DNA from: Eunapius fragilis
Lineage: Eukaryota > Porifera > Demospongiae > Spongillida > Spongillidae
DNA length: 64,000 nucleotides
Assembly: GCA_963681505.1 (NCBI GenBank)
Contig: OY811990.1
Location: forward strand, 3,549,165 to 3,613,164
Reading direction: 5' to 3'
Part shown: positions 1-64,000 of the stretch, piece by piece
Position numbering within the stretch: the first letter of the stretch is position 1
Layout of the letters: every line of letters begins with the position of its first letter
Program-made: the position numbers and the translations under genes
Notes under the pieces: model-generated
The model's database searches: none
What the model was told of the DNA's origin: nothing
The model's input: the letters and a program-made list of their open reading frames with translations, nothing else

Positions 1-9
1 TTTGTTGTA

Positions 10-327
10 TTAATTATGAATTGTCCTTGCCCGCGCCTTCGTCTCCTGCGGGGACGTCCTCCTACCCCGGCCTCCCCGCCATGCTGCGTTGAGCCAGGGT
101 AGCAGTGGCCATGCAGGCCAGGGAGGGAGGGAGCACAGGCGGGGGTGGTACCGGCGGGAGCGCAGCTGGTGGTGGTGGTACCGGCGGGGGTATTGCTGCT
201 GGTGGTGGTGGGGCAGCGGGGCTTCTCGCAGAGTGAAGGGGAGAGGAGTCTGAGGATGAATATCATCCTCTTCCTCCTCCGACCCCTCATTTTTCAAACA
301 AAAACAAATAAGGTCTTCAGCTGCCAT
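10..327 (-). CDS. Unrecognised acidic/His-Arg-rich ORF, possible exon
   Basis: An open frame of 105 codons starts with MAAEDLICFCLKNEG, runs through an acidic stretch (SEEEEDD) and becomes His/Arg/Pro-rich. It lies in a GC-rich block with direct GGTGGT/GGTACCGGCGGG repeats, unlike the AT-rich DNA to its right. The +1 frame over the same repeats is proline-rich (PPPPAAIPPPVPPPP), so an exon with a frame-changing splice is equally possible. No known domain is recognised. It may be the end of a gene running off the left edge of the window. Low-complexity coding of this kind is weak evidence for a real protein. Confidence 0.25.
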   Translation of the reverse strand: MAAEDLICFCLKNEGSEEEEDDIHPQTPLPFTLREAPLPHHHQQQYPRRYHHHQLRSRRYHPRLCSLPPWPAWPLLPWLNAAWRGGRGRRTSPQETKARARTIHN

Positions 328-1367
328 CTACATGTACGTGACTGAGACAGAAAGTATGATTAAATTTTTACTTTTTTCTTTTTTCAAGCAAAGTGCAAAG
401 CCTTTACACTTGAATCCACATGGAGTATTATTAAATTTTTACCTCTTTTTACAAATTAAAGTGCACTATGATTCAGCAGGTGCATGAGTGACTTTTATAC
501 CTGCAAAGCCTTAACACAAAGGCATCGCCCGCCGTAAAGGAGCTTGCAATACATATGCCAATATATACATAAGTTTTTTGTATGTGGTGGATGTGCATGT
601 ATGAAACCATACAGTATCTTACATCATCAATCTAAAGTCTGTTCCCATGATGCAGCCCACCTAGAATAATAACTGTATCCAACAATGTTACCCTGATATG
701 ACCGCACGTACTTGATGGCTCATAATCGCCCTTGTGTACTCCCTCCCCCCCACTCACTTCAGTATCTGACTCGTTCCTATTAGCGCCCACCTCTTCTCCA
801 TGCGCGATATTCATGCTCTTTTCGGCCCTTTTCGTACGGGTCCTCAAAAGCGTTTCAACGTTTCTCATTTCCCAATGGCACATGCTGGAGCTAACTTAAT
901 AATACGTTTCGGCCTTTGGCCTTTTTCATGTATCAAGTTTACAAAAATGAATAATAAGAGAACAGTACTTCCACGCATGCGTGGGAAAACGGGTGTGCGT
1001 TAATTAGAATACGTTTTTTCCAAAATCTTGGTGAGTGCATGTACAGTGTTTACAGTATAGGAAGTATAACAGGGATTTCTTTGTGAGGTTCTGGTGTAGA
1101 GTGGGGTGTGTACCATGGTTAGGTTTTAGGTTAGGTGTTGTCAGTGGGAGGGTCATACATAGTAGTTAAGACCGTGTGGTAGGTATATCACATTTCCTTC
1201 TTTCAGCATAGTTTACCACATGCTGTACTGCCGTTAGGCTAGTACAGCATGTGATAAATGTAAAAGCATATATGACCTTCATGCGTTTCATCCGATGTAG
1301 CTTTGAAACCACATCCAAGTCATTCTGCAGCATGATCTTGCTTAATAATACATGTTTTCCCATACAG

Positions 1368-1418
1368 GACATTCCCCACCAGACAAATTCATCGGACTGT
1401 GGTGTATTTTCGTGCTTG
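1368..1418 (+). CDS. Ulp1/SENP-type cysteine protease exon (fragment)
   Basis: A 17-codon exon, DIPHQTNSSDCGVFSCL, sits between a good acceptor (tttcccatacag) and a donor (gtatgt). The Q-x(5)-DCG arrangement is the signature around the oxyanion Gln and catalytic Cys of C48 (Ulp1/SENP) SUMO-protease-like enzymes. The His and Asp of the triad would lie in upstream exons, which I cannot find. Downstream, exon-like pieces such as DVPSLLRYIKMATTR (about 2215-2258, followed by gtgagc) resemble the helical tail that follows the catalytic Cys. C48 domains occur in host desumoylases and in DNA transposons, and the sequence does not decide between them. Probably a degraded gene. Confidence 0.55.
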
Positions 1419-1439
1419 GTATGTTGTATTGGAGATACA

Positions 1440-2830
1440 TTGTGGTCATCTATCCCATGCCATTAGCTTTCACAATGCTTACTGGCATCCTGAAGGTGTC
1501 CTATATCACTGGCTGTTGACAGATTGGCCTCCTGTATGTCGTGTTCTATTGCATGAGGTTTCATAGACAGCCACATTGTCCTTGTAAAATGGCTTCTTCT
1601 AGAGTAGTGATTGAGAATTAAAAATCGGGCTAACTGGGTGTTAACATTGAAATGGTTATAATTTTAGAATCTTAGGGTTCACTCCCCTGTTGTACTTGTA
1701 AACTGTGACGTTGTATTGCTAGCACTTTGTGTCATTCATTTCTTTACAGTTCATGCAGTTTTTCTTCCTCTTTCTTCAGTACAAACATTTAACCAGGATT
1801 ATGTGAGCATTATTTGAAGAAAACTATTCGTTGGATTTTACTCCTGGTCAGCAAAGTCATCTCACAGGTGTGTTTAGTGTTGGATGGGTGTGGTCACCTA
1901 TCCCATGCCATTAGCTTTCACAATGCTTACTGGCATCCTGAAGGTGTCCTATATCACTGGCTGTTGACAGATTGGCCTCCTGTATGTCGTGTGTTATTGC
2001 ATGAGGTTTCATAGGCAGCCACATTGCCCTTGTAAAAAGTTATTTCTAGAATATTGGTGGACTGCAATGAGGAACTAAAACTAGACTTATTGGGTGTCAG
2101 ATTTCAATGGTTATAATGTTTGAATTGACTCCCCCAGTTGATCTTACATTTAAATATGGTGTGACAGGTATTCTGTTGTATTGCTAAAGATGTGTGTCAT
2201 TTATTTCATGCAGATGTTCCTTCTCTCCTTCGTTACATAAAGATGGCCACGACCAGGTGAGCATTGCTTGGAAACAACTATCTGTTACATCTAAATTTAC
2301 TTCTGGTCATCTCATGACAGGTACACTGTATGTGTTAGGATGAGGTGTGTGTGTGGGTGGTCACCTATCCCATGCCATTAGCTTTCACAATGCTTACTGG
2401 CATCCTGAAGGTGTCCTATATCACTGGCTGTTGACAGATTGGCCTCCTGTATGTCGTGTTCTATTGCATGAGGTTTCATACGCAGCCACATTGCCCTTGT
2501 AAAAAGGTTTATTCTGAAGTAGAAGTATTTGTTAGAAATTAAAACCAGACTTAGGATTGATATTGTAATAATTTACATTGAATTTTGTTGCATTGCTAGC
2601 AATTTGTATCATTCGTTTCATACAGTTTGACCATCTCATGGCCAGGACCATCTCATGACAGGTGTGTTTTGTTGAAGGAGTGTTGGATGGGTGTGGTCAC
2701 CTATCCCATGCCATTAGCTTTCACAATGCTTACTGGCATCCTGAAGGTGTCCTATATCACTGGCTGTTGACAGATTGGCCTCCTGTATGTCGTGTTCTAT
2801 TGCATGAGGTTTCATAGGCAGCCACATTGC
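1440..2830 (+). repeat. Four near-identical ~150 bp blocks
   Basis: A block beginning tggtcacctatcccatgcca and ending near cagccacattgcccttgtaa occurs at about 1441-1590, 1888-2035, 2358-2510 and 2694-2830. The copies are almost identical, while the 180-320 bp spacers between them are diverged. Each block can encode HLSHAISFHNAYWHPEGV followed by LYHWLLTDWPPVCRVL and a stop. The pattern suggests recent tandem duplication or homogenisation of the blocks only, inside or behind the Ulp1-like gene. Confidence 0.75.
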
Positions 2831-2916
2831 CTTTGGGCTTCCATCTGTTTTTTGGTATTGGTATTGTAGGACTTAAATGTTTGGATGAGTGCAGTGCATT
2901 GAACTACTTTCCTTCA

Positions 2917-3010
2917 GTGTCTGGTCACATGGACCCACCAATGTCTGGTCACATGGACCCAGGTCACATGGACCCACCAATGTCTGGTCACATGGACCCA
3001 CCAATGATGA
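2917..3010 (+). repeat. 24-bp minisatellite (SGHMDPPM codons)
   Basis: About four units of tctggtcacatggacccaccaatg lie in direct tandem, one of them shortened. In one frame they read SGHMDPPM and stay open until a TAA at 3034-3036. Confidence 0.8.
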
Positions 3011-3036
3011 TCAGCCACCTCCTCAGGCTCAGGTAA

Positions 3037-3267
3037 CCCTTCAACAACTACCAGCCCCCACCACCTCTGCTACAGTTGATGCCCCTGGCTGGCCCTTCTG
3101 GGTTTAAAAAAACAACCACCCAGACCCTCTGTCAGGAACAGGACCTTATAAAGGCCCTGACAGACCTTGTGAACAAGGCTGTCTCCAAGCAGAGGGAGCC
3201 CAAAAGGTTTCAAACTTACAACAGGATGCGCAAAGGGCCCCGAAAGGGAAGCCCAAAGCGCAAGTAA
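3037..3267 (+). CDS. Possible terminal exon with basic C-terminus
   Basis: An open frame of about 76 codons reads PFNNYQPPPPLLQLMPLAGP, then a helical stretch (QEQDLIKALTDLVNKAVSKQ) and a very basic tail (RMRKGPRKGSPKRK) before TAA. The frame begins directly after the stop that ends the SGHMDPPM repeat frame. A splice acceptor could fall in the ctcctcaggctcag region, but I cannot prove one. The Lys/Arg tail resembles a nuclear or nucleic-acid-binding C-terminus. It may belong to the Ulp1-like gene upstream; no family is recognised. Confidence 0.3.
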   Translation, partial: PFNNYQPPPPLLQLMPLAGPSGFKKTTTQTLCQEQDLIKALTDLVNKAVSKQREPKRFQTYNRMRKGPRKGSPKRK

Positions 3268-3299
3268 AACTTGCTCTAAACATCTTGTGTACATTGTGT

Positions 3300-4180
3300 T
3301 TGTGTACTGAACTATAAGACACTATGTCAAAATGTAGGGAGAGGGTGTGCAATGATAATAGTCTTATGAAGAATCCTCTCTGGCTTATGTAGGACCTATG
3401 ATGTACCAGTTCAATGAACAGCTTATACTCATATATGTTGTGGTCTCGTTCCCAGACCCAAGCGAGCGCAGTCGGTTTTCGATATGATGTTGCTACTCAG
3501 TTGCGTATGATTGCAAACTAATGAGTTAGTGAGAGGTCCAAACAACAGGTGATTGAACCTTACAGGAGACACTAAACCGGGCTCTAGTTTTGCCGCTGGC
3601 TTTGCTGTAAGCACCACTTGAATTGAAATGACCGATAATTTTCCATCCATCCTGTTATTACGTAGCTCTAAATCAAATAAGCATACCCATGACTCGACTA
3701 TTAAGATGGTAACGTAGTTACTTAACTCCCGAGGACAGTGTATAAAAACAAAGCTTTTGTCATATCTACACCCCATCCCGGCACGCTTCTATTTCATTAC
3801 ACCTCCCCTAGACAAGCGGATGTGATATATAGCTGGATGCATTATAGTACCCGTCGGAGCAAATTTCCAATGCCCCGGCCCCCATCCACGGATAAAGACC
3901 TGTGCGTGACGTGCGTCATGTTTCCAAACACGCCGGACATTCACCATTTTAGGGAGTAGATTTGATAATGGAATATTTGCTCAGCAATAATAGTAATAAT
4001 ACTTTAACTATAATTATAATTATGTAGTTACATCGGGGTTAATTCACAAAAACATGGAACAGCAAGAACAAGGTATGTAAGTTTGTAGGATAATGAACGG
4101 GATCATGTGTTAGTTTTTAAATAGTTGCTCTCCAGGAAACGGGAAGAAAATTAAAACACACGAACGTGCAAATACAAAAC
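3300..4180. other. No gene seen; relic MITE end near 3440
   Basis: No supported coding sequence. Position 3440-3460 (tggtctcgttcccagaccc) matches the terminus of the hAT-type MITE family at 5708 and 11355, so a degraded copy starts here. The rest is AT-rich unique sequence. Confidence 0.5.
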
Positions 4181-4184
4181 ATGC

Positions 4185-4831
4185 ATCGGGGGGGAGGGGG
4201 GGGGGGGGGGGGGGGGGGGCAAAGAAATCTGTATGGACCCCATCGTCCAATACTGTAGACCTTGAAGAGAGAATTATGAATCTGCTTTTAAAATAAAAAT
4301 TTGACTTAAGATACGGGGGGTTATAAAAAAAGGGCGTAGGGGTACTCCCTACGCCCCTTCCCTTTTGTTTTGCTTCAGATTTACATGTGCTTCACACCGA
4401 TCGATTCCTCGCAGTGAAAGTAGCAAGTTAGGACCCAAGTACAACTTGTAAACCCTCGCTAAAACCTTGCGCATGTTTTAACCCGGCAATTAAACCTACC
4501 ACACGTATCTCTGGAACGGACGGGTTAAAATGTTAACTGCATCGCTCTAGGTTTTAGCGAGGGTCTACGGATTGTACTTGTGTGCTAATGAATTACTTTC
4601 ACTGCGAGGAATCAACCGATGTGACTCCCACGTGAATCTGAAGTGAAACAAAAAAGATACGAAAATGTAAGGGGCGTAGGCGGCACCCCCTACGCCCTCG
4701 TTTTTAAATCCCTCTCATCTTTTTTCTCTTTTTATTTTAAAAGGAGATTCTAATCCTCTCTTCAAGCTCTACAGTATTGGCGATGGGGTTCCTACAGATT
4801 TCTTTGGCCTCCCACCCCCCTTCCCCCTCGA
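4185..4831. mobile_element. Fold-back element, ~300 bp inverted arms
   Basis: Left arm about 4185-4488 and right arm about 4519-4831 are inverted copies. The left arm reads G-run, caaagaaatctgtatggacc, ...gggcgtaggg...ccctcgctaaaacc; the right arm gives the reverse complement of each in mirrored order (ggttttagcgaggg...cctacgcc...cagatttctttgg, C-run). Both tips carry long G/C tracts next to atcg. The central loop is about 30 bp. There is no ORF, so it is non-autonomous. Arms this long are typical of Foldback-like or large MITE elements. The arms differ at scattered sites, so it is not brand new. Confidence 0.75.
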
Positions 4832-4859
4832 TCGCGTATCGTAGAAATTCATTCTCCCG

Positions 4860-5690
4860 CGTCATGCCTTGCGAATCTCGATCACTTGTTATTGCTTTTT
4901 AAAATGCATATACATATATCAGTGGTTCGGAGGGATGGCTCACAAAGAAAAACGCCAAATGCAATCATATGGGGTCGAGGCAGCGAAAAGGGACTTAGCG
5001 CATATTATAAAAATTTCCAGGAAGGAGCATCAAAGACCACGCGTGCAATAAAGATGTACGCGCAATTAAGAATTCAGGACCCTGTAACTCCATGATGGAC
5101 ATGCTAATTTCCAGTGTGTAAGAAAGAAGTTGTAGAGGACACATGCTCTAGGTCCCCATATATATAAACTGATGTAAATATACGTCATATTGGTCTGGGG
5201 ACGAGACATATTATATATGTATTCGAGGCAGCGAAAAGGGACCTAGCGCATAATTATTTCATATTCAAAGAAAACCTATATGTGGGTGCGTGGGTGCGAG
5301 CAAGAAACGCGATTGAGGGTGGTTTTGTGTGTGGTCAAAGGGCAGACCTACTTCCACAACAAATGGAGACAATAAAAACCTTCATGAAAAGAAAAGATGG
5401 TCTTGTCAGTCTTCCAACTGGATACCGACTGCCAATCAATATCCTGTAGCTGTGCCTGTGCATATGGTGATGTTTGTGCAAAGTCTTGTATATATGTACT
5501 GGTCGTACATGCAGTTGTTTCCCCATCAATAAAACACCATGTGCACACCATACTTACTGCCAGCTGCTGACTGCTCAAGCATATACTTTATGCCATGTGG
5601 TTCACAGGGCCCATCTATAGATAACACCAATAGATGAATAGATGTAGCTGCAACTGCAGTATACATCACAGGATTTAGCTCAGTAGGAAT
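4860..5690. other. Non-coding stretch with dispersed promoter-like motif
   Basis: No convincing gene. The segment attcaggaccctgtaactcc followed by atgatgga (5070-5097) resembles a segment of repeat R (about 19217-19242, 29176-29202 and 63667-63691), so a distant relative of that repeat lies here. The phrase gaggcagcgaaaagggac occurs twice (about 4977 and 5224), another small dispersed repeat. Confidence 0.4.
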
Positions 5691-5707
5691 GAGCTTCCAG
5701 GTGTTTG

Positions 5708-5846
5708 CTAGTCTCGTACTCAGACCCACATCGCAGCTGCGGATGGATTGCATCACCACTACGTGACTATAGATTACATCACCGCTACTCGCGTAGCGAT
5801 GATGTAATCCATCTGCAGTTGCGATGTGGGTCTGGGTTCGAGACTA
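5708..5846. mobile_element. hAT-type palindromic MITE with 8-bp TSD
   Basis: A nearly perfect inverted repeat runs from ctagtctcgtactcagaccc to gggtctgggttcgagacta, folding around cgctactcgcgtagcg. It is flanked by an exact 8-bp duplication, ggtgtttg, at 5700-5707 and 5847-5854. An 8-bp TSD is typical of hAT superfamily elements. There is no coding capacity. Confidence 0.85.
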
Positions 5847-6809
5847 GGTGTTTGTGTGCGCATGCCTGCTAAGTACCCAAGGTATTAATTTGCTAGCACT
5901 GCAGCTGCTATGGATGCCAGTGCTTCCGGACCACATAAGGTCCTGCTATTCGAAAGCATGATTAAGATTGCGCGCAGGGGGCACTACTATACTGTCGCTG
6001 GGGAGCTTAAATAGATTGTTCTCTTTCATCTATCTGAATAGCTATTTTTGTGCTATGATTTTTAAAAAGCCATAATTCAACAATCAGAACTGAAAATGCC
6101 CGGCCGGTGCATTTCTGGCATTCTCAATCTGGTGCAGGGAGGACATATAAGCTGCACGCGGAAGTAATCGCGCTACGAATGTGGCGGAGATCAATTGTAG
6201 ATTGGTGTGCTATTTTTATACTTAAACATTGAAGTGCCTCGTTCTTTTTTCCCTGGTCTTATTGTTCCCTGTACGTCGAGATAATACTATAATCATTATG
6301 TCATGTTGGTCTGGGGACGAAACTAGTTAGCCCTTAAATGCGGATAAACCGCATATGGTGAGTGTAGCACGGGATTTATGTATTTAGAGACGTTACAAAC
6401 AGTTCACAAATATGCTTGCACTGTATAGAAAATAGTTATACATCTAGGCGCTAGATGGTTCAGCTTAATTGTATAACTTTCTGGGTCTTGGAATCTCCAT
6501 GGTTATATGGCAATATACATCTGTATATTTTAATTTGAGAGCGTACTTTTCAATCCTGGCCTGGCGTTTCACTTTATATCATGGCCGAATAACACTCGCT
6601 CTTTACCCACGCTCTGATTGCTTCCTATGTAGACAGCGCATCAAATTATGGCTAGCCACAACACTACATGTGCATAAGGGATCGATGCATGGCGGCATGG
6701 CATTTTATACAGCCCCGTGCATGCATGATTAGAACAATTGTTTTCGATCAGCGCTGAAAACGGTTCCTATTTTGTAACGATGCACGTGAACGTTTGATTC
6801 TAGATGTAT

Positions 6810-6885
6810 AAGAATTGTTATTGCATTGTGTACCGGGTTCCTAGACACCCTGGCCTGGTACACCATGTAATAACAATTCTTAAAC
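6810..6885. repeat. Imperfect hairpin (~28 bp arms)
   Basis: The arm aagaattgttattgcattgt followed by gtaccgg pairs with cctggtacaccatgtaataa followed by caattctt. Smaller hairpins follow at about 6923-6973 (acggaaaggaattgcaa / aattgcatttccgt) and 7041-7089 (ggagctgggtga / tcacccagctcc). All lie just upstream of the TRAF-like exon and may be small MITE relics. Confidence 0.6.
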
Positions 6886-7180
6886 ATGCATCCCTTCAGT
6901 TTTGATGCACATGTAGTGTAAGACGGAAAGGAATTGCAATGAACTTTTCTAGGAATTGCATTTCCGTTGTACTAAATCAGCCCCATTGTGATACTGAGGC
7001 CTGTCCAAATTTATCTACAATTTTTAGCAAAGAACATGAAGGAGCTGGGTGACATGAATACATTTTATCATGAGTTCATTTCACCCAGCTCCTCCCCTGG
7101 ACCCCTACTCTTCTTGCTGACTGATTTGTCATGCGTTAACATGTGTTAAAATTGTTTCGTCATACTGCCTTTTTTTTCAG

Positions 7181-9213
7181 ACCGTGATATTGAATCCAAT
7201 TTTACCTTTATTGACGAGCCACCAGCTGAAGCAATATGCCCTGTTCATTTGGTACTCACTTTAAACCCATTAAAGTCATTATGTTGCAGCAAAAGTTTTT
7301 CTGATGAGGATGATGTTAAAGAATTGTCTAGCTGCCCAAATTGTCGACATAAACCATTTCGGCTTTATCCCGATGATGATTTGCAACAAAAGGTAAAGCA
7401 ACTGCGGCTTCAATGTAAGAAGTGTCACTGGATAGTTCATGTAGGAGCACATCTGAACCACCTACAGAATGATTGCCCGTTTAATACATGCCTTGATTGC
7501 GGGCTGATGGTTACGAGATGTAAAATGGAGGCACACAAGACCAGTGATTGCTCGAAGAGACCACTTAGTTGCCCTACCCACCTACAGCAGAGGGAAGAAG
7601 TTGTACCTTGTCCTAACAACTGCGATGGTGAGGTCATGAAGCACAAAAAGCTCAATGAAAATGAACACATTGATCAGTGCCTGAGTACCAAAGTGGACTG
7701 TCAGCATTCTCTTGTCGGGTGTGCATGCACAGGACCAAGGAGCAAAAAGCACTCTATGGTGCAACATAATGATGTCATGGCTGGTACACACAGGGAGCTG
7801 TTAGCAGGTAAGTTCAAACTTGGCTACAAACAGCTAGAAGCCTTGCAACATGACAACGAAAGGCTCAGAACAAGATACAGCCATACCTTTGATATGGTAT
7901 TCAGCAGGCTTGAGTTCACAATAAATGATTTCTACAGCCAGTACCACAACTGGTGCAGTCAGCCATTTTACTCTGACCTTGGTGGGTACAAGATGTGTAT
8001 CAAAGTCAGTGGGGTTAACCGCTTGGAGATGGGGATATGTCTAATGATGGGGATCTGTCTAATGAAAGGAGAGTTTGACCAAGACTTGGAGTTTCCATTT
8101 CATGGCTACATCACTGTTCAGCTTGCTGAAGTGAATGGGAACGAGGTTAGTGGGTTGGGCACAACTTTCACATTTGGTAAAGAGTGCATAAATACAGGTG
8201 AGGAGGATGGACGTTTAGTACAGCAGAGCTTCATTGATTTTAAGGAGCTACACAAAATATCTGACAATAACCCCATCAGTACCTTGAAGTTTATAATAAG
8301 CGACATCAAAGCGCCACGACCCATCAGGTATACTGGAGTGGACCCACAGTGCACAAAGCTGCGTGACCATCTGTCCCACCACCCTACTATGGTTGAAGAG
8401 TGTGACTACTGCTTTGGGGGGAGGGATAGTCAGGCTGAGGGGCTTTTTTCTGTCATTGCTGATGGTATCCAGAGGATAAAAATTCAAAAGAATATTTTCC
8501 TCAAACAGAATGGCATGTTGAACTCGCTCCAAAATTTACCTCACACGGTATTTACCAGAACACCTGAATTTGTGATGAATTATTTTGAGTATTACTACAC
8601 CAACAACTACTGCTGGATCAGCTATGCGTTTTACACACATTTTGGTGGGTACAGGTTATGTCTTGATGTTGAAGGACGCGGGTCAGATGGATGGCAAAAT
8701 GATTATTTGTGTGTCATAGTTCACTTATGTGCTGGAGATTACGATGATGAACTATGCTATCCCTTCTATGGCGAGATCACAGTACAGCTTGTTGACCATG
8801 GAAAAAAACAGAAGCATGTTGAAGAAGTGTTTAAATTTCATAAGAACACTCCAAAGGAAATAGGTGACAGAGTGACTGCGCTGAAAGACGTCCGAAATGA
8901 GAGGCTCCCTGCCTTGAAGTTTATTTCCTTTAAGGATTTGCGAGATATGAAGGAGCACAGATATTTGGTTAACAACACACTTACCTTCAGGGTGACTAAG
9001 GTGGTGGTGACAAGTGGTCTGAAGCCGTTGCCCTGCATTAGGCGTATGTGCCCATCTGCACAGCTGTCCACACTCCTCTACCTGGGAATCCTGACACGTG
9101 ATGAGGTAGTCCTGGAGCTGTTGAAGGACTACCCAAGGTACAAAGTGTCTCGACTTGGACTGGTTGACTCCTTGATTGCGCGGTTCACCAATTATTTTAT
9201 AGGAAGGCAATAA
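7181..9213 (+). CDS. TRAF-like protein, degenerate RING, two MATH domains
   Basis: One large exon (about 677 codons) begins after a strong acceptor (tttttttcag) at 7180, so the true start is in an unseen upstream exon. It opens with a degenerate RING (AICPVH...LCC...CPNCR, with His for one Cys). TRAF-type zinc fingers follow (LQCKKCHWIVHVGAHLNH, CLDCGLMVTRCKMEAH, VPCPNNCDGEV). A short helix precedes two tandem MATH/TRAF-C sandwiches marked by GGYKMCIKV...PFHGYITVQL and GGYRLCLDV...PFYGEITVQL. TRAF proteins bridge TNF/IL-1-type receptors to ubiquitin signalling. Tandem MATH domains and the weak RING suggest an adaptor without E3 activity (inference). A short in-exon duplication gives MGICLMMGICLM. 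The C-terminal ~60 residues are unassigned. Confidence 0.85.
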
Positions 9214-9780
9214 ATATGATTTGTACATTAGTAGCAATTACTTGTATTTGTACGTGCGTTAGTAGCAATGGCTCATACCTCAGCTGTGGATTGCTCTGTG
9301 CAACACTGTGCATTCAAATGGTGAAAATGGCAGTATTTTTATAAATTGTTCAGTGGGTACTGGTAATATGATTTAAAGCCACATATGGTATGGATGGTGG
9401 GTGCATGTGTTGCAATGACGTGCGTGGCATGGTGACAGTTGAGCAATCAATCTGTTGTGCTCATCCCTTCCATCAGATGGCGTAGTTTGCCATACAACAG
9501 TAGATGCCGTATCATCAGTGTGAACACAGCAGATGAAGATAATAAGGCAACAAAGTCATGCTGTATGGTATAGAAACCACCATTGAATTTGAATAATGTA
9601 TCCGCACTAATGCATAGGGCTTCATTTAAAATTCACGTTGGACTGTCATCATAATTAATGATAACCTTTGCATCCTAGCTCATCTGGACCCTTCCCTTTG
9701 TCAAACAATTCTTTTGGGTTAGCTACAGCTTCATATCAGTGAATGCTATCATCCAGTTATATCTAGTTGGTTGTTTCATA
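9214..9780. other. 3' flank of TRAF-like gene, nothing identified
   Basis: AT-rich DNA with no supported gene. An aataaa overlaps the stop codon at 9209-9214, and aataatg motifs follow. Confidence 0.4.
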
Positions 9781-9825
9781 CATGCAATTTTAAGAGTTTA
9801 CAGGTACCTGATGTAAGTGTAGGAG

Positions 9826-10390
9826 GATACCATAGAGATGGGTACCAGAGAGATGTAAGAGATCGGTACCAGAGAGATGTAAGAGATGGGTACCAGAGAG
9901 ATGTATGAGATGGGTACCAGAGAGGTGTAAGAGATGGGTATGGGTACCAGAGAGATGTAAGAGATGGTATACCAGAGAGGGGGTAAGAGATGGGTACCAG
10001 AGAGATGTATGAGATAGGTACCAGAGAGGTGTAAGAGATGGGTATGGGTACCAGAGAGATGTAAGAGATGGTATACCAGAGAGGGGGTAAGAGATGGGTA
10101 CCAGAGAGATGTACCATACAGATGGGTACTAGAGAGGTGTAAGAGATGGGTACCAGAGAGATATAAGAGATGGGTACCAGAGAGGGGTAAGTGGGAACCA
10201 GAGAGATGTAAGAGATGGGTACCAGAGAGGTGTAAGAGGTGGGTACCAGAGAGGTGTAAGAGGTGGGTACCAGAGAGATATAAGAGATGGGTACCAGAGA
10301 GGTGTAAGAGATGGGTACCAGAGAGATGTAAGAGATGGGTACCAGAGAGATGTAAGAGATGGGTACCAGAGAAGGGTAAGAGATGGGTAA
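9826..10390. repeat. 24-bp minisatellite (gggtaccagagagatgtaag agat)
   Basis: More than 20 tandem units of gggtaccagagagatgtaag plus agat, with variants (ggtgtaagag, gggtaagag, ccatac). Because the unit is 24 bp, the minus strand stays open and would encode an 8-residue repeat (SLVPISYI/SLVPISYT) for about 200 codons. There is no evidence of translation. Confidence 0.9.
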
Positions 10391-10439
10391 TGGTTCTCTA
10401 TCAAACATGGTGCAACCAAAATTGAATGCACTATCCTAT

Positions 10440-11125
10440 AAATAAAAATAAGGTTTTTTTTTAAAATTTAAATGGTAATTTTCTTTACACTCGTTCTACA
10501 CGAGCCGTTATGTTTCTCAGTTCTGCGTGTACTGAATCGATATACAAATAGTTTCACAAGGTGTTGGTTTCCACATGTCGGAATGTATTTCATGCCACAT
10601 TAAAATCCATTCTTGATTCCCGTTAAGCATAATTTATGGGTGTGTGATTTTTACGCAAGGTACAAATCTATGGCCAAGCGTGGCAAGGTTGTTTGTACAC
10701 AGTCCAGTAATAATAATAATTATTTACACATTCAAAACTACTACACTGCTAGAGCTCTGCACTACACATACAAACCAAACTTAAGATTACATGAAAAATT
10801 CAAAGGATGTCCTGGGGGCCAAGGGAGGGAGCACATCTTGCCAATAAGGCTCTATAGCTACGGCCCGAATAAGGGTTAAGTTCAGCCAGCTGTGAGCACC
10901 TTAGCTTTGTGGAAATAAAAAATATTGTAACGCTCCATGTCAGGGCATATACTGAGCCCTACTGTATAGAAATAGCATTAGGTCCCTCCATGCAAACATG
11001 ACATACCAGAGATAATATACATACATAGGCTAGCTTCAGCCTCGAACTACAGTGTATCGTTAGGACGCGTACGGTTGCATGGGCTTAGACTAGGCATTTG
11101 TCGAGGGGTATACATTATATTGATT
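10440..11125. other. No gene seen
   Basis: AT-rich sequence with only short random open frames. Confidence 0.4.
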
Positions 11126-11200
11126 ATGAGTTCGATTGCAGGTTTAACGGAGAGGCTCACGGAGCGCCTGTTGGGCTCACATAACAGTGACATGACTGAT
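11126..11200 (+). CDS. Possible short first coding exon
   Basis: An ATG-led 25-codon frame, MSSIAGLTERLTERLLGSHN followed by SDMTD, ends exactly at a good donor (gtatgt). No downstream partner exon is recognised, so this is only a candidate. Confidence 0.2.
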
Positions 11201-11354
11201 GTATGTCGTATACTTCTCTTTTCTTTGTGTGTTTTCGAGCACTGCACTTTCAATCAAAACATGTGTGGTGTGGGAGCGGTGCCTGCGTGCTCTTAATATC
11301 ATGAGTGTAAAATTTCGGGATACTGAGTTAAAAAGTAGGCGGTCAGGTCGTGGT

Positions 11355-11472
11355 CCTAGTCTCGTACCCAGACCCTCAATCCCACAGCTGCGGGTGGATT
11401 ACATCACCGCTCCACGTAGCGGTGATGTAATCCACCCGCAGCTGTGGGATTGAGGGTCTGGGTACGAGACTA
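11355..11472. mobile_element. hAT-type palindromic MITE with 8-bp TSD
   Basis: An almost perfect palindrome: ctagtctcgtacccagaccc...gcggtgatgtaatccacc...gggtctgggtacgagacta. It is flanked by identical gtcgtggt at 11347-11354 and 11473-11480. Same family as 5708-5846, and its near-perfect arms suggest a younger insertion. Confidence 0.88.
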
Positions 11473-11479
11473 GTCGTGG

Positions 11480-12480
11480 TCCATTGATACTATACGTTGG
11501 TTATATAATTAGTTATAATTCGGATGACCTTATATCAATACGGTCCCCGCACTAACAGACTATTACACAACCAAAAGTTATCGCGTCGGTACAGGCCCGT
11601 ATATTTCTACATGACGGCACATTATCGTATCACAGCCTGGTACGCCATCGATGGGAATTACATATAGGAACGATGCAGTTTCTACTGTCAGGTACAGGAT
11701 GTTAATACAGTCTGCTATTGGCTGTTTACATCCTGTACCACTACTCAATGACGTACTGTTCCCATCTGTTGACAGCCCTGGAGCGAACGTTTGGCACGTG
11801 ATACAAAGGAAAGTAATAGCGTCTCTGAGCTGAAGATGCTGAGTTGTACACAAGTAAACTCCTATATGAATATATAGCAAGGTGTATGAACCATGGTAAT
11901 AGTGTGATGTTAAAAGGGGTGAGAGTGAGGTATGTTAAGTAGGTTTTATAGAGATACGTAACGTGTATATTACTATATTGTGTCTGGTGGTTGCTGTTAA
12001 TCTAGGCGTCTGTACGAGCGTGCATTGCTGCTGTAACCCCCTCCCTCCCTCCACCGTTACTTTTCTATTCATTAGTGCAGTGGATTAGCACTCAAATTTG
12101 TCTGAACGCATCGATCCAGGTGCCAGGGGGCGTAACAGTTCAGTCCCAGAACAAAGCTGGAAAAGATGTTCCTTAACCAGATAACCATGCAGATCAAGTA
12201 TTCTTGTCACTGGAGGAGGGTGGCGGCAGAACACTGTATTGTTTGTTTTGTTTTGTTTTGTTTGTGAGCAAGATTAAGCTGTTTTGGCCTCCGCTCTGTG
12301 TGTGTGTGTGTGTGTTATTATACAGTCAGTAATGGTGAAAATTCATGGGTGCTACTGTCATTGCATGAGGAATGAAGCATGCATAATATATGATATGATG
12401 ATGTATATTTATGTAGCTAGTCAGCAATCAAGATCAAAGCGATGAGTTTAATGGCATTATTTTTTATAATAGTTTATTAC
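11480..12480. other. No gene seen; small (TG)n and TTTTG runs
   Basis: Intergenic DNA with a (gtttt)n run near 12240 and (tg)n near 12297. No supported coding exon. Confidence 0.4.
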
Positions 12481-12484
12481 TAAA

Positions 12485-13954
12485 ATGGCTACGTTGTTGC
12501 TTCTGTGTGCGCTGTTTGCACTCCATGCGGTGCCAGGGAGCTGTGCGTAGTATCGCGACTGCCCGTTCTTTCCTTTCAGAAACACCAACCTCTCCCTCAG
12601 TGTGCGCGTGCAGGTAATGCTGATGCATGCACCCCGTACTGCAGCTAAATAGTAACAGTGCATGGACTTCCCGCTCTCTCCGGTCTGCCCCAACGCACAA
12701 AAGGACCTGGTGAGCAGAATAAGCTTCGAGGACAAGGTGCCTCAAATGTCTCATGGGGGCGCTGAGAACAACAGTAAGACCTAAGTGAGTAAGGAGCTTA
12801 CACTACTCCCTTTATTTGCACATCGGAATTGACCTGTTTTCCCCCCTCCAAGGCCCTGCGCATCGATCCCTATCAGTGGGGTACTGAGTGTCTTAGCGGT
12901 GACGTTGGTGCCGGTCCAGCTACCTCCTTCCCCCAGGCACTAAGACTTGTAAGAGACCGCTTTCTTTTTTTTTTTTTGTTGTTTTTTTTTTTTTGTTTCT
13001 TTGCTTGTTTGTACTTTCACCACACCTGGTTTTCCTGCACACAGACGGCCACCTTCGACTATGACCTCCTCTACAACGTTGCTAACGCTACCGCTACGGA
13101 GGTCAGAGCCAAGGTCAGTTGTGCGCTGCACGTGTGAATGAGTGCAGTCATGCCTTATACGGTAACTGTTGTAGAACAACAACGCCATGGCGCATGGCTC
13201 CACACTGGTCTGAACTACTGGAGCCCAGTCATCAATATCCTTAGAGACCCTCGCTGGGGAAGAAACCAGGTAAGTAACCCTATTTTTTGTTTGCATGGTG
13301 CCTTTTTTCTGTGGTATTGAAGGAGCATTTGACTGGCTGTTTGTAATGTATGTGCACGTGTCATCATGTCAATGTTTTGGATTTCTGCATTCCTGTAAAT
13401 ACCTTGTATGGGATTACCCCAGGAGACCTATGGTGAAGACCTTGGCTTTCTGGATACATGGCAAGAGCATTTGTGACTGGACTTCAAGGAGGTAGATTGT
13501 GTTCGTGTGTGTGTGTGCGTGTGTGTGTGTGTGTGTGTGTTTAAAAGGTTTATGCTGTCACATACTCCATTAGATAACCCAACATATGTCAAGGCCAATG
13601 CTGGGTGCAAGCACTTTGATGTCCACGGAGGTCCTGAGAGTATTCCTGTGTCTAGATACTCTTTCAATGCTGTGGTGAGAATACCACGCCCTCATTACAT
13701 CACACATTCCCATCAGCACCACCCACCGTACAGGTAACCATGAGCAACTGGAGGATGACCTTCCTCCCCCAGTTCAAGGCCTGTGTGGAAGCAGGTGCCT
13801 GGAGCCTTATGTGCAGCCATAACAGGTCTGTTGTCATGTGATATCATATGATGTCACACTCCATTAAATATTCCTAACAGCGTCAACGGAATCCCGGCTT
13901 GTGCTAACAACCAGCTGTTGACTGAAATACTGTGAGATGAATGGAATTTTCCTG
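12485..13954 (+). pseudogene. Glycoside hydrolase family 3 (beta-xylosidase-like) pseudogene
   Basis: Nine exon-like pieces match the N-terminal half of GH3 beta-xylosidase/beta-glucosidase enzymes in order. They are a hydrophobic signal peptide (MATLLLLCALFALHAVPGSC), DLVSRISFEDKVPQM (12704-12773), PYQWGTECLSGDVGAGPATS (12853-12948), TATFDYDLLYNVANATATEV (13045-13113), LNYWSPVINILRDPRWGRNQ (13175-13269), ETYGEDLGFL (13423 on), CKHFDVHGG...VSRYSFNAV (13574-13674), LPQFKACVEAGAWSLMCSHN (13734-13825) and NGIPACANNQLLTEIL (13881-13954). Most junctions have GT/AG sites. It is broken: TAG follows the signal peptide at 12548-12550, a frame change lies between ETYGED and MARAFVTGLQGG, and TGA follows LTEIL where GH3 proteins usually carry a charged residue. 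The catalytic Asp region and the C-terminal domains are absent. It would have been a secreted glycan hydrolase. Confidence 0.8.
13505..13541. repeat. (TG)n microsatellite in GH3 pseudogene
   Basis: A run of tg/gtgtgc dinucleotides lies between two GH3 exon pieces. Confidence 0.9.
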
Positions 13955-14746
13955 GTAAGTTATCTTAATGTGTATTATTAAAGCCCTCTCAAAAATAAAG
14001 TGTGCAGGAGTTCAGAGCAGTGTACATACTGAGGATTATGTTAAATTCACATCCTTCGTTCTGTGAGGTATATTGCTTAGTTGAGAGTAATGTTTTTTGT
14101 CATGATGAACCCTCATCTCATTCCAGTTCACATATGGGCAGCTACTGGCAACGGTAAAACTGAAGTCAGGACATACCCTTTGCCTACTACATGGTTTCTT
14201 GCCAATGCAAGAAGCTAGTGGACGAAAACTTATGAATGCCCGCTGTTCACCCTGTCAAGGACACTGTTTTCTGTAGACAGCACGAGAATTCAGAAGGCTG
14301 TGTCAATGGTCCATGAGTGTGGAACAACTGCACATTTCAGCATACACAAGCTGTCAACACTGTGGAACGAGAACACATTGAACTTGTGTTTTCACATGGC
14401 TGGACACAACCTCTGTATTGCCATAATGTGTATTGTTGCGTTAAGTACATTTGAAATGAATGTATTAACAGTTAATTGGATTAACGGTAGCTATGTCCGT
14501 AAAAGGATACCATCTGTTCGTCTACAGGTAGTATACGGTCCCGTTACAGGACGTTAACTGGCTCGATACTAACTGTAATCTACAGTACTACATCAAAATG
14601 TTTCCCGTCGGGCGTGTACCGAGTTGTTTTACACGTCTCGAATTAAGCCAGTAAACACCCCGTTGCAAATTGTACACACCCCTGTACCGAGATAAAACTT
14701 TTCGTTGTGTAGTATTACTGTAAACGTTCCTGGACCAGCATAGGTT

Positions 14747-15450
14747 ATGAAAATGGACGGCCATGTGATGTATTGCGTAAAGACAGACCCGACATACGGC
14801 AAGGGTCTGTACGCCACCGAAGACATAGAGCCTGACAGAGATGTTCTAAAAGAAGCCCCTTTGGTGTTTGCCTTGGCGATTGGATCTTCAAATTGTTTTT
14901 CATGTTTGTCACAGTCGTGGTACGCACGTGCCCAGCATAAGTACAATCTCACATACGATGTCCCCCCCCCCCCCCCCCCCTGTCGACAGCTCTCTGAAGA
15001 AGTGTTTTCAATGTGGGAGCGTCACGTATTGCGGCAAAGAATGCCAGGTCTGTTTGTGGGTGGGGCTGACGTCGTTTAAATATACTGCTTTATATACATG
15101 TAGCCTGTTGTTCATGTACAATTGTTGATAAGCTTTATGCACATGCAAAGTAGTCTGTTATAAGATCAATTATAACGATTGGTACAAACGTATTGTATAC
15201 AAGTAGAGACATATAAGGGCCATGGTTAAGTGACACGCTCTCTCCTCTCATTTCGGAGATCTACTGAGCCAGGCATGTCCTATGAAATAACATTGTGTAT
15301 TAATTAGAATTGATGAAAATGTTGTGTGTTTGAAACAGATCAAAGACTGGCCCCAACATCGATTGGAGTGCAGAGGTCTTGCTGGGATGGATGCCCTTAC
15401 TAAGGCAAACTCCTTAAAGATGAGACTTCTTGTCAAGGCAATGGTACAGC

Positions 15451-15501
<51 letters not shown>

Positions 15502-16789
15502 GCGTGTACGTGGGCATGCATGCGTGACACTGTTGTATGTCTGTGTGTTGTGTGGGTACGTGTAACATGTGTGTGGGTGGGTGTTGTCTGTGTGCGTGCG
15601 TGCACACAAAACAAATGTCTATGCACGTTCGCAGTACACTGAGGGAGTTCGAGAAAAGATGGCCACCTTTGTGACTAACGGCTGTCAATCTCCTGATATC
15701 TGTAAGTGCCTGATGAATAAGGGTGACCCCCCTCTGGCTCTGAAGCCTACGCAATTCAATACTTACATTAGCATTTGTTTCTGATCAGATCAGGAGATTG
15801 AAAGTGATTTGAGAGGTGCTGTCAACATAGCAAGTAGGTATCAACCATCACGGGGGGCACTGGACGAGGATGTAGGACGTGACCTTCTACGCAAGGTTCA
15901 TTACATCATGTAACGGCTCAGATTTGTACCATCCCCTCCCTCCACCATTGTTAGTTCATGTGCAACTCCTTCATGATTTTCACACTACCATACAGTCGTA
16001 TTGGGGAAGCCATTTATGTGCAGTACGTGATGCAAAGTGTTGTTCTGAACTGAGGTGATGTTGTGGTGTGCTCTAATTTAGGTGTGCCCTACTCAACCAC
16101 TCATGTGAACCCAACTGCTATTACATGTTCAAGGGCACAACCTTGGTCATCACTACATTGAAGAGGGTTAAAGCTGGTGATCAGGTGAGCCACCGTCATG
16201 TTGTGTAGGTGTGATCACGTGACCCATGTTGTGGTTGCAGCTCTTTATATCCTACGTTAACCCTCTGAATCCATTGGAACACAACCCACAATACTTTAAG
16301 CGCCTATATGGGTTTCAGACTCACTGTGTGCATTGCAGCGACATCCGATTGGAGGATTTTGTACGACTGCAGCAACTGAATCAATTATACGATGCCAAAG
16401 GTAATTTATTGCTATAAGTTTTATTACTTTTGGTTTCCATCTTTGACCAATGTTAGATTGGCAAGGAGTGATTCGTCATTTCAAGGAACCGTACAAATAC
16501 AAGAACACAACGGCCCTCATCAGAGCGATGCAGCTGTACTACATAGCCCTCTGTGGTGAGGGCATATGGTGGTGGGTGTGGCACCTCTTTATACCTCCCC
16601 CACCGTGCACCCGCAGAGGCAAACGAGGCACTAGGGCTTCCTATATCTACAAAGGCTATTAGAGGCGTCCTCACAACGTACGAAAAATTGCGGAGGTTTG
16701 TGAAAAATGCCTGCCACATGGATGTATATGTGCTGTGCTCGTGTGCCTGTGACGTTATAGGTCCATTTCGTAATACAGGAGTAGGTTAG
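14747..16789 (+). CDS. SMYD-type SET/MYND lysine methyltransferase
   Basis: Nine exons with clean GT/AG junctions keep one frame: 14747-14919, 14990-15047, 15339-15443, 15635-15701, 15789-15837, 16082-16184, 16241-16400, 16457-16555 and 16617-16789, about 328 residues. The N-terminal SET segment has GKGLYATEDIEPDRDVLKEA. The MYND zinc finger is split by introns (CFSC...CFQCGSVTYCGKECQ, then DWPQHRLEC). The SET core carries the cofactor-site motif NHSCEPN and the tyrosine segment FISYVN. The post-SET region reads YGFQTHCVHCSD, where the usual C-x-C-x2-C lacks its first Cys. SMYD proteins methylate histone or other lysines using S-adenosylmethionine. Intron 1 contains an 18-C tract. The last exon is an assumption, and SMYD subtype cannot be assigned. 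Confidence 0.85.
15453..15600. repeat. (GT)n microsatellite in SMYD intron
   Basis: About 24 GT dinucleotides followed by imperfect gtgcgt/gtgtgg repeats, between SMYD exons 3 and 4. Confidence 0.9.
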
Positions 16790-16799
16790 TACATGTAGT

Positions 16800-17684
16800 T
16801 AAGTATGTCATGAAATGAATGCATGTGCTATAAAACTTAATCTAAGCTCATGGTCAGGTAATTTGTTACAACTCAATTTTGTGCTAGGTAATGTTCCATA
16901 CCTTAAGATGGTGGCATGCTTCATACCTTGCTACTGTTAACTGTACCGTTGTGTGACTGGTTGGAAGAGCAGTAAGAGGACTTAACATTCTTGAACATTT
17001 TAGCTAATACGGAACTGGTGCTGCACATCATGCTTGAACATTTTGGCAGCTGTGCAAAATAGTAAAATATGTCGCAATCCACATGATGCAACGCATTTAT
17101 GTTGTTGCTGCAGTACTCATAATGATGATAGAAAATGCCTTTTGTATCTCAAAAGAAGCATTCCTTTGTATGTACGACAGTGCTGTGGAGACAGCTTTAT
17201 CAATGGTGTCGGTGTCATATTTGACCACATCGTGAAGTGAGCAAGTTGCTTTCCTCTGCAGCAGATGACTCTTTTCGAGCGTGGTTTATTACGACGGCTT
17301 GCAGAGCTTTTTTTTTGCATCCTCTTTTTGATGGCTACACGCTGATTCCTGCCTCTGCCAATAGCGCTGTCATATCTCGCTTCCTCGTTGGAAGAAACAC
17401 CTGATCTACATGAGCATGGACCTTCTGATGCAATGCTGCATTCAGCTCTGAAAAGAACCCATGCATCGTCTTCACTGAAAGTATTGCCTGAGCTGTTGCT
17501 GTTGATTTCCATCGTATCTCAATACACAAGAATTGTACAAAATGGATGCGTTTTTTTTACGTTTTACGCTTTTTACACTTTTTAGCTTTTGATCAATTAT
17601 AAATAGGTGTTTCCATTAACGCAATAAAATATATGAATATATACCTATACACTGGGGACTGCTTCATGCAATGCAACAATATAG
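16800..17684. other. No supported gene; weak minus-strand ORF
   Basis: A 131-codon minus-strand frame (17117-17512) starting MEINSNSSGNTFSEDDAW has a basic middle part and no recognised domain. It may be chance or an orphan exon. The remainder is AT-rich. Confidence 0.25.
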
Positions 17685-19370
17685 GTACTTACCCGTATTG
17701 GGTACATACAAAAAATTTGGTACCCTAAATGCAAAAAAATAGAGGAGTTATAGCCTTGAACATCCAACCTGACCAGCAGTTGTTTGCTATGGTGCATTGT
17801 TTTGTTTACAAGTCATGATTAAATTAAAGTGAATGTATTCAAGATGCTGAATCTAAAAATGTAATTGGCAGGATACCATTATAATACCATATTATCAAAA
17901 ATGTGCATTTTTGCATTTGCCCCTCTTTCGGTGAACACCACTGTGTTGCAATATAAACATACTTCATCCATGTTGTCCTCCCCCCCCCCTCAATGTAATT
18001 ACTGAATTTAATTTATTTTATGTTGTCACATTACAGTCTGACCTTGTTAGGAGCACACTCGTTATAAGCGCATTCCCTCGTTAGATGTATTGAAAATTAT
18101 ATTCACGGTTAATGTGGGTACCACACATTATCTAAATGTGCAATCTATGCCCTAAGTATGGTAAGGGTGCAGAGAACAAACGTGGCGCTCTCACGAGGTC
18201 AGACTGGCAACGACATGTAGTGTTGTATTTGAATCATATGACCCTTCCGTTTCTTATGTAAGCACACAACGGCAGCTGCCTCCATGGGATGCATGGTTTG
18301 CACTTCAAGAGCGTTATGAGTAGAGGTATAGGGACCTACTGATGATCTCAGCTGATTCAGGTTGGCTTCATTTTGCAGGATGGCACTGCCCTCATCAGAG
18401 CTACTATGGCTGCTGTATTGCACCCTGATGAACCTTATACACCATGTCATTTCTGATCTCTCCATTAGCACTAGGCAGCAAGGCATTATGTGTACTCCTT
18501 TCACTTTGCAGTCTCACTTGAACCATTTACAGCTCACCCCAATCAGATCAATTAAACTTTTAAAAGCACAATCATTATTTGTACCTATGCACACTGATAC
18601 ACTTAAATGACAAGCTTGCACTGTAGATCTGACATTAAAATATAAGTCTTGGATTCGGGACAAACTTTCAACTATTTACCTGATCACTTTTGGACGTAAT
18701 GGGTAGGTTTTTCATTTAAAGGATTAATTTCATAGTGACTGGATATGTGGGTAGTTTAGTTCTGCACTAAGGCAGAACACTTCCATACCTACGGATTTCT
18801 GTATAATTTTTTGTACGCCAATGTCAAAACCGGTGATTCATATTATGTCTGGAATGATGAGAGCAAGGTTTACATGGTAGAAAAAGAAAAGCCAGGGAGT
18901 TGTACCATTGCAGACCTAGAGCAGAACAGAGTAAGTGACATAATACTTGCCTGTTTTAATTATGAAGATGATTAACAATTGATAAAGTAAATTGAAAGTA
19001 TATTAACCAAATGCATTGCAAGCCTATGACATGCCATTTCTTTATATTTCAAAATTAAAAAGAAAAATATGTCCGCGTGAAAACCTCGTGTCGTTCATAA
19101 AATCATCTTCCTGTATCGATTGCAATTAGAGATCGTTGCGAAACTGCACACGGACCTGATATCATTAAATCGGCATAGGGCACCGACGTGTAATGTGGTA
19201 AATGTGTACACAAAATTCAGACCACAGTAACTCCATGATGGAAAGATCAATTTCATGCAGTGCGCATTTCAAGACGACGTTGAGGACCTATGTACTCTTA
19301 GAATATATCCATTTTAGCGGCAATGGCTCATGCGCGCATTGTTTAAGCTAAATCAAGTAATAAAGGGGGA
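17685..19370. repeat. Dispersed repeat unit R, copy A
   Basis: This segment is repeated in parts at 25240-25448 plus 28440-29330 (copy B) and 62551-63810 (copy C). Landmarks: ttaccgtattgggta, a C-tract at 17980-17989, tgtaattactgaattt, ggcagctgcctccatgggat, cttgcactgtagatctgaca and atgtccgcgtgaaaacc. Copy A contains exon-like segments: cag followed by DGTALIRATMAAVLHPDEPY TPCHF and a stop (18380-18457), and an open stretch ending YYVWNDESKVYMVEKEKP...ADLEQNR at a gtaagtg donor (18777-18930). In copies B and C these are shifted or damaged. No terminal inverted or long terminal repeats were found. It may be a degraded low-copy gene or an unclassified element. Confidence 0.6.
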
Positions 19371-20538
19371 TAGCTAATGATACATGAGGGGGCTAGCCAA
19401 TGATACATGAGGGGGCTAGCCAATGTTACATGAGGGGGCTAGCCAATGATACATGAGGGGACTAGCCAATGATACATGAGGGGCTAGCCAATGATACATG
19501 AGGGGGCTAGCTAATGATACATGAGGGGGCTAGCCAATGATACATGAGGGGGCTAGCCAATGATACATGAGGGGGCTAGCCAATGATAAGTGAGGGGGCT
19601 ATCCAATGATACATGGGGGGCTAGCTAGACAATGATACATAAGGGGGCTAGCCAATGTTACATGAGGGGGCTAGCCAGTGATACATGAGGGGGCCAGCCA
19701 ATGATACATGAGGGGGCTAGCCAATGATACATGAGGGGGCTAGCCAATGATACATGAGGGGGCTAGCCAATGATACATGAGGGGACTAGTCAATGATACA
19801 TGAGGGGGCTAGCCAGTGATACATGAGGGGCTAGCCAATGATACATGAGGGGGCTAGCCAATGAAACATGAGGGGGCTAGCCAATGATACATGAGGGGGC
19901 TAGCCAATGATACATGAGGGGGCTAGCCAATGGTACATGAGGGGGCTAGCCAATGATAAGTGAGGGGGCTATCCAATGATACATGGGGGGCTAGCTAGAC
20001 AATGATACATAAGGGGGCTAGCCAATGATACATGAGGGGGCTAGCCAATGATACGTGAGGGGGCTATCAAATGATACATGAGGGGGCTAGCTAGCCAATG
20101 ATACATGAGGGGGCTAGCCAATGATACATGAGGGGGCTAGCCAATGATACATGAGAGGGCTAGCCAATGATACATGAGGGGGCTAGCTAATGATACATGA
20201 GGGGCTAGCCAATGATATGTGAGGGGGCTATCCAATGATACATGAGGGTGCTAGCCAATGATACATGAGGGGGCTAGCCAATGATACATGAGGGGGCTAG
20301 CCAATGAAACATGAGGGGGCTAGCCAATGATACATGAGGGGGCTAGCCAATGATACATGAGGGGGCTAGCCAATGATACATGAGGGGGCTAGCCAATGAT
20401 ACATGAGAGGGCTAGCCAATGATACATGAGGGGGCTAGCTAATGATACATGAGGGGCTAGCCAATGATACGTGATGGGGCTAGCCAATGGTACATGAGGG
20501 GGCTAGCCAATGATACATGAGGGGGCTAGCCAATGATA
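19370..20538. repeat. 23-bp minisatellite, array 1 (~50 units)
   Basis: Direct tandem units of gggggctagccaatgataca tga, with point variants (atgaaac, tacgtgag, gctagctagac) and a higher-order pattern (a block near 19570-19660 recurs near 19945-20020). Each unit has a ggctagcc palindrome. The array follows repeat R after aataaaggggg. Confidence 0.95.
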
Positions 20539-20539
20539 T

Positions 20540-20700
20540 ACATACAAGCCTCATGCCCAGACCAAAACTAGCAGCTATGGATGGATTACATCACCACCAT
20601 GCAAGAAATGGGTCTGGTACGTAGATGTGATGTGGGCATGGAGACACTTGTAAATAATCCTTTAAACAAAGGGGTCAGCTTTAAGATAAAACACATCGTC
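20540..20700. repeat. Shared segment after minisatellite (MITE-like)
   Basis: The segment atacaagcctcatgcccaga ... gatggattacatcaccacc ... cctttaaacaaaggggtca ... aagataaaacacatc is nearly identical to 29855-30005. Its ends (tgcccagacc / gggtctggtacg) resemble degraded termini of the hAT-type MITE. In both places a TRIM gene fragment follows. Confidence 0.7.
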
Positions 20701-20721
20701 ATTAAACTAGTATTAAAAGAT

Positions 20722-20795
20722 TCAATTGATGGAGTCATGGGGCCTGCAATGGTGTTCTGTTGTACATGTGGTCAGTTCCTCTGTACCTTCTGAGT
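20722..20795 (+). pseudogene. TRIM B-box fragment
   Basis: The sequence gggcctgcaatggtgttctg and following encodes GPAMVFCCTCGQFLCTF and then a stop. This matches the first B-box of the TRIM-NHL genes (GPAVVFCCTCGQFLCTF). Only about 25 codons are preserved. It begins soon after the shared segment that ends in aagataaaacacatc. Confidence 0.8.
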
Positions 20796-21242
20796 ACCAG
20801 TAGAGCAGTAATAATCCGGTAAGACCAAGGCATGGAGTCACACACAGTACATAGTAAGACTTGTGTGCCTATTTGGTACTTAATTTCTAGACCTGCTTAC
20901 TCAGGTTCTAATTTTACCTACCATCATATGGGATTAACTTGATACAGAATCCTTGGGTTGAATGGCTTATAATTATTTGTAACGTGCACAATCATATTAT
21001 TACATACCTTCTCCACAGCCTCATTCTTGATCTACACTGACACATCTGCACACACCTTCATACGTTATCAGTATACTAACATGTAGCTATGTGTGGTGGA
21101 CTTACCAGTTACTGGTCACTGGGTGTTGATACATTACATCATTCACTGCAATGACACGCAAAGGCAGGCACAGAAGTGATAAATGACAGGGCTTGAAGAT
21201 TCCTGTTTATAACCAGATTATCACCTGTTTTCTATTGTTCCC

Positions 21243-21250
21243 TATATAAG
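21243..21250 (+). promoter_or_regulatory. TATA-box-like element of T1
   Basis: TATATAAG lies 47 bp upstream of the proposed T1 start codon, with no other ATG in between. The position fits a core promoter for T1. This is inference from motif and spacing only. Confidence 0.4.
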
Positions 21251-21296
21251 ATTTTACAACCTCGTCAGTGAAATTTATCCGCGAAGTTCTTTAGTG

Positions 21297-23855
21297 ATGT
21301 CAACCCAAGTACAACACAACAGCATGTTACCTGTACAGCGACCGACGTGTGTGCTGTGCCAAAACGATCTCGATCCTGGTGAACCATTTTGTGATGAGTG
21401 TGGAGCGAACCAAAAATCGGGCCGAGTGACGTTGAAATCGTCCAAGCAAGATGACGCAATTAGTAGCAGGTAAAGCACGAACACACATATACCGGCCGCC
21501 TGTATTAAAAATATAGTATATGTCACTATATATGCATATAAATTAGTACACTACAAAAACAGTACGGTTGTACGCTATAAAAACACACAGCACGCTCCCA
21601 GGGCGATCATCAATAGACACATATCCATATGTATACAAGATAATATATATTATCTCTGACATGTATAAGTTTATTGTTCCACAGGTCTTGCCTCTTCCCT
21701 CCACACACCATATGTCAGCTGTGCTCTAAGCCCTACACAGACTCTAGGATCCTTCCATGTCTACACTCTTTCTGTGGGCAGTGTCTGCATATGGAGATAG
21801 AGAGGTCTGGGGACAAGCAGAAGATGGAGTGTCCTACCTGTCAGAGAAGTATCACCATACCAGAGGGTGGAGTCAATGCTATAACTCAGAACCTCCATCT
21901 TGGCTTTGAGGTGGAGGTGGCTGGGTACATGTCCAAGATTGGCAATGGTGGAGAAAAGTCATGTGATGATTGTATTGATGGGGGCAAGGGGCCTGCAGTG
22001 GTGTTCTGTTGTACATGTGGTCAGTTCCTCTGTACCTTCTGTCATGAGCACCACAAGAGCAGTAAAATATTCCATCATCACCAGATGGTTGGACTAGACC
22101 AGGAGTCTGTCAGACTACTTCCATCCATCATGACATCAACTGAAAATCATAATCAAGAAACAAAGATCTATTGTGAGACCTGCCAGTGTCTGGTCTGCAG
22201 AGACTGTACCCTAGTCCTTCACAAGGACCACAGGATTGCTGAGGTGTGCAATATTGCAAAGGTCCACAGAGATGGAATGAGAGAGGCACTTGTGTGTGCA
22301 CAGGAAATGGCCTCAAAGCTGACCAGTGCCATTGGTGCCAATGACAAGATGGCAGAACAGGTTGAGACTTCCAGAGAGAATGCCACACTGCTCACAAACC
22401 AAGCCTTTGAACAGCTCCACCAAGCCATAGAGGAAAGGAAGAAGACACTGTTGTCAGAGATGGAGGCCATTTCACTTTCTAAGACAACAGCTCTGTCCCT
22501 CCAGAAGGAACAGTTAGTGAAGATACAAGATGAGATTGGTCGCTACACTGAGATGACCTCCCACATCCTCCAGACCCACACTGACCATGAGGTGGTCTCT
22601 TGGAGATCTGCTACCCACTGAACTGAAGGCCACCCTAAAGAAGGTTGAGGGAGTCTCCCTCTCTACCAGTGACATACATGTGACCCTACAAACTGATTCT
22701 CTAATGAAGGAACTCTCCAACTTTGGTCATGTAATGGCCTCACCTCCATCTCCGTCACAAAGCGCATGGTCTTCTAAGTCAGCAGCCAGGATGGACATGG
22801 TGTATAGTGTAAAAGTGGAGACCAAGAGCTCAGAGGGAGAGAGGTACCCATATGGTGGTCTGCAGGTGAAGGCTGAGCTGAGGCCCAAGTCACATGATGG
22901 AGTAGTTGTCCCAGGAAAGGTGGAGGACCATGGAGATGGTACCTACACCATCACCCTCACCCCTCAGGCTGCTGGTCTTCACCAGCTCCTCATCACAACG
23001 AATGGTGAACATGTACAGGGCAGTCCTCATGACCTTGATGTGAGGCCTAACTACAGCACCTTATGTAAACCCCAGAAAGTGATCAGTTGTAGGAGCGGTC
23101 CAGAAGGTATAGCCATCCATGACAGTGGAGACATCTATGTAGCCTGTTGGGATGATGACTGTATTCGTGTGTTTGACCAAGGTGGTCATGAGAAGAGAAC
23201 CATAGGTAGTGGTGGGAGGGGTGATGGTCAGTTCAGTGGACCATGTGGTATATCCATCAAGGGAGATGTGATGTATGTTGCTGAATTTGAAAATCATCGC
23301 ATTCAGAAGCTGACAACAGGAGGACAGTTCATACAAAAGTTTGGTCAGCATGGATCAGGTCAGGGACAGTTTAGTGGACCAATATCAGTTATTGTTGACC
23401 AAATAGATAGGATGATTGTTGCTGATGCTAGCAACCAGAGGGTAGTGATATTGGATCAAAATGGCAGCTGGCTATTGACCATAACTGGTGATGTCTCTGG
23501 TTCTCAGGGTTTTAAGGATCCATGGGGTCTTGCTTTGGACCCTCAAGGGAACATCCATGTTGCAGCCTTTGGTTCTAACACCATCAAAGTCTTCACACCA
23601 GAGGGGACCTATGTCAGATCATATGGAGATGTAAAGGTTCCATCTGGAATAGCAATTGATGAAGAAGGTTACAGCCTTGTCTGTGAGTGCAATGGCAATT
23701 GTCTCTCCATCTTTGATCCTCAGGGAAACAAGATCCACACAGTTGGCAATCTCACTTATCCCTGGGGTGTTGCTCTGGATCCTATTAGTGGTAGTCTGTA
23801 TGTAGCCAACACTGGTGCTAACACTGTATTAAAGTATGCTGTAATGATGATGTAA
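21297..23855 (+). pseudogene. TRIM-NHL gene T1, frameshifted
   Basis: Exon 1 (21297-21469) encodes MSTQVQHNSMLPVQRPTCVL and on, a CxxC...CxxC zinc-ribbon-like module (CVLC, CDEC) ending LKSSKQDDAISSR at gtaaag. Exon 2 starts at 21685 after ttccacag. Order: RING (CQLC...CLHSFCGQC...CPTC), two B-boxes, coiled coil, filamin repeat (VKAELRPKSHDG...HGDGTYTITLTPQ), then six NHL repeats. TRIM-NHL proteins act as E3 ligases and/or RNA or protein binders in the cytoplasm, the NHL propeller being the recognition surface. Near 22596 the copy reads gaggtggtctcttgg where paralogues have gaggtggtagctcttgg. The two lost bases end the first frame at 22621, and the second half continues in another frame. Everything else is intact, so a recent break, an assembly error or two separate products are possible. 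Confidence 0.85.
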
Positions 23856-23957
23856 TGATGATGTAGTGTTAATTCATAAGATCATTTAAAAGGTGTGTTG
23901 ATGCATAGATGGGAACGAATGTTGCTATGGCAACAGAGGTAGGTATTATCATTTGAA

Positions 23958-24110
23958 GAAGGAGATGTGATGTATGTCCTCATCACAATGGATGGTGAAC
24001 ATGTACAGGGCAGTCCTCATGACCTTGATGTGAGGCCTAGCTACAGCACCTTATGTAACCCCCAGCAAGTTATCAGTTGTAGTGGTCGTCCATCCGGTAT
24101 AGCCAATGAG
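23958..24110 (+). pseudogene. Rearranged TRIM-NHL fragment
   Basis: A short NHL piece (aaggagatgtgatgtatgt) is joined to the end of the filamin repeat and the start of the NHL region (catcacaatggatggtgaac ... gttatcagttgtagtggtcg). The order is reversed relative to the genes, so this is a scrambled remnant 0.1 kb after T1. Confidence 0.75.
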
Positions 24111-24236
24111 TTAATCACAGTCTATACCTAGGAAGCAAAACTGTGTGTATTGTGTGTATGTGTATGTGTGTGTGTTGTGTGTGAGAATAACATCGTATTC
24201 ATAGCCCGTCAATGGAGACATGTGTATGTCACTTAC

Positions 24237-24436
24237 GAGGTTGTGCTAGCAGCACCAGTGGTGAGGAGTTGGAGTCCCTGCACTTCTCAGGGTGCACACA
24301 CTGCCCACCATCCTCCACTAGCCCACTGGGGCAGAAGCACCCAGCCACACACACCTCTATGCAGGCCAAGGCTTTGCCCACACAGGTGGGGGGGCAGGCA
24401 CTGCCACACTCCTTGAAGACCTTCCCCGGGGGGCAG
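24237..24436 (-). CDS. TIL (trypsin-inhibitor-like) domain exon
   Basis: On the minus strand an exon runs from acceptor ctccctccaccaag to donor gtaagt. It encodes CPPGKVFKECGSACPPTC, VGKALACIEVCVAGCFCP, SGLVEDGGQCVHPEKC and a short tail. Spacing of the ten cysteines and the GCFCPSGLV motif match the TIL fold found in small protease inhibitors and in repeated form in VWF-, zonadhesin- and SCO-spondin-type extracellular proteins. No other exon of this gene is recognisable nearby, so it is an orphan exon: either part of a gene with long introns or a translocated fragment. It would be extracellular. Confidence 0.7.
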
Positions 24437-24449
24437 CTTGGTGGAGGGA

Positions 24450-24940
24450 AGGTGGGAGGAGGAAGGGTTGGGGGGGGGGGAGTGGAGGAGGGAAAGGTAG
24501 AATGTTATGTTGTGAGTAGGATCTGGTAGGGTGTGGCTTGGTTACTCCACGCCCCTTTTTATTACATCATCAGAATTGTTTAGCATAATAGATACATCAG
24601 TTACAGAATGTTAGTTAGCCCAAAGGAAAAGGAGAGGTTAGATGAGTTAGTTATTAGGGTGAGGGGGAGCGAGACAGAAAGAGAGTGATAGAGAGAGAGA
24701 GAAGAGAGGAGGAGAGAGGTAGAGGGAGGGGAAGAGGGAGAAAGAGAGACATCAGCTCACCCTCCATTCATCCCTTTCTCCCCCTCCCTCCCCCTCCTCC
24801 ACCCTCCTCCCCTCCCTCCCCCCCTCCTCCCCGTTTTGGGTGTCCGGACACCCCCCTTCCAGCCGATCATGAATAAATTAACGTCAGATTAACGTATCTT
24901 CACCACATTAACAACTTGGCGACAAAGCGGTCAGATACCT

Positions 24941-24974
<34 letters not shown>

Positions 24975-24990
24975 AGCCATTGAATAAGTA
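24450..24990. repeat. Purine-rich low-complexity and G-tract
   Basis: (GGAGGAGG)n and GAGAGA stretches, then a C/T-rich mirror, then a ~32-base G run (24941-24972). The following gtatccgcctctgag (25024-25038) resembles the end of the MITE family at 58732. Confidence 0.7.
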
Positions 24991-25239
24991 TCGCGGTTCC
25001 AAACCCCCCGTTTGGAAAAACCTGTATCCGCCTCTGAGGAGAGACTAGATGCTTCAACTTGAAACAAAGCTGTTCCACGGTTGTAGCTGGTTTTTCCACA
25101 TAGAATTGTAAAGGGAGAGAAACAAAAAGGACGACTTTTGTCTCTTCTTCCTTTCGTAGTTCTTCGTACTTGTGAGTCGCAATTGGCGATGTCCACCCAT
25201 TCACATGCACCTAAGCTTCAATTATAGAGTATAGGCTAT

Positions 25240-25448
25240 CAGTTACCGTATTGGGTATATGCAAAAAAAATTTGGTACCTTAAATGCAAAAAAATAGAGG
25301 AGTTATAGCCTTGAACATCCAACCAGACCAGCAGTTGTTTGCTATGGTGCATTGTTTTGTTTACAAGTCATAAATCAAAATGTGCATTATTTAATTTTCT
25401 CTCTTTCGGTGAACACCACTGTATTGTGTTGCAATATACTTCATCCAT
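25240..25448. repeat. Repeat R copy B, left part
   Basis: Matches 17691-17975 closely (gtaccttaaatgcaaaaaaa, agaggagttatagccttgaa, ttgtttacaagtcat), with an internal deletion in this copy. It ends in the C-tract that the retroelement interrupts; the match resumes at 28440. Confidence 0.8.
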
Positions 25449-26145
25449 CCCCCCCCCCCCCCCCCCTCCCCCCCCCCCCCCCCCCCCCCCCCCCCTTGTT
25501 CAAATAGCCCAATAACAGGACCATCCTTGATTTCTCCTCCTCCAAGGAGACGCCCTCACCTCCATCATTATGAGAGACGGAAGGTTTTCCGTCCTCATCT
25601 GTGGAGTAGTCAAGCTGTATGGAAGAGCAGGCATGTATTGTTATGTCATCTGGGTCAAATATGACTTCGATCATTGAAATATGCCTCCAATGGACTAAGG
25701 TATTATTGTATATAACCCAAATTTGTGTTTCTTTTTCATTTTTAAGAATTGTAGAAAGCTCTCTCAGTGTGTTTCTCCCATGTTTCTTATGTTTTATATT
25801 TGAAACAATAAAATAGTCTGTGGGATCCATATGTTTTTCTGGCCAAACGGCATCATATTTTTCATACGTTTGACACGCTTTGTTTCTAGCGTTGCTTCTA
25901 CTTATCAGAACTGTCTCATGTTCTGGAATTGGTTTAGGTAGCGGAGGAAATACGAAAGCTGTTACACAGTCTATTCCCAGTCCATCATGTTGTTTACTAT
26001 TTTCCCATTTGTGTATCATTTGTTTTTGTATTGTTTCAATATTGCGCACAAGCGCAAACGGGGAGAGCTCTTTGTTTTCATCTTCCATTGGAGGTAAATT
26101 ATATGGTTTTCTGAAATATAAGTTTAGTGAGTTTGTTTTGTACAT
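25441..26145 (-). CDS. Unrecognised ORF downstream of Penelope RT
   Basis: A frame of up to 234 codons. An acceptor-like atatttcag at 26111 would start an exon at 26110, and PPMEDENKELSPFALV offers an internal Met near 26088. The sequence is of normal complexity (FALVRNIETIQKQMIHKWEN, CVTAFVFPPLPKPIPEHE, TQIWVIYNNTLVHWRHISMI), ending in an acidic stretch before running into a poly-Gly stretch coded by the G-tract of the flank. So its natural 3' end is lost or lies at LGYLNKG. It lies in the same orientation as the RT, inside the same insertion. No domain recognised, no RT or nuclease motifs. It could be a second PLE gene or a captured host gene. Confidence 0.55.
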   Translation of the reverse strand: MYKTNSLNLYFRKPYNLPPMEDENKELSPFALVRNIETIQKQMIHKWENSKQHDGLGIDCVTAFVFPPLPKPIPEHETVLISRSNARNKACQTYEKYDAVWPEKHMDPTDYFIVSNIKHKKHGRNTLRELSTILKNEKETQIWVIYNNTLVHWRHISMIEVIFDPDDITIHACSSIQLDYSTDEDGKPSVSHNDGGEGVSLEEEKSRMVLLLGYLNKGGGGGGGGGRGGGGGDG

Positions 26146-28450
26146 GTATATGTACCGTTTTGGCTTCGTAGGCTAAGAGTAGTTTAGATAATATATTTGT
26201 TTACAACCTTTTGCGGTTAGGTACCATACGCTTGCACAAATACATGAATCACAAAATGATAACGAACATACAATGTGGTTTGGGCTTTCCATCCTGGTAT
26301 TCATCACATACACAGTTTCCAGTCAAAAAATCTCTTCCGTATTGCGACCGGTTTCGGAGTACTTTACTCCTTCTTCAGGCAGATGGAAATAAGTGAAGTC
26401 TATGCAGCTGAAGTTTAATTCGAGAAATCCCGCATTTTTGATTAGTTCTTTATTTATGCGTCCATTCTTGTCTGAAATTGTTCTGGTTTCAAAATTTGTT
26501 AGGTGACGTCAACATGGAGGGTTGAAACCCAGTGGAGTTTCTTTCTTAAGTCTAGCTCTAACCAACATATCTCTCAGTGATCGGTTCTTTTTAAGCGCTA
26601 TGCGTGGTGGCGCTGGGAACAGACCACTTAGGACTGGGTCTATCTTAACATCCACCCAAAGTTTGCGTAGGGCGTCTCTGACCAGAGGTACATGTGTGTT
26701 GTATGTGATTGCCATAACGGGAGTTCCTTGTTTGTCTGTTTTTAAGTTTTGTTTATGTATAACCCGTTCTCTGTCTTTGAAGTATATCTTTTTAAGTAGC
26801 GTTTTAGTGGCTTTCTCTTTGTACCCTCTAGCAAGAAGCGCTTTCTGGAGTTTGATTATTTGTTGTCTGAAATTTCCTTCGTCTGAGTTGGTGCGGAGGA
26901 TTCTGTGTGCTTCACCAAGCGCTATGCTTTTCCCCGTTCCTTTGGGATGAAAGGACGAACTATGGACATACGTTTGTTTGTTTGTAGGTTTTGTGTACGT
27001 CTTTGTGTCCAGAGTTTGTTTATTCTGGAAGTTTGTACCTTTGTAAATGGTTACATCCAAAAAATGTATTTCACTAGGTGAGCACTCTCCTGTAAATTTG
27101 ATAGTTGGGTGGAGTTTGTTGCAGTTTAGTAGGAAGGATTGAAATTCTTCCTGATTCCCAGACCATAGGATAAGGATATCGTCTATGTATCTTATCCAGA
27201 GTTTAATTTTGTCTGTGTGAGATTGAAAGATCTTCTGTTCAAGTTCACCCATAAATATGCCACTGTATGAGGGGGCCATGATGTTTCCCATGGGTACTCC
27301 TCTGGTTTGAAGGTAGAATTCACCATTGAATTCAAATACGTTGTTTTTTGTGACAATGTCTAATAATTCTGCCAGAACTGCCATATCTGGCATGGGTGTT
27401 GAATTTTTAAGTGTCGTTAGAGCTCTGATTGCAGCTTGGTTTCCTTCAGCTGTAGGGATGTTTGTATACATGTTGGTGACGTCCACTGTGCAAAGGATTA
27501 TGTCTTTGCAGAATGTATGTTTTTCCAAAATCTGGATGAGATGTGTTGTATCTCTTATGTATGTAGGCAAGAGAACAACCGCTTGTTTTAGCCAGAAGTC
27601 TAAGAAACCAGATATGTTGGCCGTTATGCTATTGACACAGGAGCATATAGGTCTGTATGTGTACGGGTTCTTGTGTAGTTTAATGAGGAAGTACATCAAG
27701 CTGGTTCTATGCGATTCTGGGGGGTAGCAAAATACACACTGTCTTTTTGTCAACAAACCAGATTTATGTAGATTGTCCAGTTTGGTTTCAATGGTCTGTT
27801 TTATTTTGTCTGTGATATCATGTTCCAATCTTGTGTACGTTTCAGAGTCTGCCAGGTGTTTGTGTCCTTCTGCTATATATGTTTTTCTGTCCTGCAGTAC
27901 TATCATACTTCCTTTGTCAGCTTGATTGATGATGACTTCATGTTGGTTTTTAAGCCTGTGTATAAGGCACATTCCATCCTTAGGAAGGTTAGGTCGACCT
28001 GTGGTGGACTTGATCTGAGAAAGAGTTAGTGTGATGTTATCAATTAATTTCTCTAAAGGTTTGTAGTCTGTAGGTCCAGGTGTCTGTTTAGTCTTTAGTC
28101 TAAAAGGGTTATCACTTGGTGTAATGTGCATGTATTTGTACCTTAGTCTCAGTTTATTGGTAAAGTCTATGATTTCACTACTCTTTACATAATTTGTGTT
28201 AGGGGTGTAAGGTATGAAGCTCAATCCTTTAGAGAGGATGTCTGTCTCTCTATTGGAAAGTCTGTATGATGAGAGGTTGACTATGTTGTCTGGGTTCACA
28301 GTTGATGTACACATATTGTAATGTTTAGATACACATAATTTTCTACAACGTCTACGTTTGTCCGGCTTTGACCTTCGTCTACTTCTGGTGGTGGCTGTTT
28401 CTCCACCTTGGTCTGTGGGGTCCCTTACTAGGGACACACACCCCCCCCCC
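25449..28450 (-). mobile_element. Penelope-like retroelement inserted in repeat R C-tract
   Basis: The inserted segment is absent from repeat R copy A and bounded by C-tracts (25449-25495 and 28440-28450). On the minus strand it holds a Penelope-type reverse transcriptase, then a spacer with a hammerhead-like motif, then a second ORF. I find no GIY-YIG endonuclease after the RT. Penelope-like elements without that domain (Athena and relatives) are known to join G-rich chromosome ends, and here the minus-strand flanks are G-runs. The element looks whole across the RT. Confidence 0.7.
26351..26378 (-). ncRNA. Hammerhead-ribozyme-like core motif
   Basis: The minus strand reads ctgaaga, a, ggagta-aag-tactcc, gaaac: the CUGANGA box, a perfect 6-bp stem II with a 3-base loop, and the GAAAC box. 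Hammerhead motifs are known in the terminal repeats of Penelope-like elements. One extra A precedes stem II, and stems I and III are not clear, so activity is doubtful. Confidence 0.4.
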
Positions 28451-28452
28451 AC
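26509..28452 (-). CDS. Penelope-like element reverse transcriptase
   Basis: A 647-codon frame; the first ~45 residues are partly coded by the C-tract, so the natural start is probably a later Met such as MCTSTVNPDNIV (residue 47). RT landmarks in order: NQADKG (176-181), KLHKNPYTYRPI (258-269), VDVTNMYTNIP (323-333), GVPMGNIMAPSYSG (385-398), catalytic YIDD (422-425) and HFLDVTIY (463-470). A C-terminal basic segment, SLRDMLVRARLKKETPLGFN, is the region that in most relatives precedes a Cys motif and the GIY-YIG nuclease; here the frame ends right after it. The protein copies element RNA into DNA. Penelope RTs are related to telomerase rather than to LTR elements. Confidence 0.88.
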   Translation of the reverse strand: MGGGCVSLVRDPTDQGGETATTRSRRRSKPDKRRRCRKLCVSKHYNMCTSTVNPDNIVNLSSYRLSNRETDILSKGLSFIPYTPNTNYVKSSEIIDFTNKLRLRYKYMHITPSDNPFRLKTKQTPGPTDYKPLEKLIDNITLTLSQIKSTTGRPNLPKDGMCLIHRLKNQHEVIINQADKGSMIVLQDRKTYIAEGHKHLADSETYTRLEHDITDKIKQTIETKLDNLHKSGLLTKRQCVFCYPPESHRTSLMYFLIKLHKNPYTYRPICSCVNSITANISGFLDFWLKQAVVLLPTYIRDTTHLIQILEKHTFCKDIILCTVDVTNMYTNIPTAEGNQAAIRALTTLKNSTPMPDMAVLAELLDIVTKNNVFEFNGEFYLQTRGVPMGNIMAPSYSGIFMGELEQKIFQSHTDKIKLWIRYIDDILILWSGNQEEFQSFLLNCNKLHPTIKFTGECSPSEIHFLDVTIYKGTNFQNKQTLDTKTYTKPTNKQTYVHSSSFHPKGTGKSIALGEAHRILRTNSDEGNFRQQIIKLQKALLARGYKEKATKTLLKKIYFKDRERVIHKQNLKTDKQGTPVMAITYNTHVPLVRDALRKLWVDVKIDPVLSGLFPAPPRIALKKNRSLRDMLVRARLKKETPLGFNPPC

Positions 28453-29330
28453 TGTAATTACTGAATTTATGATGTCACATTAGAGTCTGACCTCGTTAAG
28501 AGCTCGCTCATATTCCCTCGTTAGATGTATTGATGTTTACGGTTATTAAGTGACTAGCTTGCACTGTAGATCTGACATTAAAATATAAGTCTTGGATTCG
28601 GAACAAACTTTCAACTATTTACCTGATCACTTTTGGACAAAATGGGTAGGTTGTCATTTAAAGGATTAATTTCTTAGTGACTGGATATGTGGGTAGTTTA
28701 GTTCTGCACTAAGCCAGCACACTTCCATACCTACGGATTTCAGTATAATTTTTGTACGCCAATGTCAAAACCGATGATTCATACTATGTCTGGAATGATG
28801 AGAGCAAGGTTTACATGGCAGAAAAAGAAAAGCCAGTGAGATGTACCATTGTAGACCTAGAGCAGAACAGAGTAAGTGACATAATACTTGCCTGTTTTAA
28901 TTATGAAGAAAATTAACAATTGATGAAGTGAATTCAAAGTATATTAACCAAATGCATTGCAAGCCTATGACATGCCATTCTTTTATATTTCAAAATTAAA
29001 ATATTTTTCAGAAGACAAATATGTCCGCGTGAAAACCTGGTGTCGTTCATAAAATCATCTTCCTGTATCGATTGCAATTAGAGATCGTTGCGAAACTGCA
29101 CGCGGACCTGATATAACCAGATATCATTAAATCGGCATGGGGCATCGACGTGTAATGTGGTAATGTGTACACAAAATTCAGACCACAGTAACTCCATGAT
29201 GGAAAGAAAGATCAATTTCATGCATTTCAGGACGACGTTGAGGACCAATGTACTCTTAGAAAATATCCATTTTAGCGGCAATGGCTCATGCATTGTTTAA
29301 TTTAATTAAGCTAAATCAAGTAATAAAAGG
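28440..29330. repeat. Repeat R copy B, right part
   Basis: Continues the match to copy A from the C-tract: tgtaattactgaattt, tcgttagatgtattgatgtt, then directly cttgcactgtagatctgaca (a ~500 bp internal deletion relative to copy A, 18100-18610), and through to caagtaataaaaggggg. The exon-like YYVWNDESKVYMAEKEKP segment is present, but its upstream part is shifted. Confidence 0.75.
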
Positions 29331-29332
29331 GG

Positions 29333-29852
29333 GATAGCCAATGTTACATTAGGGGGCTAGCCAATGATACATGAGGGGACTAGCCAATGACACATGAGGG
29401 GGCTTGCCAATGATACATGAGGGGGCTAGCCAATGATACATGAGGGGGCTATCCAATGATACGTGAGGGGGCTAGCCAATGATACGTGAGGGGGTTAGCC
29501 AATGATATGTGAGGGGGCTAGCCAATGATACATGAGGGGGCTAGCCAATGATACATGAGGAGACTAGCCCATGATACGTGAGGGGGTTAGCCAATGATAC
29601 GTGAGGGGGCTAGCAATGATACATGAGGGGACTAGCCAATGATACGTGAGGGGGCTATCCAATGATACATGAGGGGGCTAGCCAATGATACGTGAGGGGG
29701 TTAGCCAATGATACGTGAGGGGGCTAGCAATGATACATGAGGGGACTAGCCAATGATACATGAGGGGGCTAGCCAATGATACATGAGGGGGTTAGCCAAT
29801 GATACATGAGGGGGTAAGCCAATGATACATGAGGGGGCTAGCCAATGATATA
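29333..29852. repeat. 23-bp minisatellite, array 2
   Basis: About 22 units of the same ggggctagccaatgatacat gag repeat as array 1, with more tacgtgag and ggggttagcc variants. It has the same orientation as array 1, again directly after repeat R. Confidence 0.95.
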
Positions 29853-30000
29853 TATACAAGCCTCATGCCCAGACCCAAGCTAGCAGCTGTGGATGGATTA
29901 CATCACCACTACGCAAGAATAGGGTCTGGTACGTAGATTTGATGTGGGCATGGAGACACTTGTAAATAATCCTTTAAACAAAGGGGTCACCTTTAAGATA

Positions 30001-30793
30001 AAACACATCACCTTATGTAACCCCCAGCAAGTTATCAGTTGTAGTGGTCGTCCAATGGGAATCGCCATCCATTGCAGTGGGGACATCTATGTAACCTGTT
30101 GGGATGACAAACGTATTCGTGTGTTTGACCAAGGTGGTCATAAATAAGAAAAGAACCATAGGTAGTGGTGGGTTTGGTGACGGTCAGTTCTGTGGACCAC
30201 GTGGTATATCCATCAAGGGAGATATGACGTATGTTGCTGACACTGGCAATAATCGCATTCAGAAGCTGACAACAGGAGGACAGTTCCTTCAAAAGTTTGG
30301 CCAATATGGATCAGGTCAGGGACAGTTTTGTGAACCAAGATCAGTTATTGTTGACCAAAAAGATTGGATGGTTGTTGCTGACAGTGACAACCATAGGGTA
30401 GTAATATTGGATCAATATGGCAGCTGGCTATTGACCATACATGGTAATGCTCAGGGTTTTAAGGATCCAAGGGGTCTTGCCTTGAACCCCCAAGGGAACA
30501 TCCATGTTGCAGCCAATGGTTCTAACACCATCAAAGTCTTCACACCAGAGGGGACCTATGTCAGATCATACGGAGATATAAAGGTTCCAACTGGAATAGC
30601 AATTGATGAAGAAGGATACAGCTTTGTCTGTGAGAGTGGAGGCAATTGTCTCTCCATCTTTGATCCTGAGGGAAACAAGATCCACACAGTTGGAAATCTC
30701 AGTGACCCCTTTGGTGTTGCTCTGGATCCTATAAGTGGTAGTCTGTATGTAGCCAACTATGGTGCTAACCCTGTATTGAAGTATTCTGTGTAG
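30001..30793 (+). pseudogene. TRIM-NHL fragment T2 (NHL propeller only)
   Basis: Begins abruptly at accttatgtaacccccagca, the filamin/NHL boundary of the genes, and continues through all NHL repeats to a normal end (GANPVLKYSV, TAG). A small insertion after VFDQGGHK adds a stop (30145-30147), so two overlapping frames are seen. The RING, B-boxes, coiled coil and filamin repeat are missing. The second frame (30104-30793) is fully open over about five blades. Its blade-face residues differ from every other copy (FCGPRG, ADTGNN, NGSN, SDPFG). It follows the shared post-minisatellite segment at exactly aagataaaacacatc. Confidence 0.85.
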
Positions 30794-31157
30794 TGGTGAT
30801 GTAATGATGATGTAGTGTCATAACATGAATGTTGCTATGGCAATAGAGGAGCATGATGTGTACGTTGTACAGGTCAGTCCACATGACCTAGGCCTAGCTA
30901 TATAGCCCCAGCAAATGATGATGTAATGTACATAAGAAGACACTGGGCATGAGGAGGTGTGGGGATGCAAGGTTGGGAAAGAGTGTTGCTATGGCGACAG
31001 AGGACGATTTGAAGAGGAAGTTGCAGCTGAGATGCTAACCTAATGATCACAGTTTGTAAGGAAGCAAAAACATATCCAGTTCCGAGTCTGTCCCTCAGAC
31101 GACAGGTGACATCATGGCTGGTGTTCCCTACAGAAGGTAGCCCCACCCACCCTAAAA

Positions 31158-31310
31158 CCCTAAGCTCCTTGACCATCTTATCAGAGCTACGTATATACAG
31201 GTGAGAGGATGGAGGGAGATGGAGGGGCTGGTGTTGAAGTGGTGCACTCACCCTGGTACCCGATACAGTCCCACATCTGCTAGGCCTCTTAGCTCAACCT
31301 CATGCACACA
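31158..31310 (-). pseudogene. RACGAP1: RACGAP1 RhoGAP fragment
   Basis: Two short pieces match the RhoGAP exons at 41392 and 41451: SDKMVKEL at about 31163-31188, and the arginine-finger exon EQRGLADVGLYRVPG at about 31251-31300, here reading a variant. The flanking intron sequence (gtgttgaagtggtgcactca) is also shared. The rest of the domain is missing. Confidence 0.75.
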
Positions 31311-31473
31311 GTGGACAACACAATAGCTGGCACTCGTGGGATGCACGTGGGACAGAAGGAGGCGTGGTCTGCTTCCTGTAGTGAGGGGGTGTGGTTAGCA
31401 AAGGGGGGGGGTCAGTAATGGGAAAATTTTACCATCAAGGTGTTGATTAATCCACATATGCTCTGGTCCTACC

Positions 31474-32155
31474 CTATTGTAATGAACAAGGTGAGGATTG
31501 TTCCCAACAAGTACTTCTTCGGGAACGTGTCCCTCTGGTTCCTGGCCTGGACCTAACATCAGGTGAGGCTACGGGTACCCAGTCCATAGATGTTACAGTG
31601 GCTGACCCCCTCCACGGAGCCTTCAGTACCTCCCAGACCTCTGCCACTGTACCCATCATCCATGTTAACAATGCTTCCATGTTGGCACCAGGAGCCAAGC
31701 TCCTCCCTATATTGGAGGTCACACCCACCTCTAATAAAAATGGGACAGCAGTGGCAGATATCGTGACTGGTGTTTACATTGATGTGATCCTGGATCTGAA
31801 GTGGGTGTGGCAGTGGTGGGCGTGGACCTGAGGTATGGGGTGTGGCAGTGGTGGTGTCCCCAGTCCAAAACATGGCAGACGTTTGTGGGGGACATCTACT
31901 ATGGTGTGGTGGTGCCCAAGGACCCCTTGGTACAGAAGGCCACCCTCCCTGCTGGAGACTATTCCTGCCTGTGTGGAACTTCAACACACTCAAGGACAAC
32001 ACACTCTATGATATGGTGCAGTATTACCACCATAAAAACCAGACCCATGACCTGATCCATAACCTCACCATATGATCCACCTAGCCATCTTCTGTGTGAT
32101 GGTCATTACCATCATCCTGGTGGTGGTGTTCTACTGTTATCACCAATACAAGACT
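31474..32155 (+). pseudogene. Cadherin-like membrane protein fragment, broken copy
   Basis: Close copy of 55083-55797. It carries VTVADPLHGAFSTSQTSATV, the repeat GVAVVGVDLR-type segment, the final membrane-proximal HDLIHNLT and a hydrophobic stretch like LLAIFCVVVIAIILVVVFYC. Compared with the 55 kb copy it has small frame-changing indels (for example near 31550, 31785 and 32072), so no single frame spans it. It would derive from the 3' end of a large type I membrane protein. Confidence 0.7.
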
Positions 32156-32344
32156 TGGCTGGCATTGGTCTGGGGACTTGGCTGTGATCCAACCAGCAAC
32201 TTTCATTCCTGATGTAGAAAATCTTGCTCTGTTGCCATAGCTACAATTAATATTACCACATTTCAGTTCAAACGTCAGTCTTACTAAGCCTCAATTCCAT
32301 ACACTATATATTTACCAAACATGACATCACTATTACATCACCAC

Positions 32345-32462
32345 TACACAGAATACTTCAATACAGTCTTAGCACCACAGTTGGCTACATACAGACTACC
32401 ACTTATAGTATCCAGAGCAATACCACAAGGTCCATTGAGATTGCCAACTGTGTGGATCTTGT
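32345..32462 (-). pseudogene. TRIM-NHL 3'-end fragment
   Basis: The minus strand encodes the last NHL blade: ...HTVGNLNGPCGIALD... followed by LYVANCGAKTVLKYSV. It is the same arrangement as the 3' end of T5, facing the membrane-protein remnant. The rest of the TRIM gene has been lost at about 32462. Confidence 0.8.
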
Positions 32463-32699
32463 TGTTGCATGTACTGACACACTCACCTACAGAACACCAG
32501 CAGCCATTCAAGATAAGATGGACCAGTTCATTGGCACAGGTAGAAGGATATTTGGCCTTGCTTGGGACCCTAGTGAGGTGGATGTGGTTAACTCTAGTGA
32601 AGTGGGTGAGGTTACCACTAGTGAGGTGGGTGTGGTTAACTCTAGGAGGTGGGTGTGGTTACATTTATCGTGATGGTGTGTGATCATCTTAGCATGACT

Positions 32700-33290
32700 T
32701 TGTGACAAGGGCTCATGGATCTATTTCACCTTTTATTTTTGTTTGCTAACTATTCTATTTTATACACGGTGTCTATGAGTGTTAATAAGCTGTGCTGTAT
32801 ATATTTTGGAGAGAGTCATGGCGAAGAGGAGTGTGGTTGTGTGATACGTGTGGTGTATGTGCAATGTGTGGGTATGTGATGTTTAATGTACTGTGATGTG
32901 GGTGTGATATAGTGCATCACACACATCACATCACAATATGTGTGCATGCGCACATTGGACCACTTGTGAATGGTAATAACTTCTCTTCTAATTAGAAGGA
33001 AAGCACTACAAGTAAAGAAACGTCCCTATCCTTGTGAAGCCACTGTGTAAGGATGGCCTGGTAAGTACACCACATCAGTTAATCTCATCAGTTACTTCAT
33101 CACAAATCATTTGTGCACTAAACTTGCACATTGCCAGCAACATTATTAGTTGTTTAGTTTCTATTATATCATCATACTTATACTGTCCCTCTTATTTGAA
33201 AATTTTTGTGTCTTTTTGATTACTTCCAAATTTGCACCTCTTTTTATGGCACGTGACATCCCATAAAGCATGGCCCCCTCCTAAATGGGA
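32700..33290. other. No gene seen
   Basis: AT-rich DNA with tgtgatgtg repeats near 32860-32940. Only short frames. Confidence 0.4.
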
Positions 33291-33295
33291 GGGGG

Positions 33296-33400
33296 TAGGG
33301 GATGGTCAGATTGGTGTAGTGGTTACACCAATGTAATCTCAGTGCAAGGTTAGTGGTTCAAATCATACCGAGGTTCAAATTTCATCACCGTTTACGAAAA
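33296..33400 (+). mobile_element. Possible tRNA-derived SINE
   Basis: gtcagattggtgtagtggtt resembles an internal pol III box A, and ggttcaaatcata about 40 bp later resembles box B. A related start occurs at 33838 (gaactggcatagtggtgatt). Similarity is partial and no second full copy is visible here. Confidence 0.3.
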
Positions 33401-33621
33401 TGCAAGGTCAAAGGTCGACATAACATACACCTCACCATGAGTGCCTCCAACATACACCTCACCATCAGTGCTACCCGCCAATGAGGACCCATATACAATC
33501 CCTGCCAAAACCATCACCCGTGCGATGGAGCAAACAGCCCAACCCAGGCAGTCCAGTGATATGCATATACGATACCCAATTCACTGCTTTACTGCACTGG
33601 GTATAAGGAAATATATATTGC

Positions 33622-33705
33622 ATTTTTAAGCAGATTTGTAATCCAATGCATTTTTTAAGCAGATTTGTAATCCAATGCATTTTTAAGCAGATTTGTAATC
33701 CAAAT
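33622..33705. repeat. ~27-bp tandem repeat, three units
   Basis: Units of aagcagatttgtaatccaat gcatttt repeat in tandem after gtataaggaaatatatatt. Confidence 0.85.
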
Positions 33706-34664
33706 CAATACAATAGGGTCCATACAGTTTGTTTTTTTGCCCCCGCCCCATACTAAAACCTAGCAAAATACTCCATGCATTTATTCACTTGATATACCAT
33801 ACTTTTACCATGAATGGAAGGGTAGGGTATGATTGAACTGGCATAGTGGTGATTGCTCATATCACTATGTAGTGCAATACAAACCAAAAACCCATAACCA
33901 TAATCCCTAAGCAATGTGTCAATTGCAATTGGGTACCAAAACATAAGTAACACAAGAATGTTTTTGGACATCATGAGCATGCAGTACAATGAATAGGGCA
34001 TAGGCACATTAGCTCGTACACATAGAACCTCTGATAGTGAGTGTCATTGTGAGAATGTGTTGTGAGAATGTGGTTGCACAGGCACAAATTCTTTGCAGGA
34101 GTGAAAATACATTGTACACTGAATTGCAATACAGCAAGACGGGATGATCTTTTTGTCATGAAGTCGAATGCTCGACTGGACATTTAAAGCATAGATGTTT
34201 CTTGATGACATTATATGCATATGATATTTTCAGCTATGAAAGTTAATAACTTGATTATTTTAACTGGTGGTACTGCAGCTACCCCCCAGCTGTGGGAAGG
34301 CCATTGGGGCTAACAGGTTTCATATGCCTTCATGTAGTTTGTGTATGAGTGTCACACTCGTGGTAAGCCGCACTTTAGAAGCTATGGCCAAATGATGTTT
34401 CTGCTCACATGCAGCATCATAAGCCTTCTTAGTTTTAAAGAAGCAGATGTGTAGAGAGCATTGCTGCTCGCCAACTTTCTCCTGTATTCATCTTGTGACA
34501 AAAACTGTGTCATTATGTAGATGTACATCAACACTTCTTCCTAGCATCTTGCATACAATGCTCTCAGATAGTTGTTGAAGCTTATAAATCTTCGCTGTCA
34601 TCTGAGTTAGTGTATGCTCGTGATGACTATGATAAGATGGGAAAGGGATTAAACCAGCAAACAT

Positions 34665-34912
34665 ATTTAGGTGTGGTGCTCTTGGGTGCTGGTGCTCTCA
34701 GGTGTGGTGCTCCCAGGTGTGGTGCTCACGGGTGTGGTGCTCCCATGTGTGGTGCTCACAGGTGATGGTGCTGTGGTGCTCTTAGGTGCTGGTGCTCTCA
34801 GGTGTGGTGCGCCCAGATGTGGTGCTCACTGGTGATGGTGCTCTCAGATGTGGTGCTCTTGGGAGCTGGTGCTCTCAGGTGTGGTGCTTGTGGGTGCTGG
34901 TGCTCTTGGGAG
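34665..34912. repeat. ggtgtggtgctcccag minisatellite
   Basis: Degenerate units of ~17 bp (ggtgtggtgctcycrg and ggtgctggtgctct). Confidence 0.85.
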
Positions 34913-34995
34913 ATAAAGCGACTCAAGAGTCATTCTCCTGCCATACAATATTTTGATAATGGCACCTCACTTCATAGTATCGGTACAGGGTACAT

Positions 34996-35200
34996 TAGAA
35001 GGTATGGTGGGAAGGTGCGGTGTGATGAGGGTGGTAGGAAGGTAAGGTGTGATGATGGTGGTGGGAAGGTGAGGAGTGATGTGCATGGTGGGAAGGTGAG
35101 GAGTGATGAGGGTGGTAGGAAGGTAAGGTGTGATGACGGTGGTGGGAAGGTGATGTGTGATGAGGATGGTGGGAAGGTGAGGAGTGATGAGGGTCAGTAA
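34996..35200. repeat. 27-bp minisatellite
   Basis: Units like ggtgggaaggtgaggagtga tgagggt. The plus frame reads GGKVRSDEG repeats and the minus frame HHSSPSHHP; translation is not supported otherwise. Confidence 0.9.
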
Positions 35201-35401
35201 TGGTATCCAAAAATACCGAAAATCTCGTTTTTTGCTTAAAAACTGTCCATAAGATTTTCAAGACAAGTTTTTAAATGTATTTGCCTCATTACATATTCAT
35301 CATCCACTACCTTGTGTAAGCAAAGAACTCGCTGAAGTAACCATAGTTTACGTAACAGCTGTAATTGGTAAGATCTCATCGATAAGCCCTTTCCTTTGTT
35401 C

Positions 35402-35640
35402 CTACTGGGGGGCGTTTTTATGTAAACGGTCAAATGTTTTCAATGAGCTGCTAATTGTGAAATAGTGTTTATAGTTATAATTCAACTCACTGAATTTTTT
35501 GTTAAAGCGAGTTGGGCTAGTGAAACCTATATAAGGAACGTTCTTATCGGACCCCAAAGGCACCTTTAAAATAAAAAAAGGCACATTATTTTTACTTCCT
35601 CGATGCTGTCCTGGACTATAATAACAGCACAATAACATCA
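35402..35640 (-). other. Weak minus-strand ORF
   Basis: A frame with normal composition reads NNVPFFILKVPLGSDKNVPY and on to RLHKNAPQ. No domain is recognised; it may be an exon relic next to the TRRAP fragment. Confidence 0.2.
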
Positions 35641-35643
35641 CTA

Positions 35644-35828
35644 ACACCAGATCCAATCGTCAAAGAGATGGTCTATGCACGGCAGAAACTTGTTACGCAG
35701 GTCTGTGGCTAGAATATGTCTGGCAGCAATCAACAGCTCCTTCCTCAGGTGGGCTACCTCCTGGGGACAGTTCCTAAGCAACGCCACCATACCCTGGACC
35801 AGGTTAGAGGCATAGGACGCAATTGTTC
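35644..35828 (-). pseudogene. TRRAP: TRRAP exon fragment (third copy)
   Basis: The minus strand reads ASNLVQGMVALLRNCPQEV, AHLRKELLIAARHILATDLR and NKFLPCIDHLFD, matching the complete exon at 51221-51436. It has one base fewer near its start (gcaattg versus gcaacttg) and an internal deletion after LFD that removes ENLL. Low-complexity ggggca repeats replace the upstream intron. Confidence 0.8.
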
Positions 35829-35829
35829 C

Positions 35830-36070
35830 TGTGGGGAGCAGGGGGGGCATGTGTGAGTACATGTGGGGGCAGGGGGTCACGTATGGGGCAAGGGGGCAGG
35901 GGGACGTGTAGGAGGGCAAAGGGGGAAGGGGGTCATGTATGAGGGCAAGGAGGGCAGGGGGTCATGTATGAGGGTGAGGGTGAGGGGGGGCAGAGGGGGC
36001 ATGTGAGAGTACATGTGGAGGCAAGAGACCATGTATGGGCAGGGTCGCATATGAGGGCAAGGGGGGTAGC
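35830..36070. repeat. Purine-rich degenerate repeat
   Basis: Repeats of gtcatgtatgagggcaaggg / ggggca. A shorter relative flanks the TRRAP exon at 51437-51495. Confidence 0.75.
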
Positions 36071-36227
36071 TATAAGGGTACATGTGTGTTAGGTTAAGAC
36101 TACATTGTGCACGTTCCCTTGTGCCTCTCAGTTTTAACCATGCTGACTTGCACACTGTAACTACTCACCACAAAATCAACATTGTTTTTAATGGCAGTCA
36201 CAACCATGTTTGTACATGTCCTTGAAG

Positions 36228-36400
36228 TAGTGTAGGCTATTAGTGCCACTCCCCCTGGTCATAAAAGCCCATTCCTCCCGAGGGACCAAGTAAAGAGAAC
36301 AGATGCTGCTCTGATTCAGCATTTGGTCCACCAACAACTAAAGGCCAGAATCCCTTGTTTTATAACATCACGTAAAGGGACAAATGAGATATAACTATAT
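36228..36400. repeat. Dispersed ~170 bp repeat, copy 1
   Basis: Matches 44537-44706 at most positions (agatgctgctctgattcagc, atttggtccaccaacaact, ccttgttttataacatcacg). Immediately upstream of the membrane-protein exon here. Confidence 0.85.
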
Positions 36401-37100
36401 GGAGGGGGAGGGGCCTGTTCCCCTTGCCCCCAATGCCACCATTGTTGACAAGGACAACACAACTCTAGTCCATCTGGTGGCCAGACTGCTCAACCTGTAT
36501 GACCAGCCTCTTGAGGTCCTAAGTGTTTTTGGAGACCATCCTAACATCATTGTCATCACGTCAGCAGTGGGACCATCCCAGACTATGTTATGGAGCAGTC
36601 ATGTACAAACCTGTCCCACTGTATCATACTCAGGAGGTGTCCTGAGGTACACGCCCCCACTTCATTACTTCTCTGCCACACCCTGTCAGCCCATCACCTT
36701 TGTCATGAAGACCTGCGATAACAACAGTGTGGATGTCCTCAAGTGCCAGACGGCTACCATCTACATCTGTGTGCTGTTCCTCAACCACCCACTACAGTTC
36801 TCCCCAGCTGTGATGTACGTTCTGGAGGACCAGACTACCTTCACGTCTCTGAACATCTCAGCAGCTCTCTCTGATGTTGAAGATGGCACACCACCACTCA
36901 ACGGTACACACATCCTCACTGACCCCGCCCATGGTAAGGCCTATTACAACAACATCACAGGTAATGTCACGTACAGACCAGACCCTGCCTATTATGGCCT
37001 AGACCTCATCTATGTATGGGCATGTGACACCCTCAATGGCTGCATGGTGGGTAACATCACTGTGGTTGTGCAGAACGTGAACCGCCCACCATCAGTATAG
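36384..37100 (+). CDS. Cadherin-like ectodomain exon
   Basis: A 238-codon open frame; the Met is not certain because the exon could begin within the frame. Two beta-sandwich repeats of the tandem cadherin-like type are visible: NATIVDKDNTTLVHLVARLL followed by GGVLRYTPPLHYF, and YVLEDQTTFTSLNISAALSD with PAHGKAYYNNITGNVTYRPD, YYGLDLIYVWACD and VVVQNVNRPPS. Several N-glycosylation sequons (NIT, NVT, NIS, NGT) and paired Cys fit an extracellular adhesion or receptor protein. It ends in a TAG at the edge of an inverted duplication. It points toward T3 and likely is a fragment of the same family as 54374-55797. Confidence 0.7.
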   Translation: MRYNYMEGEGPVPLAPNATIVDKDNTTLVHLVARLLNLYDQPLEVLSVFGDHPNIIVITSAVGPSQTMLWSSHVQTCPTVSYSGGVLRYTPPLHYFSATPCQPITFVMKTCDNNSVDVLKCQTATIYICVLFLNHPLQFSPAVMYVLEDQTTFTSLNISAALSDVEDGTPPLNGTHILTDPAHGKAYYNNITGNVTYRPDPAYYGLDLIYVWACDTLNGCMVGNITVVVQNVNRPPSV

Positions 37101-37222
37101 GAGGATGCTTGGGGACATCCACACTGTTGTTATCGCAGGCCTTCATGTGATGGGCTGACAGGGTGTGGCAGAGAAGTAATGAAGTGGGGGCGTGTACCTC
37201 AGGACACCTCCTGAGTATGATA
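36623..37222. repeat. Inverted duplication of exon segment
   Basis: 36623-36742 and 37108-37222 are inverted copies (left atcatactcaggaggtgtcc ... acaacagtgtggatgtcctc; right is its reverse complement with a ~7-base loss and few mismatches). The spacer is about 365 bp and contains the second ectodomain repeat. Confidence 0.9.
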
Positions 37223-37430
37223 TGTTTCCGATAGTTGTCCCACACTCTATGGAGAAGAGGTCAGAGTACACAGGGTCATTGGGGGTCTGTTATGTTTAAC
37301 CCTTGAGGTCCTCAGTCAAACATTCTTACCACGTTCCCAATCTCATTCCCACAGCCATACGCTAAGCAAACATAACATCAACATGACATCATCATTACAT
37401 CAAAAACATGACATCATTATTACATCACCA

Positions 37431-40175
37431 CTACACAAAATACTTCAATACAGTCTTAGCACCACAGTTGGCTACATACAGACTACCACTTATAGGATCC
37501 ATAGCAATACCACGTGGATTAGCAAGATTGCCAACTGTGTGGATCTTGTTTCCCTGAGGATCAAAGATGGAGAGACAATTGCCACTCTTCTCACAGACAA
37601 GGCTGTAACCTTCTTCATCAATTGCTATTCCAGAAGGACCCTTTACATCTCCATATGATCTGACATAGGTCCCCTCTGGTGTGAAGACTTTGATGGTGTT
37701 AGAACCATACGCTGCAACATGGATGTTCCCTTGAGGGTCCAAGGCAAGACCCCATGGATTCTTAAAACCCTGAGCATCAGAGACATTACCATTTATGGTC
37801 AATAGGCAGATGCCATTTTGATCCAATATCACCACCCTGTGGTTAATATGGTCAGCAACAATCATCCTATCTCTTTGGTCAACAATAACTGATATTGGTT
37901 GATTAAACTGTCCCTGATCAGACCCATGTTGGCCAAACTTTTGTAATAACTGTCCTCCTGTTGTCAGCTTCTGAATGCGATGATTGCCAGTTTCAGCTAC
38001 ATACATCACATCTCCCTTGATGGATATACTATATGGAGAACTGAACTGACCATCACCACTCCCACCACTACCTATGGTTCTCTTCTCATGACCACCTTGG
38101 TCAAACACATGAATACTGTTATCAATACTGGCTACATAGATGTCTCCACTGTCATGGATGGCAATACCATATGGACCACCAATACAACTGATAACTTGCT
38201 GGGGGTTACATAAGGTGCTGTAGTTAGGCCTCACATCAAGGTCATGAGGACTGCCCTGTACATGTTCACCTTCCATTGTGATGAGGAGCTGGTGAGGACC
38301 AACAGCCTGAGGGGTGAGGGTGATGGTGTAGGTACCATCTCCATGGTCCTCCACCTTTCCTGGGACAACTGCTCCATCATGTGACTTAGGCCTCAGCTCA
38401 GCCTTCACCTGCAGACCACCATATGGGTACCTCTCTCCCTCTGAGCTCTTGGTCTCCACTTTTACACTATACACCTTGTCCATCCTGGCTGCTGACTTAG
38501 AAGACCATGTGGTCTGTGATGGAGATGGAGGTGAGGCCATTACATGACCAAATATGGAGAGTTCCTTCATCAGAGAATCAGTTTGTAGTGTCACATGTAT
38601 GTCACTGGACTGACTGGGAGTGAGGGAGACTCCCTCAACCTTCTTCAGGGTGGCCTTCAGTTCAGTGGGTAGCAGATCTCCAAGAGCTACCACCTCATGG
38701 TCAGTGTGGGTCTGGAGGATGTGGGAGGTCATCTCGGTGTAGCGACCAATCTCATCTTGTATCTTCACTAGCTGTTCCTTCTGGAGGGACAGAGCTGTTG
38801 TCTTGGAAAGTGAAATGGCCTCTATCTCTGACAACAGTGTCTTTTTCCTTTCCTCTATGGCTTGGTGGAGCTGTTCAAAGGCTTGGTTTATGAGCGGTGT
38901 GGCATTCTCTCTGGAAGTCTCAACCTGTTCTGCCATCTTGTCATTGGCACCAACGGCACTGGTCAGCTTTGAGGCCATTTCCTGTGCACACACAAGTGCT
39001 TCTCTCATTCCATCTCTGTGGACCTTTGCAATATTGCACACCTCAGCAATCCTGTGGTCCTTGTGAAGGACTAGGGTACAGTCTCTGCAGACCAGACACT
39101 GACAGGTCTCACAGTAGAATTTTAACTCTTCTTTCTGGTGATGAGGTTGGGAGCAGAGATGTTCAGTTGGTGTCATGATGGATGGAAGTAGTCTGACAGA
39201 CTCCTGGTCTAGTCCTACCATCTGGTGATGGAGAAGTATCTTATTGCGTTTGTGGTACTCATTACAGAAGGTACAGAGGAACTGACCACATGTACAACAG
39301 AACACCACTGCAGGCCCCTTGTCCCCATCAATACAAGCATCACATGACTTTTCACCACCACTGCCAATCTTGGACATGTACCCAGCCACCTCCACCTCAA
39401 AGCCAAGATGGAGGTTCTGAGGTATAGCATTGACTCCACCCTCTGGTATGGTGATACTTCTCTGACAGGTAGGACACTCCATCTTCTGCTTGTCCCCAGA
39501 CCTCTCTATCTCCATATGCAGACACTGCCCACAGAAAGAGTGTAGACATGGAAGGATCCTAGGGTCTGTGTAGGGCTTAGAGCACAGCTGGCATATGGTG
39601 TGTGGAGGGAAGAGGCCAGACCTGTGGAAGAATAAAAATTGATACCATAGGACGAAGAGACATTACTAGGCCCCCCCCCCCCCCCCCCTCCTTCCACCTC
39701 CCCCCTCCACTTGGAAACGATAAAGATTACGAATTTCGTGTGCGTTTCGATTTCCGTAAACTATTTGAGGTGAGATTCTAGGTTATGTCTACAGGTGTTC
39801 GGAATGCTATTGTCTCGGTCCTGCAGGTTATAGGGTCCCGTTTAAACACCCCGCTAGTGCTGGCCAAAGAAAACCTCAAGGGCTTCGGGCCCACCAACGA
39901 CCCGGTTCGACGATCAATTAACAGTAGGAAAAAAAGTACAGAAAACACCTATTTTTTGAAGCCTTAACAATACCACAAGGCAATAGTTCTTGTGCAGCAG
40001 CAAATAGTAGACCACATAACATCTAGCAGAGTTGGGACGGAAATAAATGAGCGGACGCCTATGCTGTGCCCATAACTAGGGGGACCATTCGTATAGCAAA
40101 TTATAGTACATATCTGTTAATGGGTGTTTGAGCTTACCTGCTACGTAAGTCGTCTTGTTCGGACGATCTCAACAT
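37431..40175 (-). CDS. TRIM-NHL gene T3, complete
   Basis: Exon 1 (40138-40175) encodes MLRSSEQDDLRS and splices (gtaagc; acceptor ttccacag) to exon 2 (37431-39621), giving 742 residues. RING C3HC4 at residues 23-65 (CQLC, CLHSFCGQC, CPTC), B-box 1 ~105-150, B-box 2 ~166-205 (CETCQCLVCRDC...HKDH), coiled coil ~210-325, filamin repeat ~385-478, six NHL repeats ~485-742. Likely an E3 ligase whose NHL propeller selects the target. The 516-bp intron holds a C-tract and a plus-strand ORF of unclear meaning. It is the left half of a segmental duplication with T4. The reading frame is intact and the filamin and RING parts are nearly identical to T4, while blade-face residues differ. Confidence 0.9.
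39665..39700. repeat. C-tract in T3 intron
   Basis: About 20 C residues followed by tccttccacc lie 45 bp upstream of the exon-2 acceptor on the minus strand. The same tract occurs in T4 at 47559-47577. Confidence 0.9.
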
Positions 40176-40200
40176 CGCGATATTCGAATAAGATAATACA

Positions 40201-40225
40201 CCACGCTCTCACGTGCAAGGCTTAC
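40201..40225 (-). promoter_or_regulatory. Conserved CACGTG element upstream of T3-T5
   Basis: CACGTG (40210-40215) lies about 35 bp upstream of the T3 start codon within gcacgtgag(a/g)gcgtgg. The same element sits at 48120-48125 (T4) and 58574-58579 (T5). In T5 the surrounding sequence has diverged, yet the element is kept. A shared promoter motif (bHLH-type E-box) is a reasonable guess; function not shown. Confidence 0.35.
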
Positions 40226-40635
40226 GAGAGGGAGTGGTTCCTTTTGGCTGCTATGTACGTACATCAATATCTTACTTTCATTTTCAACATATAGCTCTCA
40301 TACAAAGACAAACTTTTGTTCAACATGAATATGTCACAGACAGTAATACATGTAATATTGAAGGTCTGGTATACCACACAGCTCGGGGCAAAGAATGTCC
40401 CAGCCCTCTTGGGCTTAGAAGTAGACCATCCAGATAACACATGGTGTTATGAGAACACCTCATCACATTTGAACTGATGTGCACATAAACCACTCACTGG
40501 GCAGGAGCAGGGGTTCTTGGTGGAAACCTTGGAGACTGACAAGACCCAAGGAAGGGGCTCTCATGGAACTTAAAGTGCAAGGAAAGGGTGGTACATATTA
40601 CGCCCCCACACATGGGCACACGCCCCCTTGCTTAC

Positions 40636-41497
40636 TTGGACATTGCTCAGGTGTAGATGGTGAAGCCATGCCGGGACTGGACTGACCAGATGGGGCTGGG
40701 GACTGGGGCTCAGGATTGTCCACAGGAGACAAGTACTGTCGCCAGTAGTCCCCAGAGATACCCATCAAACGTTGCATCACCTGTTCATTGGGTGAGGGGA
40801 TGAGGGAGAGAGTGGAGTTAGAGCTACACACAGAGGATTCAAATAGACAACCTTTGGTTGCAGCTGTGTGTCCTTCCACATGTCTGAAGGCTCTGGGTTT
40901 GCACAAGCAAAGCCCACAATAGTTGGCCCAAACACTTTGGCAAGGCTGGTGGCTGTGGGCATCTTGTCAGACTCACTGTGTGTTGCAATCCTGTAGACAC
41001 ACAAGGATGTATGAATGCACGTCTTTACATACAACAGGTGGGGTGTACTTCTGCATATGGAGGATGATAAAAGCCAGTGTGTGTTTGTTAGCAGGAGGAA
41101 GTTCAGCTATGGTCTCAAGGGTAGAGGCCAGACAATTCTCTTCAGCTTCACTTTCTGTTTGTACACAGATGAATGAATGAATGCAGTAGGGTCAGTTATT
41201 TCCCTCTCCATACCAGCGGCTTGCAAGAAGGCATTATGCATCTTGAAGGTGAGGAGAGGTTCCCTCAGACACCTCAGGAAGTCCTTGAGCACACCACACA
41301 CCACACTGATGTCCTGCACTCCCTCCAAGAAGGAAGGGTTCCCTTTGGCCTTCAGCAGACGCTCCTTGAGCTCCTTGACCATCTTATCAGAGCTACAGGT
41401 GAGAGAATGGAGAGGTGATGGAGGGGCTGGTGTTGAAGTGGTGCACTCACCCTGGTACCCGATACAGTCCCACATCTGCTAGGCCTCTTTGCTCAAT
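40636..41497 (-). CDS. RACGAP1: RACGAP1-like RhoGAP domain exons, copy 1
   Basis: Five minus-strand exons splice in frame: ~41497-41451 (EQRGLADVGLYRVPG, carrying the catalytic arginine finger in GLYR), 41392-41214 (SDKMVKELKERLLK ... LKDFLRCLREPLLTFKM), 41154-41049 (ETIAELPPANKHTLAFIILH), 40990-40852 (TSLAKVFGPTIVGFACANPE) and 40780-40636 (VMQRLMGISGDYWRQYLSPV). They match the RhoGAP part of RACGAP1/MgcRacGAP, the centralspindlin GAP acting on Rho/Rac/Cdc42 in cytokinesis. One intron is only 59 bp. The coiled coil and C1 domain that should precede it are not found, so this is a gene 3' portion or a fragment. The domain itself is undamaged. Confidence 0.85.
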
Positions 41498-43429
41498 CTC
41501 ATGGTCAGTGAGGGAGTTGTTAGTATATTAATATGATGAAAGGGAAATTTTTTATAGGTTTCTAATTCTAAAAACATTTGAATGGAACCTTTTGGATACA
41601 TGAGACAGAAATAACATTACCATGGTAACAATGGTTGAAAGTTGCACACACACTTGGACCATCAAGGGTAAGACATATAACTTGTCTTACCCTTAATATT
41701 CCTTGTCTTTGCAGGGTGAGTTTGTGACACTGTTTCTCCCATCTATAGCATAATAAAAGGTTTCCACTTCCTTTCATGTTTCTAACACATCTGGTCCATG
41801 CAAACCAATCTTTATCACTTATCTACATAACACATGAACATGATAATAAATGATCACTTCATAAGCCAGTTGGTTCATGGATAAAGGTTGCACACACATC
41901 CATGGCTATACCATTCTCTTTAGTACTTCAGGACCCATACATAGAAGGCACCTATGCTCCTAACGGCCCGTGGTGTTGGATACATGAGTACAAAGGGGAC
42001 ATTAACGGAGAAGGTCTGCTGGCCTTCAGGATAGCCTTCCACCTGCCTGTTATTATAGGCACCATAACATGCATGCATGTGGTAGTATGCACACACCCAT
42101 CACTGGTCAGAGCATGTAACATTGTGACGTTAGGTTAAGGCCGGCATGCACGGGTCGACTTCCTGCCGATTAATCGCCTGCAACTCGAATGAACATGGGT
42201 GAAAATTCTGTAAACTATGTATGCTGGCCTTCACCTTTCACTGCCTCAATCCTATATAAGGCAATTAGCCACTCTTTAAAAGATTATATTAACCCTAAAT
42301 GAAGCACACCTCTCTAGTCAGAAGACATATACACATTTTAAGCATGGCTGTTATTGTTTGGTGTACGTTATACATTTGCAGGTCACCATAAACACCCACA
42401 CCATAACACACACACACCCTAGCCTTCACACATATGCTCTTGACAATAACTCACCGTAGTCAATGGACGATCCAGGTACTTTACAGGACCCCGCCCCCCA
42501 AGTGATGGTCTTCATACCACACACCAATGTCTTCACCATGGTGCGACAGTCAGTGACAGATACGGGGATGACTGTACTCATGGCCACCATAGAGCAGGCT
42601 ACTTGGGGGGGAAAGGTAAGGAGAGGTGTGATATGAAAGTAGTGTAGGAAGGGTGGGGTGAGGGGGGACATTGGTGTGGTCATCAGACCCCTCCCCTCTT
42701 CTTCATACACTCACCATGCCTCCCTCCCTCCCTCCCCTAATGTACCAGATGAAGATGGAGCAGGTGAGCCAGACTTCTTCACATCTCCATTGGGTGTGCT
42801 GGAGGTAACAGCTGTCTCATAGCTGGGGCTAACCCCAGGGTCACTGGGGGGTGATGGCTGACAATGTTTGAACAGTTCGGGGATCTTGTACAGCGCTATG
42901 GCTTTGAACTTGAGTATGAACACCTCCATCATCTTCATGAGCAGCTCCCTGGCCCCAGTGTCCTGCTCTGACTTCACCCTGATGCTCTCCACCAGGTTGA
43001 GCAGCAGCTTGCATGACATCATCTGGATGCTCACAGGGATGGTGTCATCGTGGACATTATTAGCAAACAGGTGGACGGCCATTGACAGCTGCTGCAGGGT
43101 AAGTTGGGTACGAATATGGTGGACCAGATCAGCCAGTATACTGTATGCCAGAGACCTGATTGGTTGGGAGGAAATCATTTAATAATAGCACATTAAAATC
43201 ACATAACACCACACCCTCACACCTAACACCTCTCTGATAAAACCTCACACTGAAAGTGAAAGCGAAATCACCAGAGCTGTCAAGATAAACATTTATAAAC
43301 TCACCTCCAGAAGTTGGAACATTCCAGTGAGGATACCCTGTAAAGAATGAGACCTGGTCACATCACAACAGCAACCAACATCAGTCCAAACCATTACTGC
43401 ATCTCAGAACATGTACTCAAACCACACAC

Positions 43430-43605
43430 GTGCACACACACACAGATACACACATGCACACTCAGGCACACCCACACACATCCACACACATCCACACCCA
43501 CACTCACACACACTCAGCACACACCATACACACAAACACACTCAGCACACACACACACATACACACACCACACACACACAAACACACACACACACACACA
43601 CCTTC
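43430..43605. repeat. (CA)n-rich array
   Basis: Imperfect cacaca/cacacc repeats to the left of the inverted TRRAP exon. Confidence 0.9.
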
Positions 43606-43855
43606 ACATGTCCTTTCAGCTGCTCAACACTGGTTGCCCAGCAACTAAGAAAGCTAGTTTTGGAGCTGATGCACAGGCTTCCAGCCAATGAAAGGAAGGT
43701 AATTCAGATATATGCACAGACTTCTCCCTCCTCCCCCACCTCCTCCCTCCCTCTCCCCTCCCCATCCCTCCCCATTCATTCAGTACCCTTCATACCTGAG
43801 AGTGACTGTCAGTTGTAAACTGAGGTTCCCCTAAAAATCAGTAGACATGGTTACC

Positions 43856-43858
<3 letters not shown>

Positions 43859-43920
<62 letters not shown>
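43859..43920. repeat. (CA)n microsatellite
   Basis: About 30 perfect CA units to the right of the inverted TRRAP exon, 7 bp from the first TRRAP exon. Confidence 0.95.
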
Positions 43921-43921
<1 letters not shown>

Positions 43922-44536
43922 CATACCATCCTTCAACAGCTGCAGGAAAATTGGAATAGCTGTTTCCAGAAAATTAGAGTAATGTTGGGAGTTGATGATG
44001 TTCTACATGAGGGTGGTGGGTCGAGGGAGGGAAGACACACCAATCAGGCACCCCTCCACCTTTAAGCGCCTTGCTCGCACGATATATTCGCAGCCGTGTT
44101 ACAGCCTCTTACATGCTACAGTAAACTATATGCAATAATGTGCTGCTACGTAGGACCTTACCTCCAAGTTCTCACTAACTTCCTGCGCTGCTTTTAGCTT
44201 GCCTTCATTCGCTGTGTGTGGGTATTCAACAGCCTTATCATGTGAGGGCTTACCATGTGGGCATTGAGCAGCTGCATCACCACGCAACACCCTTGCCGCA
44301 TGCATGGAACTCTCAAACGTAACGAAACGTGCACTGACGGGTAGCCGGATCCACCAGACAAGTTAGGTGACTTCGCAGCTTGGACATCAAACTACAGTAC
44401 CTTACCCGAGGCTACAATTAGAATTATAAACTATTCGCTCCGCCCATATAGGCATGACGTAACCCAATGCAGTAGTCCCAATCTAATGTATGTTTTCATT
44501 TCATCAGGTGATAGATAGATAGAACATCATAACTTG

Positions 44537-44706
44537 GAGTAGTGAAGGCTATCTGTGCCACTCCCACTGGGTCATAAAAAGCCCAGTCCTCCCAAGGGAC
44601 CAAGTAACGAGAACAGATGCTGCTCTGATTCAGCATTTGGTCCACCAACAACTGAAGGCCAGAATCCCTTGTTTTATAACATCACGTAAAGGGACAAATG
44701 AGATAT
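44537..44706. repeat. Dispersed ~170 bp repeat, copy 2
   Basis: Second copy of the element at 36228-36400, same orientation. It diverges directly after aatgagatatcac / aatgagatataac. Confidence 0.85.
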
Positions 44707-44994
44707 CACTGTTCTGTAGGTACTCTTTGCACTCACATTGCAATGATTTAGCTTGTGGTTGAGATCCTCCAGTTTATCAGCAGAAGTCACCCATGCTTGC
44801 ACCTTAGCCTTTTCTATGCTATGCATCATCCTGCTGTTGACCCTTCAAATAGTAAGTTAAAATCATCACCACCTTGTACTAGTAACAGGTTGTATTCTTG
44901 GTATCTCACTGTTCAGCTTTATACATCACACTGCCAAACTGCTTCTTCTCTTTCAAAATATTCATCTCCATGATCCCAACGTGACTTCAGGGTT

Positions 44995-45115
44995 GAACGT
45001 AGTCACGTACCCATACGTAAGCATTGTTAGTACCGTGCGTTTGGGTCTGGGTACCCTGCATTATACAGCAAGCGATAATGCTTACGTACGTTGGGTCTGG
45101 GTACGAGACCAGGTG
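44995..45115. mobile_element. Degraded MITE-like copies
   Basis: Two gggtctgggtacc / gggtctgggtacgagacc termini and partial inverted pieces (acgtaagcattgtta / gcgataatgcttacgt) indicate relics of the hAT-type MITE family near the T4 3' flank. Confidence 0.5.
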
Positions 45116-45320
45116 ACATAGAACGCTTTTCAAACCACGTGGGCTGATGGAGATTACAAGGATTGAACCTATGACCCTGGGATCCAATCAGTGACTGCTA
45201 TTGCTGGTGTAGAAAACCTTTCTCTGTTGCCACGGCTATACCAGTTACCAATCTCATTCTCACAGTCTTACTAAGTCTCACTATATTAAAAACAAATATT
45301 ACATCATCATTACATCACCA

Positions 45321-48085
45321 CTACAAAGAATATTTCAAAACAGTGTTAGCACCACTGTTGGCTACATACAGACTACCACTTATAGGATCCAGAGCAACAC
45401 CATAGGGTTCATTGAGATTGCCAACTGTGTGGATCTTGTTTCCCTCAGGATCAAAGATGGAGAGACATTTGCCCCTCTTCTCACAGACAAGGCTGTAACC
45501 TTCTTCATCAATTGCTATTCCAGCTGGATCGTTTACATCTCCATATGATCTGACATAGGTCCCCTCTGGTGTGAAGACTTTGATTGTGTGAGGATCACGG
45601 GCAGCAACATGGATGTTCCCTTGAGGGTCCAAGGCAAGACCCCATGGAGACTTAAAACCCTGAGCACCAGAGACATTTCCATTTATGGTCAATAGGCAGA
45701 TGCCATTTTGATCCAATATCACTACCCTGTGGTTGATATAATCAGCAACAATCATCCTATCTCTTTGGTCAACAATAACTGATATTGGTCCATTAAACTG
45801 TCCCTGACCTGATCCATGTTGGCCAAACTTTTGTAGGAACTGTCCTCCTGTTGTCAGCTTCTGAATGCGACTATTGCCATATTCAGCAACATACATCAAA
45901 TCTCCCTTGATGGATATACCATGTGGTCCACTGAACTGACCATCACCACTCCCATGACTACCTATGGTTCTCTTCTCATGATCACCTTGGTCAAACACAT
46001 GAATACAGCCATCCTTCCAACAGGCTACATAGATGTCTCCACTGTCATGGATGGCAATACCTGATGGACCACCACAACAACTGATAACTTGCTGGGGGTT
46101 ACATAAGGTGCTGTAGCTAGGCCTCACATCAAGGTCATGAGGACTGCCCTGTACATGTTCACCATCCATTGTGATGAGGAGCTGGTGAGGACCAGCAGCC
46201 TGAGGGGTGAGGGTGATGGTGTAGGTACCATCTCCATGGTCCTCCACCTTTCCTGGGACAACTGCTCCATCATGTGACTTGGGCCTCAGCTCAGCCTTCA
46301 CCTGCAGACCACCATATGGGTACCTCTCTCCCTCTGAGCTCTTGGTCTCCACTTTTACACTATACACCATGTCCATCCTGGCTGCTGACTTAGAAGACCA
46401 TGTGCTTTGTGATGGAGATGAAGTCATTGCATGACCAAATATGGAGAGTTCCTTCATCAGAGAATCAGTTTGTAGGGTCACATGTATGTCACTGGACTGA
46501 CTGGGAGTGAGGGAGACTCCCTCAACCTTCTTCAGGGTGGCCTTCAGTTCAGTGGGTAGCAGATCTCCAAGAGCTACCACCTCATGGTCAGTGTGGGTCA
46601 GGAGGATGTGGGAGGTCATCTCAGTGTAGCGACCAATCTCATCTTGTATCTTCACTAACTGTTCCTTCTGGAGCGACAGAGCTGTTGTCTTGGAAAGTGA
46701 AATAGCCTCCATCTCTGACAACAGTGTCTTCTTCCTTTCCTCTATGGCTTGGTGGAGCTGTTCAAAGGCTTGGTTAATGAGCAGTGTGGCATTCTCTCTG
46801 GAAGTCTCAACCTGTTCTGCTATCTTGTCATTGGCACCAATGGCACTGGTCAGCTTTGAGGCCATTTCCTGTGCACACACAAGTGCCTCTCTCATTCCAT
46901 CTCTGTGGACCTTTGCAATATTGCACACCTCAGCAATCCTGTGGTCCTTGTGAAGGACTAAGGTACAGTCTCTGCAGACCAGACACTGGCAGGTCTCACA
47001 GTAGAATTTTAACTTCTTTTTGTCATGATGAGGTTGGGAGCAGAGATGTTCAGTTGGTGTCATGATGGATGGAAGTTGTCTGACAGACTCCTGGTCTAGT
47101 CCTACCATCTGGTGATGGCTCAGTATCTTATTGCGTTTGTGGTACTCATGACAGAAGGTACAGAGGAACTGACCACATGTACAACAGAACACCACTGCAG
47201 GTCCCTTGCCCCCATCAATACAAGCATCACATGACTTTTCACCACCACTGCCAATCTTGGACATGTACCCAGCCACCTCCACCTCAAGGCCAAGATGGAG
47301 GTTCTGAGGTATAGCATTGACTCCACCCTCTGGTATGGTGATACTTCTCTGACAGGTAGGACACTCCATCTTCTGCTTGTCCCCAGACCTCTCTATCTCC
47401 ATATGCAGACACTGCCCACAGAAAGAGTGTAGACATGGAAGGATCCTAGGGTCTGTGTAGGGCTTAGAGCACAGCTGGCATATGGTGTGTGGAGGGAAGA
47501 GGCCAGACCTGTGGAAGAATAAAAATTGATACCATAGGACGAAGAGACATTACTAGGCCCCCCCCCCCCCCCCCCCCTTCCACCTCCCCCCTCCACTTGG
47601 AAACGATAAAGATTACGAATTTCGTGTGCGTTTCGATTTCCATAAACTATTTGAGGTGAGATTCTAGGATATGTCTACAGGTGTTCGGAATGCTATTGTC
47701 TCGGTCCTGCAGGTTATAGGGTCCCGTTTAAACACCCCGCTAGTGCTGGCCAAAGAAAACCTCAAGGGCTTCGGGCCCACCAACGACGATCAATTAACAG
47801 TAGGAAAAAGAGTGACACAATTGACAATTGACCTATTATTGAAGGTGACTTCGTGCGCGATGGCTTTCAAGCCTTAACAATACCACAGGGCAATAGTTCT
47901 TGTGCAGCAGCAAATAGTAGACCACATAACATCTAGCAGAGTTGGGACGGAAATAAATGAGCGGACGCCTATGCTGTGCCCATAACTAGGGGGACCATTC
48001 GTATAGCAAATTATAGTACATATCTGTTAATGGGTGTTTGAGCTTACCTGCTACGTAAGTCGTCTTGTTCGGACGATCTCAACAT
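45321..48085 (-). CDS. TRIM-NHL gene T4, complete
   Basis: Same two-exon structure as T3: exon 1 48085-48048 (MLRSSEQDDLRS), exon 2 47508-45321, 741 residues. All RING, B-box, coiled-coil, filamin and NHL parts are present and in frame. Against T3, the RING to filamin part differs at few sites. In the NHL part, clusters of codon changes give ACWKDGCIH for ASIDNSIH, FSGPHG for FSSPYS, AEYGNS for AETGNH, AARDPH for AAYGSN, DVNDPAG for DVKGPSG and NLNEPYG for NLANPRG. A CACGTG lies 35 bp upstream of the start. It is the right half of the duplication. Confidence 0.9.
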
Positions 48086-48564
48086 CGCGATATTCGAATA
48101 AGATAATACACCACGCTCTCACGTGCAAGGCTTACGAGAGGGAGTGGTTCCTTTTGGCTGCTATGTACGTACATCACCTCAAAGTAATATCTTACTTTCA
48201 TTTTCAACATATAGCTCTCATACAAAGACAAACTTTTGTTCAACATGAATATGTCACAGACAGTAATACATGTAATATTGAAGGTCTGGTATACCACACA
48301 GCTCAGTTTGGAGGGGGCAAAGAATGTCCCAGCCCTCTTGGGCTTAGAAGTAGACCATCTAGATAACACATGGTGTTATGAGAACACCTCATCACATTTG
48401 AACTGATGTGCACATAAACCACTCACTGGGCAGGAGCAGGGGTTCTTGGTGGAAACCTTGGAGACTGACAAGACCCAAGGAAGGGGCTCTCATGGAACTT
48501 AAAGTGCAAGGAAAGGGCGGTACATATTACGCCCCCACACATGGGCACACGCCCCCTTGCTTAC

Positions 48565-49420
48565 TTGGACATTGCTCAGGTGTAGATGGTGAAGCCATGC
48601 CGGGACTGGACTGACCAGATGGGGCTGGGGACTGGGGCTCAGGATTGTCCACAGGAGACAAGTACTGTCGCCAGTAGTCCCCAGAGATACCCATCAAACG
48701 TTGCATCACCTGTTCATTGGGTGAGGGGATGAGGGAGAGAGTGGAGTTAGAGCTACACACAGAGGATTCAAATAGACAACCTTTGGTTGCAGCTGTGTGT
48801 CCTTCCACATGTCTGAAGGCTCTGGGTTTGCACAAGCAAAGCCCACAATAGTTGGCCCAAACACTTTGGCAAGGCTGGTGGCTGTGGGCATCTTGTCAGA
48901 CTCACTGTGTGTTGCAATCCTGCAGACACGCAAGGATGTATGAATGCACGTCTTTACATACAACAGGTGGGGTGTACTTCTGCAAATGGAGGATGATAAA
49001 AGCCAGTGTGTGTTTGTTAGCAGGAGGAAGTTCAGCTATGGTCTCAAGGGTAGAGGCCAGACAATTCTCTTCAGCTTCACTTTCTGTTTGTACACAGATG
49101 AATGAATGAATGCAATAGGTTCAGTTATTTCCCTCTCCATACCAGCGGCTTGCAAGAAGGCATTATGCATCTTGAAGGTGAGGAGAGGTTCCCTCAGACA
49201 CCTCAGGAAGTCCTTGAGCACACCACACTGATGTCCTGCACTCCCTCCAAGAAGGAAGGGTTCCCTTTGTCCTTCAGCAGATGCTCCTTGAGCTCCTTGA
49301 CCATCTTATCAGAGCTACAGGTGAGAGGATGGAGAGGTGATGGAGGGGCTGGTGTTGAAGTGGTGCACTCACCCCGGTACCCGATACAGTCCCACATCTG
49401 CTAGGCCTCTTTGCTTAATC
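48565..49420 (-). pseudogene. RACGAP1: RACGAP1-like RhoGAP exons, copy 2 (frameshifted)
   Basis: Duplicate of the exons at 40636-41497, nearly identical across exons and introns. In the second exon a 7-base loss within the cacaccacacac stretch (near 49221) changes the frame after QDISVVC, so the RhoGAP domain is interrupted. All other exons, including SLAKVFGPTIVG and GDYWRQYLSP, are unchanged. The arginine-finger exon reads IKQRGLADVGLYRVP, with Lys for the Glu of copy 1. The decay looks recent. Confidence 0.85.
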
Positions 49421-50444
49421 TCATGCACATAGTGGCTGGCACTTGTGGGATGACCGTGGGACAGAAGGAGGTGTGGTCTGCTTCCTGTAGTCAAGGGGTG
49501 TGGTCAGTGAGGGAGTTGTTAGTAAACTAATATGATGAAAGGGAAATTTTCTATAGGTTTCTAAACTGGACTAAAAACATTTGAATGGAACCTTTTGGAT
49601 ACATGAGACATAAATAACATTACCATGGTAACAATGGTTGAAAGTTGCACACACACTTGGACCATCAAGGGTAATATTCCTTGTCTTTGTAGGGTGAGTT
49701 TGTGACACTGTTTCTCCCATCTATAGCATAATAAAAGGTTTCCACTTCCTTTCATGTTTCTAACACATCTGGTCCATGCAAACCAATCTTTATCACTTAT
49801 CTACACAACACATGAACATGATAATAAATGATCACATTCATAAGCCAGTTGGTTCATGGATAAAGGTTGCACACACATCCATGGCTATACCATTCTCTTT
49901 AGTACTTCAGGACCCATACATAGAAGGCACCTATGCTTCCAACAACCCGTGGTGTTGGATACATGAGTACAATAGGGACATTAACGGAGAAGGTCTACTG
50001 GCCTTCAGGATAGCCTTCCGCCTGCCTGTTATTATAGGCACCATAACATGCATGCATGTGGTAGTATGCACACACCCACCACTGGTCAGAGCATGTAACA
50101 TTGTGACGTTACGTTAAGGCTGGCATACACAGGTCGACTTCCTGCCGATTAATCGCCTGCAACTCAAATGAACATGGGTGAAAATTCTGTAAACTATGTA
50201 TGCTGGCCTTCACCTTTCACTGCCTCAATCCCGTTTAAGGCAATTAGCCAATCTTTAAAAGATCATTAGCTACTATATTAACCCTAAATGAAGCACACCT
50301 CTCCAGCCAGAAGACATATACACATTTCCAGCATGGCTGTTGTCGTTTGGTGTATGTTATACATTTGCAGGTCACCATAAACACCCCACCATAACACACA
50401 CACACACCCTAGCCTTCACACATATGCTCTTGACAATAACTCAC

Positions 50445-51595
50445 CGTAGTCAATGGACGATCCAGGTACTTTACAGGACCCCGCCCCCCAAGTGATGGTC
50501 TTCATACCACACACCAATGTCTTCACCATGGTGCGACAGTCAGTGACAGATACGGGGATGACTGTACTCATGGCCACCATAGAGCAGGCTACTTGGGGGG
50601 AAAGGTAAGGAGAGGTGTGATATGAAAGTAGTGTAGGAAGGGTGGGGTGAGGGGGACATTGGTGTGCTCATCAGACCTCTCCCTCTTCTTCATACCCTCA
50701 CCATGCCTCCCTCCCCCCCTCCCCTAATGTACCAGATGAAGATGGAGTAGGTGAGCCAGACTTCTTCACATCTCCATTGGGTGTGCAGGAGGTAACAGCT
50801 GTCTCATGGCTGGGGCTAACCCCAGGGTCACTGGGGTGTGATGGCTGACAATGTTTGAACAGTTCGGGGATCTGGTACAGCGCTATGGCTTTGAACTTGC
50901 GTATGAACACCTCCATCATCTTCATGAGCAGCTCCCTGGCCCCAGTGTCCTGCTCTGACTTCACCCTGATGCTCTCCATCAGGTTGAGCAGCAGCTTGCA
51001 TGACATCATCTTGATGCTCACAGGGATGGTGTCATCGTGGACATTTTTAGCAAACAGGTGGACGGCCATTGACAGCTGCTGCAGGGTAAGTTGGGTACGA
51101 ATATGGTGGACCAGATCAGCCAGTATACTGTATGCCAGAGACCTGATTGGTTCACATCCCAACTAACACCCTCACATAACACCTGACACCCTCATACCTA
51201 ACAACTCTCTGATAATACCTCACACTTTCTCTGGTGGTCCACCCAGATCCAATCAGAAGGTTCTCGTCAAAGAGATGGTCTATGCATGGCAGAAACTTGT
51301 TACGCAGGTATGTGGCTAGAATATGTCTGGCAGCAATCAACAGCTCCTTCCTCAGGTGAGCTACCTCCTGGGGACAGTTCCTAAGCAACGCCACCATACC
51401 CTGGACCAAGTTAGAGGCATAGGACGCAACTTGTTCCTGTGGGGGGCAGGGGGGTCGTGTGAGAGTTCAAGTGGGGGCAGGGGGGTCATGTACACACACA
51501 TACACATACACACACATACACACACTACAAAGCTGCAGGAAAATTGGAATAGCTGTTTCCAGAAAATTAGAGTAATGTTGGGAGTTGATGATGTT
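50445..51595 (-). pseudogene. TRRAP: TRRAP exons, copy 2
   Basis: Minus-strand exons: 51595-51532 (NIINSQHYSNFLETAIPIFL, cut after the CTGCAG), 51436-51221 (EQVASYASNLVQGMVALLRN ... DENLLIGSGWTTRESV), 51142-50733 (SLAYSILADLVHHIRTQL ... HCQPSHPSDPG) and 50588-50445 (VTDCRTMVKTLVCGMKTITW). The 51436 and 51142 exons join in frame (ESV-R-SLAYS), as in TRRAP. The exons AQQLRKL and GMFQLLE of copy 1 are missing here, whereas copy 1 lacks the 51436 exon. The two copies thus retain complementary sets. Confidence 0.8.
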
Positions 51596-51729
51596 CTACA
51601 TGAGGGTGGTGGGTCGAGGGAGGGAAGACACACCAATCAGACACCCCTCCACCTTTAAGCGCCTTGCTTGCTTGCAGCCGTGTTACGGCCTCTTACAAGT
51701 CTGGGGACCCGACTGATGGCTGTACTCTT

Positions 51730-52181
51730 AGTCTGGTGACTAGCCCGCATCCGTTTTGTGCACTACTGCACGAATTCGTGCAGTAGCATGAATCTAATTT
51801 GTGCCCACCTACGAGCATGTATGTCATTAACTATAAGCCATAACATTATGAATAATATAAATATACGGATGTTAGTTGATGCTATCCATTACGCTGTGGA
51901 AAGACTTGGGTTTACCGAGATAAAGAGCCTTCAGTTGGAAGTAGTTCCAGCTATAGCCACTGGGCAGGACGTTTTTGGAGTGTTACCAACTGGATATGGC
52001 AAGAGTCTTTGTTATGCCTGCTTTCCTATATTGCGCGAACATCCGCCATAAAAGTACAACGCTAGATGAAGATCGATGTTCCGTAAAGGCTCCGTGGAAG
52101 GTTGGTAAGGTCATATCCACAAGACAAACAAAGGACAGAAAGATTATCCGCCATACTAATGCTAAATAGTCTGGTGACTAG
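51730..52181 (+). pseudogene. RecQ-family helicase fragment
   Basis: An open stretch (51758-52051) contains AVERLGFTEIKSLQLEVVPA, IATGQDVFGVLPTGYGKSLC and YACFPIL. These are helicase motif 0 and Walker A of RecQ-type ATP-dependent DNA helicases; nothing beyond motif I is preserved. The fragment is bracketed by an exact 14-base direct repeat, agtctggtgactag, at 51730-51743 and 52168-52181. The right repeat abuts TRIM pseudogene T6. RecQ-like genes can be multicopy in invertebrates, so the origin may be host or element. Confidence 0.65.
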
Positions 52182-53455
52182 TAAGTTACAAGATGAGATT
52201 GGTTGCTACACTGAGATGACCTCCCACATCCTCCAGACCCACACTGACCATGAGGTGGTAGCTCTTGGAGATCTGCTACCCACTGAACTGAAAGCCACCC
52301 TGAAGAAGGTTGAGGGAGTCTCCCTCACTCCCAGTCAGTCCAGTGACATACATGTGACCCTACAAACTGATTCTCTGATGAAGGAACTCTCCATATTTGG
52401 TCATGCAATGACCTCATCTCCATCACAAAGCACATGGTCTTCTAAGTCAGCAGCCAGAATGGACATGGTGTATAGTGTAAAAGTGGAGACCAAGAGCTCA
52501 GAGGGAGAGAGGTACCTATATGGTGGCCTGCAGGTGAAGGCTGAGCTGAGGCTCAAGTCACGTGCATGATGGAGCAGTTGTCCCAGGAAAGGTGGAGGAC
52601 CATGGAGATGGTACCTACACCATCACCCTCACCCCTCAGGCTGCTGGTCCTCACCAGCTCCTCATCACAATGGATGGTGAACATGTACAGGGCAGTCCTC
52701 ATGACCTTGATGTGAGGCCTAGCTTACAGCACCTTATGTAACCCCCAGCAAGTTATCAGTTGTAGGGGTGGTTCAGAAGGTATAGCCATCCATGACAGTG
52801 GAGACATCTATGTAGCCTGTATGTTTGGTCACTGTATTCATGTGTTTGACCAAGGTGGTCATGAGAAGAGAACCATAGGTAGTGGTGGGAGTGGTGATGG
52901 TCAGTTCGATGCACCATATGGTATATCTATCAAGGGAGATGTGATGTATGTTGCTGATCAGGGCAATGATCGCATTCAGAAGCTGACAACAGGAGGACAA
53001 TTCCTACAAAAATTTGGCCAACATGGATCAAGTCAGGGACAGTTTAATGGACCAAGATCAGTTATTGTTGACCAAAGAGATAGGATGAGTGTTGCTGATT
53101 ATAACAACCACAGGATGGTGATATCAAAATGGCAGCTGGCTATTTATCATTAATGGTAATGTCTCTGGTTTTATGTTTCTTCAGGGTCTAGCCATGGACT
53201 CTCAAGGGAACATCCATGTTACAGCCCATGGTTCTATCAATGTAGATGTTAGCAGTCCACTTGGAATAGCAATGGATGAAGAAGGTTACAACCTTATCTC
53301 TGGCAATTGTCTCTCCATCTTTGAAGCAAGATCCTCACAGTTGGCATCTCACTTGTCCCTGAGGGTGTTGCTCTGGATCCTATAAGTGGTAGTCTGTATG
53401 TAGCCAACTATGGTTCTAAGACTATTGAAGTATGGTATGTACTGGTGATGTAATG
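52182..53455 (+). pseudogene. TRIM-NHL pseudogene T6 (5'-truncated)
   Basis: Starts within the coiled coil (KLQDEIGCYTEMTSHILQTH), then filamin repeat and NHL blades to the 3' end. Breaks: an insertion near 52562 (cacgtgcatgatgg) shifts the filamin repeat, there is an extra t in gcctagcttacagcacc, and a loss near 53129 and further indels affect the last blades. The longest preserved NHL frame (52821-53153) has its own blade-face residues (MFGHC, FDAPYG, ADQGND). RING and B-boxes are absent. It is joined to the RecQ fragment. Confidence 0.85.
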
Positions 53456-53706
53456 ATGATGTCATGTATAAAATATAGTGTATCGAATTGTGGCTTAGTA
53501 AAGGGTGTCCACTAGTGGAGGTCAAAGAGGGTGTGTGGTGTGATATGGTGGAGCAGGGTGGCATCCCATTAGGGTGAAGGATAATAGAGGGGTGTACCCA
53601 GGTAGAAGAGAGGACGTATTGATGAGGGGAGCGTTCTGATGTGCCAACAAATTAAGCAGGCGGACATCCAAGTCCACTGGTGGAATGAGGACTTCTACTC
53701 GTGGAG

Positions 53707-53737
53707 GTTGAAGGGGGGGGGGGGGGGGGGGGGGGGT
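53707..53737. repeat. G-tract
   Basis: About 28 consecutive G residues inside ggaggttgaag...gtatccactggtgg. Confidence 0.95.
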
Positions 53738-53814
53738 ATCCACTGGTGGTTTTGGAGGAGTCATGGCCCCCTGGGGTCATCTATGACACCTGCCTGATGC
53801 AATATATATATATA

Positions 53815-54355
53815 TATATACATCATTGGCTAGTCTCTCAGATCATGTATCATTGGCTAGCCCTCATGTATCATTGGCTAGCCCCCTCATGTATCATTGG
53901 CTAGCCTCCTCATGTATCATTGGCTAGCCCCCTCACGTATCATTAGCTAGCCCCCTCATGTATCATTGGCTAGCCCCCTCATGTATCATTGGCTAGTCCC
54001 CTCATGTATCATTGGCTAGCCCCCTCATGTATCATTGGCTAGTCCCCTCATGTATCATTGGCTAGCCCCCTCATGTATCATTGGCTAGTCCCCTCATGTA
54101 TCATTGGCTAGCCTCCTCATGTATCATTGGCTAGCCCCCTCATGTATCATTGGCTAGCCCCCTCATGTATCATTGGCTAGCCTCGTCATGTATCATTGGC
54201 TAGCCCCCTCATGTATCATTGACTAGCCCCCCTTCATGTATCATTGGCTAGCCCCCTCATGTATCATTGGCTAGCCTCCTCATGTATCATTGGCTAGCCC
54301 CCCAATGTATCATTGGCTAGCCCCCTCATGTATCATTGGCTAGTCCCCTCATCCC
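53815..54355. repeat. 23-bp minisatellite, array 3, inverted
   Basis: About 23 units of catgtatcattggctagccc cct, the reverse complement of arrays 1 and 2. It is preceded by a (ta)n run and followed by the membrane-protein gene. Confidence 0.95.
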
Positions 54356-54373
54356 CAGGCCCCATCAAGGGTA

Positions 54374-55797
54374 GTGGGTGTGGCTGTAGTTAGTGATGTG
54401 ATGATGTCATATATATGGTCACTTCTGAAGGACAATGTTCACACCACCGCTGGTAACATCACCTACTACTCTGTCCTCCATGACTTTGGTACCAGAGCAT
54501 TCTCTTATCATGCATGTGACTACCATGGGGACTGCTCTGAGGACGTGATCATCACTGTTAATATTACATTTGTCAACTACCCACCCTTCCCCATACGTCC
54601 ATTGGAGGCGGAGACACTGGAGGACACGCCCATCATCATCAACGTCTCGTACTACTTTGATGATTTTCAGGTCCCTCCATGGGTGGTGGGTGTGGAGGCC
54701 AGTGAGGGTGACTGGCTTTTTGTGGACCGATCAGTGCAGGACCATCACTTCCTCATTTACTACAAGCCTCCCTTATACCAGTATGGCGACTTCTTTGTTA
54801 CCATGAGTGTGTGCGATAATAATGTTCCCTATGTCATCATTGTCGTGGTGACATGAGTGAACTACTCACCCTCCATTGATGTGGACCATCTCCACATGTA
54901 ATATGGTATGGAGGCTTGTCTAAACACTTGATAACATCCATCAGCGATGTTGATGTGGGTAGTCAGTTTGGTACAGCCATCATCCAAGTGGACAGCTCCA
55001 ATGGTACCTGGCAGTTCAGCACAGATGGAGGACATTGCTGGGTCACATTGACCAATGTCTGCCCACAAAACGCTACCCTGCTCTGGTCATCCCCTATTGC
55101 AATGAACAAGGTGAGGTTTGTTCCCAACAAGTACTTCTTCGTGAACGTGTCCCTCTGGTTCCTGGCCTGGGACCTAACATCAGGTGAGGCTACGGGTACC
55201 CAGTCCATAGATGTCACAGTGGCTGACCCCCTCCACGGAGCCTTCAGTACCTCCCAGACCTCTGCCACTGTACCCGTCATCCATTTTAACAATGCTCCCA
55301 TGTTGGCACCAGGAGCCAAGCTCCTCCCTATATTGGAGGACACACCCACCTCTAATAACAATGGGACAGCAGTGGCAGATATCGTGACTGGAGTTTACAT
55401 TGATGTGGATCCTGGATCTGAAGTGGGTGTGGCAGTGGTGGGCGTGGACCTGAGGTATGGGGTGTGGCAGTGGTGGTATCCCCAGTCCAAAACATGGCAG
55501 ACGTTTGTGGGGGACATCTACTAGGTGTGGTGGTACCCAAGGACCCCTAGGTATAGAAGGCCACCCTCCTCGCTGGAGACTGTCGCGTACCATTCCTGTG
55601 GAACTTCAACACACTCAAGGACACCAGGGGAATTTACAGACCTGCCTCTGATGTCCCTTACATCACCATTCTTGATCCTACTAAACCAGACCCACGACCT
55701 GATCCATAACCTCACCCATATGATCCTCCTAGCCATCTTCTGTGTGGTGGTCATTGCCATCATCCTGGTGGTGGTGTTCTACTGTTATCACCAGTAG
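54374..55797 (+). CDS. Cadherin-like type I membrane protein, 3' part
   Basis: Open frames 54374-54856 and 54916-55524, plus a final segment to 55797, cover the 3' end of a large extracellular protein. Repeats: GNITYYSVLHDFGTRAFSYH ACD and PLEAETLEDTPIIINVSYYF D, then the domain DVDVGSQFGTAIIQVDSSNG TWQFSTDGGHCW with VRFVPNKYFF and VSLWFLAWDLTSGEATG. A second such repeat begins TAVADIVTGVYIDVDPGSEV. It ends with HDLIHNLTHMILLAIFCVV VIAIILVVVFYCYHQ, a single TM with a very short tail. Small frame changes (around 54857, and after WQTFVGDIY at 55524) mean introns or decay. Sequons suggest glycosylation. The gene converges on T5. Confidence 0.65.
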
Positions 55798-55965
55798 ATA
55801 ACGTAGCTGGCATTGGTCTGGGGACTTGGCTGGATCCAACATTCCTGATGTAGAAAATCTTGCTCTGTTGCCATAGTTACAATTTATATTACCACGTTTC
55901 AGTTCAAACATCAATCTTACTAAGCCACAATTCATACACTATATTATCCAACTATGACATCACCT

Positions 55966-58541
55966 CTACACAGAATACTTCAATACAGTCTTAGCACCAC
56001 AGTTGGCTACATACAGAATACTACTTATAGGATCCAGTGCAGCACCCTGGAGATTAGAGAGATTGCCAACTGTGTGGATCTTGTTTCCCTGAGGATCAAA
56101 GATGGAGAGACAATTGCCACTGTTCTCACAGACAAAGCTGTAACCTTCTTCATCAATTGCTATTCCAGATGGACTCTTTACAATTCCATATGATCTGACA
56201 TAGGTCCCCTCTGGTGTGAAGACTTTGATGGTGTCAGAACCCCAGCCTCCAACATGGATGTTCCCTTGAGGGTCCAAGGCAAGACCCAATGGAGGGTTAA
56301 AACCCTGTGCACCAGAGACATTTCCATTTATGGTCAACAGCCAGTGGCCAGTTTGATCCAACATCACCACCCTTTGGTTGCCACTATCAGCAACAATCAT
56401 CCTATCTCTTTGGTCAACAATAACTGATATTGGGTAACTAAACTGTCTCTGACCTGATCCATGTTGGCCGAACTTTTGTAGGAACTGTCCTCCTGTTGTC
56501 AGCTTCTGAATGCGACTATTGCCATAGTCAGCAACATACATCACATCTCCCTTGATGGATATACCATTTGGAGAACTGAACTGACCACTACCTATGGTTC
56601 TCTTCTCATGACCACCTTGGTCATACACATGAATACGGTTATCACTACAGGTTACATAGATGTCTCCACTGTCATGGACGGCAATACCATATGGACCACC
56701 ACTACAACTGATAACTTGCTGGGGGTCACATAAGGTGCTGTAGCTAGGCCTCACATCAAGGTCATGAGGACTGCCCTGTACATGTTCACCATCCATTGTG
56801 ATGAGGAGCTGGTGAGGACCAGCAGCCTGAGGGGTGAGGGTGATGGTGTAAGTACCATCTCCATGGTCCTCTACCTTTCCTGGGACAACTGCTCCATCAT
56901 GTGACTTGGGCCTCAGCTCAGCCTTCACCTGCAGACCACCATATGGGTACCTCTCTCCCTCTGAGCTCTTGGTCTCCACTTTTACACTATACACCATGTC
57001 CATCCTGGCTGCTGACTTAGAAGACCATGTGCTTTGTGATGGAGGTGAGGCCATTACATGACCAAAGTTGGAGAGTTCCTTCATTAGAGAATCAGTTTGT
57101 AGGGTCACATGTATGTCACTGGGAGTGAGGGAGACTCCCTCAACCTTCTTCAGGGTAGCCGTCAGTTCAGTGGGTAGAAGATCTCCAAGAGCTACCACCT
57201 CATGGTCAGTGTGGGTCTGGAGGATGTGGGAGGTCATCTCAGTGTAGCGGCCAATCTCATCTTGTATCTTCACTAACTGTTCCTTCTGGAGGGACAGAGC
57301 TGTTGTCTTGAAAAGTGAAATGGCCTCCATCTCTGACAACAGTGTCGTCTTCCTTTCCTCTATGGCTTGGTGGAGCTGTTCAAAGGCTTGGTTTATGAGC
57401 AGTGTGGCATTCTCTCTGGAAGTCTCAACCTGTTCTGCCATCTTGTCATTGGCACCAATGGCACTGGTCAGCTTTGAGGTCATTTCTTGTGCACACACAA
57501 GTACCTCTCTCATTTCATCTCTGTGGACCTTTGCAATATTGCACACCTCAGCAATCCTGTGGTCCTTATGAAAGACTAGTGTACAGCCTCTGCAGACCAG
57601 ACACTGGCAGGTCTCACAGTAGAATTTTAACTCTTCTTTCTGGTGATGAGGATAGGGGCAGCGATGTTCAGTTGGTGACATGATGGATGGAAGTAGTCTC
57701 ACAGACTCCTGGTCTAGTCCTACCATCTGGTGATGATGGAATATTTTACTGCTCTTGTGGTGCTCATGACATAAGGTACAGAGGAATTGACCACATGTAC
57801 AACAGAACACCACTGCAGGCCCCTTGCCCCCATCAATACAAGCATCACATGACTTTTCCCCACTACTGCCAATTTTGGACATGTACCCAGCCACCTCCAC
57901 CTCAAAGCCAAGATGGAGGTTCTGTGGCATAGCATTGACTCCACCCTCTGGTATGGTGATACTTCTCTGACAGGTAGGACACTCCATCTTCTGCTTGTCC
58001 CCAGACCTCTCTATCTCCATATGCAGACATTGCCCACAGAAAGAGTGTAGACATGGAAGGATCCTAGGGTCTGTGTAGGGCTTAGAGCACAGCTGACATA
58101 TGGTGTGTGGAGGGAAGAGGCCAGATCTGTGGGGGAAAAGAACACGAATTGATACCATAGGAAGTTGGAGAATATCATTGCCCCACACACGTCATATACC
58201 ACTGACGATGATCTTTACCAAGCTTGAATATAGCATTGGAAACGATAAAGATTATTTGATCATTTGTAGTACAGAAAACACCTAGGCCTATCTATTGTTT
58301 AAAGTGACTTCGTGCGCGATGGCTTTGAAGCCTTAACAATACCACAAGGCAATAGTTCTTGTGCAGCAGCAAATAGTAGACCACATAACATCTAGCAGAG
58401 TTGGGACGGAAATAAATGAGCGGACGCCTATGCTGTGCCCATAACTAAGGGTACCATTCGTATAGCAAATTATAGTACATAGGCCTATCTGTTAATGGGT
58501 GTTTGAGCTTACCTGCTACGTACGTCGGGCGATGTCGACAT
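55966..58541 (-). CDS. TRIM-NHL gene T5, complete
   Basis: Exon 1 58541-58513 (MSTSPDVRS, donor gtaagc), exon 2 58126-55966 after ttcccccacag; 729 residues. All domains are present: RING (CQLC...CLHSFCGQC...CPTC), two B-boxes, coiled coil, filamin repeat, six NHL repeats. The first NHL blade is shortened (RTIGSGQFSSPNG, lacking GGSGD). Blade-face residues again differ (TCSDNRIHV, FSSPNG, ADYGNS, FSYP, ADSGNQ, FNPPL, GGWGSD, VKSPSG, NLSNLQG). Its 5' flank matches T3/T4 as far as about 58620 but is more diverged, so it is the older duplicate. It lies tail to tail with the membrane-protein gene, 168 bp apart. Confidence 0.9.
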
Positions 58542-58731
58542 CGCGATATTGGAATATGATTATACCACGCCCTCACGTGCGGGGCTTACGAGAGGGAGTG
58601 GTTCTTTTGGCACGCTACTACATGTGAAGTCTAAAGCCTTCCCCCGACGAGGTGTGATTCTCACGTTTCGGATTGTCCAAGCGGAATGTACACAGCATAC
58701 AAGGTTGTGAACAATCAGGTACAGGGGCGGA

Positions 58732-58976
58732 TCCAGGATTTCAGAAAAGGGGGGGTTGCTAATTAATATTCATGAAGCGGGGAGGGGTCTGGGGCGGAGC
58801 CCCAGCCGCCAACGCTTTTTTATTATATCGTGCGCACAACGCTACATAATACTGCCTTGCCGTTTGTTTGCTCGCAGAGCTGCAGTTGTGTTTCGAATTT
58901 CAGCCATCTTTACTTCGCAATAATTCTAATGATAATTATTCATTACGGGTTTGAAAGGGGGGGTTGCAACCCCCCC

Positions 58977-59010
<34 letters not shown>

Positions 59011-59024
59011 TGGATCCGCCTCTG
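58732..59024. mobile_element. MITE with caggggcggatccagg termini
   Basis: Left end caggggcggatccagg and right end cctggatccgcctctg are inverted copies. Inside are gaaagggggggttgc / gcaaccccccc inverted pieces, a ggggcggagcccc hairpin and a ~30-base C-tract. No coding sequence. A partial relative of the right end is at 25024-25038. Confidence 0.75.
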
Positions 59025-59300
59025 ATTAGGTATGTAGACAAGTAGACTGTCCGACATAACAGCATAAACGATGGCTTTGGATCAGAATGATAACATACGC
59101 TAACATAAATTTATCTTCCATATATGGATAGTGTTTACAGATACTAATAATGTAATTCATATTGTGGTTTTCCCTTATATGGAAGAGGTTTTTTTTACCA
59201 CTCTTGACGTATCATAGTAAGGAATACAAAGTGTTGCTCCAGTCATGTTCAAAAGTATGTTTTGTCCGAGTAATTTCTTGCCGTTCTACGTTCTCAATTG

Positions 59301-59540
59301 TCAGTGTTTCCTCATAGCGACAGCTAGCAACACATTCATGGGACAACTGAGACTGCTCGGAGTACGTTTCTCCCAGATGTGGAGAAAATGGTTCTGGTCA
59401 GCTCCAGCAGGTAAACAGTCACACTCATTCACAAAGGGCCTTGCACCATCCTGTGACCGCAGTTTCTGAAAGCCCTGAACAAGACACACCACACCTCCAT
59501 CTTGCAACTTAAACACAGCTAACAAGATTCCATACAGCAT
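59301..59540 (-). CDS. Unrecognised minus-strand exon candidate
   Basis: A 79-codon frame reads MLYGILLAVFKLQDGGVVCL, VQGFQKLRSQDGARPFVNEC and on to CPMNVLLAVAMRKH. Normal composition, and a possible 3' splice site (attttag) just before the Met. The LLAVFKLQDGG pattern faintly recalls the strand-turn of Rossmann methyltransferases, but this is not enough for a call. Confidence 0.25.
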   Translation of the reverse strand: MLYGILLAVFKLQDGGVVCLVQGFQKLRSQDGARPFVNECDCLPAGADQNHFLHIWEKRTPSSLSCPMNVLLAVAMRKH

Positions 59541-60021
59541 CTAAAATAAAATATAAGAATAAGGCAATAGAAACTGCAACATTATGCATTGGTTAAGCTT
59601 ACATCGTACTGTGGTGTTAAAAGCTCTATGTAGTCCCCTGAATTTACCAAACACTTGTGCTGTGACATGATAGCATGGTGCTCTATCACTTGGTCAGTGA
59701 GCCCGAACAGATCCAAGCATAATGTTGTATATTATCCCGCACTGCAACAACTTGTTGAGGATAGTTGCATGTCTTCCAGCAGAAACAAGCGGCAACTCTG
59801 ACAGATTGCATGAGCACTTTGATGCCTAGGCAAATGAGTACATGTTATATATGTACATGTGTCATGTGTGCATACCTTTCTTGGTGTTTCAGGTTGGTAT
59901 ATAGCTTTTCCAGCCGGCAAGGAGTTTTTACATGGAAATAGTGCACATAATATGTTGTACAAATGCAGAAGAGTACAAGTCTCTCAACGCAGTTCCACAA
60001 CTTGGGATCTAATGTCATGAA

Positions 60022-60400
60022 TTTCTAGTGTTAGTTAACAATTATGGATTAAAGAAATACATACAAAAGTTCATACAGGGGAGTGGGGTAGTAGGAGAAC
60101 AGAGATTTTGAATGAAAAGGGTCATGATTTTCAAGTTTAGTTAAACGATAATTAATTATATAGTAGTTACAGGCAATAGGAAAAAAGATTTTGAATAAAT
60201 AGGGTCATAAATTTCAAGTGTTAGTTAACAATTATGGATTAAAGAAATACATACAAAAGTTCATACAGGGGAAAGTGGGGTAGTAGGAGAACAGAGATTC
60301 TGAATGAAAAGGGTCATGATTTTCAAGTTTAGTTAAACGATAATTAAATATAGGAATACATTATTTAGTAGTTACAGGGCAGTGTGTGGCAATAGGAAAA
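60022..60400. repeat. Two-unit tandem duplication (~188 bp)
   Basis: agtgttagttaacaattatg ... gttcatacagggg ... cagagatt(t/c)tgaatg recurs with a period of about 188 bp. Confidence 0.85.
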
Positions 60401-60409
60401 AGATTTTGA

Positions 60410-61200
60410 ATAAAGAGGGAAACTACATTTTAACATCACCAGTACTATACCTTTCACTTTCTCCATGACACAAGTAGCGTAAATGTTGCAAAACACAAAA
60501 CTTTTTTGCTATGTCTCGACTAGGTGCAAGCCTGTTTCCATGAACATTGTTATTCCGAACATGTGAATTAAAAGACTCAAACCTAAAGAATTAAGTTTAT
60601 TTAAAATGCATAGATACAAGGCAAATAATGTATATCTTTCAGCGCTAAATGATGAAGAGGGTCCAAATTTCATCATATGAGATGAAGAATAAGATGGGTC
60701 TTCTATTTTAGCAGCAGTGCAGGCATGTTCCGCTTTACAGCTTGAACAAACTCAATGCACACCTTGTTCCATTCCTCTGCAAGACATGGTTCGAAAAAAT
60801 TGCAATAAGCAATCTATAAACCTGATCAGAAATTATTAAGTATCCACCATAAAATATAAATGTACAAGTAGAACTTCCTTATAAACATCGCTTAGGTAGG
60901 GCCATAATATGAATGCACACATCTGTATTGAGGTGTGAGGAGACAAATTTCTTCCATTTTTAAAAGTGGAAAAGGAAGCAATACCAAACTACAAATATCA
61001 TGTGGCTGTGTTGGTATGTACATCTGCTATTAATGTGTTTTTACTTTATGAAGAGCACATTTCATGTAGCGCAAGTACTGCAGAAGTGTACTCACCAGCC
61101 AAACTAACACATACAAAGGATGGTTGATGATGCATTTCCACGAGGGGAAACCTCTAACCTAGAAATGCAAACAATGCTGGCTGAAGAGGACTCCATCTTG
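60410..61200. other. No gene seen
   Basis: AT-rich DNA with only short frames. Confidence 0.4.
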
Positions 61201-61213
61201 TATCCTCATGCAG

Positions 61214-61297
61214 TTACAGCCTGCCGGATCACCACCCCCATTATCAGCAGGGTCACCACAGCAGCCTATTGAACCAGTGTATGAAGACTATGCGTGA
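61214..61297 (+). CDS. Possible terminal exon, Pro/Gln-rich
   Basis: After an acceptor-like tgtatcctcatgcag, the frame LQPAGSPPPLSAGSPQQPIE PVYEDYA ends in TGA. The composition and a C-terminal tyrosine-containing tail look like a real protein end, but no partner exon is visible. Confidence 0.25.
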   Translation, partial: LQPAGSPPPLSAGSPQQPIEPVYEDYA

Positions 61298-61299
61298 AA

Positions 61300-62350
61300 C
61301 TTGACATTTTCTAAGATCGGTTTGCCAGTTATATACTCATTTTTGATTTCTTTTATATTCATTTGCTGCCCTGTTCTGATTTGCCAATCTGTATATACTC
61401 ATTTGTACTCATTTGCAATGCAGTGGTCTTTTTCTGATATGGTTGTACTACAATTGATATACACAACCAATTCTTAATTATCTTGCATGTGGAGGGCATT
61501 GCAGCATTGTACAGGGTTGTTTCATCCTGCTACTGTGCCTGCCTGATCTCCTCTGCTGTGCCCACCTGATCTAGTCCATTCACCATTTCCAAAGGACGCG
61601 ACGAATACTGCTTCAGCACACATATATCACCAACTGACCTGGACAGTTGCCACAATCATAAGGTTCCAGGCTCCTCCTCACCCCTCAGTATGGGGTGACC
61701 TTTAGGTCCTGTCTCGTATGAACTAACACTTATTTATATGGGACATCCTCTCCCTGGCTGTACTTAAAGTGTGCAAATTATTAAAATTTCAATTGGATTC
61801 TTAATCGGATCGGGAACGAGGGGTGGGAGTAGGACAAATACACGGATTACCGAAAAGATAGCCACGATGAATTCAAAGGCTTGCTAACTGACCATGAATG
61901 CCAAAACCCCGACATTACATATAAAGAGTTTCGCAGCCTTTGATCGTACTTAATAAGGGTGTACCTCCTTCCCTAAATCATGCTAAATAGTTTGGTCACA
62001 CCTGGAGAATTAAACACTCTCTGCCTGGCTTATAGGGCAAAGGGTTCCTGAATAAGTTTTTTTTTTTTTTTTTCCAGATTGATGATTCGGCTTATTTAAA
62101 GTGAACCCGCCTTTTCTATTTAAAGAACTCGCTTAGTCCCTGCATTGGAAGAATGCTTGACTCGCTACATGGACTGTCACAAATGCGATCGCTGCCAGTG
62201 TCATGGATTTCATTTACTCCGTTTACGATGACTCCAGTCATTGAACTCTAGCGATCAATGACTCCCCGAACATTATAAATGACTCCTTTAGGTATAAATG
62301 ACTCTGCAAATCGCACTGGCGTGCATGCAGGGTGTCTTTTGCCCTCGGCA
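61300..62350. other. No gene seen; T-tract
   Basis: Intergenic sequence with a ~23-base T run near 62059. Confidence 0.4.
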
Positions 62351-62550
62351 NNNNNNNNNNNNNNNNNNNNNNNNNNNNNNNNNNNNNNNNNNNNNNNNNN
62401 NNNNNNNNNNNNNNNNNNNNNNNNNNNNNNNNNNNNNNNNNNNNNNNNNNNNNNNNNNNNNNNNNNNNNNNNNNNNNNNNNNNNNNNNNNNNNNNNNNNN
62501 NNNNNNNNNNNNNNNNNNNNNNNNNNNNNNNNNNNNNNNNNNNNNNNNNN
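62351..62550. other. Assembly gap (200 N)
   Basis: Unknown bases of round length, so a scaffolding gap of undetermined true size. Frames across it are meaningless. Confidence 1.
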
Positions 62551-63810
62551 TATATGCCATAAGTATGGTAAGAGGGCAGGGAACAAACGTGGTGGTCTTA
62601 ATGAGGTCAGACTGCAAACATGTTAGGCAACGACATGTAGTTTTGAGTTTGAATCATCTGACCCTTCCGTTTCTTATGAAAGCACACAACGGCAGCTGCC
62701 TCCATGGGATGCATGGTTTGCACTTCAAGAGCGTTATGAGTAGAGGTATAGGGACCTACTGATGATCTCAGCTGATTCAGGTTGGCTTCCTTTTGCAGGA
62801 TGGCACTGCCCTCATCAGAGCTACTATGCTGCTGTATTGACCCTGATGAACCTTATACACCATTTCATTTCTGATCTCTCCATTAGCACTAGACAGCAAG
62901 GCATTATGCGTACTCCTTTCACTTTGCAGTCTCACTTGAACCATTTACAGCTCACACCAATCAGATCAATTACACTTTTAAAAGCACAATCATTATTTGT
63001 ACCTATCCACACTGATACACTTAAATGACAAAAGCTTGCACTGTAGATCTGACATTAAAATATAAGTCTTAGATTCGGGGCAAACTTACCTGATCAATTA
63101 CCTGATCGATTTTGCATGGACAAAATGGGTAGGTTGTCATTTTTTTTAAAAGGACACACTGACTGGATATGTTTACTTAATTTGTATATATACGGGTAGT
63201 TTAGTTATCCACTAAGCCAGCACACTTCCATACCTACGGATTTCTTTGAATAGATTTTGTATACGCCAAACTACGTAATGTCGAAACCGATGATGATTCA
63301 TACTATGTCTGGAATGATGAGAGCAAGGTTAACGTTTCCATGGCCAAGAAAAGCCAGTGAGATGTACCATTGTAGACCTAGAGAGTAAGTGAAATAATAC
63401 TTGCCTGTTTTAATTATTAAGAAACAACTGATGAAGTAAATTGAAAGTATATTAACCAAATGCATAGCAAGACTATATGACATGCCACTCTTTATATTTC
63501 AATATTAAAATATTTTTCAGAAGAAAACTATGTCCGCGTGAAGTCTTGGTGTCACTTATAAAATCATCTTCCTGTATCGATTGCAATTAGAGATCGTTGC
63601 GAAACTGCACGCGGACCTGATATAACCAATCGGCATGGGGCATCGACGTGTAAAGTGTACACAAAATTCAGACCACAGTAACTCCATGATAGACAGATCA
63701 ATTTCATGCAATTCAAGAAGACGTTGAGGATCTAATTAGAATATGGTACTTTAGTGTCCTTTCAAGTTAGCGGCAATGAGCTCACGCGCACATTGTTTAA
63801 ATCAAGTAAT
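62551..63810. repeat. Repeat R copy C
   Basis: Matches copy A from about 18145 to 19370 in the same orientation (gtatggtaagagggcag, ggcagctgcctccatgggat, cttgcactgtagatctgaca, tatgtccgcgtgaagtc), with more indels. The match stops at caagtaataaaagg, exactly where arrays 1 and 2 begin in the other copies, and no 23-bp array follows. Its left end is cut by the gap. Confidence 0.8.
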
Positions 63811-64000
63811 AAAAGGTTTTTTTATCCTCACAGCCGATTAACCGTTCATGGATGCGCAGCGACTAGAGCGTTAATGTACATTAATCCTAATCGGTACGTA
63901 TTTCCACGAGCGCTTGGATCCAATGAGCATCTGCGCAGAGAGATAATATATCTCTGCATGCATACCCAATAGTCAATACGAACCCATACATGTATGACCA

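What the first reader, a model, noticed from the sequence alone, without database searches (positions are those of the whole stretch)
45321..46100. NHL propeller of the TRIM paralogues varies only at repeated blade-face positions
Comparing T1, T3, T4, T5 and fragments T2 and T6, residues change in short clusters at the same place in each blade. One site precedes P-x-G-(I/V)-(A/S)-(I/L); another follows YVA, VAE, VAD, VAA or VCE. Examples: FSGPCG / FSSPYS / FSGPHG / FSSPNG / FCGPRG / FDAPYG; AEFENH / AETGNH / AEYGNS / ADYGNS / ADTGNN / ADQGND; AAFGSN / AAYGSN / AARDPH / GGWGSD / AANGSN; NLTYPWG / NLANPRG / NLNEPYG / NLSNLQG / NLSDPFG. Between clusters the protein, and much of the DNA, is almost invariant. 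NHL loops at one end of a propeller form the known ligand surface in TRIM71/Brat. The pattern fits diversifying selection or targeted conversion of a recognition surface, a repertoire-like system that I do not know to be described.
Basis: partly seen in the sequence, partly recalled or inferred. Interest (0 to 1): 0.88.

Follow-up and report, generated by a model that had tools for sequence, protein, structure and literature searches.

The report
Hypervariable TRIM-NHL receptor gene repertoire
An unnamed, probably animal genome carries a large family of nearly identical ubiquitin-ligase-type genes that differ mainly at the same few spots on each of six blades of a propeller, on the face that grips RNA in related proteins, which looks like a built-in recognition repertoire shaped by selection for diversity.

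Summary
Confirmed, and larger than the window shows. The own genome holds at least 87 full-length copies of this TRIM-NHL gene (79 without an in-frame stop; 85 on contig C20, 3.59-5.91 Mb). In 90 NHL domains variability peaks at three registers repeated in all six blades: the residues before and after the P of P-x-G, and the first of the B-C loop. Entropy exceeds 1.5 bits at 31 of 118 positions on the D-A/B-C face and 0 of 100 on the opposite face. In 31 independent close pairs, replacement change at these 18 codons is 2.9 times silent change at the same codons and 8.5 times (95% interval 6.9-10.3) silent change in the rest of the domain. Always-silent third-base changes there are only modestly raised (0.057 versus 0.031-0.040; 0.121 at other loop codons). 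This speaks against drift and an ordinary hotspot. All 14 published LIN41 RNA contacts fall in these loop registers. Short-tract exchange between copies is strong, but not shown to be targeted. Best reading: diversified intracellular recognition ligases, probably immune. Ligand, expression, polymorphism and species are unknown.

The parts
45321..47402 (-). T4, intact TRIM-NHL gene body (B-box, coiled-coil region, filamin, NHL); the open frame continues upstream through the RING to a probable splice acceptor near 47509
   Evidence: ORF of 693 aa; B-box, filamin and NHL hits; for the RING and the acceptor (inferred from sequence)
45321..46118 (-). NHL domain of T4, six-bladed propeller
   Evidence: AlphaFold2 model, pLDDT 91, pTM 0.90, 24 strands; nearest solved structures Thin, TRIM2, LIN41, TRIM3, TRIM71
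46062..46070 (-). Blade 1, D-A loop hypervariable codons (NHL residues 17-19)
46008..46019 (-). Blade 1, B-C loop hypervariable codons (34-37)
45921..45932 (-). Blade 2, D-A loop hypervariable codons (63-66)
45870..45881 (-). Blade 2, B-C loop hypervariable codons (80-83)
45783..45794 (-). Blade 3, D-A loop hypervariable codons (109-112)
45729..45740 (-). Blade 3, B-C loop hypervariable codons (127-130)
45642..45650 (-). Blade 4, D-A loop hypervariable codons (157-159)
45588..45599 (-). Blade 4, B-C loop hypervariable codons (174-177)
45522..45530 (-). Blade 5, D-A loop hypervariable codons (197-199)
45468..45479 (-). Blade 5, B-C loop hypervariable codons (214-217)
45402..45413 (-). Blade 6, D-A loop hypervariable codons (236-239)
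45345..45356 (-). Blade 6, B-C loop hypervariable codons (255-258)
37431..39515 (-). T3, intact paralogue
   Evidence: 91-92% identical to T4
55966..58188 (-). T5, intact paralogue with the RING in the listed frame
21674..23855 (+). T1, paralogue read in two overlapping frames (break near 22596-22600); its NHL part is open
30010..30793 (+). T6, NHL-only remnant or partial copy
52102..53426 (+). T2, broken copy in several frames

Best explanation
The locus is part of a large, clustered family of TRIM-type proteins (RING, B-box, coiled-coil region, filamin, NHL) within one genome. Signalling and scaffold parts are kept nearly constant, while selection for new amino acids repeatedly changes about 18 residues (P-1, P+1 and BC1 of each of six blades) on one face of the NHL propeller. 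Shown: the family, the mostly intact frames, the confinement to one face, the excess of replacement over silent change, and short-tract exchange between copies. Inferred from NHL-domain biology: that this face binds a ligand. Inferred further: that each copy catches a different intracellular ligand and marks it through the RING, the diversity being driven by fast-evolving opponents such as viruses or other intruders. Protein ligands seem somewhat more likely than RNA, because the core residues are rich in Y, G, R, S, N, C and W and nearly neutral rather than strongly basic.
For: At least 87 full-length copies, 85-100% identical in protein to one of two queries (one piece of a split match 82%), 79 of 87 without in-frame stops. 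83 distinct 18-residue faces among 90 copies; 17 of 18 core positions with posterior above 0.95 for beta above alpha. One face 31 of 118, other face 0 of 100. pN(core)/pS(rest) 8.47, 95% interval 6.94-10.32, in 31 independent close pairs. Silent transitions at core codons 0.057 versus 0.031-0.040 outside the loops; at site 199 the third base is T in 90 of 90 copies while seven amino acids occur. Other domains are constrained: RING pN/pS 0.032/0.080, filamin 0.037/0.056. The 14 LIN41 residues reported to contact RNA, placed by hand on the TRIM71 chain, all lie in the registers P-2, P-1, P+1, BC1 and BC2. A second subfamily on C6 shows the same registers raised.
Against: No expression, ligand, infection or polymorphism data. 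The site-wise model assumes one tree although the copies recombine, so the tree-free numbers carry the weight; one tree-free method, minimum steps, gives a weak core ratio (1.26 with singletons, 2.56 without; 0.92 and 1.40 for all 48 loop codons). Silent diversity is raised in and near the clusters by several measures: pS 0.206 at the 48 loop codons, pS 0.087 at core codons in close pairs against 0.030, silent transitions 0.121 at the 30 other loop codons, and the model's silent rate 1.64 within two codons of the clusters against 1.00 farther off. So some local rise of diversity exists besides the replacement excess. The C6 contrast is weaker and rests on 10 copies. The loop charge ranges from -7 to +5, which fixes no ligand class.
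Confidence: 0.72

Rival explanations
1. The repertoire reads RNA: each NHL face binds a different RNA motif or hairpin (of viruses, transposons or the cell's own mRNAs), as LIN41 and Brat do, and the protein represses or degrades it.
For: Best Foldseek match by E-value is the LIN41 filamin-NHL with RNA; the variable registers coincide with the 14 LIN41 RNA contacts; [quoted passage not shown] I did not map those residues).
Confidence: 0.22
2. A local mutation hotspot or targeted hypermutation without selection makes the clusters variable.
For: Silent diversity is raised at the non-core loop codons (0.121), NG pS at loops is 0.206, and the fitted silent rate is 1.64 near the clusters against 1.00 farther off.
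Against: At core codons the first two bases vary (0.536, 0.510) far more than the third (0.281), silent transitions are 0.057, and the third base is almost fixed at several sites (T in 90, 89 and 89 of 90, A in 88 of 90). Four-fold sites within two codons of the clusters do not differ significantly from the rest (0.083 for 32 codons versus 0.070 for 73, p 0.14). A mutator would have to know the codon phase.
Confidence: 0.03
3. Relaxed constraint: the positions are exposed and free to drift.
For: They are surface loops; NHL families in general vary there.
Against: Drift should not exceed the silent rate; replacement at the core is 2.9 times the silent rate at the same codons and 8.5 times that of the rest of the domain.
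Confidence: 0.02
4. The faces are old variants kept by balancing selection or past specialisation, while gene conversion keeps rejuvenating the backbone; little new change arises now.
For: Correlation between sites decays within about 100 bases in the NHL; mosaic pairs such as L014/L006, where a 37-codon stretch matches a third copy; core difference is already 0.70 in pairs with 4-6% backbone distance; raised silent diversity at loops fits old variants.
Against: Some close pairs differ mostly by replacements scattered over the blades (L060/L054: 22 changed codons, 4 of them silent, 10 at core positions). It also still needs selection to keep the variants.
Confidence: 0.15
5. Developmental or self-recognition use, for example regulation of own mRNAs or allorecognition, rather than defence.
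For: The TRIM-NHL proteins in the papers seen are mostly developmental regulators; HNWD propellers with a similar evolutionary signature serve self/non-self recognition in a fungus.
Against: About a hundred near-identical genes with 83 different faces in 90 copies fit poorly with conserved regulators (inference); secretion signals and expression were not tested.
Confidence: 0.15

Closest known systems
TRIM-NHL proteins (TRIM71/LIN41, Brat, Mei-P26, Thin, TRIM2/3/32)
   Same: Same domain order with B-box, filamin and NHL (as in LIN41) and the same six-bladed fold; variable registers coincide with LIN41 RNA contacts.
   Different: Known members are few per genome and mostly conserved regulators (partly recalled); here at least 87 near-identical paralogues lie in one genome with diversifying selection at the face.
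finTRIM family of teleost fish and TRIM5alpha (PMC2657112, passages read)
   Same: Large TRIM expansion with positive selection at the loops of the C-terminal recognition domain, proposed to bind viral proteins.
   Different: finTRIM uses a B30.2 domain; here the recognition domain is an NHL propeller with the same three registers diversified in six blades.
HNWD NLRs het-d/het-e of Podospora anserina (PMC12222747, passages read)
   Same: Beta-propeller sensor, near-identical repeats, a few codon positions per repeat under diversifying selection on the interaction surface, concerted evolution.
   Different: Fungal NLR with WD40 repeats exchanged inside single genes; here an animal-type TRIM with fixed blades, exchanged between many genes.
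KRAB zinc-finger gene clusters (recalled; not tested here)
   Same: Clustered young genes with repeated specificity residues per module.
   Different: DNA-binding fingers of variable number; here a closed propeller of constant blade number and unknown ligand.

Membership tests
TRIM-NHL (TRIM subfamily C of PMC3503706) | RING, B-box and NHL in one protein | tested here: met
   T5 has RING (PF13445, PF00097), B-box, filamin and NHL; T3 and T4 have B-box, filamin and NHL in the listed ORF, with the RING sequence upstream in the same frame
TRIM-NHL (TRIM subfamily C of PMC3503706) | six-bladed NHL propeller | tested here: met
TRIM-NHL (TRIM subfamily C of PMC3503706) | coiled coil between B-box and filamin | not tested
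   No coiled-coil predictor was run; the region is called so by position (inference)
TRIM-NHL (TRIM subfamily C of PMC3503706) | ubiquitin-ligase activity; RNA binding | not testable with these tools
   Needs biochemistry
finTRIM / TRIM5-type restriction factors | B30.2 (PRY-SPRY) C-terminal domain | tested here: not met
   the C-terminus is NHL; no SPRY hit at E 0.001 in T1 (C-terminal ORF), T3, T4 or T5
finTRIM / TRIM5-type restriction factors | positive selection at recognition loops | tested here: met
HNWD NLR | HET and NACHT domains with WD40 repeats | tested here: not met
   none of these among the hits at E 0.001 in T3, T4 or T5
HNWD NLR | few codon positions per propeller repeat under diversifying selection on one surface | tested here: met
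Immune receptor repertoire (functional class) | many intact paralogues with diversified recognition surface | tested here: met
Immune receptor repertoire (functional class) | variation between individuals; induction by infection; loss of resistance on removal | not testable with these tools
   No resequencing, expression or knock-down data

The most novel reading that the evidence does not exclude
A modular recognition code: each blade carries a triad (P-1, P+1, BC1) that reads one unit of a ligand, such as one nucleotide or one side chain. Six triads are shuffled between about a hundred genes by short-tract exchange, giving an animal without antibodies a combinatorial intracellular repertoire, comparable to zinc fingers or TAL repeats but built on a propeller and wired to a ubiquitin ligase.
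Probability: 0.13. Interest if true: 0.97.

Novelty: new variant of a known kind. Interest (0 to 1): 0.83.

Why it matters
TRIM-NHL proteins are usually studied as conserved developmental RNA regulators. A genome that has turned this scaffold into a large, selection-diversified family would be a new kind of germline recognition repertoire. It would also offer dozens of natural variants that differ mainly at the binding face, which makes the specificity rules of NHL propellers directly testable. In nine paper searches (listings seen, a few papers read in passages) I found no description of such an NHL repertoire; the library holds only open-licence papers.

Tried and rejected
Relatives outside the genome: one scan each of viral contigs and genome contigs found none; these collections hold viruses and prokaryotes, so this says little about other animals. 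Mutation hotspot: tested in three ways and judged unlikely. Neutral drift: contradicted. Diversity mechanism with a reverse transcriptase: an RT ORF lies at 26509-28452, but its one search hit is the general RVT_1 model; no template/variable repeat search was made, and the nearly frozen third bases argue against untargeted codon scrambling. Species: an attempt to look at cysteine-protease loci as a taxonomic hint gave no letters; the organism remains undetermined, and 'animal' is inferred from the gene types. Tree-free minimum-step counts gave a weaker ratio (core 1.26 counting singletons, 2.56 without; all loop codons 0.92 and 1.40; rest 0.65-0.66); the method cannot count repeated hits, so it understates saturated sites.

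Rows dropped before the selection counts: of the 103 loci L001-L103, L064-L070 are other subfamilies; L025, L035, L036, L052, L055 and L058 (stops), L092 (51 residues), L095 (no hit) and L099 (partial, stop) were left out. T1, T5 and T6 of the window were added, giving 90. Kept although imperfect: T1 (frame break upstream), T6, L094, L096 and L103 (partial NHL), L082 (a stop close to its C-terminal end, seen), L004 (first half of the RING missing from its frame). Seven pairs under 1% backbone distance were kept in that set. The LD test used 54 of 57 full-length copies and left out the loop codons.

Full report
What was checked. The finding points at 45321-46100, the NHL domain of the TRIM paralogue T4 on the minus strand. 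All 22 quoted peptides were found, once each, at the matching places in T1-T6. T3, T4 and T5 are open genes. T5 shows RING, B-box, filamin and NHL in Pfam; T4 and T3 show B-box, filamin and NHL in the listed ORF, and their RING sequence lies upstream in the same open frame, behind a probable splice acceptor seen in the sequence. T1 is divided between two overlapping frames, T2 is broken, and T6 is partial.

Scale. The window is C20:3549165-3613164 of a 219-Mb genome in 24 contigs. A protein search with T4 returned 64 genes, one of them in two pieces; only 64 of 636 candidates were scored. A second query added 23 new ones (61 of 656 candidates scored). That makes at least 87 full-length copies (685 or more residues of a query aligned); 79 have no in-frame stop and 85 lie on C20 between 3.59 and 5.91 Mb. 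A DNA query on 181 bases found ten further places, which were not checked for full length (40 of 195 candidates scored). All counts are lower bounds.

Where the copies differ. Along 57 full-length frames, entropy of 2.25 bits or more occurs only in the NHL part; three positions in the B-box region reach 1.75-2.25. I aligned 90 NHL domains by codon. Over the six blades the mean entropy in bits is 2.37 at P-1, 2.45 at P+1 and 2.72 at BC1 (the first residue of the B-C loop). It is 1.50 at P-2, 1.41 at BC2 and 1.42 at BC1+3, and 0.71 or less at the other registers tabulated. The 18 core positions include 15 of the 18 most variable of 265 positions. There are 83 distinct 18-residue faces among the 90 copies.

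Where these positions are. An AlphaFold2 model of the T4 NHL domain from the three window sequences has pLDDT 91 and pTM 0.90, with 24 strands in six blades. Its closest solved structures are Thin, TRIM2, LIN41, TRIM3 and TRIM71. By strand order, D-A and B-C loops lie on one face and A-B and C-D loops on the other. Positions with entropy above 1.5: 31 of 118 on the first face, 0 of 100 on the second (Fisher p 7.6e-10). Positions with posterior above 0.95 for diversifying change: 34 of 118 against 2 of 100 (p 1.9e-8). Outside both faces one further variable position (159, the P+1 residue of blade 4) and two further selected ones (143, 241) are in mid-strand.

The known ligand face. The LIN41-RNA paper names 14 contact residues (PMC5908797, passages read). 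I placed them by hand on the TRIM71 chain printed, using the offset of 44 that the paper's paired numbers give; the residue letter agrees in all 14. They fall at P-2 (1), P-1 (4), P+1 (2), BC1 (3) and BC2 (4). So 9 of 14 are in the three core registers and all 14 are in five of the six most variable registers of this family. The human TRIM NHL comparison also describes the top opening as the diverse putative interface (PMC9634614, passages read).

Selection. A site-wise codon model gave 38 of 265 sites with posterior above 0.95 for replacement rate above silent rate, and 41 of 265 with posterior above 0.9 for the reverse. Because copies recombine, I rely on tree-free counts. In 31 independent nearest pairs (mean backbone distance 2.3%), pN at the 18 core codons is 0.251, pS at the same codons 0.087 and pS in the rest of the domain 0.030; pN(core)/pS(rest) is 8.47 (bootstrap 95% interval 6.94-10.32). 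By domain, in 54 copies, pN/pS is 0.032/0.080 for the RING, 0.066/0.110 for the B-box region, 0.039/0.066 for the coiled-coil region, 0.037/0.056 for linker and filamin, 0.299/0.206 for the 48 NHL loop codons and 0.057/0.085 for the rest of the NHL. A minimum-step count, which cannot see repeated hits, gave weaker ratios: 1.26 for the core with singletons and 2.56 without, 0.92 and 1.40 for all 48 loop codons, about 0.65 for the rest.

Not an ordinary hotspot. At core codons diversity is 0.536, 0.510 and 0.281 at the first, second and third base, against 0.063, 0.049 and 0.072 outside the loops. Third-base transitions that are always silent show 0.057 at the core, 0.121 at other loop codons, 0.040 near the loops and 0.031 far away. 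At site 199 the third base is T in 90 of 90 copies although seven amino acids occur; sites 197 and 66 have T in 89 of 90 and site 112 A in 88 of 90. Selection for replacement gives this; a mutator would have to know the codon phase. Results that spoil the cleanest version of my reading: the silent rise at other loop codons, and a fitted silent rate of 1.64 within two codons of the clusters against 1.00 farther off, although four-fold sites there do not differ significantly (0.083 versus 0.070, p 0.14). Older variants kept at the loops could explain the rise (inference).

Exchange between copies. Correlation between non-loop sites falls from r2 0.33 within 10 bases to about 0.06 beyond 400 (in the NHL from 0.125 to about 0.03 beyond 100), and a permutation of positions never reached the observed decline (200 shuffles). 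L014 differs from its relative L006 over a stretch that matches L020 for 37 codons. Core residues of the same loop are linked (mean z 4.2 for 6 pairs), neighbouring loops less (2.1 for 16) and distant ones least (1.4 for 131). So loops are re-sorted between genes, but exchange is seen along the whole gene and I have no evidence that it is aimed at the loops.

A second subfamily. Ten copies on C6, by eye in three groups, show the same registers raised (core 1.89 against 0.91 bits, p 1.5e-7), with a weaker contrast of faces: 45 of 118 positions above 1.5 on the D-A/B-C side and 10 of 100 on the other.

How it may work. The constant RING, B-box and filamin parts suggest one shared output, and the variable face suggests many inputs. 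I think most likely that these are intracellular recognition ligases of an immune kind. Core composition (Y 15%, G 13%, R 8%, S 8%, N 7%, C 6%, W 6%; mean net charge +0.76) looks closer to a protein-binding surface than to the basic RNA pocket of LIN41, but this is weak. Ligand, activity, expression and polymorphism are all untested.

Against what is known. The fold and domain order make these TRIM-NHL proteins. The evolutionary pattern resembles that of finTRIM B30.2 loops (PMC2657112, passages read) and of HNWD WD40 propellers in Podospora (PMC12222747, passages read). The combination, an NHL propeller diversified at three registers per blade across a gene cluster of an animal-type genome, I did not find in nine paper searches; that library is limited to open-licence papers.

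Noticed in passing
42711-43178 (-) and 50698-51162 (-): Two near-identical ORFs, the first matching the Tra1 central region in Pfam (the second was not searched), each lying 3.2-3.3 kb beyond the 5' end of a TRIM copy (T3, T4); they look like pieces carried along in segmental duplications.
   Followed up: no
36384-37100 (+) and 54374-55524 (+): ORFs with an Ig-like domain (PF17963 in the first; the others not searched) and cadherin-like look; possibly exons of a duplicated large surface protein between the TRIM copies.
   Followed up: no
7249-9213 (+): Open frame with two TRAF/meprin MATH stretches and a weak TRAF-type zinc finger hit, another candidate signalling gene near the cluster.
   Followed up: no
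26509-28452 (-): Open reverse transcriptase ORF of a retroelement (PF00078) between TRIM copies T1 and T6.
   Followed up: no
9776-10408 (-): ORF made of short repeats (SYISLVPI-like), probably a minisatellite read in frame.
   Followed up: no
L067 (C22:4834500-4837500): A related NHL gene carries an in-frame tandem insert of repeats of about 16-17 residues (LNQQQPLVGQATTTAV-like) inside its NHL domain; one search lists three places on C22 with the same open-frame length (1057).
   Followed up: no
Core codons of the NHL loops, e.g. 45522-45530: Codon usage at the 18 core codons differs from the rest of the domain (for example GAT 99% versus 62%, AAA 78% versus 20%), because several sites keep their own third base while the first two vary.
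   Followed up: partly
G000 C6 7.42-7.59 and 8.66-8.74 Mb: A second, more divergent TRIM-NHL group of at least 10 open copies with the same variable registers.
   Followed up: partly
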